From assembly GCF_026151205.1 (NCBI RefSeq), contig NC_087084.1, positions 7,055,394 through 7,119,393 of the forward strand: a stretch of 64,000 bases of DNA, read 5' to 3'. How positions within the stretch are numbered: the first letter of the stretch is position 1; every line of letters begins with the position of its first letter. Shown in pieces: positions 1-64,000 of this stretch. Origin of the DNA: Bolinopsis microptera. Its lineage: Eukaryota > Ctenophora > Tentaculata > Lobata > Bolinopsidae. Made by a program: the position numbers and the translations under genes. The notes beneath the pieces were generated by a model that was not told the DNA's origin, did no database searches, and saw nothing but the letters and a program-made list of their open reading frames with translations.

Positions 1-524
1 GCAAAACTACAAGTTTTGCTTTAGAAACGCACTTTTTTATATATTTTACTGGCGTATCCTTTAAAATCACCTAATTCGTCCAATTTTACGCTGATTCTGG
101 TTAGGGGAAGTCTCTTATCGCGAGAAATAATTGTATCAAACTATTTGATAAAATAAGCTTTGCTAATACCAGAAATGGATCTCAGTTCGTACTTCGTAGC
201 TGAGTGAGAAGAGTGTGGGGGTTCATCTGGCCTGTGGACCACATAAAGGCTAGCTTATACATCTGAACCGAAAGTAACAGTACTTTCTTGACGAAAGTCA
301 AATACAAGAAAATACTTTCGAGAAAACCATAGTATATAGCTGACTTTGGCAGGGTAGTGTTGGTTATGTGCCTAACCTGGTGAACACAATGGATATCCTC
401 ACTGTGCGGCTAGTTAAACAAGGAATTGAAACTGTGGGGCTCCGTGCAGACCAACCTACCTGTAGCTGTGGTTAAAGCTCTAATATACAAAAACAATACA
501 TTCAAAATATCTTTTTTAAGGTGT
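1..524. other. No gene seen
   Basis: AT-rich sequence before the first zinc-finger remnant. I see no open frame of interest, no RNA gene and no clear repeat. Confidence 0.5.
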
Positions 525-1455
525 GATTTCAGAGCTGCTGCATAGGGACAATCTGGACATTTGAATGGTTTCTCTCCCGAGTGAGTACTCATATTAGTGC
601 TTTTCATTCAAACAAGTAAAAACGAATCTTTTATGTCATGTTTCCAGGGTTTGGACTGGAATTGCCCGCTTAAAGAACTTCCATCGCGTTACATTACATA
701 ATTTTCTCAATAAATGTAATAGATTTGTAGTGTTGTAATTAGTTTAAAACTTATGTCGTTTAAGGTGTGATTTTTTAGCTGTTGTATACGGACAATCTGA
801 ACATTTGAACGGTTTCGCTCCGGAGTGAGTTTTTAAGTGATATTGAAGAGCTCTTTTTCGTGTAGTTGAATATGAAAAATCAGGACTTTTCAACTGCTTT
901 TTACCGGCACGAATATCTTCAGGAGAATTGTGAATCTCCTGAGAAACAGTAGAATTGTCTGATTTATTACTCATCCCAGATCCTATATTATCACTGTCAT
1001 TTTGAAATTCAGCACATGATAGTGGTCTTTTTCGTTTGCTAGAATTATTAAAGTGATCATTGATATGCTTAATAAAACTGTCCCCCTCCAGAAATGTTTC
1101 CCCACAAACTGAGCAGAGAAAACCTCCAGCCTCTCCATTGAATTCACTCTGCTCAGTTTTTACTTCTGATTTAACAACATCGCATTTATTTTGAACACAA
1201 CAACCATCTTGTTGTGTAACATGACTATTTTCATGAACAGAACCTCCAGCAAACTCATGTAACAAACTGTGCTCCTCATCTTGTACTCGTAGGTCAGGCT
1301 TATAATGACGTTTATACGTTCCCTGATATATGTTCAAGGAAATACTTCTCGTAGAAAAGTTGTTCACCACATGCTGGACACAGAAAACCTCCAATTTTGC
1401 TTCTCAAATCCTCTTCTTCGGCCTTCACTTCGCTTTTAATGTGAGGACATGACAT
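525..1455 (-). pseudogene. Zinc-finger copy A, broken
   Basis: This is the degraded member of the tandem C2H2 family formed with the copies at 5522, 7563 and 9650. The start (ATG at 1453-1455, MSCPH) and the N-terminal region match the other copies. Near 1308-1335 there are two small insertions (about 8 and 2 bases) relative to them, which shift the frame; downstream the family frame resumes (RHYKPDLRVQDEEHS). Only a few fingers remain: one lacks its first cysteines (KSPDF), then one good finger FKCSDCPYTTAKKSHLKRH. The array is then interrupted by a dispersed repeat at about 611-755, and a further finger piece (FKCPDCPYAAALKSHLKK) lies beyond it at 525-607. With a frameshift and an insertion in the array it is unlikely to make a full protein. 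Confidence 0.8.
611..755 (+). repeat. Dispersed repeat inside zinc-finger copy A
   Basis: About 145 bases that separate two finger-coding pieces of copy A. A clearly related sequence occurs at about 59112-59256, sharing for example GTTACATTACATAATTTT and AATGTAATAGATTTGTAGTG. It is not zinc-finger sequence, so it reads as an insertion. No coding potential is seen. Confidence 0.75.
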
Positions 1456-1718
1456 CTGAAGAGTATTCTGGATTAATTAATAAATACATTCAGGTTGAAC
1501 TGGAAATTAGTAATAATTGAGGAGTGCCGTGTATCAATCATAATTTTAGTATTATATAGTTATATGTATAATGTTTTATATGATCAGGTTTCGATGGTTG
1601 CATTATAATAAAGTTACTCGGACAATTGTTACTTACTTGGGTTACTTGGGTTGGGTTCCGAGCTAGAGTGCTACCAGGCCAAGAATGTCTTGCATCTCCA
1701 CCGCCATGTAGTAGCGTG

Positions 1719-4700
1719 TCAGAGGCACGTGCCACCGGCCCACTCCACCATTGAGTTCCTGTTCTGTCCAGTGTACCCAGGTGTTGGTGGAGTGTCAGGG
1801 AATTCATTGAGGAAAGCATCAAGAGCGGGTTTGAAAGTGGTCAAGGTCAGGAGGGACTTGATGGCGGGAGGGACCACGTTGTACAGTGCAGAGGCTCTAG
1901 AGGCAAAGGAGTTGAACCTCAGGTTATTGACACTTGTGTACTTGGAGGACCCTAGTGGTCGTATACACGTAGTTCCGTATCGTGAGGTCTCGCGGAAGTT
2001 GATGTTCATGCTGTTTGGAGCGAGATTGTTATAGATCTTCCAAACTAGGATGATAGTGTATCTCTCACGCCGCCTTTGAAGGGAGTACATAGACAGGCGA
2101 CGGAGGCGTTCCCAGTAGTTGAGATTTCCAAGACCCTGGATTTTAGCAGTGAAGGATCGTTGAACTGCTTCGAGTTTAATAATTTCGCACTGCATGTGAG
2201 GAGACCACAGAGGACAGCAGTATTCAAGATGAGATCGTACGTAGGACTTGTACAGGAGCATCATGGTCGCTACATCCCTGGAGATGAAGGTGCGTAGCAC
2301 CCAACTAGCCATGTTTCTGGCTTTGGCAGACTTCATCGCTATGTGAGTGCGCCAGTTGAGGTCTGGGTCGATATAGACACCCAGGTCCTTCACGTGGTCA
2401 GAGCCCTTAAGAGTCTCTCCAGATGGTAAGATGTAGGGCTGCTTCAAGTCCGGTAGTTTGCCGTGTTGTAGAAGCTGGAACTTTTCCTCGTTAAGCTCCA
2501 TGTTGTTAGCATCAGCCCAATTCACAACCGAGAGAAGATCTTCTTGGAGAAGGATGCGATCGATATGGGAAGATATATCTTTGTGGAGCTTCGAGTCATC
2601 TGCAAACACTTTGATCTTGCTGTGCTTGACTACGGAGAAGATGTCGTCAATGTAGATGAGGAAGAGAAGGGGACCTAGGACAGTACCCTGAGGAACCCCA
2701 CTGATGACGTCGATGATTGTGGACATGACCCCATCCACGATAACATGCTGCTTTCTGCCAGTAAGAAAGCTGGCTATCCAGTCGTAGAGCTTACCACGGA
2801 TACCAAAGGCCTGAATCTTCTTGAGGAGTATCTTGTGGTCAACCTTATCAAAGGCTTTGCTGAAGTCGAGGTAGAGCACGTCAGCATTTTTGTCGAGGTT
2901 GAGATCGCAGATTATATCCTCGATGTGATGGAGAAGCTGGGTGAGGCAGTTCTTGCCTTTTTGGAAACCGTGCTGATCAGGGTTGAACATGTTGTTGCGT
3001 TCAAGGAAGCTGACCATCTGGTTGCGCATGATGCGTTCACAGAGTTTGATGAGGTGAGAAGTCAGTGAAACCGGCCTTTAGTTAGCGGCTACAGCCTTGC
3101 TCCCCTTCTTGAAGATAGGGATGATACTCTGGGAGCGGAACATCTCAGCGATGTCCGAAGTATCAAAAGATAGCTGCCAGAGCTTGGCTATAGTGGGAGC
3201 TAGAGCGTCCTTGCATTCCCGCAAGATGAGAGCAGGGAACTTGTCTGGTCCTGGAGCGGAGAACCTCCCTGTTTCCTTGATAGCACTAAGGACGTCGTCA
3301 ACCGAGAAGGTGATGTCGGAGAGTTCTTCTGTATGCCCTTTTTCGTCAGGGGTGTTATCGGGGTTGACGTTTTCAGGGTTACTGAAGGCTTTCTGGTACT
3401 GCTTCTGGAGGATGTTGCCCATAACAGTGGGATCGCACTGCGGGTTGTTAGCATCATCGGCGAGAGGTCCAACAGGCGCCTTGAACTTAGCCGATTTCTT
3501 AGCGTAAGAGTAAAACGCCTTGGGATTGATCTTCATCTTAGCTAGCGCAGCAATTTCCTGTCGGAGCCGTTCTTGTTTGATGTCTTCCTTCATAAGAATT
3601 TCGATGTTAGCACGTTCGTTGTTGAGGTTATCGAGTTTAGTGCTGTTCCGTGGAGTTCTGACACCATGCTTTATAGCATTGATCCTGGCATTAAGGCGGC
3701 GCTTCTTACGAATAAGTTCCCTTCTGGGCTTGGGAATGGAGGATTGTGAGGACAATTGGATGTTAGTGCTGTGCGAGGGAGCGTGCTTAGAGCATATGAA
3801 CGCTACCTTGTCTTCAAACAATGTCCAAGCTGTATCCTGATCGTTGCTTGGGTCAGTGATAGAAGCCCAGTCTACTTCTAGCAGTTCTGCATTAATAGCA
3901 TCCCAGTCTGCAGAGTTTAAGTTAATGTCATCAAGGAGGCAGGAGGGGGTGAAGACTGGCCGTTCCGGAGTCTGCGAGGGGAGGAGGAGTTCAGGATTGA
4001 GGAGAGTGCAGCTCACAATGTCATGATCTGATAACTCTGTCTTGGTAACAGAGATACTATGGATCGAGTCAGAGTCGTTTGAGAAAACGAGATCTAAGAT
4101 GTTGCTCTTGCGAGTTGGCTCGAAGACCTCTTGTTGGAGCAGGCATTCTTCATTGAAGTTCAGAAGTGCTAGGGCTGATTGACGGTCTGAAAGGGAGATA
4201 CTGCATCCTGTGTCGATAGAAGAATTCGTCCAGTTGATGAAGGGTAGGTTGAAATCTCCTGTAATGTGCAGTACAGGGGTGCGTTGAATTCCGTTGATGA
4301 ACTGTTGGAGGGTAGAGAGGCATTCATCAAACTTGTCAAAAGGAGCTGAAGGGGGCCGGTAAATGCCCGCTATCACGATGTTAGCTTCTTTACTGTAGAT
4401 GGCGACGAGTTCACAGTAGGAGTTTGAGAAGGACTTAGTTTCTTCTACTGTGATGGAGTTATGGAGATAGGTAGCGGCTCCACCACAAGCTCGACTGGTA
4501 CGATCCGCTCGGTAGCAGGTATAACCTGGGATGTGAACCTCCGCATCTAAGTGATAGGACTTGAGGTGGGTTTCTGTCAAGGTGAAGAAAGGAGTGTGGA
4601 TCGGGTTGGAGCTGATAGACTCTTGGAGGGCTTTCACTTTCCATCGCTGGTTGGTGATGCCAGGATTCATTCCTTGAATGTTAAGGAGGAATGCGTTGGA

Positions 4701-4721
4701 GATCGGAAGATTACTCTTCAC
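1719..4721 (-). pseudogene. LINE ORF2: endonuclease-reverse transcriptase, one stop
   Basis: Single reading frame of about 1000 codons interrupted by one TAA at 3078-3080, where the motif N-Y-R-P-V-S-L would have its tyrosine; the frame continues unchanged on both sides. N-terminal apurinic-type endonuclease signatures are TETHL, IYRPP, GDFNLPF and SDHD. Reverse transcriptase signatures are HGFQKGKNC, LDFSKAFDKVDH, SGVPQGTVLGP and FADD (catalytic box in place of YADD). The C-terminal thumb (LGVYIDPDLNWRTHI) is present. It would nick target DNA and copy the element RNA. The ATG overlaps the ORF1 stop as ATGA, suggesting coupled termination and re-initiation. Otherwise intact, so the copy looks young. 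Confidence 0.9.
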
Positions 4722-5360
4722 AGGCGTGAGTGGCGACCTGATCGAAGGTAGTCTGGGACAGGAGGTGTTGGGTGATACTGGCGCTGCTGGGAGGAGAGGT
4801 GATGGTTTAGGGAAGCTGAAGGTTGTGGGGGATACAGCAGGTCCTGGTGCTGAAGGTTCTGGAGTACCTGTGGAGATCGTAGGAGATCGCGGAGAGAAGA
4901 CTGGATCATTGCAGCAATGTCTTTGGTCAAGTCCGCTTTCAACGAGGAGTAGTGATTCCGAAAATCCTGGCTGGGTTCAGAAACGTGGGCTTCATTGAAG
5001 CTAACTGTCCGATTACGGTTCGCCCCGGTAGTGTTGGATGAAGTTGAGGAGTTACTCTCCGTCCTTTTCCTACCTGAACTGTATCCACTGTTGTCCCTAG
5101 TCTGGGATCTTTCTCTATTCTCGTTAGATTTGGGAGGGTGGCGGTTTTGCTTGGAAGAGGATGAGGATGAGGATGATGTCTGGCGTCCTCTCTTGGCGTA
5201 CTTGAGGTTCTTCTCGTTGGTGATGGTACCCCTGATATGTACCCTCTTGCACGGTTTGTTAAGACAGATACCCTGTTTCACAGCGTTCTGGCACAGCTGT
5301 GGGTGGAAATATGTGCATCTGTCATCGGCAATGTGGCAACCCCGTTCGCCACCTCTGCCG
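4718..5360 (-). CDS. LINE ORF1, 5'-truncated, CCCH and Ser-rich
   Basis: Open frame running in from the truncated 5' end of the LINE to a TGA at 4718-4720. The N-terminal part contains two CCCH-like zinc motifs, ending C-x8-C-x4-C-x3-H (CQNAVKQGICLNKPCKRVH), expected to bind nucleic acid. A long Ser/Asn/Arg-rich low-complexity region follows (a serine run encoded by a repeated TCC/TCA tract), then a helical segment with DLTKDIAAMIQSSLRDLLR. By analogy with other LINEs this is the RNA-binding ORF1 protein. An internal ATG at 5279-5281 is present, but the homologous frame extends further upstream. No initiating codon is visible because of the truncation. Confidence 0.75.
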
Positions 5361-5521
5361 TTGTAGAAATGGAAACTACTTGTAATTGAATTTACAGTAC
5401 AATGGAAACGTCCATCATTATTAACTATTTATTGCTACTAAAGAATCATACAAATACCTTAATCTTCAACAAAACAGAGTTATATACCATGATACAAACA
5501 GGACAATATTATGTACAAATA

Positions 5522-6838
5522 TTAGTTGCTGTATAATTCATGAATTTTCTGGTGTCTAAGTAGATTTGATTTATAAGCTGTTGCATACGAACAATCTGAA
5601 CATTTAAATGGTTTTTCTCCGGAGTGAGACATCATATGTACTTCGAGTTGGGATTTCTGAGCTGCTGTATAGAAACAATCTGAGCATTTGAACAGTTTCT
5701 CTTCGGAGAGCAAGTGAGTTCTCATATGTCTTTTTAGGTCTGATTTCTTAGCTGTTGCGTACGAACAATTTGAACATTTAAATGGTTTGTCCCCAGAGTG
5801 AGTCATCATATGATTTTTGAGGCGTGATTTCTGAACTGTAGTATACGAACAATCTGAACATTTGAATGATTTATCTCCGGAGTGAGTCTTCAGATATTCT
5901 TCGAGGGTTGATTTCAAACCTGCTGCATACGGAAAATCTGGACATTTGAATGATTTATCACCGGAGTGAGTCTTCAGATGTTCTTCGAGGGTTGATTTCA
6001 AACCTGCTGCATACGGACAATTTGAACATTTGAATGATTTTTCTCCTGAGTGAGTACTCAGAATATGTCTGTTAAGGTTTGATTTCAGACATGCTGCATA
6101 CGAACAATCTGGACATTTAAATGGTTTCTCTCCGGAGAAAGTCTTCACATGTTTTTTGAGGTTTGATTTCAGACCTGCTGCAGACGAACAATCTGAAAAT
6201 TTAAATGATTTCTCTCCGAAGTGAGTTGTTAAGTAATATTGAGGAGTTGTTTCTCGTGTAGTTGAATATGAACAATCAGGACATTTTAACTGCTTTTCAC
6301 TAGCAAGAATTTCTTCAGGAGCATTGGGAATCTCCTGAGAAACAGTAGAATTGTCTGATTTATTACTCATCCCATATCCTGTATTATCACTGTCATATTG
6401 AAATTCAGCACATAGTGGTCTTTTTCGTTTGCTAGAATTATTAAAGTGATCATTGATATGCTTAATAAAACTGTCCTCCTCCAAAAATTTTTGCCCACAA
6501 ACTGAGCAGAGAAAACCTCCAGCCTCTCCATTGAATTCACTCATCTCAGTTTTTACTTCTGATTTAACAACATCACATTTATTTTCAACAAAACAACCAT
6601 CTTGTTGTGTAACATGACCATTTTCATGAACAGAACCTCCAGCAAACTCATGTAACAAACTGTGCTCCTCATCTTGTACTCGTAGGTCAGGCTTATAATG
6701 ACGTTCCCTGATATGTTCAAGGAAATACTTCTCGTAGAAAAGTTGTTCACCACATGCTGGACACAGAAAACCTCCAGTTTTGCTTCTTAAATCCTCTTCT
6801 TCGGCCTTCACTTCGCTTTTAATGTGAGGACATGACAT
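5522..6838 (-). CDS. C2H2 zinc-finger protein, copy B (438 aa)
   Basis: Likely DNA-binding nuclear protein. The N-terminus MSCPHIKSEVKAEEEDL holds SUMO-type sites (IKSE), followed by a finger CPACGEQLF...HIRERH (C-x2-C-x12-H-x4-H), a second isolated finger CSVCGQKF...HINDH and a basic KRKR stretch. A nine-unit array follows with spacing C-x2-C-x12-H-x3-H. About six units keep all four zinc ligands; others have lost one (FKFSDC, FKCPDF, HVKTF, EEYLKTH). The ATG is directly preceded by TTCAG, a possible splice acceptor, so a 5' non-coding exon may exist. The C-terminus HELYSN differs from HDRG/HDRR in the sister copies because the flank deletion moved the stop. The family is not recognised by name. 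Confidence 0.9.
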   Translation of the reverse strand: MSCPHIKSEVKAEEEDLRSKTGGFLCPACGEQLFYEKYFLEHIRERHYKPDLRVQDEEHSLLHEFAGGSVHENGHVTQQDGCFVENKCDVVKSEVKTEMSEFNGEAGGFLCSVCGQKFLEEDSFIKHINDHFNNSSKRKRPLCAEFQYDSDNTGYGMSNKSDNSTVSQEIPNAPEEILASEKQLKCPDCSYSTTRETTPQYYLTTHFGEKSFKFSDCSSAAGLKSNLKKHVKTFSGEKPFKCPDCSYAACLKSNLNRHILSTHSGEKSFKCSNCPYAAGLKSTLEEHLKTHSGDKSFKCPDFPYAAGLKSTLEEYLKTHSGDKSFKCSDCSYTTVQKSRLKNHMMTHSGDKPFKCSNCSYATAKKSDLKRHMRTHLLSEEKLFKCSDCFYTAAQKSQLEVHMMSHSGEKPFKCSDCSYATAYKSNLLRHQKIHELYSN

Positions 6839-7562
6839 CTGAAGAGTATTCTGGATTAATTAATAAATACATTCAGGTTGAACTGGAAATTAGTAATAAT
6901 TGAGGAGTGCCGTGTATCAATCATAATTTTAGTATTATATAGTTATATAATGTATAATGTTTTATATGATCAGGTTTCAATGGTTGCATTATAATATAGT
7001 TACTCGGACAATTGTAGAAATGGAAACTACTTGTAATTGAATTTACAGTACAATGGAAACGTCCATCATTATTAACTATTTATTGCTACTAAAGAATCAT
7101 ACAAATACCTTAATCTTCAACAAAACAGAGTTATATACCATGATACAAACAGGACAATATTATGTAAAAATATTAGTTGCCGTATACGATTCCTAATCAA
7201 TAAAAGCCGGCACATTGTTCATTGCAATACTCATTATCAATCATATAATGGTATACTACGATTGAGAAAAAAATATCGCAAAGAACCTAAACCAGCAGTA
7301 TAATTTTAAATGCAATTTTTTTTTTCTAATATTACATAATCCTCATTAGCATGTTATGTCTGGTAATTAGGAATTTGTTGTTACCGCATAAGAACAGAGT
7401 GAACGTTAAAATGTATTTTATATCAGAAAATGGTGTTCTGAATTATAAACACTCGTGGGTACAAGTCTTTTAATGTTCAAAAACACGCGATTATCGTGTG
7501 CCAGCATATACAATGTATTAAGATCATTTCAAAAACTTCTACAGTTTTTCGACCCAATGAGT

Positions 7563-8930
7563 TCATCCTCTATCATGAATTTTCTGGTGTCTAAGTAGAT
7601 TTGATTTATAAACTGCTGCATACGAACAATCTGAGCATTTGAACGGTTTCTCCTCGGAGAGCAAGTGAGTAATCATATGTCTTTTTAGGTCTGATTTCTT
7701 AGCTGTTGCGTACGAACAATTTGAACATTTAAATGGTTTTTCCCCAGAGTGAGTCATCATATGATATTTGAGGCGTGATTTATAAACTGCTGCATACGAA
7801 CAATCTGAACATTTAAATGGTTTTTCTTCGGAGTGAGACATCATATGTACTTTGAGTTGGGATTTCTGAGCTGCTGTATAGAAACAATCTGAGCATTTGA
7901 ACGGTTTCTCCTCGAAGAGCAAGTGAGTAATCATATGTCTTTTTAGGCCTGATTTCTTAGCTGTTGCGTACGAACAATTTGAACATTTAAATGGTTTGTC
8001 CCCAGAGTGAGTCATCATATGATATTTGAGGCGTGATTTTAGAACTGTTGTATACGAACAATCTGAACATTTGAATGATTTATCCCCGGAGTGAGTCTTC
8101 AGATATTCTTCGAGGGTTGATTTCAAACCTGCTGCATACGGAAAATCTGGACATTTGAATGATTTATCACCGGAGTGAGTCTTCAGATGTTCTTCGAGGG
8201 TTGATTTCAAACCTGCTGCATACGGACAATTTGAACATTTGAATGATTTTTCTCCTGAGTGAGTACTCAGAATATGTCTGTTAAGGTTTGATTTCAGACA
8301 TGCTGCATACGAACAATCTGGACATTTAAATGGTTTCTCTCCGGAGAAAGTCTTCACATGTTTTTTGAGGTTTGATTTTAACTGCTTTTCACTAGCAAGA
8401 ATATCTTCAGGAGAATTGGGAATCTCCTGAGAAACAGTAGAATTGTCTGATTTATTACTTATCCCATATCCTGTATTATCACTGTCATTTTGAAATTCAG
8501 CACATAGTGGTCTTTTTCGTTTGCTAGAATTATTAAAATGATCATTGATATGCTTAATAAAACTGTCCTCCTCCAAAAATTTTTGCCCACAAACTGAGCA
8601 GAGAAAACCTCCAGCCTCTCCATTGAATTCACTCATCTCAGTTTTTACTTCTGATTTAAGAACATCACATTTATTTTTAACAAAACAACCATCCTGTTCT
8701 GTAACATGAACATTTTCATGAACAGAACCTCCAGCAAACTCATGTAACAAACTGTGCTCCTCATCTTGTACTCGTAGGTCAGGCTTATAATGACGTTCCC
8801 TGATATGTTCAAGGAAATACTTCTCGTAGAAAAGTTGTTCGCCACATGCTGGACACAGAAAACCTCCAGTTTTGCTTCTTAAATCCTCTTCTTCGGCCTT
8901 CACTTCGCTTTTAATGTGAGGACATGACAT
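7563..8930 (-). CDS. C2H2 zinc-finger protein, copy C (455 aa)
   Basis: Paralogue of copy B with the same N-terminal module: SUMO-type motif, C-x2-C-x12-H-x4-H finger, second lone finger and KRKRPLC basic patch. Compared with B it lacks 46 residues at the start of the array; the join SEKQLKSNLKKH fuses two LK-containing points and leaves half a finger. Nine further units follow, eight with all ligands; FKCPDFPYAAGLKSTLEEY is degenerate here too. Relative to B and D it has gained extra fingers near the C-terminus (FKCSDCSYAAVYKSRLKYH and a following ATAKKS finger), a local two-finger duplication. The predicted role is sequence-specific DNA binding; target unknown. Uninterrupted frame, single coding exon. 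Confidence 0.9.
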   Translation of the reverse strand: MSCPHIKSEVKAEEEDLRSKTGGFLCPACGEQLFYEKYFLEHIRERHYKPDLRVQDEEHSLLHEFAGGSVHENVHVTEQDGCFVKNKCDVLKSEVKTEMSEFNGEAGGFLCSVCGQKFLEEDSFIKHINDHFNNSSKRKRPLCAEFQNDSDNTGYGISNKSDNSTVSQEIPNSPEDILASEKQLKSNLKKHVKTFSGEKPFKCPDCSYAACLKSNLNRHILSTHSGEKSFKCSNCPYAAGLKSTLEEHLKTHSGDKSFKCPDFPYAAGLKSTLEEYLKTHSGDKSFKCSDCSYTTVLKSRLKYHMMTHSGDKPFKCSNCSYATAKKSGLKRHMITHLLFEEKPFKCSDCFYTAAQKSQLKVHMMSHSEEKPFKCSDCSYAAVYKSRLKYHMMTHSGEKPFKCSNCSYATAKKSDLKRHMITHLLSEEKPFKCSDCSYAAVYKSNLLRHQKIHDRG

Positions 8931-9649
8931 CTGAAGAGTATTCTGGATTAATTAATAAATACATTCAGGTTGAACTGGAAATTAGTAATAATTGAGGAGT
9001 GCCGTGTATCAATCATAATTTTAGTATTATATAGTTATATGTATAATGTTTTATATGATCAGGTTTCAATGGTTGCATTATAATATAGTTACTCGGACAA
9101 TTGTAGAAATGGAAACTACTTGTAATTGAATTTATAGTACAATGGAAACGTCCATCATTATTAACAAAATTGCTACTAAAGAATCATACAAATACCTTAA
9201 TCTTCAACAAAACAGAGTTATATACCATGATACAAACAGGACAATATTATGTACAAATATTAGTTGCTGTATACGATTCCTAATCAATAAAAGCCGGCAC
9301 ATTGTTCATTGCAATACTCATTATCAATCATATAATGGTATACTACGATTGAGAAAAAAATATCGCAAAGAACCTAAACCAGCAGTATAATTTTAAATGC
9401 AATTTTTTGTTTCCAATATTACATAATCCTCATTAGCATGTTATGTCTGGTAATTAGGAATTTGTTGTTACCACATAAGAACAGAGTGAACGTTCAAATG
9501 TATTTTACATCAGAAAATGGTGTTCTGAATTATAAACACTCGTGGGTACAAGTCTTTTAATGTTCAAAAACACGCGATTATCGTGTGCCAGCATATACAA
9601 TGTATTAAGATCATTTCAAAAACTTCTACAGTTTTTCGACCCAATGAGT

Positions 9650-10852
9650 TCATCTTCTATCATGAATTTTCTGGTGTCTAAGTAGATTTGATTTATAAGC
9701 TGCTGCATACGAACAATCTGAACATTTAAATGGTTTTTCTCCGGAGTGAGACATCATAATATGTACTTTGAGTAGGGATTTCCGAGCTGCTGTATAGAAA
9801 CAATCTGAGCATTTGAACGGTTTCTCCTCGGAGAGCAAGTGAGTTCTCATATGTCTTTTTAGGTCTGATTTCTTAGCTGTTGCGTACGAACAATTTGAAC
9901 ATTTAAATGGTTTGTCCCCAGAGTGAGTCATCATATGATATTTGAGGCGTGATTTCTGAACTGCTGTATACGAACAATCTGAACATTTGAATGATTTATC
10001 CCCGGACGCGGAGGGAGTCTTCAGATATTCTTCGAGGGTTGATTTCAAACCTGCTGCATACGGAAAATCTGGACATTTGAATGATTTATCACCGGAGTGA
10101 GTCTTCAGATGTTCTTCGAGGGTTGATTTCAAACCTGCTGCATACGGACAATTTGAACATTTGAATGATTTTTCTCCTGAGTGAGTACTCAGAATATGTC
10201 TGTTAAGGTTTGATTTCAGACATGCTGCATACGAACAATCTGGACATTTAAATGGTTTCTCTCCGGAGAAAGTCTTCACATGTTTTTTGAGGTTTGATTT
10301 TAACTGCTTTTCACTAGCAAGAATATCTTCAGGAGAATTGGGAATCTCCTGAGAAACAGTAGAATTGTCTGATTTATTACTTATCCCATATCCTGTATTA
10401 TCACTGTCATTTTGAAATTCAGCACATAGTGGTCTTTTTCGTTTGCTAGAATTATTAAAATGATCATTGATATGCTTAATAAAACTGTCCTCCTCCAAAA
10501 ATTTTTGCCCACAAACTGAGCAGAGAAAACCTCCAGCCTCTCCATTGAATTCACTCATCTCAGTTTTTACTTCTGATTTAAGAACATCACATTTATTTTT
10601 AACAAAACAACCATCCTGTTCTGTAACATGAACATTTTCATGAACAGAACCTCCAGCAAACTCATGTAACAAACTGTGCTCCTCATCTTGTACTCGTAGG
10701 TCAGGCTTATAATGACGTTCCCTGATATGTTCAAGGAAATACTTCTCGTAGAAAAGTTGTTCACCACATGCTGGACACAGAAAACCTCCAGTTTTGCTTC
10801 TCAAATCCTCTTCTTCGGTCTTCACTTCGGTCTTTATGTGAGAACATGACAT
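9650..10852 (-). CDS. C2H2 zinc-finger protein, copy D (400 aa)
   Basis: Third open copy. The N-terminus reads MSCSHIKTEVKTEEEDL, so the SUMO-type motif is kept with changed neighbours. It shares the 46-residue deletion with C. The array has seven units, six complete. One linker carries a small insertion (KTPSASGDKSF, bases near 10010) and one finger has an extra residue (HIMMSH, x4 spacing). The stop context HDRR matches C. The bases upstream of its start differ slightly from B and C (ACATCTAAAGAG rather than ACATCTGAAGAG), which removes the CAG acceptor-like triplet before the ATG; if the 5' exon model is right, this copy may splice differently. Confidence 0.9.
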   Translation of the reverse strand: MSCSHIKTEVKTEEEDLRSKTGGFLCPACGEQLFYEKYFLEHIRERHYKPDLRVQDEEHSLLHEFAGGSVHENVHVTEQDGCFVKNKCDVLKSEVKTEMSEFNGEAGGFLCSVCGQKFLEEDSFIKHINDHFNNSSKRKRPLCAEFQNDSDNTGYGISNKSDNSTVSQEIPNSPEDILASEKQLKSNLKKHVKTFSGEKPFKCPDCSYAACLKSNLNRHILSTHSGEKSFKCSNCPYAAGLKSTLEEHLKTHSGDKSFKCPDFPYAAGLKSTLEEYLKTPSASGDKSFKCSDCSYTAVQKSRLKYHMMTHSGDKPFKCSNCSYATAKKSDLKRHMRTHLLSEEKPFKCSDCFYTAARKSLLKVHIMMSHSGEKPFKCSDCSYAAAYKSNLLRHQKIHDRR

Positions 10853-11014
10853 CTAAAGAGTATTCTGGATTAATTAATTAATACACTCAGGTTGAACTGG
10901 AAATCAGTAATAATTCAGGAGTGCAGTGTATCAATCATAATTTTAGTATTATACAATGTTTTATATGATCAAGTTTCAATGGTTGCATTATAATATAGTA
11001 AATCAGACAATTGG

Positions 11015-11228
11015 AGAAATGGAAACTACTTGTAATTGAATTTTCATTATTGAGTATTGCTACTAAAAAACAATTATACAAATATATAAATCTTCAATAA
11101 GAAAGAGTTATATACCATGATTCAAACAGGACAATAATATGTAGATATAAGTTGATCTATTTAAGATCCTTAATACAGTAAAAGCTGGCAGATTTTTCAT
11201 TCTGATACTCATTATAAATCATATTATG
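11015..11228. other. 3' flank remnant of the zinc-finger unit
   Basis: Diverged copy of the flank that follows each zinc-finger gene (GAAATGGAAACTACTTGTAATTGAATTT, then ATTGCTACTAA and TATATACCATGAT). It marks the outer edge of the tandem array. No gene. Confidence 0.6.
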
Positions 11229-11495
11229 GCGAGTAAGGTACATCAAAACTAGTAACTTTTGATGATCATGGAGAGCAAAGTACATAAAAATGGTAACTTT
11301 TGGTGACCCATGCGAATAAGGTACATTAAAAAATCGTTACTTTTGGTCAACATGGAGAGTAAGGTACAACAAAAATGGTAACATTTAGTGAACATGACAA
11401 GTAAGTACATCAAAAGTAGTAACTTTTGGTGATCATGGCGAGTAAGGTCATCAAAAGTAGTAACTTTTGGTGATCATAGCGAGTAAGGTACATCG
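11229..11495. repeat. Degenerate 41-bp minisatellite
   Basis: Six to seven imperfect copies of a unit of about 41 bases built from GCGAGTAAGGTACATCAAAA and TAGTAACTTTTGGTGATCATG. Copies differ by substitutions and small indels. It lies between the two zinc-finger gene families. Confidence 0.85.
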
Positions 11496-11951
11496 ACACA
11501 ACTGAGCTCTCGGAATGTCGTATAGTACCAGAATACACATTTAATATTTCAATTTGATATTTCGAAAGCAAAACATTCAAATCGTGAAAAATGGCGAAAA
11601 ATGGCGAAAGATTTTTATGGTGAATCGAGTTTTCAAATCGTAACATTTCACCATTTTTCAACATTGGAAACCCCCAAATATTCATACTCATTATTAATCA
11701 TATGGTATAATAGATTTAAACAAAGATATCGAAAAGAACCTTCAAAACCGAAGTACAACTAAAGAACTGATGTGACATTCAAATAGTTTTTCGCCGAAAT
11801 ATGTGTTCACTGAGGTTTAACAAGACTACTTCGATTAGGTGTGCAGAATGAACTTTGCTGGTGTTCAAAAAGATGCGACTACGTATAAGTTTTCCAAAAA
11901 ATTGTAAGTTTTTGGCCGAAATGAGTTATTTCTAGTTTCTAAAGTGAATAT
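11496..11951. other. No gene seen
   Basis: AT-rich spacer between the minisatellite and zinc-finger gene E. An open frame of 93 codons on the minus strand (11410-11691) has no protein-like features and overlaps the minisatellite. Confidence 0.5.
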
Positions 11952-12926
11952 TCACTCTAGATTGGAAGGGTGATATGATTTATAATCACACAAACTGCAA
12001 GAATAAGGTTTCTCCCTGGTGTGTGTCAGTTTGTGACGAGCAAGATCGCCCGACTGATTTGATTTATAATCACACAAACTACAAGAATGAGGTTTCTCCC
12101 CAGTGTGTGTCCGTTTGTGACGAGCAAGAGTGCTGGATCGACTCGCTTTATAATCACACAAACTGCAGGAATAAGGTTTCTCCCCGGTGTGTGTCAGTTT
12201 GTGAGAAGCAAGAGTGCTCGATTGATTTGATTTGTAATCACACAAACTGCAAGAATAACGTTTCTCCCTGGTGTGTGTCAGTTTGTGACGAGCAAGAGAG
12301 CTCGATTGATTTGATTTATAATCACACAAACTGCAAGAATAGGGTTTCTCCCCAGTGTGTGTCCGTTTGTGAGAAGCAAGATGGCTCGATCGACTTGCTT
12401 TGTAATCACACAAACTGCAAGAATATGTTTTCTCTCTGGTGTGTTTTTGTTTCTGTTTTTTCAACTTCTGTTTAGTCCCAGACGGAAAGGTTTCTCCAAT
12501 AGATAGAGTTTCAGCCTGAATACCACAATCAGACTCAGTAGGTATAGGAAAATAAGAAGACTTTCTTTTCGCAGGTATTACATTCGATGGTGTTAGCGCA
12601 AGATTACAGTTATTACACCAAAGTTCTTTATAGTCCAAAGGTTCATCATTAGGCGGTACATCACGGAAAATCCTGACATCCTCAATCTTTACAACTTCAC
12701 CTACTTGGTTGAAGTGTTCTGAACTAGCTTCAAGCTGATTACACAGCACGGCTTCAGCTTTCAGATTGTTACTTCCGTCGTCTTCCTCACATTTACAATT
12801 GCATACTGATGATGACCAGGTTGAAGTAGTGTTAACTTGTTGGTCGTCTGTCATCTCTTCTTTGATATCAATCCCCTCAAACCTTTCTGTTTTTAGAAGT
12901 GACATTCCTGATAAAAATGTTTGCAT
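11952..12926 (-). CDS. C2H2 zinc-finger protein, family 2, copy E (324 aa)
   Basis: A different zinc-finger family from copies A-D. The acidic N-terminus holds a SUMO-type IDIKEE motif and a CNC/CKCEEDDG stretch, then VKIEDV, a lone CNNCNLAL pair and a basic KQKLKKQKQKH segment. Six near-identical fingers follow (YSCSLCDYKASRSS or KSNQSS, ending H-x3-H) with classical TGEKPY or TREKPY linkers. The last finger is cut short (SYHPSNLE then stop), lacking both histidines. The near-identity of the fingers implies recent repeat expansion. Start taken at the first ATG (MQTFLSG); an internal start at MSLLKTERF is possible. Likely nuclear and DNA-binding; target unknown. Confidence 0.85.
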   Translation of the reverse strand: MQTFLSGMSLLKTERFEGIDIKEEMTDDQQVNTTSTWSSSVCNCKCEEDDGSNNLKAEAVLCNQLEASSEHFNQVGEVVKIEDVRIFRDVPPNDEPLDYKELWCNNCNLALTPSNVIPAKRKSSYFPIPTESDCGIQAETLSIGETFPSGTKQKLKKQKQKHTREKTYSCSLCDYKASRSSHLASHKRTHTGEKPYSCSLCDYKSNQSSSLARHKLTHTREKRYSCSLCDYKSNQSSTLASHKLTHTGEKPYSCSLCDYKASRSSTLARHKRTHTGEKPHSCSLCDYKSNQSGDLARHKLTHTREKPYSCSLCDYKSYHPSNLE

Positions 12927-13665
12927 ATCAATGTTCTTTACGTCTTAAGCGAACAGAATTAAAAATAACAAGATTATTTACTATAATTTGTAACGACTCA
13001 ATCATGAAAAATACCAAATAAATTATATATTCAAATTTGATTGAGCAATAAACCAAAAAGAGTACACTCTAAAGTTTGCAATATCGGTCAAATATTTGTT
13101 TGTGATAACCAACAAGATTTTGGAAGTTATCGACAATAATTGAAATTATCAGCGATAAAATGAAGTGAAACTGCTTGTGCTGATTTAAATAAGGATTTTC
13201 TTCCTTTTTCATACAATTCATTGGTTGCAAGATTTTACAACATTGTCTAATTTAGGTTGACTAAGTTAATAACTAAGTCAATAAAAGTTATCATTATCTC
13301 AAAATTCAACGTTTTTGTCATTGTCAAATAAAATCCCTACTTTCCATAGTAGTATAACAGAGCTTGATGATAAAGAGAAATTAAACATAACTGATTTTTA
13401 AGATTTCCTTGAACAAAGCTTTCAACTAGCAAGTTTCTACTAGTGTATTATAATTGGTAACTAATTTCAATCATCAAATTATTAAATAAAATATATTATA
13501 ATCAAGCCACAAATTGTAGTTATGAAAATTAACCAAAAGGAGAACAATCTCAAGTTTGCAATATCATTTAAATATATTTTCTGGGATGACCGACAAGATT
13601 TTGGTCATCAAAATTCTGTCCAAGTAAATTTATCAAACATACTCTATAATAATTTAATGTATTAA
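12927..13665. other. AT-rich spacer with an imperfect duplication
   Basis: No gene. Two related stretches, about 13048-13125 and 13527-13600, share AACCAAAA.GAG, AAGTTTGCAATATC and GACAAGATTTTGG, so the flanks of copies E and F are themselves duplicated. Confidence 0.5.
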
Positions 13666-15920
13666 CTAGCGAAATTCTTCTTCCGGAATTTCTCTCTCCC
13701 TGGTGTGTGTCTGTTTGTGAGAAGCGAGATTACCCGATCGATTTGATTTATAATCACACAAACTACAAGAATTTAAAGGTTTGTCCCCGGTGTGTGTCAG
13801 TTTGTGACGAGCAAGAGTGCTTGATCGACTTGCTTTGTAATCACACAAACTGCAAGAATAAGGTTTCTAACCAGTGTGTGTCTGTTTGATAGAAGCAAGA
13901 TTGCAAGAGTGATTTGATTTATAATCACACAAACTGCAAGAATAAGGTTTCTCCCCGGTGTGTGTCCGTTTGTGAGAAGCAAGATTGCCCGATTGATTTG
14001 ATTTATAATCACACAAACTACAAGAATTTAAAGGTTTGTCCCCGGTGTGTGTCAGTTTGTGACGAGCAAGAGTGCTTGATCGACTTGCTTTGTAATCACA
14101 CAAACTGCAAGAATAAGGTTTCTCCCCGGTGTGTGTCCGTTTGTGAGAAGCAAGATTGCTTGATCGATTTGGTTAGCAACACCAAATTTCTTGGTGTAGT
14201 AATTGATGAAAAACTTAGCTGGGGCCCACATATAGAATATCTAAGAAAAAAAATTAGATCCACTACAGGAGCACTTAACAGGATTAAACATTCAGTTCCA
14301 GGGGAACACTACCAAAAAATATACTCTGCATTATTGGAATCACATCTCGCTTACGGAATAAGTGTTTGGGGCTCAGCCCTCAAAGACCAACCAAACGATA
14401 AGCTGTTCATAACTCAGAAACGTTGTATAAGAATCCTTTTTGGAGACCTAAATGCATACCTCGACAAACATGCCACTTGTGCACGAGCCAGACCTTATAC
14501 AAAACAGAGGTTAGGAGCTGCTTTTTTCGAAAAAGAGCACACCAAGCCCATTTTTAATCGACTAAAATTGCTTACTGTTCAAAACTTGTACAAATACCAC
14601 TGTATATCTGAGATATTTCGAATTATGAAATTTCGCACTCCATACTCGTTGTATTGTACTATAGACTCATCAAAACGTGATACAAGCAATGTCATAATCC
14701 TCCCAAGAAAAACCAACACGTTTCTTTATATAGCCTCCAAATTGTGGAATAGCATACATAAACGGATTCTAAATGAGAATGGGGAAATCCTCACTACTTC
14801 TGTATCTTTGGTTAAATTACGCTGTAAAAGTATCATCCTGGGATCCCAATCCATCAACAATAATAACACCTGGACTTACCACAACTTTCACATCGCCCCT
14901 CACTCAGTCACATACCAAACCAGTTCATCACTCACTCACCAAATTGCCGACCCAATATCTATTGAAGTGGCGAAAAATTTCTAGACAAATGACAGATCGA
15001 TATTATTGCTGCAGCAGATACAAATACCAACATTATTATATTCCCAAACGTTTGAACCATTAAATTAACTAGGAAATTCAATCCTCAACTTAACTTTTAC
15101 TGTTTTAAACTGATATGATGATATTATTTTTTAACTTATTATTATTTTTACATACTCCTTCTTAGTGTGGTGACTTGGGGTCCATAAATATAACAATACA
15201 AGCTGATAAACCAAAAAGAACAACTGGGGTAGGTAGGTAGCCCTGGTGGGTGCGTAAACGTTACGGTCTGCTCTCTCCAAGATCAGCCTGCTTCTCCATT
15301 TTACCGTGAAGCCTAATTTCTAGTTTTTATAAATACAATGCAAGTGCAGGTTTACTAATCTTAATCAACTTAACAACTCAATAGCCCAAGTCACCATACC
15401 CGTAGTATATTCCATGGTAATAGAAAAAACTTTAATGTTTTTCAAATTGTTGCTATAATTGATTTAAATAAAAATTTGTTGTTTTCTTGAAAAAAAAATT
15501 TGTTGTTTTCTTGATTTGATTTATAATCACACAAACTACAAGAATTTAAAGGTTTCTCCCCGGTGTGTGTCAGTTTGTGATGAGCAAGAGTGCTCGATCG
15601 ACTTGCTTTGTAATCACACAAACTGCAAGAATAAGGTTTTTCTCCAGTGTGTGTCAGTTTGTGACGAGCAAGATGACCCGATTGATTTGATTTATAATGA
15701 GACAAACTGCAAGAATAGGGTTTCTCTCCTGTGTGTGTCAGTTTGTGACGAGCAACATCGCTCGATCGACTTGCTTTGTAATCACACAAACTGCAAGAAT
15801 AAGTTTTCTCTCCTGTGTGTTTTGTTTTTTTTTTTTTCAACTTATGTTTGATCCTAGACAGAGAGGTTTCTCCAGTAGATAGACTTTCAGCCAGAATAAC
15901 AAGAAGCAGAAATGGAATAT
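13666..15920 (-). pseudogene. Zinc-finger family 2, copy F, split by a LINE
   Basis: Second copy of the family of gene E, in two pieces: 15513-15920 (start of the array, preceded by AESLSTGET, homologous to AETLSIGET in E, and a KLKKKK basic segment) and 13666-14171 (rest of the array). Fingers are of the SCSLCDYKASRSSTLARH type, several with an LN insertion in the linker (GDKPLNSCSLC). Between the pieces sits an oppositely oriented LINE (14172-15512). The second piece contains an in-frame TAG at 13867-13869 where a linker glutamate is expected, then continues in the same frame to 13666. The N-terminal half is removed by another LINE (15921-17100). Clearly non-functional as a whole. Confidence 0.85.
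14172..15512 (+). mobile_element. 5'-truncated LINE, RT C-terminus only
   Basis: Plus-strand non-LTR element inserted into the finger array of copy F. The open frame to the stop at about 14984 encodes the C-terminal part of a reverse transcriptase polyprotein: KFLGVVIDEKLSWGPHIEYL, then HLAYGISVWG and CIRILFG, the usual post-RT thumb region. No catalytic FADD box is present because of the 5' truncation. The 3' region (15000-15512) is non-coding and ends in a doubled A-run followed by TTTGTTGTTTTCTTG. The zinc-finger sequence resumes at TTGATTTGATTTATAATC. Confidence 0.85.
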
Positions 15921-17100
15921 TATTATTATTATTGAACACGGGCAATATTCTGTATTTTTGATCCTTGTGTGTACGACTTACTCGAATTAGGGTGGCTTCA
16001 GCGTCCGAACAGAAATAGTCTTCTTCCAAATCTGTCTATCCAGCATGAGTTTGTTAATCTCTTTGCTGTTGTCAAGCCCCGTGTCCTTCCGAAGGATGTC
16101 AATGTATGTGAGATATGGTCTTCCCCTTCGACGATGTCCTTGAAGGGGTTCCCAGAAGAGAAGTTGATGACTCAATAGTTCTTCATGTCTAGCTAAATGA
16201 CCTGCGAGTCTCATCCTCCGTGCAGCTATCTTATCAGATGCTCTGATGAGGTGTCCATACACCTTGGCGTTAGTCTGCCGCTCTTTCCAGTCAATGTTCA
16301 GTGCCATCCTCAGCATTCTCGTATAACATCCATCAATACGTTTTGCGAGGGTCTGACTGACAGTCCATGTTTCAGAGCCATATAGAAGGATAGACTCGAC
16401 TGTAGCCAGGAACAGTCATATCTTGAGATCTCTACGCATATCCGACTTCCATACAAGCTTCATCTGGTGACACGCTCCCCATGCCTTAGCTTTCCTCACT
16501 TCGAAGTCCTTCTCCGAACTCTTCATTCTACTACCCAAATATACGAAGTCATCGACTTTCTCAATGTTCTTCCCACTCCCAGCAACCAGAGTCGGGTTAT
16601 CATCATCTCTTATGTTGATTCCCATGTACTTAGTTTTCCCCTCGTTGAGGTGGAGTTCAACTGAGTTGGCCGCCAGTTCCAGACTCCTGAGGAAATCTTG
16701 TGCCTCCGCAACACTATCTGTTATAAGAGCAAGGTTGTCAGCAAAGTCTGCATCAGTGACCTTGACTGCCGGATAGCGACGGCTTCTTCTAGGATATAGA
16801 GTAAACCCAAAGTCCCTACCCTCTAGGGATACCCTCATAAAGTAGTCAATTACGATTATGAATAGGTAGGGCGCCAAAGTGTCTCCCTGCATCACTCCTG
16901 CTACAATGAAGAATGCTTCACTCAGACCATCCTCGGTAATCACACGAGCAAATGTATCTGCATACATTCTTTGTATCAAGCCTACAATCTCCTTGGGAAT
17001 TCCATATGCCAGGAGGATCTTCATGAGGAGTCCATGGTGCACGCTGTCGAATGCCTTCTTGAAATCAATGAAGAGCATTACCGCGGTCAGAGTAACGGAA
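15921..17100 (-). mobile_element. LINE relic, RT and C-terminus, one stop
   Basis: Minus-strand reverse transcriptase of another non-LTR clade. Recognisable blocks: LFIDFKKAFDSVHH, GVMQGDTLAPYLF, DADFADNLAL, LGSRMKSS, LLYGSETWT and, at the C-terminus, RRMRLAGHLARHEEL and GRPYLTYIDILRKDTGL. The frame from about 17078 to 15987 has one in-frame TGA (16416-16418). The 5' end is truncated before the first RT motifs. The 3' end runs into an AAT repeat near 15921, likely the element tail. It has replaced or cut off the N-terminal half of zinc-finger copy F. Confidence 0.85.
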
Positions 17101-17258
17101 TTTTAATCGCGCATAGATGATATTTCAACCATAGACATGGGCCACAGAGTTTTTACAGTTGTTCGTTTAAAGTACAAGAGTGTATCAAAACACCAAATCA
17201 TTATTACTGATAAAATTATGTAAGATAAAGCATATTTAATTTAAACATTTTTACTCAC

Positions 17259-17358
17259 AAAAGACGCGTTGGGCAGTCCTACTCTTGTCTCGTAAAAGGT
17301 ATTTCCTGATCTCTGCATGAGGAGTATCTTCGGTAGGATTCTTACTTGTAGAATCCAT
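17259..17358 (-). CDS. Candidate first coding exon, unidentified
   Basis: An ATG at 17356-17358 opens 33 codons beginning MDSTSKNPTEDTPHAEIRKY and including RDKSRTAQRVF, ending at a good donor (TTTT|GTGAGT, minus strand). Composition and donor look like a genuine first exon. It is oriented away from the armadillo-like gene at 18914, so 17.36-18.9 kb could be a divergent promoter region. Downstream exons would lie beyond the LINE relic at 15.9-17.1 kb; I cannot see them. I do not recognise the protein. Confidence 0.35.
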
Positions 17359-17799
17359 CTTTAAAGTACAAAGCACTTTACATTCTACAAATTTCGTACT
17401 ATCAATATTAATATTTAAAAGTAAAACTAATATTAAACTTTATATTATATTATATTATCATATCTTTTGAAAGACCGTAGAGAGTTGCACCGATTTGCAC
17501 AATGACATTCAATACGTCAACAGCAGATTCACCGTATTTCAATTCGGTCGACATGCTGCTCGTCGTCCTAATATGAATACCAGCCGATTCGATTTAACGG
17601 TAAAGTTAAACACAGTCAGAACGTTAAATATTATTGACGAAATGGTGTAGCGCTCGATTCTACAGAAAGATTTCTGCCTAGCGTTTGAAAATGCGCGGCG
17701 TGGCAAATTATAAAACGTGATCAGTTATGTATTAACATTTAAATGTTTTGATAGAAACTATGTGACACATGTTTCGCGCTAAAAGTGGCATGCAACGTA

Positions 17800-17950
17800 T
17801 GTCAACAAACTATAAGGAGTGATACTTGTATCATCATATTGCATCATCATATTATAAATTATTTGTTTCAAGACCGTCGACGAGTCCAACTCGGCGCGCG
17901 TCTTGGTTGCTGGTAGGTTGTAAACCTACAAGGTTGAATAAGCTTTAGGT
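17800..17950. repeat. GC-rich dispersed repeat, copy 1
   Basis: Contains GACGAGTCCAACTCGGCG, then CGCG, a CTGGTAGGTT box and AAACCTACAA, preceded by GAGTGATACT. The reverse complement of the same blocks is at about 59385-59480. The core CGAG-N5-CTCG can form a small hairpin. GC-rich within AT-rich surroundings, non-coding, probably part of a mobile element. Confidence 0.7.
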
Positions 17951-18164
17951 GGCGTATTATAGCAATTTAGCAATAGCAATTTACATATTACCAATAATCA
18001 ATAATATGATTAAATGTAATTTTGAATTAAAATTATTTTGATGTGCTCAAAAAATTTTATTTTGTAATTGTATTGCGCGACCTCAAATTTTATTTAAAAG
18101 CTATTTTCAACTAATCATGATAAAAATAAATAATGTAAAACATAAAAAAATATATCAAAAAGTA

Positions 18165-18528
18165 CCCAGCAAACCTTACTGGCTAGCGATATTACTACAG
18201 GGTGATCGCCTTTTCACAGCATGTTGAACTCCGCGCGCGCTCGCTAGTTCATTGCATTTGCACGCTTCAAATAGTCCAAGAATGCAATTGTACCGCGTAC
18301 CACGTGATACGATTCAGCCAATCAGAGAACAACAATCTGCAAAGTTAAAGCTACGCAGTTTTATAAGGCCTAAAATATGACTTTTCGCGATAATTCAAAA
18401 TCTACGTTGTTTTCAATTTTCCCCCTGGGGGAAACGTTATTTTTGCGAAACGAACATTTTGCAAAAAACCGGAAGACGCTATCTCTTTTACTTTCAAAGT
18501 TAGGCTCCAGCCAGTAAGGTTTCCTGGG
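18165..18528. mobile_element. 364-bp MITE with TA target duplication
   Basis: Terminal inverted repeats of about 20 bases (CCCAGCAAACCTTACTGGCT at the left, with the complement at the right differing by one base) bounded on both sides by TA (18163-18164 and 18529-18530). No coding capacity. The TA duplication fits a Tc1/mariner-type non-autonomous element. It lies about 400 bases upstream of the gene at 18914 and contains CACGTG and CCAATCAG motifs. Confidence 0.8.
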
Positions 18529-18913
18529 TAATATTTGTGTTCACTATAACTCTTAATTATAATTTAAATACAATTTAGTTTTTCAACTCAAATTCAATAA
18601 AAACACTTAAAATTATTAAATAAAACAATAAACAAAAATATTATTTACAATCTGTAAAAGGTAATACCATAAATTGTTTTCGATATTAACATATATGTGA
18701 TTAGTACATATGTGATAATATGTTGATTTTAGTGAAAGTTGTAGTTACAACTGCGCCGCGCATGGCTTCACGACAGGTTTACCATGGCATTCGTTGTCGG
18801 TTATGCGGAGGAGCTTAACAACCAGCTCGCGATTGAGCTGATGTTCGTATCGAAAACACTTTGTTTACTGTTTAAGTGCTACTGTACTATCGAAACTCTG
18901 TAACTGGTTTGAT

Positions 18914-19684
18914 ATGTTACATCTAGTGATTTTCGGTCTTGGTACAATCTTTATAATTAGTACTCTAGTGATTGCTATGGTCTTCAAGAGGAACTCCGTA
19001 GCGAGCGAACAGACCGGAAGGCCATCCACCCATGGCCATGGCGGAATGGGTCAAAGAATGAGTGAAAGTGCCAAGCGATTATCTGTTGGTTTTATTGGTT
19101 TAATCAACAAAGCTTACCACGCTCGCAGTCCGGAACCCGATTACAGTGCTGTGGATTTCTTCAGTAATCCTCTCAAATCCCATATCTCTGATGCTGTTTC
19201 ACTGCTCCGGCACCCCCTTTCAACTGAGCAACTCATCACGGCTATCCGAGCCTTGGGGCATATCTCAGTAACCGGAGGAAACGAAACATCCGGCTACATC
19301 GGAAAATTTATCATACCCGACTTGTCTGCAAAACTTCGAAATCCAGACGAGCTGTATGAAGTTAAACTCGCTATAATCGAAGCAATATCAGAAATGTGTG
19401 CATACTGTATGAAAGACAACCAAGATTTATGTAACGAATACGGGATCCTGCTTTACCTCATAGAGGGCCTACAAGCTCACACAAACAACAAAGAGTTGCT
19501 GATGAGGCAGTGGTGCGCCCATGCTTTGTATTACTGCATGGCCGATCACGTGGCTAACAAACAGTACACTTTGAACTATAACATCTGGATCAATCTCAAG
19601 AACTTGACCCTTTACATGCACCCAGATGAAACGATGTGGGAGTTTAATGATGCTGAAATGCTTCTAGAGATGCTGAGAAGATAA
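18914..19684 (+). CDS. Armadillo-like helical protein with N-terminal membrane segment (256 aa)
   Basis: Intact single-exon gene. Residues about 3-24 form a hydrophobic segment (LVIFGLGTIFIISTLVIAMV), followed by a basic, flexible stretch, so the protein is probably membrane-anchored by its N-terminus. From about residue 75 to the end it is helix-rich with armadillo-like spacing (AIRALGHISVTGGNETSGYI, LAIIEAISEMCAYCM, LRMQWC-like LLMRQWCAHALYYCM). This resembles ARMH2-type armadillo-like helical domain proteins, but the match is from memory of the fold and tentative. First ATG of the frame used; AATAAA at 19753-19758 is a likely poly-A signal. No close neighbour on the same strand except EFHC2, 340 bases downstream. 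Confidence 0.8.
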   Translation: MLHLVIFGLGTIFIISTLVIAMVFKRNSVASEQTGRPSTHGHGGMGQRMSESAKRLSVGFIGLINKAYHARSPEPDYSAVDFFSNPLKSHISDAVSLLRHPLSTEQLITAIRALGHISVTGGNETSGYIGKFIIPDLSAKLRNPDELYEVKLAIIEAISEMCAYCMKDNQDLCNEYGILLYLIEGLQAHTNNKELLMRQWCAHALYYCMADHVANKQYTLNYNIWINLKNLTLYMHPDETMWEFNDAEMLLEMLRR

Positions 19685-20025
19685 TATCACTAATACGTGA
19701 ATCCATAAGTTCATTATTGGGAAATGAACAGATAATTTCACCCTTAACTATAAATAAACTGATACAATAGATAAAATGAACAATAACGCATTCTTAAAAT
19801 CAGGATAGAATAAGTTCATTATTTATATCATTTTACAAATTCATATCACATAATACACCCAATCGTCTCAATTGTCAATCATTAGCATTTCACAAGTATT
19901 ACAGCTACAACCATGTCACGGTTTAACATTTCAACATGTCGCACACATTCACTCAAAAATCACTTGTAATCTTTTGTCATATATCCTGTGCTATCTAAGT
20001 TTTTACTGACTATTTCTATCTAAGG

Positions 20026-23000
20026 ATGGCGCTCCCGTTTCTTCCGGGACATTCCACCAACTCCAACGTAAGTACATGATACTGAATTTGAAAGAGTTTA
20101 AATCATTCAAAAATCATAGATCCATCAAAAGGTGCTGCTCTATCGTCTTAACCATAATTTCTATATCAGCTTGGAGTGGATAACTTCCGAAAGCCTCATG
20201 CATTCGATATGCGAAACGGAGTCCCCGTATTTGTCGGTGAAGAAAAGGCAGGCATTGGAGGTGAGCAACAATGATATCAAGTTTATTCGTTAATCCACTG
20301 GTTATAATCGTATTCGAGCAGATATTTTTGCATCTAGGATATCTTTATCCTGCACAAAAACATCTACAAATACTGGTATTATTATGCAAAAGTAACGACC
20401 AGTTTGCCTATTTTGATAGGGCTGAACTACGTGCCTATTCACCGGTGCTATCCCGCTACTGAACAGTACTGCAGCTTTTGCCTGCTGACTTTCGTCCCTG
20501 GGCCAGTACGCTGCTAACTATCAACCTGGACCCCTCAAGCTACCGAGAGGAGCCCATATTGGCACCGATCTTAGCGTGGACACCAGCTCAACATAGCACA
20601 GCGCAGCCCAGAACTCCCTATCTCAAGACATTCCAGCCGTTAACGCCTTCAAGTAGCTGGATTACAGGCTCACGCCACAGAGCCCGGCTATTGAAGAGGA
20701 AATATGAGATGTTTAAAGTGATGAATTAGAGTGATTATTCCTTATATGGAATAATGCGGAGACTGTTGTGTGCTCACTTTCTCTGCAGCAGTGACTGACT
20801 AATTTATCATATCTTGCCTTGTGCAATGTGCACACGTTAATATACGTTAGTTTTTATATAGTTCTGTCTTCTGACCACTGCTTCTGCTTGACACTTTTCT
20901 TTGCTTGTCACTGCTTGTCACTGGTCATTGCATCGTAATTTCACAGTTGAAGGCCCATGGCCTGGGGAGTGTCAAAACGTCCAACTGATATGCAAAGTTA
21001 CTACGAAATGGCAGCCCCTGATAGCTGAGCATCATAAACGCTAATCACTGGCTGTCACTGGAGCTGTCATTGGTTGTTATATATTGTCACAGATTCAACA
21101 GACACGGTCTCCTAAGAGAATGTTCCTTCCGGAAGATTCCTTGGCTTCGTTTCTGTGCTACATGTTTGAACTGAAGGACCCTGTATAGTAGTAGGTAAAT
21201 TCACATCTTAGACCCGATTGTGAATCCTCCTCTAAACTGAATCACTCTCCAGGTAAAGCTCTTCCGGGACAGAAGATCCCTCCCAAGTCTAAGATAGTCC
21301 CCAACGGAGCCGGACAGCCAGCCCCCTCCTGGGTGGTTCACGACCGGCAGGTTCTTCGTTTCAGTGCTTTCTTCCAGGAGGCAGTGCACGAGAAGAGGGA
21401 GGAGAAGTACAGGATCAGAAAGTGAGTTTTTGTGTAATCGTAAATTTAGTGTTTTCGTGTTTCTCTTGGGTAGTAAGGTGATAGAATAATGACGAACTCT
21501 TTACTTAAAATTCGGCAAATTTATTATTCAAAAAAAGTAATTTGTATTTATCTAAGAATTATGTACAGCCACATAAAATCAACACCTCACCCTAGTTGCA
21601 CGATACTCTACTACCTGGAAGACGACAGTATCCAAGTCAACGAAGCCCGTCAGGAAAACAGCGGTATTCCTCAAGGAACGCTGATACGCCGACACCGCAT
21701 CTCCCAGCCACCACCAAACGACGATCAGTTCTACACAGTGGAGGCGTTTAATGTTGGCAACGCGGTTACTCTTTACGGCAGAAACTTCACCATCAAGGTA
21801 CTTTAGTCTGAAACTGGTGTTTTGATACATGCTGGATAGGCCACATTTTTGTGGCTCCTAAAATGATCAATATTTGTTTGAAATATCAATCTGTTCTTTG
21901 GTTCATAGTTCATTCTTCGGTTCATAGTTCATACACTGTATATATTAACACACTTCATCCCACAGGACTGTGACGAGTTCACCCGTAACTTCCTAACTAA
22001 AACAGGAGCTAAAGTACCGGTGGCAATGTCCACTGAACCTGCTGATCCTTACTTTGTACACAGGAAGAACCAAGCTGCCACCATGCAGCCTCATAGGCCT
22101 TACGAGAAGTGTGATACACTCAAACAGGTTAAGAAAACTTCCTCTTCCATTATCTGTGCTTTTTCCCGTTTAGTATTCCTTTCTCTTTTTAAATCATCCG
22201 CCCTGTTTGTTTTGTTTTTGGAAATATCATGTACTTTTCAGCTTTGATTATCTGAAAGTCAGAATGAAAAAAATTAAAAATAATCATAACATTAAAAATT
22301 AAGTTGCACTAATATTGCACTAAAGTTGCACTGATATTGCACTAATATTGCACTAAAGTTGCACTAATATTGCATCGCTGTTGTATAACATTTCCACTTT
22401 CCAGTTCCTGGACAACGACAGAAAAGTACTGCGATTCTACTGCATCTGGGATAACTCTAGCGAGATGTTCGGAGATGTTAGGGAACTTGTCCTCCACTAC
22501 TTCCTAGCTGATGATACTATCGAGATACGCGAGGTGATCAGAGCTAACTCCGGCAGGGACGCCGCTCCTAAGTTCTTGAGGAGGAGTAAGGTTCCTAAGG
22601 TAAGAGTGACGAGGAAATTGGGCTGTTACACTATTTGCTCGACTTTTAGTTGATGGGATATTGTCGATACCAACTTATATATGAGTTGTATTTTCTATAT
22701 GAATGCCCATTGCCCTATCGAGAAGAACAATGTGCATCATGTGCCTTTATCATGTGCCTTTATGCTGTTTATAATAATAACTGTTTGCACGTGCAGGAAG
22801 TAGGCGCGCTGCACAAGCCCGGTGAAATAACAGAGCGAACAATCCTGAACGTATTCGGCCCCATGGGACACGGAGGACGATACATCCTGGACTCTCTAAA
22901 AACAGGAGCTGTGGACAAGTCCTGTTACACTGATGCTGATCTGACTATTGGAGCTAAGGTTAACGTGTGGGGCAGGGAGGTGACGGTCTGTGATATGGAC

Positions 23001-24347
23001 GAGTTCACTGCTCACCATTACGCCTCTAAGTTCTCCGTTGGTGAGTTTATTTAAATTTATGTTGAGATTGTAGTTTTTAATTAAGGGAGTTGTTCATTGT
23101 TTTTCGGATGTTGACATTGTAAATATTAAGAATTAAGATATGTACATTATCTGATTTCTCTCAAGTCCTCTTTCGCTCATTTTTCCCTTAATGAAGTGAC
23201 CGCATAAAACTGTCTAGTGTATATTTTCGTTTAAATTAAAAACGACCCATCTCTCTCACAGCAAAGAACACCCCAATCCACTACAAACAGACGGAAGCTG
23301 CTAAGATTGAACGTGAGATTCCACCTTACAATGGCTGGGGATCCGAAGAGGACTCCAGAGCTAACTGCCTGAAACTCATCGCTCAAGCTCCTAAACGAGA
23401 CTTCATCAAATTCATGAAGAAAGACAGGTGGGTCACTGCAGATATTTCAACTTAAGGGGGCCGGGGGGGGGTCTTCATCAAATTCATGAAGAAAGACAGG
23501 TGGGTTGCTGCTGATATTTCAACTTTAAACTGATTATGATGTAAACAATAAATATATAGTCCATTAGAGACAATCCCTTTACGAGGGGCTTTCAATCATC
23601 AGAATATTGATTTAACATGCATGTTGAGAAACTGTATTTAAATAATCTGGTTAATGTGCATATAAAGTGAGTAAATAAGAATCCAAATAAACACATAGTT
23701 TTAGTATGTTTTTGTTTAAGTAGGATATTTTTTAAATGTCGCTTCATCATTAGAGCCACTTTCAAGTAAGAAATAATCTAACCCTCACCTTTTCTCAGAC
23801 AAGGACTAGACAGTCACGTGTTACGCTTCTTCGCCAGACTCGACACCAACCGACCCATCGACATGGACCGAACCTTTATCATTTCCTTCTTCCTGTCTGA
23901 TGATACTATCTCCGTGTTTGAGCCGGAAAAGAGGAATTCTGGTATTGTACACGGCAAATTCATCGAGAGAAGCAAGATAATGAACCCAAGTGGTGGATAC
24001 TACCAAGCTGAGGTGAGATAGGATTGTGAGAGTGAGATTTTATATTTTGCTCATCGCAAAATTATTGGTTTTTAAACCTTCAAAAGTTGTTGATCATTGA
24101 AACCGTTACTACTCTACTGAAAATAACTGCCGGAAAATATAGAAATATTTAAACTGGATACAGAACCCAATCATTCTTAGTCTTAGTACTACAATTATTA
24201 TTCTCAATTTATTATAAAAGTTCTACAAAAGTAACCTACCTCACATTTCAGGATATTTACGTAGGAGCCGTGGTAAACTTCAGATCGCACCAGTTCGTTA
24301 TTACCGATGCTGACGAGTACGCTCTTTCTTACGCTGAGCAACACAAG
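20026..24347 (+). CDS. EFHC2: EFHC2 (DM10 protein), exons 1-10, 3' end not found
   Basis: Axonemal microtubule-inner protein of motile cilia. Coding exons, all with GT-AG borders and consistent phase: 20026-20067, 20170-20260, 21253-21421, 21596-21797, 21966-22127, 22405-22599, 22797-23040, 23262-23427, 23799-24012, 24252-24347; about 527 codons. The start MALPFLPG is the family N-terminus. Three DM10 domains: WVVHDRQVLRF...TLYGRNFTIK; RKVLRFYCIWDNSSEMFGD...VNVWGREVTV; LDSHVLRFFARLD...VVNFRSHQFVI. Each has the family's DD(S/T)I followed by NSG or NSGRD. Sequence resembles EFHC2 more than EFHC1. Vertebrate EFHC2 is about 750 residues, so roughly 200 C-terminal residues (EF-hand-like part) are missing; the donor after exon 10 is good, so they must lie further on or be lost. 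Confidence 0.92.
20388..20688 (-). ncRNA. SRP RNA (7SL) gene, antisense in EFHC2 intron 2
   Basis: About 300 nt, the length of metazoan 7SL. Read on the minus strand it starts GCCGGGCTCTGTGGCG, then GCCTGTAATCCAGCTACT (the SRP9/14-binding Alu domain), GGGAGTTCTGGGCTG, GGTGTCC.CGCTAAG, CAATATGG, then the S domain: GGCCCAGG, CAGCAGGCAAAAGCTGC (helix 8 loop), TGTTCAGTAG.GGGATAG, GTGAATAG, closing CAGCCC. It ends at TTTT (20388-20391), a Pol III terminator. Blocks are collinear with 7SL over the whole length. It forms the RNA scaffold of the signal recognition particle. Protein-like open frames over it are artefacts. A functional copy seems likely, but a pseudogene copy cannot be excluded. Confidence 0.93.
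23428..23510 (+). repeat. Duplicated 3' end of EFHC2 exon 8 in intron
   Basis: After a GC-rich, G-run-containing insert (about 23455-23471) the last 29 bases of exon 8, its donor and the start of the intron repeat (TTCATCAAATTCATGAAGAA...AGACAG|GTGGGTTGCTG). This creates a second donor after 23499. Using it would include an in-frame TAA at about 23454, so the first donor is the coding one. Confidence 0.85.
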
Positions 24348-24469
24348 GTAATTAGCTAATTAATTAATAGCTAAAAACAAAGTATTTTGATTATTTCTAG
24401 TGGTGATATCTCGTAGATAATATCATGCCCAGCTAGTAGTAGCACAAACTGCACTGGCATATCATTGAC

Positions 24470-24985
24470 ACCACTACATCCTACACACCACCACATCCTA
24501 CACACCACCACATCCTACACACCACCACATCCTACAGGCTACACACCACCACATCCTACACACCACCACATCCTACACACCACCACATCCTACACACCAC
24601 CACATCCTTCACACCACCACATCCTTCACACCACCACATCCTACACACCACCACATCCTACACACCACCACATCCTACACACCACCAGTCACCACATCCT
24701 ACACACCACCACATCCTTCACCACCACATCCTACACACCACCACATCCTTCACACCACCACATCCTTCACACCACCACATCCTACACACCACCAGTCACC
24801 ACATCCTACACACCACCACATCCTACACACCACCACATTATACACATCCTATACTACACACCACCACATCCTACACAACACCATATCCTACACACCATCA
24901 CATCTTAAAAATCACCACATCCTACACACCACCACATCCTACACACCACCACATCCTACGCACCACCACATCCTACACAACAGCA
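24470..24985 (+). repeat. 17-bp minisatellite in EFHC2 intron 10
   Basis: About 30 copies of CCTACACACCACCACAT with variants (CCTTCACACC, ACCAGTCACC). It lies just after exon 10. The apparent proline/histidine-rich reading frame over it is a product of the repeat. Confidence 0.95.
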
Positions 24986-25600
24986 CCAACTTCATACCAA
25001 GAGCAAATGTTTTATGGACATACGTTTTCAGGATTGATGAACTTAATCGAGATGCTGAAACTTCAAAATTGAAAGACAAGAATTCAGGAAATTCGGTGTC
25101 TCTCCCTACACCCAGTCAAGACAGGAGTGTTCTTTCTTTTCCTTGTCATTTTCTTAGAATAGTAAATTATTTGTCATCGACGTGCTATCAGTTGAATGTT
25201 TTGATTAAAATGTTCCAATAGTGATTTCAACTTAATCACATATCACTTAATATCTTTGTGAATGTTCACACACTGAAAGCAAAATTCAGTTTTTCTTTAA
25301 ACCAACGATTCTTAAATTTATGTTTTAAAGCTTTATTAATTCTACGGGCAAAAAACCTGCACTTGAAGCATGAGTATGACGTTATAGCAACTGAAGGAGT
25401 ATGAGATGGAGTGGGATAACAAATGGCATCATACCTCTATCTCCGTACTGAAAGAAAGGGACAACTGGGTTTACACCCGAATATATTTACTTTTCAGAGT
25501 TTCTTTCTCTTGTGCTCAAATGTATGTGCATGCTTCTGTTTAACATGTTTTCCAATTCTGTGGAGGATAAAAATTCTTGCAATATCTGCAAATCCTCCAG
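24986..25600. other. No feature seen
   Basis: Searched on the plus strand for the missing EFHC2 C-terminal exons; none recognised. No RNA gene or repeat seen. Confidence 0.4.
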
Positions 25601-25619
25601 GGCTTATGACATCTAAATT

Positions 25620-26310
25620 TATGATTGCTCATGTTTTGGATGCGTAAAAGATCCTACGGACAAGATTCGACCGGGCAGGTTAGACCTAAATTGGGGATCG
25701 ATGGGTTTAGAGCTAATTCCTCGTAAGAAAAGTGACGATTTGTGCGTCCTTCGCAGTGAATGTCTTAGTACACTTGCGTGTTGAATTTCGTTACAATATT
25801 GGCAGACAAAGCGTTCCTCCAGAGGTTGATTCACAAACGTCGTGCGACATGATTTCCATATACCAGCTGTGGCGAAAAAACTGTTACAATTTCTTGCAGT
25901 CTATATGTAGTTTTGATATAAAAGTCTCTCTCCCTTGTTCTTTATCTAAGGATGTCCCTGCGGTCAATTCTGAGTTGAGACAGTGTTTACAATAGTACAC
26001 TACGATCATCGGGATTTAAAAGAAAGGACGGATCTTTCTGTCTGTGCTTCCACAGTGATGCCTTGATCCTTTGAAATCGTATTTTGAACATGCCATCAAA
26101 CCCGTTTTGCCCTAGTAAGATGCTTCTTTACATGAATTTCCAGTCCATTTTTGACTACCACAACGTTCACACTTCGAACAAGCGGACACCGACATTATCG
26201 TGCATTGCCCGCAGGTGTACGTTAAAACCAATCTTATTATAAGCCTCAAAAGAGCACATCTCACAATAAAAGCTTGAATTGGTACCGCTTTAGAGCCAGT
26301 TCAACATTGG
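25620..26310 (-). pseudogene. C2H2 zinc-finger gene relic or badly sequenced gene
   Basis: Finger-like pieces on the minus strand in changing frames: FYCEMCSFEAYNKIGFNVH with LRAMH (26190-26280, C-x2-C-x12-H-x4-H), then CERCGSQ followed after a one-base shift by NGLEIHVKKH (26110-26165), and FVCQYCNEIQH...HSLRRTH (25730-25810). The fingers belong to neither of the two families at the left of the window. Either a decayed gene or one whose frame is broken by sequence errors, as for the genes that follow. Confidence 0.55.
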
Positions 26311-26599
26311 TACAACTCGCTGGTCACAGTTGCGCCTTCTCAATATCATCATTTGTTATGACTGGGTTTCGTGATAGTTTCCACCACTTCTACATAACAA
26401 CTCACCAGAAAGCGGAAGCAATATGGTTACTTATTGTACAATCGACTGAATGCTGGTTGTTTGGACTTCTTGATTGTGAAGCTAGTGGAAGTGGGCTCAG
26501 AAGATTTTAATTCAAAATCTAACTATTTCTTTGCTGATTGTAGAAGATGCCGCACAAGTAACCATGCACATTTAGCCATACCTTAACCTAGAGAAATTA

Positions 26600-29220
26600 C
26601 ATAAATCCAGTAAACATTACCATTTAGTGCAGTGGTAAGATCACAGGCCCATGCAAAAAAAAACACTTTTTTCACAGTCAAACTTAAAATATCAAACCAT
26701 CCGGTTTGTGCATGACGTAGTTCGTTGAACTCCTCCAAGTTTCCAGGTTCAGTATTCACCATCACCCTCCAGCCCCACCGACTCCGTAGTAAGTTCGTAA
26801 CATCCCAGGACCACCAGGAATTTGTTCAGCTTGAATCGCTGGCCTCTGGAGCATCCTCAGAGTGATACCAAAACTGAGATGTTACTGTGTCAGGAAGTCA
26901 GGACGTGGTCTACAGTATTTGAACTATTTAATGCGTCAGAATTTTAATTGTGTCAAAAACTTTTTAGGATTTTCGAACTTGATTTATCCGTATAGGGACA
27001 CTGAAGCAAACGATCTGAAGTTAGCTTGTGTTATCATACAGAAAAATGACACCTTTTTTTTCCGAAACTCCAATCAATAGCTCCCACGCCTACTAGTTAC
27101 TACACTTGCCAATCACACTCTAGAACCAAAACCCGTCTTGTACAACCCCTACCTTTAGCATGCCACTGTTTCTCCACGAGATATACTCGCCTGAAACCGC
27201 CGGGACCTGCTACAATGTCCCAAAGTAAATAGGGATGGCCCCATGTTCACGTAGTTCTTGTTCTTTTGGTAAATGCCCATCCTATAAAGCGTCCCACCTC
27301 ACCATCCTTCACGCCCGCTCTGTGGGTTATTAACAATAAATTTGAATGATTGGAGTACATATATAAATATCTATTGGCTCAAGGATAGCCTATAGTTATT
27401 ATTTGTTACTAATCTAATAAGGTAGTGAATCATAAAGCGCACTCGCAGCAATAACATTTATCCCTGAACAATAATTGGAGAAAATTGTCCGGTCCTGCAG
27501 ACAGCAAACCATTTCTAACTTATTTATCTCATTTAAAATTGGGATCCTAGTAAACTCCTAACGTACTGCATAATACATAACAAATAAAAGTGTAACCTGT
27601 TCTGGAAAATTACAGAAGCAATGCTCTCGAAAGGTTACTCCCTAGTTCTTGAATCTCTCAGATCTTTTTCTGTAATTGGTCGAAGTATGGGCTATGGCTT
27701 TCTGTATCCAAGAAGCAGTTTCAGTCGAAACAAACCTGAATCAATGAATTGGAATTGAGGAAGGACATATTGTGAATGATCAAGTTTTGTCTTATTCGTG
27801 GGGTGCATCTAGCGTGAATACTGAATAAGTATAAAGCGCCACAACATAGTTAAACGAATAACCAATAACCAGAGACAGTAGTCATGACAACAATCTCCTA
27901 GTTTCATCTCTATCGTGTTCTTTTCTTGGTCCGATGAGTTGCTGTATAAGGGGGAGACCTTGAAGTAGTTCTCGTCATTTCCTTCCACAGTGTGGTTTAG
28001 ACAATCCACTCTACTGTGACAGATGGTGAGATGGACGTACCTCCAATCTCTGTTGTGCTTTGGAAACCTGAGTTAATACCGGTCAAGGATCAACCGACAG
28101 CAGCATGTAAAGAAATTAATAGAACTTGCATTGTTAGCATTCATATTAAATGCGGGAATGAATTTTCCCGCAAAAAAAAGGCGTATTTGGGGGAGATATG
28201 AGAAACATTGACGATTGAGCTGAAGAAAGAATCTAAATGGAGAACCACGTAACGTCAATGTAGTGACCAAGACCCCGCCTCCCTTTCTGAACACTAGCTT
28301 TGTATAGGCTCTTGTAATCATTGCCCTTCTTTTCCCAGACCTGCCCCCTTCCGTACCCACCTCTCTGCGAATTGTGTCAAATTACTGGTGCAAGTGATTA
28401 ACCAAAGTAGTAACCATTTATAGATAACACTGCACTGTGATCCAAGAAACTAAAAATGAGAGGGAAATTTCAAAACAGTAAAGGTTCAGACCAAACATCA
28501 ATGTACAGGGGCCCTTTCTGACGAGACTTCCTTGAATAAAGAACTCAACAAACAACTAACCATCATCTTGAGAGCAGCCTCACTGTACCAGTCCCACCGG
28601 CACTCTTGTTCCCCCTTGTTTTCCCCTTCAAACAGCTGGTCCCCCTCGTCCGACTTCGCTCCTGGTTGTGTTCCCCATGTTTCACTGACGTGGGAGTGGA
28701 CCCAGTCAGGATCAGAGCGTGATCCTCTCAAGTAGGTCCTGTTCTGGTGGCCAGCTAGGGAGGAAACGAGGTGGTGAGATGTTAAAGTACGTCCATGTTG
28801 ATGAAAAAATCATGAAAAGCAGCCAAACACAAACTTGCAACCATGATCATATAGATCAATCCACCCATCATTGAACTCCTCGTACCATCAGCCTCACCTT
28901 CAGGGTTGGGAGACAACAGCCCTGCTGGGGAGAGTAACTCTCTGTTTATACACTGGGACTGAGGATCTCCCCGCCACTCAAGAAACGCCAACCACCACTA
29001 TGTACTCGGTGTTGATGTGCTCCAGGAGCCGCTTCTTCGTCGGGGGAGTAGTTGTTGTTCTCAGTGGTGGACGACTCATGGCGGTTTTTGTGGTTTTTGA
29101 GTGTCGTTGTAGGGACCTCGTACCGTTGGATTGTTTGGACTTTGGTATCGGTGTTATCTCATCCCTCGTCCGACACCCTAGGTGATGCAGGAAGTGTAGG
29201 GGCGATGTCACTTCTAAAAC
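26600..29220 (-). pseudogene. CMTR1: CMTR1 (cap-specific ribose methyltransferase 1) exons with frame breaks
   Basis: Pieces in CMTR1 order on the minus strand. Exon 28561-28754 ends WYSEAALKMM (start of the G-patch, acceptor TCCCTAG, donor GTTAGT). Exon from 28364 down gives GYGRGQVWEKKG and, in the same frame, VQKGRRGLG, the G-patch/conserved linker of CMTR1. About 27165-27290 encodes DIVAGPGGF and WHAKG, the AdoMet-binding motif; between them the ancestral SEY..WRK is readable only by one added and one removed base. At 26600-26830 TYYGVGGAGG and NLEEF match the following exon. The enzyme methylates the first transcribed nucleotide of mRNA caps in the nucleus. Upstream Ser/Thr-rich pieces at 28890-29220 may be its N-terminus. 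Pseudogene versus low-quality consensus is undecided. Confidence 0.7.
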
Positions 29221-29559
29221 CGGGTGTATCATACGAAGGAAAATTGAGGTCTAACAGGGAGAAATTGAACCAATAATAAATTTTAATAGGAGTTGAGGTA
29301 GGCAAGCTATTTGACATGATGACCAATAGTAACATTCCCTCATCTCATCATTCAACGATTCAGTCCCAGTCCAAGTATTTTCCATTGAAACAACAAAAAA
29401 AAGGTGTTCATCTACAAGAGAACGCAGTACTTAATGTGACGTTTCAAAAATTTGAACACTCTCAAAAACTTCCTGGCAATCCAGGACAAGGATCACTTGA
29501 GAATTTTAGTTTCCGCCCAGTTTATCTGACACACATTCATTGTCTTGTGAGTTTTCAGA

Positions 29560-30815
29560 CTGTACTGCGGTAGTGAAACGTTTCAACAAAATCACAAACG
29601 TAGTCGTAGGACTTTTTTGGCTTTTTCTTGAGGATATTTCTTTCTTTATGTAGAAGTTCCTGGTATTTCTGCCAAATGTTGAAACTTCGGATCATAACTT
29701 CTGATTTAGTAGCGCCTTGCAAATATTCGAGTGTTCATCTTTTGATTCAGCTTCTTTGAGGAAAGAGTTGTACTTAACGCTCCATCCATCTCGTAAGTGC
29801 TTGTCAATTTTCTCGACCAAAGGAGGGCGAATTCTGCGGCAAACATTCTTCTTTTGGTATATATCAGGCCACTTTAGATGCAAAAGTGTATGACAATATT
29901 TGACACTTAGTTGGAAGAAATGCAACTCTTTTTATTGTGAAACAGCACATTAAAGATCAAACTCGATTTCTTTTTGTAAAAGAAATTGAACACGTTTTAC
30001 ATTCCATTATTGTTTCAGCGACTTGTGTTTCGTTTCGTTTGTGGTATTCAAGATATGACTGGTACTTGCGGTTTTTTGTTTATCACAGAAGGGCAAGCAA
30101 TGTGCTCCGCCGAATCTTTGCATTTCGAGATAACAATGAAATTCTAGGGTCCGAACGTTACTAAAAAATTTATCGCAGTTTTTTTGCAAGGATAGGTTGT
30201 TTTGAGGCGCATGCGGTGTCTCATTACCATGATTTTCGAGCCGATGGCTTATTCGAAACTTAGATGGCAAGTTGTACCAGCGTACTGATTTTTTATTACG
30301 ATTTCGTTTGCAAACAGTGAGTGGAGCCAAATGCTCCTGACGTCGATGCTTCACAATGTTTGGTTGTAGTTCCTTTGAAGCCACATTTCAACGAACAAGA
30401 AAAGGGCCGTTGACATGTCTTTTCGATGAAATCTCGAAACGCTATTTAGAAAAATAGTATTCCACAGTGAGGCATCGAATCCGATGGTTGATAAATTTAC
30501 GGCATTGCATGCTATATCGTCGATGCAAAGAAAGTCCCACTTTGTTATGTCCAACATACTGCACTGGGTAACAAGAGAAAGTATCACTACAAACAACAAG
30601 TCTGCTTGAAGCTCTGATGATGAGTTTTGAGATTCTCTTGGTGTGGACCATCTTCTGGCACCGCATTCCTTACCTTGCTTCTGTCGGTCTGTTTCATTGT
30701 TTTCAAACAGCCAACACTTCATACGTAATAATACCGTTTGGGCCTCGATATAGAAGTCCGTAATTTCACAATCACCCCATTCTTTAGAGTGATAAATTCT
30801 TGTTTTATACAGCAC
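29560..30815 (-). pseudogene. Unidentified minus-strand coding pieces
   Basis: Several protein-like segments in shifting frames: WPDIYQKKNVCRRIRPPLVE, then WSVKYNSFLKEAESK, then after a one-base shift ATKSEVMIRSFNIWQKYQEL and KKKPKKSYDYVCDF; upstream (30000-30800) ITDFYIEAQTVLLRMKCW and ITKWDFLCIDDIA. Composition suggests one gene, possibly of mobile-element origin. I do not recognise it. As elsewhere in this block the frame is broken by 1-nt shifts. Confidence 0.4.
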
Positions 30816-32059
30816 AGTAGATCAGATAAACGAGGGTCTGTGGACAATCTTTCAAATCGACACTTTCTTTTTTGATGGTAAAACTTCCATGGTGACATTC
30901 ATGATACTTAAAAGTGATTTGACATAGGGATAGGAGGAAACTGTTTTTCTGAGGATCCGGTCTGGAAAGGGTTCCATCACAATTTTCATTTAAAAACTAT
31001 TTAAACTAGGTACATACAACACATTGATATGAAGTACATGGTTTACCCAATATCTGACGCTACAGGGTCAGAGGGGGGCTATCTCTGAGCATATTTTCAT
31101 CGAGCTGGAGTAAGAACTTTACTTCAAAACCCAAATTCTCAGATAATAATTTCACATTGATGTTTCTGACATGGCCATAATCAAGATTTATGGAGTCAAT
31201 TGGTTGATAGCATTATATGCAGAGATCATAAAAGTAAGCGGGCTATGATGAGAATGACGATAGAAATTTACAACCTAACATGAAAGTTATATGTTAACTG
31301 AATTCAAATACCCCTACACATACCGCGAAAAGACATTTAACTAGTACTATCGTCCTGGAAATTGTTTTCTTTTTTTCCTGCTGCAAAATTCGATAAACAG
31401 CAACATAAATTTATAATAAAAGTTTTTTATCTATATAAATAATATAATAATAAAACCAATTTCGATTTTAATTGAATTATGAACTTTGCATTGGCAAGAC
31501 AGGCCTAACCTTACAATCACCTTACATCTAAATCCTTTATCCTACTCGTGTATGAATGTTGATTCCACAAATTAGTAATTCCCACAAAATATGAAAAACA
31601 TTTACATATTTCTAAGACATTCCACACATAACCAACGCCTAAGCTCTGAATCACAGCAAAAGGAGTTATTAAATAGAGTACCCTAAAAGTTAAAATTGAA
31701 ACTCTAAGACTTGGGACTTCGAGACATTACTGCTCAACGTTGCATCTGTGACAAGCAGCTCTACTTCTGGACGTCTTTACAATACAGTGTAACTCTCTAT
31801 CATTACTTCCTTAGCTCACCGCGATAATCAGTTGATGAACTGTCCATGTGACTTTATCATTAATCTCTAATATGTGTCGCTACATAACACTGAATTTAAG
31901 AATAATAGTTAGTTTAAGTGGGAGGATTTGTGTACGTCATAGAATTGTTACATTATTCGACAATTGAAATCAAAAAGAAAAATTTCAGAGCTTAATGCAA
32001 CACACTGGACCCTAATATTATGTTATGTAAAATACATTTTTTTGATAGTAGTTTCCACA
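30816..32059. other. No gene seen
   Basis: AT-rich. The final exon(s) of the WARS1-like gene would be expected here on the minus strand but I could not recognise them. Confidence 0.4.
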
Positions 32060-32690
32060 TTATAAAGCTAATAATGAGCTAAGAATGTAGGGGGTTAAAT
32101 AATGTAGCTAATAATGTAGCTAATTATTGTAGCTAATAATGTAGCTAATAATGTAGCTAATAATGTTGCTAATAAGTAGCTAATAATGTAGCTAATAATG
32201 TTAGCTAAAATTTAGCTAATAAAGGAGCTATTAATGTAGCTAATAATGTGCTAATAATGTAGTATTAATGTAGCTAATAATGTAGCTAATAATGTAGCTA
32301 ATAATGTTTATCTAGTAATGTAGTTTAATAATGTAGCTAATTAATGTAGCTAATAATGGTAGCCTAATAATGTACTAATATGTAGCTAATAATGGAGCTA
32401 ATAATGTAGCTAATTATGTAGCTAATAATGTACTATGAATGTAAGCTAATAATGTAGCTAATTTAAGTAGCTAATAATGTAGCTAATATGTAGCTATAAT
32501 GTAGCTAATAATGTAAGCTAAAAAGTAGCGTAATAATGTAGCTAATAATGTACTAAAATAATGTAGCTAATAATGTACTAATAATGTACGAATAATGTAG
32601 CTAATAAGTAGCTAAATAATGTAGCTAATAATGAAGCTAATAATGTAGCTAATAAGGAGCGATCATGGAGCTAATAAATGTACTAACCAG
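32060..32690. repeat. Noisy 12-bp minisatellite (GTAGCTAATAAT)n
   Basis: About 50 copies of GTAGCTAATAAT with very many single-base gains and losses (GTACTAATAAT, GTAAGCTAAT, GTAGCTATAAT). It lies in an intron of the WARS1-like gene. The density and randomness of indels, compared with the clean minisatellites elsewhere in the window, is what uncorrected long reads would give. Confidence 0.9.
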
Positions 32691-35260
32691 TAAGCATAGC
32701 CCCACTCTCATAATCCCCCTTTATTCTGAGCTAGTTTCTCTCGCGGTCGTCCTCGTCAAAGAATGTTAAGATTTGAAGGACAACGTCCACGCTGTATCAC
32801 CCCGAACTCTCGTGCTCCTCAACTGACACTTTACCTCCTTGAAAGGTATTCAGTTTGAGACCAAATGAGGAGAATCAGATTAACTATGTTAGCCTGCACC
32901 ATGGAACGATTTGTGGCTGTTATTATTGTTTCTATCTACGATCTAGACCTCGGTTCTAACATATTTCTTACATTCTCTGATTGCCAGTTTGGATGAAAAG
33001 TAAAGCCTGAAAAGCGTATTTGTTGAACTTTTTCTTGATCTGGTTGCTGTATCGCACACCTCCACGCAAAGTTAACTTCATGGAACTCATATCTCGTTGA
33101 GCTCCTGGAAAAAATAAATGGACGAATATTACTTTAAGTAATTTTTATCAGTAGCATTCATTTTAGTAGTTAGCAAGAGTAAAAAGAATATAGTTATGTT
33201 GAACTTTTGAAGTCTCAAACAAACCGCTCTTATATGGTTATCCACCTTGCTTGTGTTGTTGGTTAATCATGTTAGCGGACATAAATACCTCAATTTCAAA
33301 ATTAACCACGAGCTAACCCAGTAGAGCTGTGGAAGAAGGTTGGAGTGGAAGAAGAGCTGTTTGGGAAGACCTAATTCGTGGGCAACGTCTCTTGTCCATA
33401 CGGAATTAGGGGTCCTGGGAAGATGGTTCAAATCATGGTTCGACTCATCACCATGATAGTGTGATCAGAGAGCATGAATTGTTCTGGACTGACAAAAAGA
33501 TCCTTTCAAATTTTCTTATCTGTTGATCGTGGATTTCATTATTTCTATTAACTTGAAAGGCAAATAAATTATTAAAATCTTCTAACAATATTAATCGGAA
33601 CCTGATCAAATTGCACAAGGGATAAGGCAGGTACCTTCCGGTTCCAAAACAAGTGGGGGAAGGAATACTGACACTAGGGCAGGCTTGTTGGCTGGAAATG
33701 ATACATTCCCGAGGTAACTTGTCTCATCAAAACCAATAGCCTTTGGCTTGTTAAAATTCACGCATTTTCTGAAGAAAAAAGTCGGTGACGTGAATTTGTT
33801 CTATATTCCAAGAGTGAAATCTATTCGGAGATTTAAGTTTAAGATTGAAGTTATACACAAAAGAGATTGTAGAATAAGATTCATTAAATTTTAAATAGTT
33901 TTAACTCTAAAAATACGCTAGTCGGCATCAGATTTTGAGATATTTGATTCTATATAAGGCTAATAATCCATATAAAGTAAAACTTACTGTAACATGACGT
34001 ATGAAACTACCCTGAATTCCTGCGATGTCCATAAAATTCCTTGCAGCTGGGATGTAATCCAGATCACAGAATATAAATGTGTTCTCAGGGGTGAATCCGA
34101 ACGCAATGATGTCCTGATAAGGTTTAAAAGGTGTAAATCAGACGGCAATTATCTTTTATTATAAACAAACGTTTCTAGCCGTGTCTTTAATGACTGATCA
34201 CTGATTTATACTGTATAGACATATAATACATAGTAATTGGCATTTAGATTGCGAAACAAACCCTAATAATGGACTTTTACATGTGGAGTCAACAATCAAT
34301 TTGTATTCACATATAAACATAATTTACATCACGCTGATCCAATAAGTACTACTAAGGATGAATTGGTAAATCATGGAACTCAGAACATATAAAATAACCA
34401 TCATGACATTTATTCATCTACTTCCGGAATCGAACTAACCTTGATGTGAAGGTAAGCCAGGCTATTGCTTCCTCCCCAACTCAGGTCTTTCCACAGGAAC
34501 TTCTCATCGTCAGCATCTGTAAAACAAGGGCACATCAAACAAATCCTGCAGCCATCTGGAGGAGGTTATCATGATATATGATCATGTCAGATGTAACAAG
34601 TAAGTACAAAATACAAACAGACTTAAGACTCAAGTTGTAATTATTACTAAAGGATTTGTCCAATATTAGCCTTGTTTTCAATTCGAAAGTTCAAACAGCC
34701 CATATCAAGAAAAGGTTAAATATTACATATTAAGTATAATATACAATAACCTACTTGGTGAACATGAATGGGGACACAGTGGTCCCATAGAAGGGACCCG
34801 GTACTAGGACCTCACACCAGTATACAAATAAAAGGGCTTCCCTTGCTCTTTGAGGTCAGTATGGATGGTCAAAAAACAAAAAAAAAAAAAAAAAACGAAG
34901 TCTCGTGAGAGAAGTACAAGACCACGACGGAGAAAAGTGATGAGGCTCATACCTGCCGGACATTTCAGGATTTCAAATGGGTAATTATGATTTACATATC
35001 AAAGTAAATAATGATTTGATTGGAATATATTTGCAATTCATCGAAGACTCACTATGCACTACATAATCAGAGATTATTTTATTTTCCTCAAAACAAATAA
35101 AGTTGTCTACGTTTACCGACCAGTTATTTTTGTAAAACGGTCTAGCAGCTCGTGAAATTTTTGGGAGCCGAAATTTCTTTATTAACTTGTCGTAGTCATT
35201 CCTGTCCATCCTCTCCTTTAACATCCCACCACGGGGTGACTTACCGAGATAAGGAATTTT
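32683..35260 (-). pseudogene. WARS1: WARS1 (cytosolic tryptophanyl-tRNA synthetase) with frame breaks
   Basis: Exons in order on the minus strand: about 35130-35250 (VTPWWDV, DYDKLIKKF, ELLDRFTKITG); 34750-34960 (PHHF, LRRG, KPFYLYTG, GPSTGS, GHCVPFMFTK in several frames); 34440-34520 (DADDEKFLWKDLSW); 33990-34115 (DIIAFGFTPENTFIFCDLDY); 33630-33770 (LGNVSFPANKPA); 33310-33440 (TRDVAHELGLPK); 32985-33104 (GAQRDMSSM, IKKKFNKYAF); 32683-32860 (VEEHE, LTFFDEDD, DYESGAMLTG). This is the complete catalytic core; the enzyme charges tRNA-Trp in the cytosol. No WHEP domain seen. Nearly every exon needs a 1-nt correction, and the class I signatures (HIGH-like, KMSAS-like, here DMSS) are altered. Splice sites are mostly good. 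Either a decayed copy or a live gene in poor sequence. Confidence 0.75.
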
Positions 35261-35289
35261 TAGATTTAATATAAAAACTAGCATACCTC

Positions 35290-37280
35290 TAAAATCTTAA
35301 CATTCTAACAATTTTCACAAATTACAGAGAGCCAAGTCGTATGTTGTATAACAACCTAAATGTATACCATATAATATGTTATGGAAGAAGAATTATTATA
35401 ATATCAACATCTAGTACTTTAAATACATGTAACTAACCTTTCGGCAATTTCCGCAGTTTTCGAGGTTTTCTCAAAAGGGTTGGGTGGTCATATCAGAATA
35501 TTACGAACAAAATAAACAGTCCTGTTGACGGATACTTGAGCTGGTGTTACCAAAAGCTCAGAACAAGGTAGAGAGAACGTTGCTGCTGAGACTTGCAGCT
35601 GGAAGTCTTACAAATAGCTTCCGGAAGTGCGGGCCTAAGATTATGATTGTAGCATTCCATCAATATATCTGAGGTAGTTGTTTTGAATGTCAAAATTGTG
35701 ATTACAAAAGTTAAATTTCCCGCTAGTATATAAACAGGTGAATAAACAAATAACAACAAATTAAATTGAAGTATAAACAGGCAGCTAATGGTGCTGGGAT
35801 TCACAATAGAACTACGTTATCTAGGTGTGTAAAGTAAAATCTCTAGACACTATATCAGTAGTAACAATAGTAGGTAAAACTGTTGTGGTACTTTCCATTG
35901 TTCTACACAGCTACACTTAGTTGAATACAGTTAATTATGTAAGTTGTGTAATTATGAGTAATTATGTCCATACTTACTGAACTTCTTGGTGAAGATAGAA
36001 ATGAATTTTTCGAACTAAGTAATCAAGGAACATTGCAAAATAATAAAGTTTTAATGAAGTCTCAATACGATGCAATGAAATATAGCTTAACGTGACGAAA
36101 AAATAGGTATCGTTTTATAAGAGGGTTTCTGAATTTACAAAATTAAAATTAAAAATGATCCTTGGTACTAAGGTATGAGATGCTTCAAAAACAACCCAAA
36201 GAACACTGAAATATCATTGTCTAAACACCCGTTTATACACAAGACATTGAGACAGAGATTGTTTTCTAGGTTCGTTAGAGATAAGAAAATTCTCCTGTGT
36301 ATACTCCAAAGTATATAATATAACTCCTAATATAATAATAATAGTACATTAGAGCCATTTCCATTAAAAATCAAATGTAACATAAACATAAATTATGAGT
36401 CCACCGACCCCCTTCTGTGTTTGAATTGTTCGGCGAGTCCGCAGGCCGTGTGGATCTGCATAAGTTGAGTGTTCACTGCGACCGTTTCTGCGCAGCTGTC
36501 TGCGCTGAATGCAGCGTGGTTCGGCCGTTTCTCTGCTTAAATTTCTATTCGGCGGCGCTTGCATGTTCTCAAGATGCGGCTTCTGCTGCTGTCGGCGTTC
36601 GGTGATATCGCCCTTTGTTACTCTTGTGCTGTCGTATCTGGAATAAGAGGGGAGAATTGCCAGTTGTTAACGTTGTTATTTGAACATATTCCAGAGTAGT
36701 AACTAATTTTCATACGATTAGGTGTTTGTGATTAAACTGAATATAAAAATGAGCAGAAGATTTTTTGAGCAATTGATGATGCTACGTGGTACAACAAAAT
36801 AAAGCCACCGGACCGTTTTCCCAATGTTCATTTTAATTATTGAACTTGCTCCAAACTGCTCCAAACAAAAATTAAATGGATTGAATGCCACATAATGCAA
36901 ATGTTTTACGTTTTAATTTCCCTTTTCTTGGACTTTTTCTTTTTCCCGAAGTTTTGATTCCCCCTACCCGTGCAGGAAGGGACATGTATCTATCGAGCCA
37001 CCACTGTTTTTCCGTAGTAACACGGTATCATTTTCTGAGAATTAAATTGAAGAGTCACTATTTAATAATGATAAAGTCATGGTAATAATATTTTGAACAT
37101 AATAAACATAAAGAGCGGCTAAGTTTAACAGATCGTCATGGAATTAAAATCAATTGGAAAATAAAAATAATAAAGGGAAGTAAGTTGACTCCCTTCACAT
37201 TTGCAATCTATAAAAACATATGGAATTAATATAGCATTATAACGTATAATGTATGTAAAAGTATGTGTATAATCCAAATA
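35290..37280. other. No gene recognised
   Basis: AT-rich except for a GC-richer island at about 36400-36610, whose minus-strand frame (RRQLRRNGRSEHSTYADPHG) is basic and unrecognised. No RNA gene or tandem repeat seen. Confidence 0.4.
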
Positions 37281-37282
37281 AT

Positions 37283-38140
37283 TTCAATAAATTTAAAAGT
37301 TGAACATACGAACGCGTTGTTCTCTGTGTTCCATGTGAGTGTATTGACATTGTCCAACTCTACATGCGTGTTGAACTTACACAAGGGGTGGGATCTTGTA
37401 GCAACTGTAAAATATAATACACTATAATAAATTTTACTTAACGTGAGCGGTAAGGATTGACATATTTGCATAAATTCTATGATCATATTTTCAATTTCAC
37501 ACTATTTTTCTAAGGTCATTATTAACGATGAAGAGTTCCTACAATCATCGAAAAAACTAACCTTAGCACTGCCTTCACAGTTGGGGAATTTCTCGCACGT
37601 TCAAATGGTGATGTGGAGTACAGCCCTTCAAGTTTGGACAGTCAGGCCAGAACTTGCACCTAGGAGTAGAAGGAAGGGTGGCATCTCCCGAGAGAGTTGA
37701 CGGGGGGCGCGACCTGCGCGCTCCCGCTGACCGTGAAGGGATCGGGGGGGGGGGGGGGGGGGGGGGGGGATTCCCGCGCATTTCTCATATTTGTATCTAA
37801 AATCGCGACTACTGACCATTTAGCACCACGATGTCACCACGATCACTATTGAGGCAAATAATAAACAGCCTTGAAATTTTAAAAAGTTAAACAACAGAAT
37901 TAGTTGAATACATGGTACATAACATTTAACCTGACTGCTTGTCGTTCAGTTCGTTAGTCACAACCTTGGTGGGCGTGACCATTCTCGGCTTGAACTCGGA
38001 CATGTCTATGCTGGGACTGGCATTTCGAACCACGCCACCTCCACTCGTCCCCAGTCGTGAGATTGCTTGGTGTGTTTTCTCGCCTGGCTTGTCTGGTATG
38101 TCCTCTGAAGTAACGTTATGGAGTTTATAACCTCAACACG
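37283..38140 (-). pseudogene. ZC3H14/Nab2-type CCCH zinc-finger exons with frame breaks
   Basis: Exon about 37560-37690 (acceptor TCCTAG, donor GTTAGT): CKFWPDCPNLKGCTPHH, a C-x5-C-x5-C-x3-H finger, and after a one-base shift CEKFPNCEGSAK, the start of a second. Exon about 37290-37400 (acceptor TTTTACAG): LCKFNTH and, shifted one base, ACRVGQCQYTHMEHR, completing another finger. Fingers of the form C-x5-C-x4-6-C-x3-H in tandem, with FWP or FPN, are typical of ZC3H14/Nab2 poly(A)-binding nuclear proteins. An exon-like piece at 37945-38120 (SIDMSEFKPRMVTPTK) may be the preceding linker. The same type of 1-nt frame damage as in the neighbouring genes. Confidence 0.6.
37743..37769. repeat. Poly-G run of about 27
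   Basis: Uninterrupted G tract within the coding-like region of the CCCH gene; antisense it reads as polyproline. Could be real or an assembly artefact. Confidence 0.9.
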
Positions 38141-38599
38141 ACTTTTTGTAGATTGACTAAACATGAGATTTAATATTTTTGTCTCACCCTTCAACAGCAA
38201 AGACTGAACATTCAATCTGATAATGAAAAGTGGCACATGATAGCTGATGATCTCACCAATGAGTATTATGATTTATCAAAGAAAGTAGTATTATTTACCA
38301 AGTTTGATAGCAGGACAGAATTGACAAGATGATAGGTTTCCCAGTGTTGGGACAACTCCTAGTTCCACTTCAGCGCAGTTATACCCTCCATCTGATGCTT
38401 TGCCTCAACCTTCTAGTGTCTGTTGTTGCCGTTACTGAAATTAAGATATATGTCATATGGACAAGTAGGTAGCATTACAACTAATAGAGAGATAACCTCT
38501 TACCCGTGATTAATATACGAAAAATCTCGCTTTATATAAATTTACCTACTGTAGTAACTCAGTACATTTAACTAACCTTTTATATTAGCAACTCGCAAC

Positions 38600-39370
38600 A
38601 GCCCTCAATAAAACTAGAAGCAACAGAAGCGTATTTAGAAACAGAACGTGTTTCCTAATCCTCCCCCTCCTCGTCACTTATAGCGCTGAATTCCTCGCCC
38701 TTGTGCTTTTCTTTTCGGTAAATTTCTGTGCTTCTCTTTCTTTCTGCTTTAGGGGATAATTGACGTCTTCGTCTTTCCTGATACAACATTTTGTTATGAG
38801 TCAGATTTCGATGGCCAGTGAGGGAAAACAACTTGATAGGTACATTCGAAGATCGTGATCGTTATTGATGTACGGTTTGAATTTTAAATACAAATATATA
38901 AGAATCTAAAACTTGGAGAGAACAGTGAAAATAATAACAAATTAATGAACCTACACTTGATTGTGGCTTTCCGATATCATTTGCCTCTTTTCCCCTCCAA
39001 TAATTTTGTGAAAATCAATAGCTTGGATCGCTTCAAAATTTCCAATTATGTCAATCTTGATCGGTTTCGTAGGGAATTGACTTTACTAATTTTTTTATGC
39101 TCTTTTTTGACCAACTGTCTGATCTCATTTTCCCAAAACCATTGGTTTTCCTCCTCGTCCGACCCAGATTTCAAACTAGAAGAACTTGACGAGACCGAAG
39201 ACTGGAGGATGTGAGGAAGATAGATGAAGAGGATGAAGATTCCTACGCTTCTTCTTCTTTTTCTGGTTAGCTCCCTGTGGTGGCTCAGAGAAGAATCTGA
39301 TATGAGCTCTTCAAGTCGCTCTTTTTTACAACTGGTTCTGTTACCACTGCTCTGTAGTAGCAAGTGTTAT
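38600..39370 (-). pseudogene. Charged, Ser/Glu-rich exon-like pieces
   Basis: Minus-strand frames QLSPKAERKRSTEIYRKEKH ending FSAISDEEGED and a stop (about 38665-38795), and SLKSGSDEEENQWFWENEI (about 39100-39200). They look like disordered parts of a nuclear protein, perhaps of the CCCH gene or of a separate gene upstream. I do not recognise them. Confidence 0.35.
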
Positions 39371-40372
39371 TTCATTTAACCAATATAAAACCTAAAGATG
39401 TCTTACGATTATGCGTAATGAGGCAGAATTCGAAAACATTGGTTTAGGCTAAAACACAGGTTAAGGTTTTTAATACGAAGTATTATATCTATATGCTGCT
39501 TTCTTGAACAAAATACCAACACTGAAAAACACTGAAGAAAGTAAACTGGGATATATTTTAGGGGTACATACCATTGCTCCTCTGGACTTAGCATACTGAA
39601 CAGCCTGTACGACGATACAGATATTACTTCAAATACATTTTTAAGTTGCAACTATTAATTTCGGGGAAAAAATGTCGCCAAACCTGAAAGCGAGAATCAT
39701 TTTCCATATGGTTCTGCTGAACATAAGAGGAAACATAGCAGAACTCTGTCACCCTGTTAGTTGGTAAGGAGAACATTTTGACAATATTTGGTTGGCTTTA
39801 TACCGAATTGCAATAGAAATTAAACTTTTTTTCATAAAAAATCTCGGTCCCGGCTTAGTCCTGGTCCCGGAAATTTCTATCTGGGCAGATGATACTGTTT
39901 TTTAAACGTTCGATCAACAAAAATACGGCCTACTCCTAACTTAGGTGTTTATTCGATTTTAATGTCAGTTTTGGTTTCAGTTTCAGTTACAATAAAATGC
40001 TGCATTCCTGGATGTGAGATTAGTTCAGACTTGACACGAATAAAACAGTCACGAAAGAGCAAACAATTTATGATCGGAAAACTGAATTCTAATTACTCAA
40101 ATTCGGTATAAAACAAATATTTTATCTCATGTTAAAATTCGTTCAATTTGCACAATAAAAGAAGCTTACTAATGTATACATATTCTATGTTGTCTTCATT
40201 TATTTCAAATATTCTGATTATATCATAATACATAGTCGTGAAAATAATATTTCTAAATATACGTATCTAAATATACGTATCTACATCTTAGAAATATATA
40301 TAAAATCTATCAGAAATTGACTTTTGAAGAATCCTTGAAATTCGTGAATTTCCATTATCTACACTGCCTATT

Positions 40373-41119
40373 TTACACCATGATGTTCGTTGCAACCACC
40401 AAGCTAAGGACAGCCGCACTGACTCCAATCTGAGATGAACCTCCGTGATGATCATCATCATCATCACCATCATGATCATGATCATCACCATCATGATCAT
40501 GATCATGATCATCACCATCATGATCATCATCATCACCATCATCATGATGACGATGATCATTTTCATCACCATCATCATGATCATGATCATCATTTTCATC
40601 ACCATCATCATGATCATGATCATCATTTTCATCACCATCATCATGATCATGATCATCATTTTCATCATCACCATCATGATCATGATCATCACCATCATGA
40701 TCATCACCACCATGTTCATGATCATCACCATCATCATGATGATGATGATCATTTTCATTCCCAGTATAACTTTCACCGTATGCTTCAAATTGCAGAGTTG
40801 AGCTAATTTTCGCCTTTTGTGCATCACTAAACCCGGTGAAATCTAAGTTTCCTGTGTTCATCCCCTCTTTGATTTTGTTCAGCTGGTCTTGTGTGAGACT
40901 TCTGTCCATGTTTGCCAACACTCTCACGATCTCATCCTTCGTGTCATCCGAGAAGGAATTGAAATCGAAATCACCAATCTTTTCCAGAAGGTCGTTAACG
41001 TCGTTGATGTTGTAAAAGGCGTCGTTGAAGCTGTCGGTGTCTGTGACGTCACCAAAGTCAACACCTATTATTAGGTGCACTGAGCAGACTATCAGGATCA
41101 CGAGTCGAACTGCTGCCAT
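40373..41119 (-). CDS. Secreted, GPI-type acidic protein with His/Asp-rich tract, GPI-1 (248 aa)
   Basis: The start is the ATG at 41117-41119 (MAAVRLVILIVCSVHL), matching its paralogue at 49594; a longer frame starts with TTG. Residues 1-19 are a signal peptide; the last about 20 (GVSAAVLSLVVATNIMV) are hydrophobic with no following charge, as in GPI-anchor signals. Between lie helix-like repeats with DFNSFSDDTKDEIVRVL, LTQDQLNKIKEGM and DFTGFSDAQKAKI, then a tract of about 100 residues of His and Asp with Gly/Glu (DHDHDDGDENDDHD type), encoded by an ATC/ATG microsatellite. Histidine density suggests divalent metal binding at the cell surface; this is inference. The family is not recognised. 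Single exon; paralogue of the genes at 45672 and 49040. Confidence 0.85.
   Translation of the reverse strand: MAAVRLVILIVCSVHLIIGVDFGDVTDTDSFNDAFYNINDVNDLLEKIGDFDFNSFSDDTKDEIVRVLANMDRSLTQDQLNKIKEGMNTGNLDFTGFSDAQKAKISSTLQFEAYGESYTGNENDHHHHDDGDDHEHGGDDHDGDDHDHDGDDENDDHDHDDGDENDDHDHDDGDENDDHDHDDGDENDHRHHDDGDDDDHDGDDHDHDHDGDDHDHDGDDDDDHHGGSSQIGVSAAVLSLVVATNIMV
40445..40760. repeat. Coding microsatellite (GATCATCACCATCATGATCAT)
   Basis: Imperfect repeat of ATC/ATG triplets with a higher-order unit of about 48 bases containing CATTTTCATCACCATCATCA. It forms the His/Asp tract of GPI-1; the paralogue GPI-3 has only a few triplets at the same place. Confidence 0.9.
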
Positions 41120-41992
41120 TATTTTGCTTTCCTGGTTCAAAGTAAGTCAACTAGACCTTTAATAGTCTTAGTACAAGTGATACTTAGTTATCAGTCTAAT
41201 CCAAATGAAAATCCGCGGAACCGAATACAACAAGGAAGCGGTCTATAAGGACCTAATCACGTGACCCCAATAGGCTCACGACTCACGTGACACGACACTT
41301 AACCAAATAAAGCCCCTCAAGGGTGGTGAACCTAATTATCAGGTAAGGAAAACCTAATCCCGAAACTATAAACAATCTCCACAAGATTCCCTAGTAAACA
41401 TTACTTGACAGGCATTTAGTAAGGTAAACACATAATAATCCTGAGATTCCGCTGTTAATATCCTAATTACACGCGAAGTTACACGTCAATACACGAGGGT
41501 ACAACATCTGGTTATAGTATAGGTAAATGATTGATCAGAACAAGTAGAATATCAAATAAAATTACCGACTAATACTTAACGTTCAAATAATGTGTATTTC
41601 TTATCGCTATGTTCTCTGGCACATTACCGCTACAGCATTTATAGTGTGGACTGTGGGACTGTTAAATGTGTGTTGTGGGAGGGTTTAACTTTACAGACGT
41701 TTCCAGTCCTGACCCGCGCAGTGCGTGTCCCCTTCTGACCTGCGCAGTGCGTGTCCCTTCCTGGGCTGCAAAGTGACCACTGGAAAATAGGTGAGGTCGC
41801 AACGTGAAACAAGGTTTAATTAACCTGGTACACTATTAGTCAGTAGAAACCCTGTATGTATACCAAGTAGGCTGTGTCTCATTAGTCAAAGAAAAGCACT
41901 AATACAACTCATTCCAAATATCAAATTAAAGAGACAATAAAACAACCAGAATCTTTATGTAGTCTAGAAGTTTACTACACTACCTGTCCTAT

Positions 41993-43905
41993 TTTAGCGC
42001 GTGAGGCTTGTTGGCTCAGATCCAATGTTATATTCGTTACTTAATGTTAGTTAATGTTATATTCGTTGTTACACAGCTCAGATAATAAGATCAGTTTGTT
42101 TATGTTCCTCAAAAACTGCCAAATAAGTAAAAGAGTTAGCTGGAAGCTTGCATAAACCGCCAGATAAAACATAAATTTATAAGTTATTTTTTATATTAAT
42201 ACAAAATAAAGCTCGGAGGTAATATAAGACAAACGGACGCATCATTATACTGTGTTTGAGGTGTTAGGTCATTGATTTGTTTCGTAATAATATAAGGTTC
42301 TGGAACACACATTAAGTTCTGGAACACACATTAAGTCTCTTCAAAAATTAGTTAGATATTTTTAGACTTAGTTTATAGATATTGATTTCATAACCGACCC
42401 GTTTATTAAATGAATAACAAACGGGTCCCGTTATTAAATAAGTCTCTCTAACGTTAGTTGAACGATAGGTTCTACGAGGGATATCACGCTCTTCACTTTA
42501 CGGCGACAGACTAAAATTTGATTCATCCCCCAATTTGAGATTAAGAATCATTTCGATCGGAATTGTCAAACAATTTTTAATGGTTATCCTATCGTATCAT
42601 ACTTACAGTTACTGTTCATGTTTTATTTGTCGTATGTAGACTTTTTCGCTGATATCGAAATATCGAATTATCATTGAAATAGGTTAATTAAGTAAACTAA
42701 ATCATATGAGTAATAAGCAATCATACGGTGTTATTGCAAAGAACCATGACAAGGGTATCAGACCTATATTAATCTAAGAGACGAAACAAAACGAATCATC
42801 ATACAACAAATTTTAAAATCCTGCGGCACAGGATCCTGTTGTTTTCCTACTCTGCCTCTCCCAAATCTCCTTCTCCTTTCTTCAGGTTTATTCTTCAATT
42901 TTTTAAATTAGATAGCAGATATATTTTCTTTCGAATGTAGTAATGGCATTATACATTATTTGGTATCGTATGTTGTGTTTAGTGTTTGCTAACTAGGTAT
43001 GTGCTATATATTTTGGAGAATTTTGAGGCTCACGACGTCTTGTCCCATGGGTTGAGTTGTAAGCTGAGTATATGTTCAAATCGCCTTACTTCGTATGGTG
43101 AAACATTGGCAGGTTTGCCTTAACCTTTGGGACGAGTGTTTGCCCACCGGGGATCCAAAAATTTGATCACCATGAACATTACTTTGACACGTGAACTTAT
43201 CAAACGACTGTAATGATTCCATTAAATTTTCTTAGTACATTTAGCTAGTTTATAGTAGATACACACGGTCACAGAATAGAAGAGCACAATTGGGCTCCTT
43301 GTTCTGCGACCGTGTTCCCTCGGTGGGCCGACAGGTTTTTGTTGTGTAGTAGTGCTGGGGAAAAACACGCTTTAAATATCAATGAATGTAAATATTGTTA
43401 ATTGACATTAGTGCCACAGTTTATGTGGTAAAACAAATTTATGGTTAAACATTATATTATATCGTAGAAGGGCATGATTTACGCACATCACTAAGCATCT
43501 GGATGGATAATTAGCACACAAGAATAAACTGACCTTTAAACATGACCACCAGCAATATCATATAACCATAGCTCCGAAATAAATAAATTGCTCTACATAG
43601 AAACATCTGGCCTGATCTTATCACATTGTGGTCCCCAGGGGTTCGGTAAAGCCCTTACAGGCAACTGGGTCCTTTTACCAGCCACAATAAAACTAGTCAT
43701 GCCAGTACTGTCATAAACTGTAACCAACTATTTAAAAATAAGATATCTTTTGCTAGAATTTTAAATTTTAAGCCATAGAGCAATCTTCTCAATTTGAAAA
43801 TTTAAAAATAACATTTTACCCTAACTATGATGTGGTGGCATTTCATACTTAACTAAAATTCAACTTTGAAAGTCAATAGATTATTAGTCACAACAAAATT
43901 ATAGT
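41993..43905. other. No gene seen; one hairpin
   Basis: Gene-free AT-rich sequence. At about 43262-43313 ACACGGTCACAGAA is followed, about 25 bases on, by its near-complement TTCTGCGACCGTGT, a potential hairpin, possibly the remnant of a small inverted-repeat element. Short duplication TTCTGGAACACACATTAAGT at 42300. Confidence 0.4.
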
Positions 43906-43909
43906 TTAA

Positions 43910-45308
43910 GGGGGGGGGGTTCACCCTGATTTTTTTGTGAAACTTGGTTTCGAGATAGTAGTTGACCAACAAACTAGGACCAGTGACCAAACTTTTGAGG
44001 GGGTCCCGGACCCCAACCGCCAAACGGTGCCCGCGGGGCAGCCACGCCCATATTTGGTCCAAATCAGGCCCAATTTAGCCAAATACCCTGAACATGCCCA
44101 AAACCCAGATTTTAGGTGCTCTACTTGTAGCTAGTGGTCCCCGGAACTCGTATATGAAGTTTCATCAAGATTGGACAAAAAATGACTGAGTTATGAGCTA
44201 AAAACTATATGCCCATATTTGGGCATACGCACTAAATTTGATCGATTTTGGCCCATAAATTGGTCAAATATCAATATTTTTGAATGAAACTAACTTTATA
44301 TGAAAGGTAAGCCTAAACTACACATTCTCTATGATTATCAGCTCAATATCTACCTAACTGTGTATTCTGTGTTCAAATAATCGCAAAAAATGAACAAAAT
44401 CGCCCATATCTCAGTTCGCGATATTTGCAAAACTGACTTCGCTCAAAACAATAGAACTCAATAGGGTTTCAATATTTTTTCATGAAATTTTCAGAATCAA
44501 CGTAGAATTGTCTCATGACCTTAAGTTTTGGGACAGAATTTTGAGTTAGGCCTTTAAAAAAATTTGGCGGCCAAATTCTGAAAAATGCCCGGCAAATTTT
44601 AGAATTTGGCCAAATTCTAAAATTTGCCGGGCATTTTTCAGAATTTGGCCGCCAAATTTTTTTAAAGGCCTAACTCAAAATTCTGTCCCAAAACTTAAGG
44701 TCATGAGACAATTCTACGTTGATTCTGAAAATTTCATGAAAAAATATTGAAACCCTATTGAGTTCTATTGTTTTGAGCGAAGTCAGTTTTGCAAATATCG
44801 CGAACTGAGATATGGGCGATTTTGTTCATTTTTTGCGATTATTTGAACACAGAATACACAGTTAGGTAGATATTGAGCTGATAATCATAGAGAATGTGTA
44901 GTTTAGGCTTACCTTTCATATAAAGTTAGTTTCATTCAAAAATATTGATATTTGACCAATTTATGGGCCAAAATCGATCAAATTTAGTGCGTATGCCCAA
45001 ATATGGGCATATAGTTTTTAGCTCATAACTCAGTCATTTTTTGTCCAATCTTGATGAAACTTCATATACGAGTTCAGGGGACCACTAGCTACAAGTAGAG
45101 CACCTAAAATCTGGGTTTTGGGCATTTTCAGGGTATTTGGCTAAATTGGGCCTGATTTGGACCAAATATGGGCGTGGCTGCCCCGCGGGCACCGTTAGGC
45201 GGTTGGGGTCCGGGACCCCCTCAAAAGTTTGGTCACTGGTCCTAGTTTGTTGGTCAACTACTATCTCGAAACCAAGTTTCACAAAAAAATCAGGGTGAAC
45301 CCCCCCCC
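43910..45308. mobile_element. 1.4-kb near-perfect palindrome flanked by TTAA
   Basis: Two arms of about 700 bases, almost identical inverted copies, meeting without spacer at GAATTTGG|CCAAATTC (centre between 44608 and 44609). The ends are a G-run then TTCACCCTGA and its complement. TTAA stands on both sides (43906-43909, 45309-45312), the target duplication of piggyBac-type elements. No open frame of interest. Read as a non-autonomous fold-back transposon; terminal G/C runs are unusual for piggyBac ends. Confidence 0.85.
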
Positions 45309-45671
45309 TTAAGACATCCATTTTGCATTGTGTTTCCAATATTAGAATTTATGATATGTATTGATTGAATAATTGGTAATAAATTTAACTTTTGTTTTAT
45401 TAAACTTTTGTTTTATTATCGCCGATATAATTTGTTGTTTCATGTTAAAAATAAAACATTCGTTTTAGAACAAATATTCTCAAGAAATACATCCAACATT
45501 AAATCAGTTAATTATAAACAACAAATATAATCCAAATCTGCAGCTTGCTAACAAACAGAAATTGCACAACCAAATCTCTTACCAAATTACAAATCAACCA
45601 CAAAAAATATGAATCTAGTCCTGTTGTAAAAATCCAAAACTGGATCAAATCCACCACTGAAAATGTCTCCT

Positions 45672-46109
45672 CTACATCAGCACACTCGCCACAACCACTG
45701 AAAAGAAGGTAGCAGCTCCCACCACAACTCTTCCAGCCCCGCTCTCCTCAGCAGACTCCAACGCAGACTTGATAGAAGCGAACTGTTCATCAGTGTACCC
45801 GTCCAGAGACTCCAGACCACTCTCACCTCCCTCTTCAAGTGCTGCTCTGATCTCCTCAATCTGCTCACTTGTAAAATCTCCAGCGCTACTTAAAGCATCC
45901 TTAAAAGCATCAATCTGTTCCTCGGCAAAGGAGCTGAAATCAAACTCGATAAGAAAATCTCCTACGTCACTGACAATGTTACCAAGTCCGTCGCTGACGT
46001 CCCCGAAAGCGTCACCCAGATTACTGGATATGTCCCCGATCACTCCGTCGTCTCCTACAAAACCTTGGATTAGGAGGCATAGGATTGTGAGTGCTTTTAT
46101 TCCGGACAT
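45672..46109 (-). CDS. Secreted, GPI-type acidic protein, GPI-2 (145 aa)
   Basis: Smallest member of the family. Signal peptide MSGIKALTILCLLIQGFVG, then acidic DDGVIGDISSNLGDAFGDV, three helix-like repeats (FDFSSFAEEQIDAFKDAL; DFTSEQIEEIRAALEEG; LDGYTDEQFASIKSALES) and a hydrophobic tail (VVVGAATFFSVVVASVLM) like a GPI signal. The repeats align with those of GPI-1 and GPI-3 (DFxSF, FTxxQ, IxxAL), but sequence identity is low, so this is the older branch. No His/Asp tract. Same strand as both paralogues. Cell-surface protein of unknown role. Confidence 0.8.
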   Translation of the reverse strand: MSGIKALTILCLLIQGFVGDDGVIGDISSNLGDAFGDVSDGLGNIVSDVGDFLIEFDFSSFAEEQIDAFKDALSSAGDFTSEQIEEIRAALEEGGESGLESLDGYTDEQFASIKSALESAEESGAGRVVVGAATFFSVVVASVLM

Positions 46110-46229
46110 CGTGGTTACTTCTCTTCCTGGAGATACTTGGTGGTTAATTTTTGGAGTTGGAGATTTGAGGGAAAAAGGTTTTTACTTAGTTTTTGACAGT
46201 TCACGATCCAAAATTTCAAGCTAATTACA

Positions 46230-48405
46230 ATGGCGCAATTTGATTACAAATCCTTAAAATCTAAAACCACAAATTACAATTTTTAAAAATCGTTCAAAAA
46301 TAAAACGCAGAGAGAAAAATATAAAACGACCAGCTGTTCGATGAGCTGTTGCTATCATCGTGCCACAACGTAACATTAGTGAATGCAAATAAATCGAATC
46401 TTCAACTTATATTGCTTGCTTGCTTGTCAGTAGAACGCAGACATCGATATTATTATTAAGGAAAACATGTATAATGTGTAATTCATAAGAAGGCAAGGGG
46501 GTTACCGTTACTGTGAAGGTGAAATTACTGAATCGGAGACAATTAAGCTTCGCCTGATCGATAAAATATCAAAAGTTATAAAGATCTGTAATTGTCGCCT
46601 GGGCGGGGACCTTGACTGGATTTTTCTCACCGATGGTTCCGCTGTATTTCTGCGGCGAAGGGATAAAGTTTAACATTACAGTTTCTATAATATGTCTGTG
46701 GCCAGTGTCATGGTAATACTTTTCTGCTTGAGAAAATTTAGCAGGTCCATTTCAGCAGCAAGCACTGTTCAAGATGTTCTTGTGTGGTCACGTAATCGTC
46801 AAGTTATACAAGGAAGCAGTCGCAATTATAGGGCCAGTTCTCGTATATTACGTAATATCGTTTAATCCATTTCCTCTGTTCATAATCTAAATCAGTTTTA
46901 GTCATAAAGTCTTATTCTAAGAACATAAAAATGAGAATACTATTTACCTATTTGATACTCATAAAATAATAGTATTACAGGAAAACAGAACCTGGATATA
47001 CATTCTCGTACTGTGAATCCGGCCGGCTTGGTCCCGGATTCATTTTTGAAATCCGGTCAAAATTGGGCAATTCTGAATTCGGTTGGGACAAGTATTTCGT
47101 AAAAACAAAAAATGAATTACTCCTGAAAAACACAACAAACGATAATCAATAGTTCAAAGTCGTGATTTCTAACCATCAAGATAATTCCAAATCAGAAAGC
47201 GAATTACGATTTAGAAATTTTAAATTATGTATTGATCTTCAGACTTCAGTCTATAACAGGACTGAAGAGCAATCTTAATTCTTTCCTGATAAGACATTTT
47301 TCCTTGTCGCATCAAACGGGATCAATACAAATTTACACAAGAATACATGGCAACCATGCGACTCATAAATAATACTCTAATCCGGATTTAACATAATCTT
47401 AATCTAGTTGGACAATTAATTTGTTGTCCAACTTGACCAATAGTTATAATAGTGGTTCTGTAGAATTACGGCTTACTTAATTTCTGCGGTCTCCTGGCCT
47501 GATTAGAATGCGTATTTTGGAATATATTTTTTACTATCTATATTGATGTAATATACAAATAGAAAGGACCGGTTGAGTCAAACAATTGTTTCAATCATGT
47601 AAAACCATGATATCATCAGTGTCAACTGAGGTAGGAACTAAATTATTGTAAGTTCATAGCTAAAAGTTGACATAAATAAGCAGCAGACGACGCCACCCAC
47701 AATTATACATATTAAACTATAGTTATATTGCTATGTTGTGTAAGTCTGTGGAGTAGAAGCGAGAAGGTATCGCATAAATTTTTTATCTGGCGTCGAGTAC
47801 ATTTCGAGCACATAAATATGAACTGATAACACCTTTAAGCTCCCTCGTTCATTGATGAGGAATTGTACAAATCATTATTGATTGTCAATCTGATTCTGCT
47901 GAACATGAGAAGAAATATATTTGTATATATTTTATAATTTATATTCTGTAGAACTCTATTAGTATGGAGAACTTCTAAGCACGTTATGTGAGCTAGGCTG
48001 ATAACACCTAAATAACACCGAAATAACACCTAACACCACCTAACACCACATGAATAACACCACCTAACACCTAAACGCTCCCTTGATTATTGTTATTTAA
48101 GTTTGCTCGAAACTTGATAAACTTGTTCTATATAACTCTAACTTCACTCAGTGCCAGAATCATTTGATTGACGAAGGAAACAGTCAAATGAACGGCTGTT
48201 ATTATGTGTTTCTGAGCAGAGGTTCATTTCAAATTCTTCTCCTGAGGTTGTATAACCATGAGCTGGTTTAATCCTTCTATAGTACTTTTAAAATGTTGAT
48301 AAAACAAAGTGTCGTTTATAAAGCTTGATCAATATATAATGTACAATGTACATTATATACATTTACTAGTCATAAATTGAAAAGTGTTGAGTAATATTTC
48401 ATTGG
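46230..48405. other. No gene seen
   Basis: Searched on both strands; no convincing coding segment, RNA gene or repeat. A short CACCTAA-rich stretch at 48005-48075 is a weak tandem repeat. Confidence 0.4.
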
Positions 48406-49039
48406 CTTAATCAAAAATCTCGGTCCCGGATTATTCCGGGTCCCGGCAGATGTTACCGTTTTTAAACGTTCGATCAACGAAAAGACGGTCTCAACTACTC
48501 AATCAATATTATAGTTGGTGTACAGTGAGAACTGAGAAGATGCACAAAAATAATTTTGCTGGTCAGTTTTTATAACTTTAGTGTTTGTTTCGATATCAAT
48601 ATAAGTTTCGGTTTCAGCTTCAGTTTTGTTTTAATTTCAGTTTCACTAAGATTTTCCGTTCCTGAATAGATTAGTTCAGACTTGATACGAATAAAACAGT
48701 TACGATAGAGTAAACAGGGGAAACAATTAATGAATAAAACTGAATTCTAATCAATATTCGGTATAAAACACGTAATCTATCTGATTTTAAAATTAAAAAT
48801 TCAATTTGAACAATAAAAGCAGCTTGCTAATGCATATCAAAGAACTAAACGTATTCCAAGTTTTCTATGTTGTTTTCAATTATTTAAAATGTTCTGGTTA
48901 TATCATTACATAACGCATATCACTAAAAAGTATATTTCTGAATATATCTACATTTAGGAAATATATAAAAAGTCTATCAGAAATCGACTTTTGAAGAATC
49001 CTTGAAATTCGTGAATTTCCACCATCTGCACTGTCTCTT

Positions 49040-49594
49040 TTACATCATTATGTTCCCTGCTACCACCAAGCCAAGGACAGCCGCACTGACTCCAATCTGA
49101 GGTGAACCTCCGTGATGACCATCATCATGATCATGATCGTCACCATTCCCAGAATCACCGTATACTTGCAGAGTTGTGCCAATTTCCGCCTTTTGTGCAT
49201 CACTAAACCCGGTGAAATCAAAGTTTCCTGTGCTCATCCCCTCTTTGATTTTGTTCAGCTGGTCTTGTGTGAAACTGCTGTCCATGCCTGCCAACGCTGT
49301 GTCGACCTGATTCATCATGTCATTCGAGAAAGAACTGAAATCTATATCCCCAATGTTGTCCATAAGGTCGTTAAAGTCGTCATTGTTGAAGTTGTTAGCA
49401 ATGTCGTTGAAGGCATCCGCGTCAAAGCCGTCGACGTTGTCTTTGATGTTGTCAAAGGCGTCGTTGAAGTTGTCACCAAAGTCGGTGTCTCCAAAGTCTC
49501 CAAAGTCGGTGTCTCCAAAGTCTCCAAAGTCAACACCCATTATTAGGTGTACTAAGCAGACTGTCATGATTACCAATCGCACTGCTGCCATCAT
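49040..49594 (-). CDS. Secreted, GPI-type acidic protein, GPI-3 (184 aa)
   Basis: Close paralogue of GPI-1: signal peptide MMAAVRLVIMTVCLVHLIMG, a short tandem repeat of DFGDTDFGDFG, then NDAFDNIKDNVDG and the shared core (DIDFSSFSNDMM; FTQDQLNKIKEGM; DFTGFSDAQKAEI), a very short His/Asp segment (DDHDHDDGHHGG) and the hydrophobic C-terminus IGVSAAVLGLVVAGNIMM. The two proteins are therefore the same molecule with and without the His/Asp expansion. The 5' flank continues the segmental duplication for only about 160 bases before the inserted element, so promoter sequence may have been displaced. Confidence 0.85.
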   Translation of the reverse strand: MMAAVRLVIMTVCLVHLIMGVDFGDFGDTDFGDFGDTDFGDNFNDAFDNIKDNVDGFDADAFNDIANNFNNDDFNDLMDNIGDIDFSSFSNDMMNQVDTALAGMDSSFTQDQLNKIKEGMSTGNFDFTGFSDAQKAEIGTTLQVYGDSGNGDDHDHDDGHHGGSPQIGVSAAVLGLVVAGNIMM

Positions 49595-49754
49595 GTTGCT
49601 TGCCTGGTTAGTAAATGATTGATTAGAACAAGTAGAATATCAAATAAAATTACAGACTAATACTTAAAGTGAATAATTTGTACTTCTAATCGCTTTTTAA
49701 AGGTTCTCTACCGCTACGGCCCACACCATGTTGTTATTAAATATATAATGTATA

Positions 49755-51799
49755 GATGTGGATACTGGCGGGGAGGTGATAATTGTTTGTTTACATTAAT
49801 AGTGAGCACATGTTAAGCAGGCTGAGGAGGTGATAATTGTTTGTTTACATTTTAGGTCGAGCACATGTTAAGCAGGCTGATGAGGTGATACATATTTTGT
49901 ATTATAGAAGGCTTGTAACGCCTTCTTGTTACCCCCCTTTGAGGGCCCCGAATTATTTTCTGAACGAAAGCTCAAAAATAACCGAGAAATCGACCTTCTT
50001 ATTAACTCATTTTGATGACCGTTTCTAACCTAAAATTAGGGTTAGGGTTAGGGTTAGGGTTAGGGTTAGGGTTAGGGTTAGGGTTAGGGTTAGAGTTAGG
50101 GTTAATCTAAATGTCTAAATTGGGTTCAGTTGTCCGGTAGCCCGCTCTTGCGAGTTGACATTCTAAGCTTTCTGGTCTTTTCTTGCCTTCTTTGAGCTGT
50201 CAAAGAGCCATGAGACCAAGTAGACGTTTTCGTGATAAACTGTAAAACCTCTCCATATCGGGCCTCTCACGGGAGAAACGAGAAGTGTACGGTATAGAAC
50301 GTTTCATATACCTCATTAAGGGCCATAATATAATATACACGTGTTGAATTGTGTCGTATTGTGATTGAATCTAGTTCGATATGTATTACTACTTAGTTTA
50401 CATCACCCACCAAATGCGATATGAACAACTCGGTTTGATTGTTGAGGAAAAGAAGAGGTCTGGTAATACAGGTAGGCCGGTTTAGATTAGCACAATTGAC
50501 GGTACAGAGAGGTTTAATTTATTACAAATGTGATTATCTTAACCCCACTGATTCATCATTGAAATCAATAAAATGACAGTACAGCAGGCTATTGTTTCGA
50601 TCTTGACTGTACCATTGGTGCAGTTTCTGTGAAAATCGATAAGGCTGTATTATATTGTAATTAGTTATGAAACTCTTATATCGCGATCGTATGGTTAAAC
50701 TTAACGTTTTTCAGTTTCAGACCTTTCCACTTAGAGTTAGTAATTCCTGATTATTACTAAAATCTGCCGAAATTTACTGAACTCCAACTACAAATATTGG
50801 TGATTTAAGTATTCTTGAAACGAAAAATTGACTAAGTTTTTTTTGAAAATCATTTTTCTCCGTGTTTCATGCAATTTGATCACTTTTGGCGGAAAAAATA
50901 TTTTGAATTTTCGAAATTTTTCGAAGTCTCGAAAAAAAATTGTGACTGAAAAGTTTTCAAATCTTTTCTAAAAACTACTTTTTTCCGTGTTTTAAGCTAT
51001 TCCGATCATTTTTAGCCAATAAAAATTTTTTAGAATTTTGCTAATTGGTTAATTGATATATCGTGCTATATCGTGCTCTGCTCTGAAAATTGTGATAGAA
51101 CCTGTTCGAGTTGTTAATGAGACGATCTCCTTGTTCTTTCGTTGCAGAATCAACATGTTCTTTGTTTGAGTAACACAACAATTTTGAGGAATAAGGAAGC
51201 GTTATTGGGCTGTAAAACCAACTTAAATCGATTTCTCGTGCAGCGTTGTACAGGTGAGGAACAGTCACCAAAATGAGTTGCTTACCTGCTGTGTTTTGTC
51301 GTACTCTGCTCTTCGCTCAAGTTCGATCAGTTAAGGTGAGGATTGCCTCGATCTTTCGGTTTCAGCCCTAGGTCAAGAGCTGTAGAACCGAAGGATCAAA
51401 ATATAATATGTTTCTTGTTGCTCGCATTCTAAACTATAAAACATCGATTTTGAGGGATAAGGAAGTGTTTATAGGTTCTGAAACCTAGCTCAATCGATTT
51501 TTCGTGCAATTTTAGGTCAGAAACGGTCATCAAAATGAGTTAATAAGAAGGTCGATTTCTCGGTTATTTTTGAACTTTCGTTCAGAAAATAATTCGGGGC
51601 CCTCAAAGGGGGGTAACAAGAAGGCGTTACAAGTGTTACAAGCCTTCTATAATACAAAATATGTATCACCTCATCAGCCTGCTTAACATGTGCTCGACCT
51701 AAAATGTAAACAAACAATTATCACCTCCTCAGCCTGCTTAACATGTGCTCACTATTAATGTAAACAAACAATTATCACCTCCCCGCCAGTATCCACATC
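49755..51799. mobile_element. 2.0-kb TA-flanked element with 280-bp inverted repeats
   Basis: Begins GATGTGGATACTGGCGGGGA and ends with the complement, both sides bounded by TA (49753-49754, 51800-51801). The terminal inverted repeats are about 280 bases and contain an internal direct duplication (AGGTGATAATTGTTTGTTTACAT twice). The matching peptide frames in each arm are shadows of this. The interior is AT-rich, non-coding, with an imperfect internal tandem duplication (50820-51030). The duplicated locus near 41640 lacks it, giving an empty-site comparison. Confidence 0.88.
50035..50104 (+). repeat. Interstitial telomeric repeat (TTAGGG)n
   Basis: About eleven head-to-tail TTAGGG units with one variant (TTAGAG), exactly at the inner edge of the left inverted repeat of the element at 49755. 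Confidence 0.97.
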
Positions 51800-52074
51800 T
51801 ATTATATTCCAGTATTAAATGTGTGTAGTAGGCTGCTGGGCTTGACCCGCGAAGCGAACCCTGGAAAATAGTCAAGGTCGCAACGTGAAACTAGGTTTAA
51901 TTAACCTGGTATAGTATTAGTCAGTAGCAACCTTGTTTACCATGTACACTGTGTCTCATTTGTCAAAGAAAAGCACTAATACAACTCATTCCAAATATCA
52001 AATTAAAGAGACAAGAAACAACCAGAATCTTTATGTAGTCTAGGATTTTACTACACTACATGTCCAACTTAGTG

Positions 52075-52335
52075 GTTACTGTGATTACTGTGGTTACTAC
52101 GGTTACTGCGGTTACTGCGGTTAAAACTTTGGTAAGCAATAGTAGGTTTTAAAATTACATACTTATGGAGCTCGTATATTTTAAAGTTACATCAGGTCAC
52201 ACTAAAAGCACACTAAAAGTACACCAAACACTAACAGCACACTAACAGCACACTAACAGCACACCAAAAGCACACCAAAAGCACACCAAAAGCACACCGA
52301 AAGCACACCGAAAGCACACTAAACGCACGCAAGAA
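52075..52335. repeat. Two short minisatellites
   Basis: 52075-52125: units of GGTTACTGC/GGTTACTGT. 52203-52325: about eleven copies of AGCACACCAAA or AGCACACTAAC type units. Non-coding. Confidence 0.8.
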
Positions 52336-52774
52336 GCACAGATAAACTCGGTGTAAACTATTCGGATATCTCTAGTAGTTCATACAGAACATTCCAACAA
52401 CACACTGAATAGTTTGAACACGAAAACTGCAGGGGAATTAGTGAACACTGCGATCAGATTAGAACTATGTCACCTTCATTTCAAGGACCAGATTGTCAAC
52501 GAGACCTGATTACAAGTACGAGTATTACGTGATCGGTTTTATTGTCAAAAATTATGATTTTATTTTGATTTAAAGCCCAGAAAAAGCCTGGATCAATCCT
52601 GCTAAGGCTTAAATTTGAACACGTCATAGAAGATTAATACATAAGTAGTAGTAGCTAAAGCTTGGCCTCTCAATAGTTCCTTAAACAATGTTAAATAATA
52701 GAGTATGGACTAATCAAGAACATTTGATAACGACAAAGCCGACAAACCAAAACACTACAACAGGTCGGCGAAGG

Positions 52775-52866
52775 ACGAATATACATGTCCCCGACGAATG
52801 TACATGTCCCCGACGAATGTACATGTCCCCGACGAATGTACAATGTACATTGTACATGTCCCCGAC
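52775..52866. repeat. 19-bp repeat CATGTCCCCGACGAATGTA
   Basis: Four to five copies, the last with an inverted GTACAATGTACATTGTACAT stretch. The open frames over it are repeat artefacts. Confidence 0.85.
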
Positions 52867-52929
52867 CAAGTTGAGACTCATTATCTCGCAACTGAAGTTT
52901 GATAACCAACTGAAGCTGGCTCGATAACG

Positions 52930-54480
52930 CTAAATATCTGAATATAATAGTCCGCCTCTAATGAACACTGATACATTCTCCTGATGATATACCATAAACT
53001 CTGCCATTAAAGCATTAAGCTCACGATGTGGTCTCTACACTCCTCAATTACAAGCTAGCAGTTATAGTCAGACATGACGTACTAGTGTACTGTATACATC
53101 ATGTGTACTGTATACGTCATGTCTGAGATCTCTCGTTGCGACTATATTATCAGCTGGCTGTTTATTTCCAGTCTTACAATTAGAACGAAACAGTTAGTTG
53201 GAATTTGGTAAGGTCAATGAGTAATTTGGGCAACGGTGTATTACAAATTTCCCTGAAAAATTAAAATGTCTAGATCGATTAATTTCCACATCGTCCCCGA
53301 GATATCCTAACCACAAAATTCAACTTCAAGGTTGCACTTCATTCAACTGCTGTTACAACAATCGAAGGTACCGCAGGTACAGTTGTGCCTCATAGGGGCC
53401 GGAGAGCCGCTGGTATGTGGTATGTGGGAGGGGATACACAAAAGAAATGATCGAGCAAAGAATGAGCTTTGAGATTTATACATTTACCCCGGAAGTACGT
53501 TCCTACAAATGTGATCCATATTTCCAGACTTTCGTAATGATTAGGCTAAAAAACATCGTTTCTGGCTCAGTCTATTATTGGAAGAGTGACCTCATCACTG
53601 TATCACTTACTCGGATATCACCCTCTATAGTCGGGAAGCATCCCGTACCGTCTATTTGCGGTCTGATACCGTACTATTTCATGGAATCGCTAAATACTTC
53701 CTATTCTCCTGATCACGAATAGTTTTCCGAAGAACCAATCAGCTTTCAGCATTGACTAATAAAAACAGCTATCACTGTCACGTGTTGAAACTAACATGCC
53801 CCCCCCCCCCCCCCCCCTCCACTGGTATGTAGATCTATACCGTTTTATGGACTAGCTACTGACTAATTGTAATAAGCCTTTAAACATTTATTACCGCTAG
53901 TTTCAGTCATAAATGCCGTCTAAACATACTGCTCAGCTTAGTCATACAATCCATGATGTGCGTTATTTACGATCAGTGATCACGCACATCATTGCACGAA
54001 TTTTAAAATAAAGCTTATCAAGAAGAAGAAAGTGTGCTAAAGTGAGTTATTATATGCATGAAAATGGATATATCACGAAGGAACTAAAAGGAATGATGCA
54101 GACAAGAAAATTATATGGATGAAAATAGTGCTCAGCTAAGTAAATGTGTTAAAGTAAGTCATTATATCGACATTACTGCATGATAATAGATATGTGGACG
54201 AAAATAAGAAATTGGATGAAATAAGGATTTGCTAACTGTATGAGCGTTGCATTTAAGAACGAATTTCAAAATTTATTCGAAATGATATGTAAGATTGTCA
54301 TTGGAAGCCCGATTCAACTATACTTATGGTTATATCATACTAACTCGTAATTCAGTGCATCTCAGGGGTGTAGGAAGCGGGTGGGGGGGGGGGCTATTAT
54401 GAGTTGAAAATATTTTTTCGGATTTCTGAAGTCCGTACCTTATACATTCGGAAGGCTGTGGATGTGATTGGTTTCATATA
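52930..54480. other. No gene seen; poly-C tract
   Basis: A 101-codon frame at 53417-53722 has no features of a known protein. A C-run of about 19 bases lies at 53799-53817 and a G-run at 54380-54390. Confidence 0.4.
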
Positions 54481-54544
54481 CTTGTAGCTTTATAGAAAAC
54501 GTGATATTTGGCCCGCAAATTTGAAGGAAAATAGGCGAATTTGG

Positions 54545-54665
54545 TCTTCAGATTTAAAGGAAAATGCGGTATTTGTCGCGGAGAACTGAAAAATCGCGAT
54601 TTGTCGCGAGGCCAGGATCTGAAAAAATCGCGATTTGTCGCGGCAAACGTGAAAAATCGCGATTC
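54545..54665. repeat. AAATCGCGATTTGTCGCG repeat
   Basis: Three spaced copies of an element including the palindrome AATCGCGATT followed by TGTCGCG. Function unknown. Confidence 0.7.
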
Positions 54666-54849
54666 CGCACATGCCGCAATTTCCTTTTGTCTTTGCCCCA
54701 AAATCTTTTTGGAGAAGTGCCAAAAAGTTCAGGCTGTAGCGCAAAGCGCCAAAAAATATTTCGAAAATCATTCCTACATCCCTGACCCCTGGTGCACTTG
54801 CAGCTTCGTGAATGGCCAGCACGCAAACGCGTGGATTCTACCCTAAACT

Positions 54850-55660
54850 TAAAAGCAACGATAAATATTTGAGACGAAATAATAATAATCTTTTTAATAG
54901 TGATAATCTTTTTAATAGTGATGATCCAGCGCTTATAACTAAGAAGTTTTGGTCACATGTTAAGTATAAATCTAACTCCTGCCGTATTCCTAATTGTGTT
55001 AGTTATTCTGGACAGCTTCGGTTCAAACCCAAAGATCAAGCTGAACTTTTCAATTCTTTCTTTTATAACCAGTTTTCGGATCCTTCACTTTATGACACTG
55101 ACATCTCCTATGTCAATGATTTTGATATTGACTTCGATCATCGGGATGTTCGTAAGCTTCTTTCAAATATTAATTCAAATAAAGCCCAGGGACCAGATGG
55201 CATACACGGTAAAATTCTAAAAAATTGGATAGTGAAACAACAGCCTAGCCTAGTCTCTTTGCTCCCCATACTATTATTATTTTTGTTTTATTAATTTTTC
55301 TCTACCTTCCTATACTTTCAACATCATATCACACTTCACCCGCACACCTTCTCACACATTAATGACCATATCAGACCTGTATCTAATGTATCTGGAATTT
55401 GACGTATTAAAATACCAATTTTGACTATATATCCACAGTTATTCACCATGGATTTGTTTGTTATTAAATAGTTTTTCATAAACTTTTGGATTTAGATTAA
55501 TTCGATGTAATGGGTCCAACTTACTGCGGACATAGTTCACTATGTGTTTACCGTGTTTGGGTGCCCATCATATTTTACAGATGGGGGCGATATTTTGAAC
55601 GATTCTATTTTATATTCATCTATTGCTGTACTCTGTAAAATTTGAAAAGTATTTAATAAA
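54850..55660 (+). mobile_element. LINE relic with internal deletion
   Basis: The frame from about 54812 encodes the linker between endonuclease and RT of a CR1/L2-like LINE: ITKKFWSHVKYKS, FKPKDQAELFNSFFYNQF and NSNKAQGPDGIHGKILKN (the N-KA.GPDGI RT block 0 motif). It then jumps to non-coding sequence resembling a LINE 3' end and finishes at AAAAGTATTTAATAAAATAA near 55660. The reverse transcriptase core is missing. Inactive. Confidence 0.75.
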
Positions 55661-56825
55661 ATAACCAGCTAAACGCATGAGCTGTGTTATGTCTGTGTGT
55701 ACTGCATGATGAGTGCTCTCTATAAGTATACAGGGGATGTAACGACTAATTTCGGCAAAATGTTACTTACAAGTATAAAAGTAATATTGATGAAGTATTA
55801 TTTAACAAACTCAAGGATGCAAAGAAGGAAATGTCAGTCTTGTGGGTTGAAGGAGCTATTTAAGGTTTACATTATATTACCCTACGCTATTTAGAAAGAT
55901 CCCACCAACACTGTCGCACGTCCAGATAGACGGCAGATCGGCAGATAATCTGCAAGGAAATGTTGGAGGAAAATTTGGAGCTAAAGAGACAATTTTTAGA
56001 AAACGTGACCTTTTTAGGCATAAGATCATTTTTAGGGAGTAAAATTGATCTGCAAGGAATCTCTGGATGTGGGAACACTGTCTACAAAGACTAACGAAAT
56101 TTAAAGAATGTTTAAAAAATAAAACTTTTCAGTAACCGCACGAGGGTGTGTGTTTATTCTAGAACAATTCTCCAGACTGTGTAGGCTAACGATGTGGTGA
56201 TTTAATTGAACCATGTCTGCAGTGTTATATTCAGCTGGTGTCTGCACTCGAATATAAACGGTAGTGAAATTCTCAGGACAATGAAAACACCCTCCTTATA
56301 ACGGTATACACTTACAAAGGATAAGCAAAACGCAGAGTAGTGCTACAAAGATGTAACGTATAGCAACGATATTGTGAGCACAGCTGCACTGTAGCTACAT
56401 TGTGCAGTTCTTGTCCGGGACCAGCTTCCAGTGAAGTTACCACTTGTGAAAGTTCCACAAACAAATCAACCAGAAACTTGGATATCAACTTCTAGTGGTG
56501 TGGATATCAGAGTGTTTCACATTGTTAACCTCCGCAAGTATTGCTGAGGCCCGTGGGGAGGGGTATAATAATTCAACAAATAAAATGTCCCGTTTATTAG
56601 AAACTTGGTTTACGTGCCAGTACTGCAGTGCATGGTCAATTCAGCAATGCTTGCGGAGGCAATCTGATAATCTATAAACATTACATTAGTTTTGACTTTA
56701 AAGCGTTCATCGTGTCTTACACTGTTTACTAAGATAAGAGCTACCTCCAATAAAACAAGCTGTGACGCTCAAAGTAAGGAACTTAATGTGGTACACATTC
56801 CACCAGCAATTATAAATATTCACCA
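55661..56825. other. No gene seen
   Basis: AT-rich, no recognised coding or RNA gene. Confidence 0.4.
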
Positions 56826-56828
56826 GAC

Positions 56829-57116
56829 ACCACGTGTATACCACGTGTATACCACGTGTATACCACGTGTTTACCACGTGTTTACCACGTGTTTACCACG
56901 TGTTTACCACGTGTTTACCACTTGTATACCACGTGTTTACCACGTGTTTACCACGTGTATACCACGTGTATACCACGTGTTTACCACGTGTTTACCACGT
57001 GTTTACCACGTGTATACCACGTGTTTACCACGTGTTTACCACGTGTATACCACGTGTTTACCACGTGTTTACCATGTGTTTACCACGTGTTTACCACGTG
57101 TTTACCACGTGTTTAC
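56829..57116. repeat. 11-bp minisatellite, CACGTG in nearly every unit
   Basis: About 26 head-to-tail copies of ACCACGTGTTT/ACCACGTGTAT. Almost every unit holds the perfect E-box palindrome CACGTG at 11-bp spacing, about one helical turn. One unit reads CACTTG and one CATGTG. The three overlapping open frames are artefacts. Confidence 0.95.
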
Positions 57117-57784
57117 TGTTTATGTTATACTCCAGGTAATATAAACTGCTGCATCACTTATGAGATGGGACAACATATTCACTACTAAGGAGCACTAACA
57201 TTATCAGTGATTATGCACTAGCATCGTGCACAAATATCACAATGCACATGTAGGTAACATATTGTGATTACACACCACTTACCAGTCACTGGTAACCAAT
57301 GCAAAAATAGTGCATTCCTGTACTGAGCCCATTTCAAACAAATCAAAATAAATTTTTAAAGACTGCTATTGCAGTAAATTTCATATAGAGGTAATGTAAA
57401 CTTAGTCACTGGAATGACGAGGAATATCAAATGTTTTAAATTCTTTAAATTCTTTGCACCCGATGCGTGATCTCCGTGATTACGAGAAATACCGATTTAG
57501 CAAATAACAATGACCAATTAATAACAATGACCATCCATTAAACCGATTACCAGAAACTTCTGCAGAGCCTGAAAATTGCAGATCATCTGCCTGTTTGCAG
57601 GATATCTATTAATGCTTTTCATAAAAAGTTACAACTATCATATCTATTTGAGTATTTTCTACTTGAATAAATTTCGAAAATCAGAGTTTGGTAAGGACTA
57701 TTTCTACTCTTATAGAAGTCTGGTGAGATTCACGAAATGGTGAAAAGTCTGAACAATAATGTGTATTAATCATTTTCATACATA
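57117..57784. other. No gene seen
   Basis: AT-rich spacer between the E-box array and the palindromic element. Confidence 0.4.
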
Positions 57785-59109
57785 GTCCAGTCATTTACGG
57801 ACATTTTTGGGCTAGTACCTGCAAATTTTCAGATACCCACGAAACTTTGCACAGACCTTCCCAAAGGTATGATAAAACGATTTTCGGTTGGAGACATTTT
57901 TTTTACTTTGGGCAAAACCCAGGAGGGCCACGCCCATATTGACCCAATAACGTAACTGACCCCTTGCTTCTGAAGGTCGTAGAGACTTCAAAATAGGCTT
58001 AAACGAAGCCGCATATGCATGTTTATATAAGAGTTATTGATCAACACATTGCCTAAAATCCTTACTTTTCGAGAAATTCGCCAAAAACCATTTTGGGCGT
58101 GGCGCTGAGCCGATTTTACTAACTTTTGATAGGATTGTGATAGAGTCTTTGGATAGAGTGCAAAAGAACTGCAATTGGCATATTTATATATGACTTACGA
58201 AGAAACATATGCCTTAAAGTGCTTACTTTTTCAGTTATTGGCGAAAAACTGATTTTCAGTTCCAGAAATCATGCAAAAATATGGGTATGTGGTACATTGG
58301 GCTATGAAGGCCTTAGAGATTTTTGAATGAGTGCAAATTGTGCAGAATGGCCATGTTTATATACAACTTATGAAGCAACATGCACCCTAAAATGCTTACT
58401 TTTCGAGTTATTTGGGGGAAAAACAGAGAAAATTTGCACAAAATAGAGCAAAATTGGTTATATCAGCCATTTTTGCCTCCCGTTCTATGTTAATAACTCG
58501 AAAAGTAAGCATTTTAGGGTGCATGTTGCTTCATAAGTTGTATATAAACATGGCCATTCTGCACAATTTGCACTTATTCAAAAATCTCTAGGGCCTTCAT
58601 AGCCCAATTTACCACATACCCATATTTTTGCATGATTTCTGGAACCGAAAATCAGTTTTTCGCCAATAACTGAAAAAGTAAGCACTTTAAGGCATATGTT
58701 TCTTCGTAAGTCATATATAAATATGCCAATTGCAGTTCTTTTGCACTCTATCCAAAGACTCTATCACAATCCTATCAAAAGTTAGTAAAATCGGCTCAGC
58801 GCCACGCCCAAAATGGTTTTTGGCGAATTTCTCGAAAAGTAAGGATTTTAGGCAATGTGTTGATCAATAACTCTTATATAAACATGCATATGCGGCTTCG
58901 TTTAAGCCTATTTTGAAGTCTCTACGACCTTCAGAAGCAAGGGGTCAGTTACGTTATTGGGTCAATATGGGCGTGGCCCTCCTGGGTTTTGCCCAAAGTA
59001 AAAAAAATGTCTCCAACCGAAAATCGTTTATTCATACCTTTGGGAAGGTCTGTGCAAAGTTTCGTGGGTATCTGAAAATTTGCAGGCACATGTCCATAAA
59101 TGACTGGAC
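57785..59109. mobile_element. 1.3-kb palindromic element flanked by TA
   Basis: Inverted arms of about 620 bases (57785-58412 and 58492-59109) with a spacer of about 80 bases. The ends are GTCCAGTCATTTACGGACAT and its near-complement, flanked by TA (57783-57784, 59110-59111). Arms are nearly identical. No coding potential; internal phrases such as TTCGAGTTATTGG recur. A non-autonomous fold-back element, unrelated in sequence to the one at 43910. Confidence 0.85.
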
Positions 59110-59111
59110 TA

Positions 59112-59480
59112 ACAAAGTTACAACGTGTTCTTCATGTTATGTATCCTGGGTTTGGACAGGATATGACCCGTTTAAAATATTTCCATCACGTTACATTACA
59201 TAATTTTCAATAAATGTAATAGATTTGTAGTGTTGTAATTAGTTTAATTATCGCATTTTTAATATTATTCATTTGGGTGACAGTGTGAGTAGTCATTTAA
59301 TTATCAGGGGAGATTGGTCTCCAGTATATCCAGCACTGGGAAAATTAATTTAACTCAGCCGTGCTCTTCCGCGGCTGTTTGCAGGAATTAACATTGTAGG
59401 TTTATAACCTACCAGGACGCGCGCCGAGTTGGACTCGTCGACGGTCCTGTTTGGAACAAATATTTTACGAGTATCACTCG
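59112..59480. repeat. Dispersed repeat, composite copy
   Basis: The first 145 bases match the insertion in zinc-finger copy A (611-755); the last 90 (59390-59480) match in reverse complement the GC-rich repeat at 17800-17950. This suggests a longer mobile element of which both others are fragments. No coding potential seen. Confidence 0.65.
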
Positions 59481-60839
59481 TTAAGAATTAACAATGACCA
59501 AATTGACCGTGCAGTCACCTGCATTAAAAATGTTTTTCACTTATGTGGTTATAAATAACGATGGGACCGCGATTATACCTGTTAGATCACGATTTTAGTG
59601 CTTGACTGATCAAAGATCTCATGAAACATTCTCTAGTCTACTGAATACAGATATTCCTTCAGTTGATTTCACAAATTCCACAGAATATTACTATTCAGTC
59701 ACAAATAAGATTTAAAAAAAGTTTTTTCCTCTTCACCAGTTCACCCGATCAATTTATCTCATTCCTCGGAACATATACGCAACGAAGGAGGTCTTGAATA
59801 TAATATAGGTACTACAGGAAATAACACAAGATTCAATAATAAAGTTTTTCCATAACATTTAAAAAGGTTCTAACTTCCTACGTTTGAAAGAAATGAAGTT
59901 AAAATTTCAATGCAATCTAAGCAACTGAACTGTAAAACGTGAGTTAGTAATACTAAATACACACAGCAGCTACTGCAAGTGAAACTGTAAATAATGATCA
60001 TTAATTCTAATTGTCATAAATTAATGATTATGCAATCAATAAATAACAAATATTCGCTTGGCTTACATTCCCCAGTGTTCAGAGTAACAACCGGACCACA
60101 ACATCTTCATTTAACAATACAACAAACAGTGATTACCGGTTCTGTTTAATGGTAAATAGGAGCACGTGACATGACCAACACGTGACCAATAGGTGACCAA
60201 CACGTGACCAACACGTGACCAATAGGTGACCAACACGTGACCAACACGTGACCAATAGGTACTCCTTGACTGTCACAAATACTGCTAATTAACACATTCA
60301 AGCAACCGCTAAACATGACTATCATGAAATATGGTCACATACTCTATTGATTACGTGACGCGTTACGTATCTAGCTGGGACAGTGACAGTGTTATGACAC
60401 TTGACAGTGTTATGAGCAACACACTGCTTCAACAAATCTACACAAAGCTAACAAAACGGTGGCCCTACAACAGTGTGGTCATTGCAGATGGTGATTTGTG
60501 TAGCTTATCATTAGGGCGGGACACAAATTCCAATCCTCTCTGACTAGACTAAAGACAGTGCAGCATAACAATATCCATGGAACTCTGATTACAACTCAAT
60601 TCATTCATTCATTCATTCATTTGATCTTGTCTACCGACGATATAACCAATTTGTCCCTTTACATTGTAGCGTATTACGAACTTATAGGTGTTATATTATT
60701 CCAGATATACACCATATGATGTATTATTTCTAATCATTTCTCGTCTATCATTACTCACATAACGCTCTCTTATTATTAGCTAAATTAGTATTTAAATCGG
60801 TCTAAAAATTACAAATACATCTTATTTAACACGATTAAA
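59481..60839. other. No gene; small tandem repeats
   Basis: 60165-60262 holds about nine units alternating GTGACCAACAC and GTGACCAATAG; 60602-60621 is (ATTC)5. No CAPN7 exon was recognised here. Confidence 0.6.
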
Positions 60840-60849
60840 CATGAATAAA

Positions 60850-61005
60850 CATAATTTAGCATGATTTAACATAATTTAACATAATTTAACATAATTTAAC
60901 ATAATTTAACATAATTTAACATAATTTAACATAATTTAACATAATTTAACATAATTTAACATAATTTAACATAATTTAACATAATTTAACATAATTTAAC
61001 ATAAT
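60850..61005. repeat. 10-bp minisatellite (ATAATTTAAC)n
   Basis: About 15 near-perfect copies ending 20 bases before the acceptor of the first visible CAPN7 exon. Confidence 0.95.
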
Positions 61006-61026
61006 TAACACGTGTATTTCCCGCAG

Positions 61027-64000
61027 AAAGCGCTGAATTTTGACGTTATGTCCGCGATAGAGTACGATAACGGAGTATTCTGGATCAGCTGGGAGATCTG
61101 CCTACACTTCTTCGATGTGGTGTATCTCAACTGGAACCCCAAACTGTTCCTTTACAGGTTATTTACACTTTTACAGGTTATTTTCAGGTTTACATGTTCT
61201 ACTTTCAGATTGTATGTATTTCTCGTAGAACAGGAATGATAGGAAGGTGGCTGATTTTTTAAACCTCAGATTTTTGTGTCTATAAACACTTTTAAGTCTA
61301 TAAACACTTTTGTCAGAAAACGGCAGTATTATGTAACGAACATTTAAAATTAAATAACAACCTGTCACAGATACAATCTGCACGCAGACTGGGCTGCAGG
61401 TCCCTGAAACTGTTGCTCATTATATCACCTAATAATGTATAATGTACAATGTATAATGTGCAATGTATAATGTACAATATATAATGTGCAATGTATAATG
61501 TATAATGTACAATGTATAATGTACAAAGTATAATGCATAACCTCCCACAGATACAATCTTCACGCAGACTTGGCTGCAGGTCTCCGAAACTGTTGCTCAT
61601 ATCACCTAATTATGTATAATGTACAATGTATAATGTGCAATTTATAATGTACAATGTATAATGTATAATGTACAATGCATAATGTATAACCTCCCACTGA
61701 TACAATCTTCACGCAGACTGGGCTGCAGGTCTCCGAAACTGTTGCTCATATCTCCTAATTATGTATAATGTACAATGTATAATGTACAATGTATAATGTA
61801 CAATGTATAATGTACACTGTATAATTTACAATGTATAATGTATAACCTGCCACAGATACAATCTTCACGCAGACTGGGCTGCAGGTCTCCGAAACTGTTG
61901 CTCATATCACCTAATTATGTATAATGTACAATGTGTAATGTATAATGTACAATGTATAATGTACAATGTATAATGTATAACCTGCCACAGATACAATCTT
62001 CACGCAGACTGGGCTGTAGGTATCCGAAACTGTTGCTCATATCACCTAATTATGTATAATGTATAATGTGCAATGTATAATGTAGAATGTATAATGTACA
62101 ATGTATAATGCATAACATCCCATAGATACAATCTTCACGCAGACTGGGCTGCAGGTCTCCGAAACTGTTGCTCATATCACCTAATAATGTATAATGTACA
62201 ATGTATAATGTACAATGTATAATGTACAATGTATAATGTACAATGTATATTAATGTATAACCTGCCACAGATACAATCTTCACGCAGACTGGGCTGGAGG
62301 TCTCCGAAACTGTTGCTCATATCACCTAATAATGTATAATGTACAATGTATAATATACAATGTATAATGTACAATGTATAATGTACAATGTATAATGTAT
62401 AATGTATAATGAACAATGTATAATGTACAATGTATAATGTACAATGTATAATGTACAGTATACAATGTATAATGTATAATGTACAATTTATAATGTATAA
62501 TGTACAATGTATAATGTATAACCTCCCACAGATACAATCTGCACGCAGACTGGGCTGCAGGTCAGGGCCCCAAGAAGGACCACTACAATCTGGAGTACAA
62601 CCCTCAGTACAAACTAGACGTGTTGGAGGCTAAGAAACCCTGCACTATGTGGATATTGCTGAGCAGGTGAGGTGATGACGTCACTTTAGGGGTGTGTGAC
62701 GTCACGTGAGAGAGACTGAGAATGTGTGACGTCACGTGAGAGAGACTGAGAATGTGTGACGTCACGTGAGAGAGACTGAGAATGTGTGACGTCACGTGAG
62801 AGAGACTGAGAATGTGTGACGTCACGTGAGAGAGACTGAGAATGTGTGACGTCACGTGAGAGACTGATAATGTGTGACGTCACGTGAGAGACTGATAATG
62901 TGTGATGTCACGAGATAGGGACTGAGAATGTGTGACGTCACGTGAGAGAGACTGAGAATGTGTGACGTCACGTTAGGGGCGTGAGACGTCACGTGAGAGA
63001 GACTGAGAATGTGTGACGTCACGTGAGAGAGACTGAGAATGTGTGACGTCACGTGAGAGAGACTGAGAATGTGTGACGTCACGTGAGAGAGACTGAGAAT
63101 GTGTGACGTCACGTGAGAGAGACTGAGAATGTGTGACGTCACGTGAGAGAGACTGCGAATGTGTGACGTCACGTGAGAGAGACTGGGAATGTGTGACGTC
63201 ACGTGAGAGAGACTGAGAATGTGTGACGTCACGTGAGAGAGACTGCGAATGTGTGACGTCACGTGAGAGAGACTGAGAATGTGTGACGTCACGTGAGAGA
63301 GACTGAGAATGTGTGACGTCACGTGAGAGAGACTGCGAATGTGTGACGTCACGTGAGAGGGACTGAGAATGTGTGACGTCACGTGAGAGAGACTGAGAAT
63401 GTGTGACGTCACGTGAGAGAGACTGAGAATGTGTGACGTCACGTGAGAGAGACTGAGAATGTGTGACGTCACGTGAGAGAGACTGAGAATGTGTGACGTC
63501 ACGTGAGAGAGACTGAAAATGTGTGACGTCACGTGAGAGAGACTGAGAATGTGTGACGTCACGTGATTTAGCCGTATTTCTTCCACAAAAGTAGTTCTGT
63601 ATTAATTAACGTTCCTCTTCCAGGCATATAACAGAGAAAGACGATTTCGCGAACAACAAAGAATTCATCACTCTACACGTTTATAAAACCAACGGAGACA
63701 GGGTCTACTATCCTGATGACGCTTTACTTAGTGGTTAGTATTTTATTGATTACATACCAATCTTTATAAAGAGGAAACTCTAAAATCATCAAATTCTTAA
63801 AAATTCACCCAACCCAAGTTTTTTCGGTAGAACTACTACTACCGCAATTACCCGCAATATCCCGACCCACGTTCAACAAGTTCTCTAAACCTCTAAACCT
63901 CTAAACCAACAAGTTCTCTAAACCTCTAAACCTCCTCAGGTACGAAGATAAACTCGCCCCACTATTTAGCCCGTATAAACGCAGGAGCCGGTTCAAGTAC
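61027..64000 (+). CDS. CAPN7: CAPN7 (calpain-7), four internal exons, runs off the window
   Basis: Exons, phase-consistent with GT-AG borders: 61027-61157 (LNFDVMSAIEYDNGVFWISW, FDVVYLNWNPKLF), 62532-62666 (YNLHADWAAGQGPKKDHYNL, NPQYKLDV, WILLSR), 63624-63733 (HITEKDDFANNKEFITLHVY, RVYYPDD), 63940-64000 (TKINSPHYLARI, continuing). These cover the end of the protease core and the first C2-like/beta-sandwich domain of calpain-7, a cysteine protease that binds ESCRT-III proteins. The catalytic Cys/His/Asn exons are not visible upstream in this window, so the preceding intron is long or the locus is rearranged. Introns 1 and 2 are packed with tandem repeats. Confidence 0.92.
61355..62520 (+). repeat. 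Tandem array of copied exon starts in CAPN7 intron
   Basis: Seven copies (near 61371, 61553, 61697, 61855, 61990, 62125, 62272) of acceptor plus first bases of the next exon: CCACAG|ATACAATCT.CACGCAGACTGGGCTGCAG, followed by GTCTCCGAAACTGTTGCTCAT, each separated by ATAATGTAcaATGTAT-type repeats of varying length. The true exon at 62532 begins with the same 32 bases. Period about 135-165 bases. Several copies keep AG and GT and so could be recognised as 29-nt exons; one has lost the AG (CCCACTG). Confidence 0.95.
62693..63565 (+). repeat. 30-bp minisatellite with CRE and E-box in each unit
   Basis: About 29 copies of a 30-bp unit GTGTGACGTCACGTGAGAGA + GACTGAGAAT. Each holds TGACGTCA (perfect CRE/ATF site) overlapping CACGTG (E-box). 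It fills the CAPN7 intron between exons at 62666 and 63624. Variants: a few shortened units near 62860-62900 and 62970. The long minus-strand open frame is an artefact of a 30-bp period. Confidence 0.97.

Follow-up and report, generated by a model that had tools for sequence, protein, structure and literature searches.

A probable mirage-type minisatellite of exon-edge copies in a calpain-7 intron of the ctenophore Bolinopsis microptera

Minisatellite-like tandem duplications of an intron-exon boundary have been described in amphioxus under the name of mirages, with the AG/GT kept in many, not all, of the copies (PMC3087553). Regular splicing of the affected genes was observed by RT-PCR, and the globin gene BflGb6 carried 6 units on one haplotype and 3 on the other (PMC3087553). 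Mirages were reported in Adh3, in the globins BflGb6 and BflGb9 and in troponin C, and PGBD5 has been compared with them (PMC3087553, PMC3902484). Human genes within segmental duplications harbor internal tandem repeats at exon-intron boundaries, and the copy number of these repeats differs between paralogs; they may be retained in transcripts or spliced out, may form new introns, and have RNA support (PMC2812944). The Rogers model, as cited in both reports, attributes intron gain to duplicated AG/GT proto-splice sites (PMC3087553, PMC2812944).

We analyzed a 64,000-nucleotide stretch of B. microptera DNA, hereafter the window, which contains exons of a calpain-7 (CAPN7) gene near its 3' end (Table 1). 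We observed that the intron at 61158-62531 holds seven copies of a block that joins the acceptor to the initial 32 nt of exon b, all of them ahead of the real exon at 62532. By its sequence the array appears to match the mirage type known from amphioxus. The amphioxus mirages and the ctenophore arrays, those of other genes described below included, are tandem repeats of an exon-intron boundary, of acceptor or donor type, and in the amphioxus mirages as in the CAPN7 array AG/GT is incompletely kept. They differ in that the host is a ctenophore and not a cephalochordate, that the CAPN7 spacer repeat recurs at many sites of the genome, that up to 51 extra copies occur in one sampled ctenophore intron, and that the ctenophore arrays are known from DNA alone. 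Like the human boundary repeats, the CAPN7 array is a minisatellite in a duplicated gene with a copy-number difference between paralogs, whereas the human repeats have RNA support and the evidence for CAPN7 is genomic. With the Rogers model the array shares a tandem duplication across splice-competent sequence, the head of exon b including CAGGT; unlike in that model, no new intron is present in CAPN7, and the intron is common to both paralogs.

Table 1. Positions of the features described. Coordinates are those of the window unless a contig is given.
Feature	Position	Strand	Remarks
CAPN7 exon a (KALNFD...LFLYR)	61027..61157	+	tblastn with human CAPN7, translation; donor GT 61158
Short donor repeat (TTTACAGGTTATTT), exon a end of 7-8 nt with its donor	61151..61190	+	two in tandem here, three in paralog
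Decoy 1, acceptor plus head (head 61371-61402)	61359..61402	+	identical to paralog decoy save for an 8-nt insertion in paralog
Decoy 2 (head 61551-61582)	61539..61582	+	acceptor at 63rd percentile
Decoy 3 (head 61700-61731)	61688..61731	+	acceptor AG lost (CTG)
Decoy 4 (head 61856-61887)	61844..61887	+	preceding spacer has the variant seen before the paralog's real exon
Decoy 5 (head 61991-62022)	61979..62022	+	sole decoy GT inside reference range (12th percentile)
Decoy 6 (head 62126-62157)	62114..62157	+	weak acceptor (12th percentile)
Decoy 7 (head 62271-62302)	62259..62302	+	acceptor at 44th percentile
Spacers between and after decoys	61432..62521	+	7/14-bp repeat (ATGTATAATGTACA)n, at many other genome places
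Real exon b (YNLHADWAAGQGPKKD...ILLSR)	62532..62666	+	tblastn, translation; donor GT 62667
CAPN7 exon c (HITEKDDFANNKEFI...)	63624..63733	+	tblastn
CAPN7 exon d	63940..64000, to 64051 in adjoining locus L004	+	crosses window end
Inverted duplication	39696..64000, on to at least 71603	+	versus G000:C13:~6949522-6993144, minus; 83-99% piecewise identity
L042, kinesin, donor type	G000:C12:14427800-14430900	minus	51 extra copies of exon end plus donor
L053, kinesin, donor type	G000:C2:16577500-16580200		7 extra copies ~53 bp apart
L037, kinesin, acceptor type	G000:C2:6085400-6087700		6 extra copies 49 bp apart
L031, kinesin, acceptor type	G000:C12:14832900-14837200		one copy, then minisatellite
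L040 and L058, kinesin, donor type			one extra donor copy each

The original prediction had described a module of splice acceptor plus the first 32 bases of the downstream exon, repeated seven times before that exon, with an upstream donor at 61157, and each of these points was borne out. Exon a ends at 61157 with its GT at 61158, and the exon heads of the seven units span 61371-62302. As in a mirage, every unit joined some 12 nt from the intron end to 32 nt of exon sequence, and point variants were present. The intron-end part has the consensus AACCTSCCACAG, from which copies 1, 3 and 6 deviate. A 29-nt head (consensus ATACAATCTKCACGCAGACTKGGCTGNAG) was followed by GTC, or by GTA in one copy. 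It had also been claimed that most copies keep both splice dinucleotides, and we found the GT in all seven and the AG in six, CTG standing in its place in the copy at 61700. Beyond the shared block, the decoys have a common tail, GAAACTGTTGCTCAT..., that exon b does not have, and the order within a unit is intron end, exon head, tail, and then a stretch of (ATGTATAATGTACA)n. The start-to-start distance was uneven (135-261 bp) because the spacer varies. A search of the window with a 16-nt core of the head, allowing up to 3 mismatches, returned 8 matches against 0.12 expected, a number reached in 0 of 100 dinucleotide shuffles. The six inner copies have CTTCACG and the tail CTCATATCNCC, and copy 1 has CTGCACG and CTCATTATATCACC, as does the decoy of the paralog; the inner copies are homogenised and the boundary copy is excluded, as in mirages. 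When one unit was compared with the genome, 10 of the 121 matches listed spanned the head, all of them here or in the paralog, and the other 111 were to the spacer.

We consider it very probable that the array is a mirage minisatellite, a tolerated by-product of duplication whose decoys are ignored by splicing. A tandem duplication would have spanned the intron-exon boundary of exon b and left the upstream duplicate within the intron, where it would therefore escape selection acting on the protein. The duplicate and the (ATGTATA)n spacer would then jointly change in copy number by unequal exchange or slippage, to seven copies here and one in the paralog. Splicing would use the outermost site, which adjoins the full exon, and would skip decoys that mostly have neither a credible donor of their own nor the remainder of the exon. 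We infer this duplication mechanism, and the reading frame and the amphioxus precedent suggest that splicing past the decoys is normal. No regulatory role is needed to account for the array.

The strength of the decoy splice sites was assessed against introns called in this genome, 43 in number, of which 2 were dropped for a low score and 41 kept; the calls were made partly by consensus score, so this reference is biased to strong sites. Against the 41 reference acceptors, the acceptors of decoys 1 to 7 fell at percentiles 59, 63, 7 (AG lost), 44, 44, 12 and 44, and that of real exon b at the 61st. Since five of the seven score like real acceptors, some use of the decoys is possible. As for the GT at +29, six of the seven decoys scored lower than every one of the 41 reference donors and the remaining decoy reached the 12th percentile, the corresponding GT inside real exon b being at the 32nd. 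Even the best GT anywhere in the six weak-donor units was below all 41.

A poison exon is a cassette whose inclusion gives a stop. The original prediction held that the 29-nt pieces could act as poison exons or acceptor decoys, with copy number tuning CAPN7 output. On that reading, use of a decoy would lead to a frameshift or stop and less mRNA. The predicted break in the frame was confirmed by translation: single inclusion of any 29-nt piece produced a stop in exon b (7/7), as a poison exon would, and so did any decoy acceptor joined to the exon b donor (7/7), although one tested combination of three pieces left the frame open. The retained AGs and the ordinary acceptor scores noted above also agree with a trap function. 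The donors do not, for by their scores the 29-nt pieces, in six of seven, have no adequate donor to pair with the acceptor around a functional cassette. Neither does conservation: minority letters made up 3.9% of the acceptor-plus-head columns and 2.0% of the next 14 columns across the seven decoys, and columns no less variable than their neighbors therefore give no hint of selection on the decoys. The 29-nt AG...GT layout was also absent from the other arrays of this kind that we examined. Finally, the genome has a single set of protease-domain exons, which lies in line with the paralog rather than with the window copy, and tuning of calpain-7 output by this array is therefore doubtful. A regulatory reading of the array is thus hypothetical, and it is unlikely where it concerns the 29-nt exons.

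The gene was located by tblastn with a human CAPN7 sequence. The window exons encode C-terminal domains of calpain-7, and their best match among solved structures was human calpain-7 (2qfe, E 1.5e-12). In a genome search, the protease-domain exons (residues ~259-501) had one match each, at 7005773-7027150 on the minus strand and aligned with the paralog; the remaining calpain matches in the same search had at most 44% identity. The N-terminal residues 1-258 were sought by tblastn in fetched pieces only, with 7030001-7055393 left out. Given a single set of protease exons in line with the paralog, the window copy is a 3'-partial duplicate in this assembly, and we rejected the idea that it is a full calpain-7.

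The inverted copy of the same CAPN7 exons lies 154 kb away (~C13:6949540-6962278, minus strand). On the window side, the homologous region extends from 39696 to 71603, about 32 kb, and is gapped, with rearranged pieces. Collinearity is incomplete: pieces at ~64621-69089 are reversed in the paralog, the paralog piece matching window 50040-51058 is displaced, and 54799-60011 has two matches. Across five exons, we counted 10 synonymous and 0 nonsynonymous differences between the copies (pS 0.081), and 125 nt of a sixth exon showed no difference. By this measure both copies look constrained, and a decaying pseudogene in the window was rejected, gene conversion left aside, on the same counts over 202 codons, their probability being ~1e-7 if both copies were free and ~3e-9 if one was.

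Within the 39696-49753 part of the duplication, pieces of about 84% identity stand beside pieces of 99%, a pattern that gene conversion might leave, and the minus strand has small Asp-rich open reading frames at 40373-41146, 45672-46181 and 49040-49639. An interstitial TTAGGG telomere-like repeat of 11.5 copies lies at 50036-50104.

The number of decoys was 7 in the window copy and 1 in the inverted paralog, a comparison of paralogs and not of haplotypes. The single decoy of the paralog corresponds to window copy 1 across acceptor and head, apart from its 8-nt insertion, and has the same flank. The spacer ahead of the paralog's real exon carries a variant seen a single time in the window copy, ahead of decoy 4; this fits contraction from a longer array as well as growth from one unit. 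We also compared the two gene copies at the eight edges of four introns. Besides the acceptor of exon b, the exon e acceptor occurs twice in the window copy (in L004) and once in the paralog, the exon d donor occurs twice in the paralog and once in the window copy, and the short repeat at the donor of exon a differs by one copy. No edge copy was found within its own intron at the other four of the eight edges. In the paralog (L003, minus, ~6300-6120), a displaced copy of the exon b end with donor and minisatellite lies upstream of exon a.

The assembly itself might also have produced such a picture, if the array were mis-assembled or if the window copy and the paralog were misplaced haplotypes of one locus. 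Contig C11 holds two inverted pairs such as unpurged haplotypes might produce, one of kinesin matches separated by 38 kb and one of myosin matches separated by 153 kb. Against this, the window contains no N, a pS of 8% was judged high for alleles, no match at E 1e-15 was seen beyond ~39696 in a further 3.7 kb on the paralog side, and each protease exon was found once. We regard an artefact as improbable, to about the same degree as a poison-exon function; if the two copies belonged to one locus as haplotypes, its alleles would differ by 1 versus 7 decoys and the array would still be a mirage. Least probable of all, and largely refuted, is that a retroelement with an (ATGTATA)n 3' tail inserted here and left the first decoy as its target-site duplication, for although the paralog's order of decoy, tail, (ATGTATA)n and real exon resembles an insertion between repeated targets and L031 shows the same order with another minisatellite, that repeat is a different one, the 13 other (ATGTATA)n places share repeat tracts only (printed flanks, dust-filtered blastn), the decoy tail pattern at zero mismatch occurs at 8 places that are all in the array or the paralog, and no dispersed filler element was found.

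We also searched for copies of exon edges in other genes of this genome. Profile matches listed numbered 222 (73 myosin, 109 kinesin and 40 SNF2), and 154 of them (38, 87 and 29, respectively) were scanned in 35 loci fetched for exon density. The scanned items are match segments and not strictly distinct exons; part of the scan extended the matches by 15 nt on each side and the other part did not. Eleven of the 154 were flagged, of which six were counted and five set aside. Two of the latter belonged to a duplicated myosin exon pair in L026; those in L028 and L055 were judged to be intronic repeats on inspection, and that in L025 was judged so from its stops and place only. Exon-edge copies were thus present in 6 of 154 scanned matches (3.9%, 95% interval 1.4-8.3% assuming independent matches). 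All six cases were kinesin (6/87 versus 0/67 for myosin and SNF2, Fisher p 0.036), and the genome-wide rate is uncertain because CAPN7 is the only non-kinesin gene seen with such arrays.

Both boundary types were affected, the acceptor in CAPN7, L037 and L031 and the donor in L042, L053, L040 and L058. The L042 intron (810-2628 of the reverse complement) consists mostly of tandem copies 32-36 bp apart, 49 of the 51 extra copies being exact over 22 nt. Fifty of its 52 donors are an identical TTG/GTAAGT, at the 63rd percentile; the first donor leaves the frame open into the next exon, and the other 51 lead to a stop. The 8 donors of L053 have similar scores, at the 32nd percentile, and six of the seven decoy extensions run into a stop, whereas the first stays open but shifts the frame. 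All 7 acceptors of L037 are identical, at the 85th percentile. The decoys of these three kinesin arrays are not weak copies of splice sites. If splicing of these genes is normal, it would have to choose by exon context or by pairing across the exon, and classic experiments with duplicated splice sites are reported to agree with this.

Among the 41 sampled introns, an edge copy scoring at least 13 was present at two of the donors and at none of the acceptors, with two further donors, at 12 and 11, uncounted. The 16 tandem arrays in these introns lay nearer a splice site than under random placement (mean quantile 0.325, one-sided p 0.008), and the p value was 0.046 when L042 and the L031 donor array were removed. 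A preference of tandem arrays for the proximity of splice sites in the sampled introns is suggestive only.

We propose tentatively, at somewhat less than even likelihood, that ctenophore genes have a standing class of exon-edge satellites, which turns over quickly and arises preferentially at splice junctions. If so, introns would hold up to dozens of full-strength duplicate splice sites that are rejected for missing the rest of the exon, a large natural test of exon context over splice-site identity. In the literature we searched, which lacks most subscription journals, mirages were described only in amphioxus and we found no report of exon-edge mirages in ctenophores; CAPN7 and the 6 of 154 ctenophore matches suggest that mirages are no cephalochordate oddity. 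The accessible part of one paper from the ctenophore search (PMC12221973) has neither the term 'minisatellite' nor 'tandem repeat'. The arrays offer a natural setting in which to study the selection of one splice site from many equal ones, and might provide material for intron gain and copy-number variation within genes. The larger kinesin arrays of this ctenophore are of more interest than the CAPN7 array.

Several other repeats and duplications were observed. At 62693-63566, in a CAPN7 intron, a 30-bp repeat occurs in about 29 copies, compared with about two in the paralog intron, and contains the 12-mer TGACGTCACGTG 27 times; we take this 12-mer to be CRE-like plus E-box-like. The inverted kinesin pair on C11 is at G000:C11:11303567(-)/11341653(+), with equal scores, and the inverted myosin pair is at C11:12116292(-)/11963502(+), with 100.1 and 96.2 bits; both resemble the CAPN7 pair and are either real inverted duplications or unpurged haplotypes. 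The ctenophore photoprotein berovin had 61 matches in the genome, most at 85-90% identity, which marks the genome as that of a ctenophore. Berovin/mnemiopsin-like genes form tandem clusters at G000:C5:17012652-17026413, C13:11082373-11094352, C1:21999334-22006938 and C3:3415412-3427375, in which the spacing is mostly ~0.94-1.03 kb and many scores are identical.
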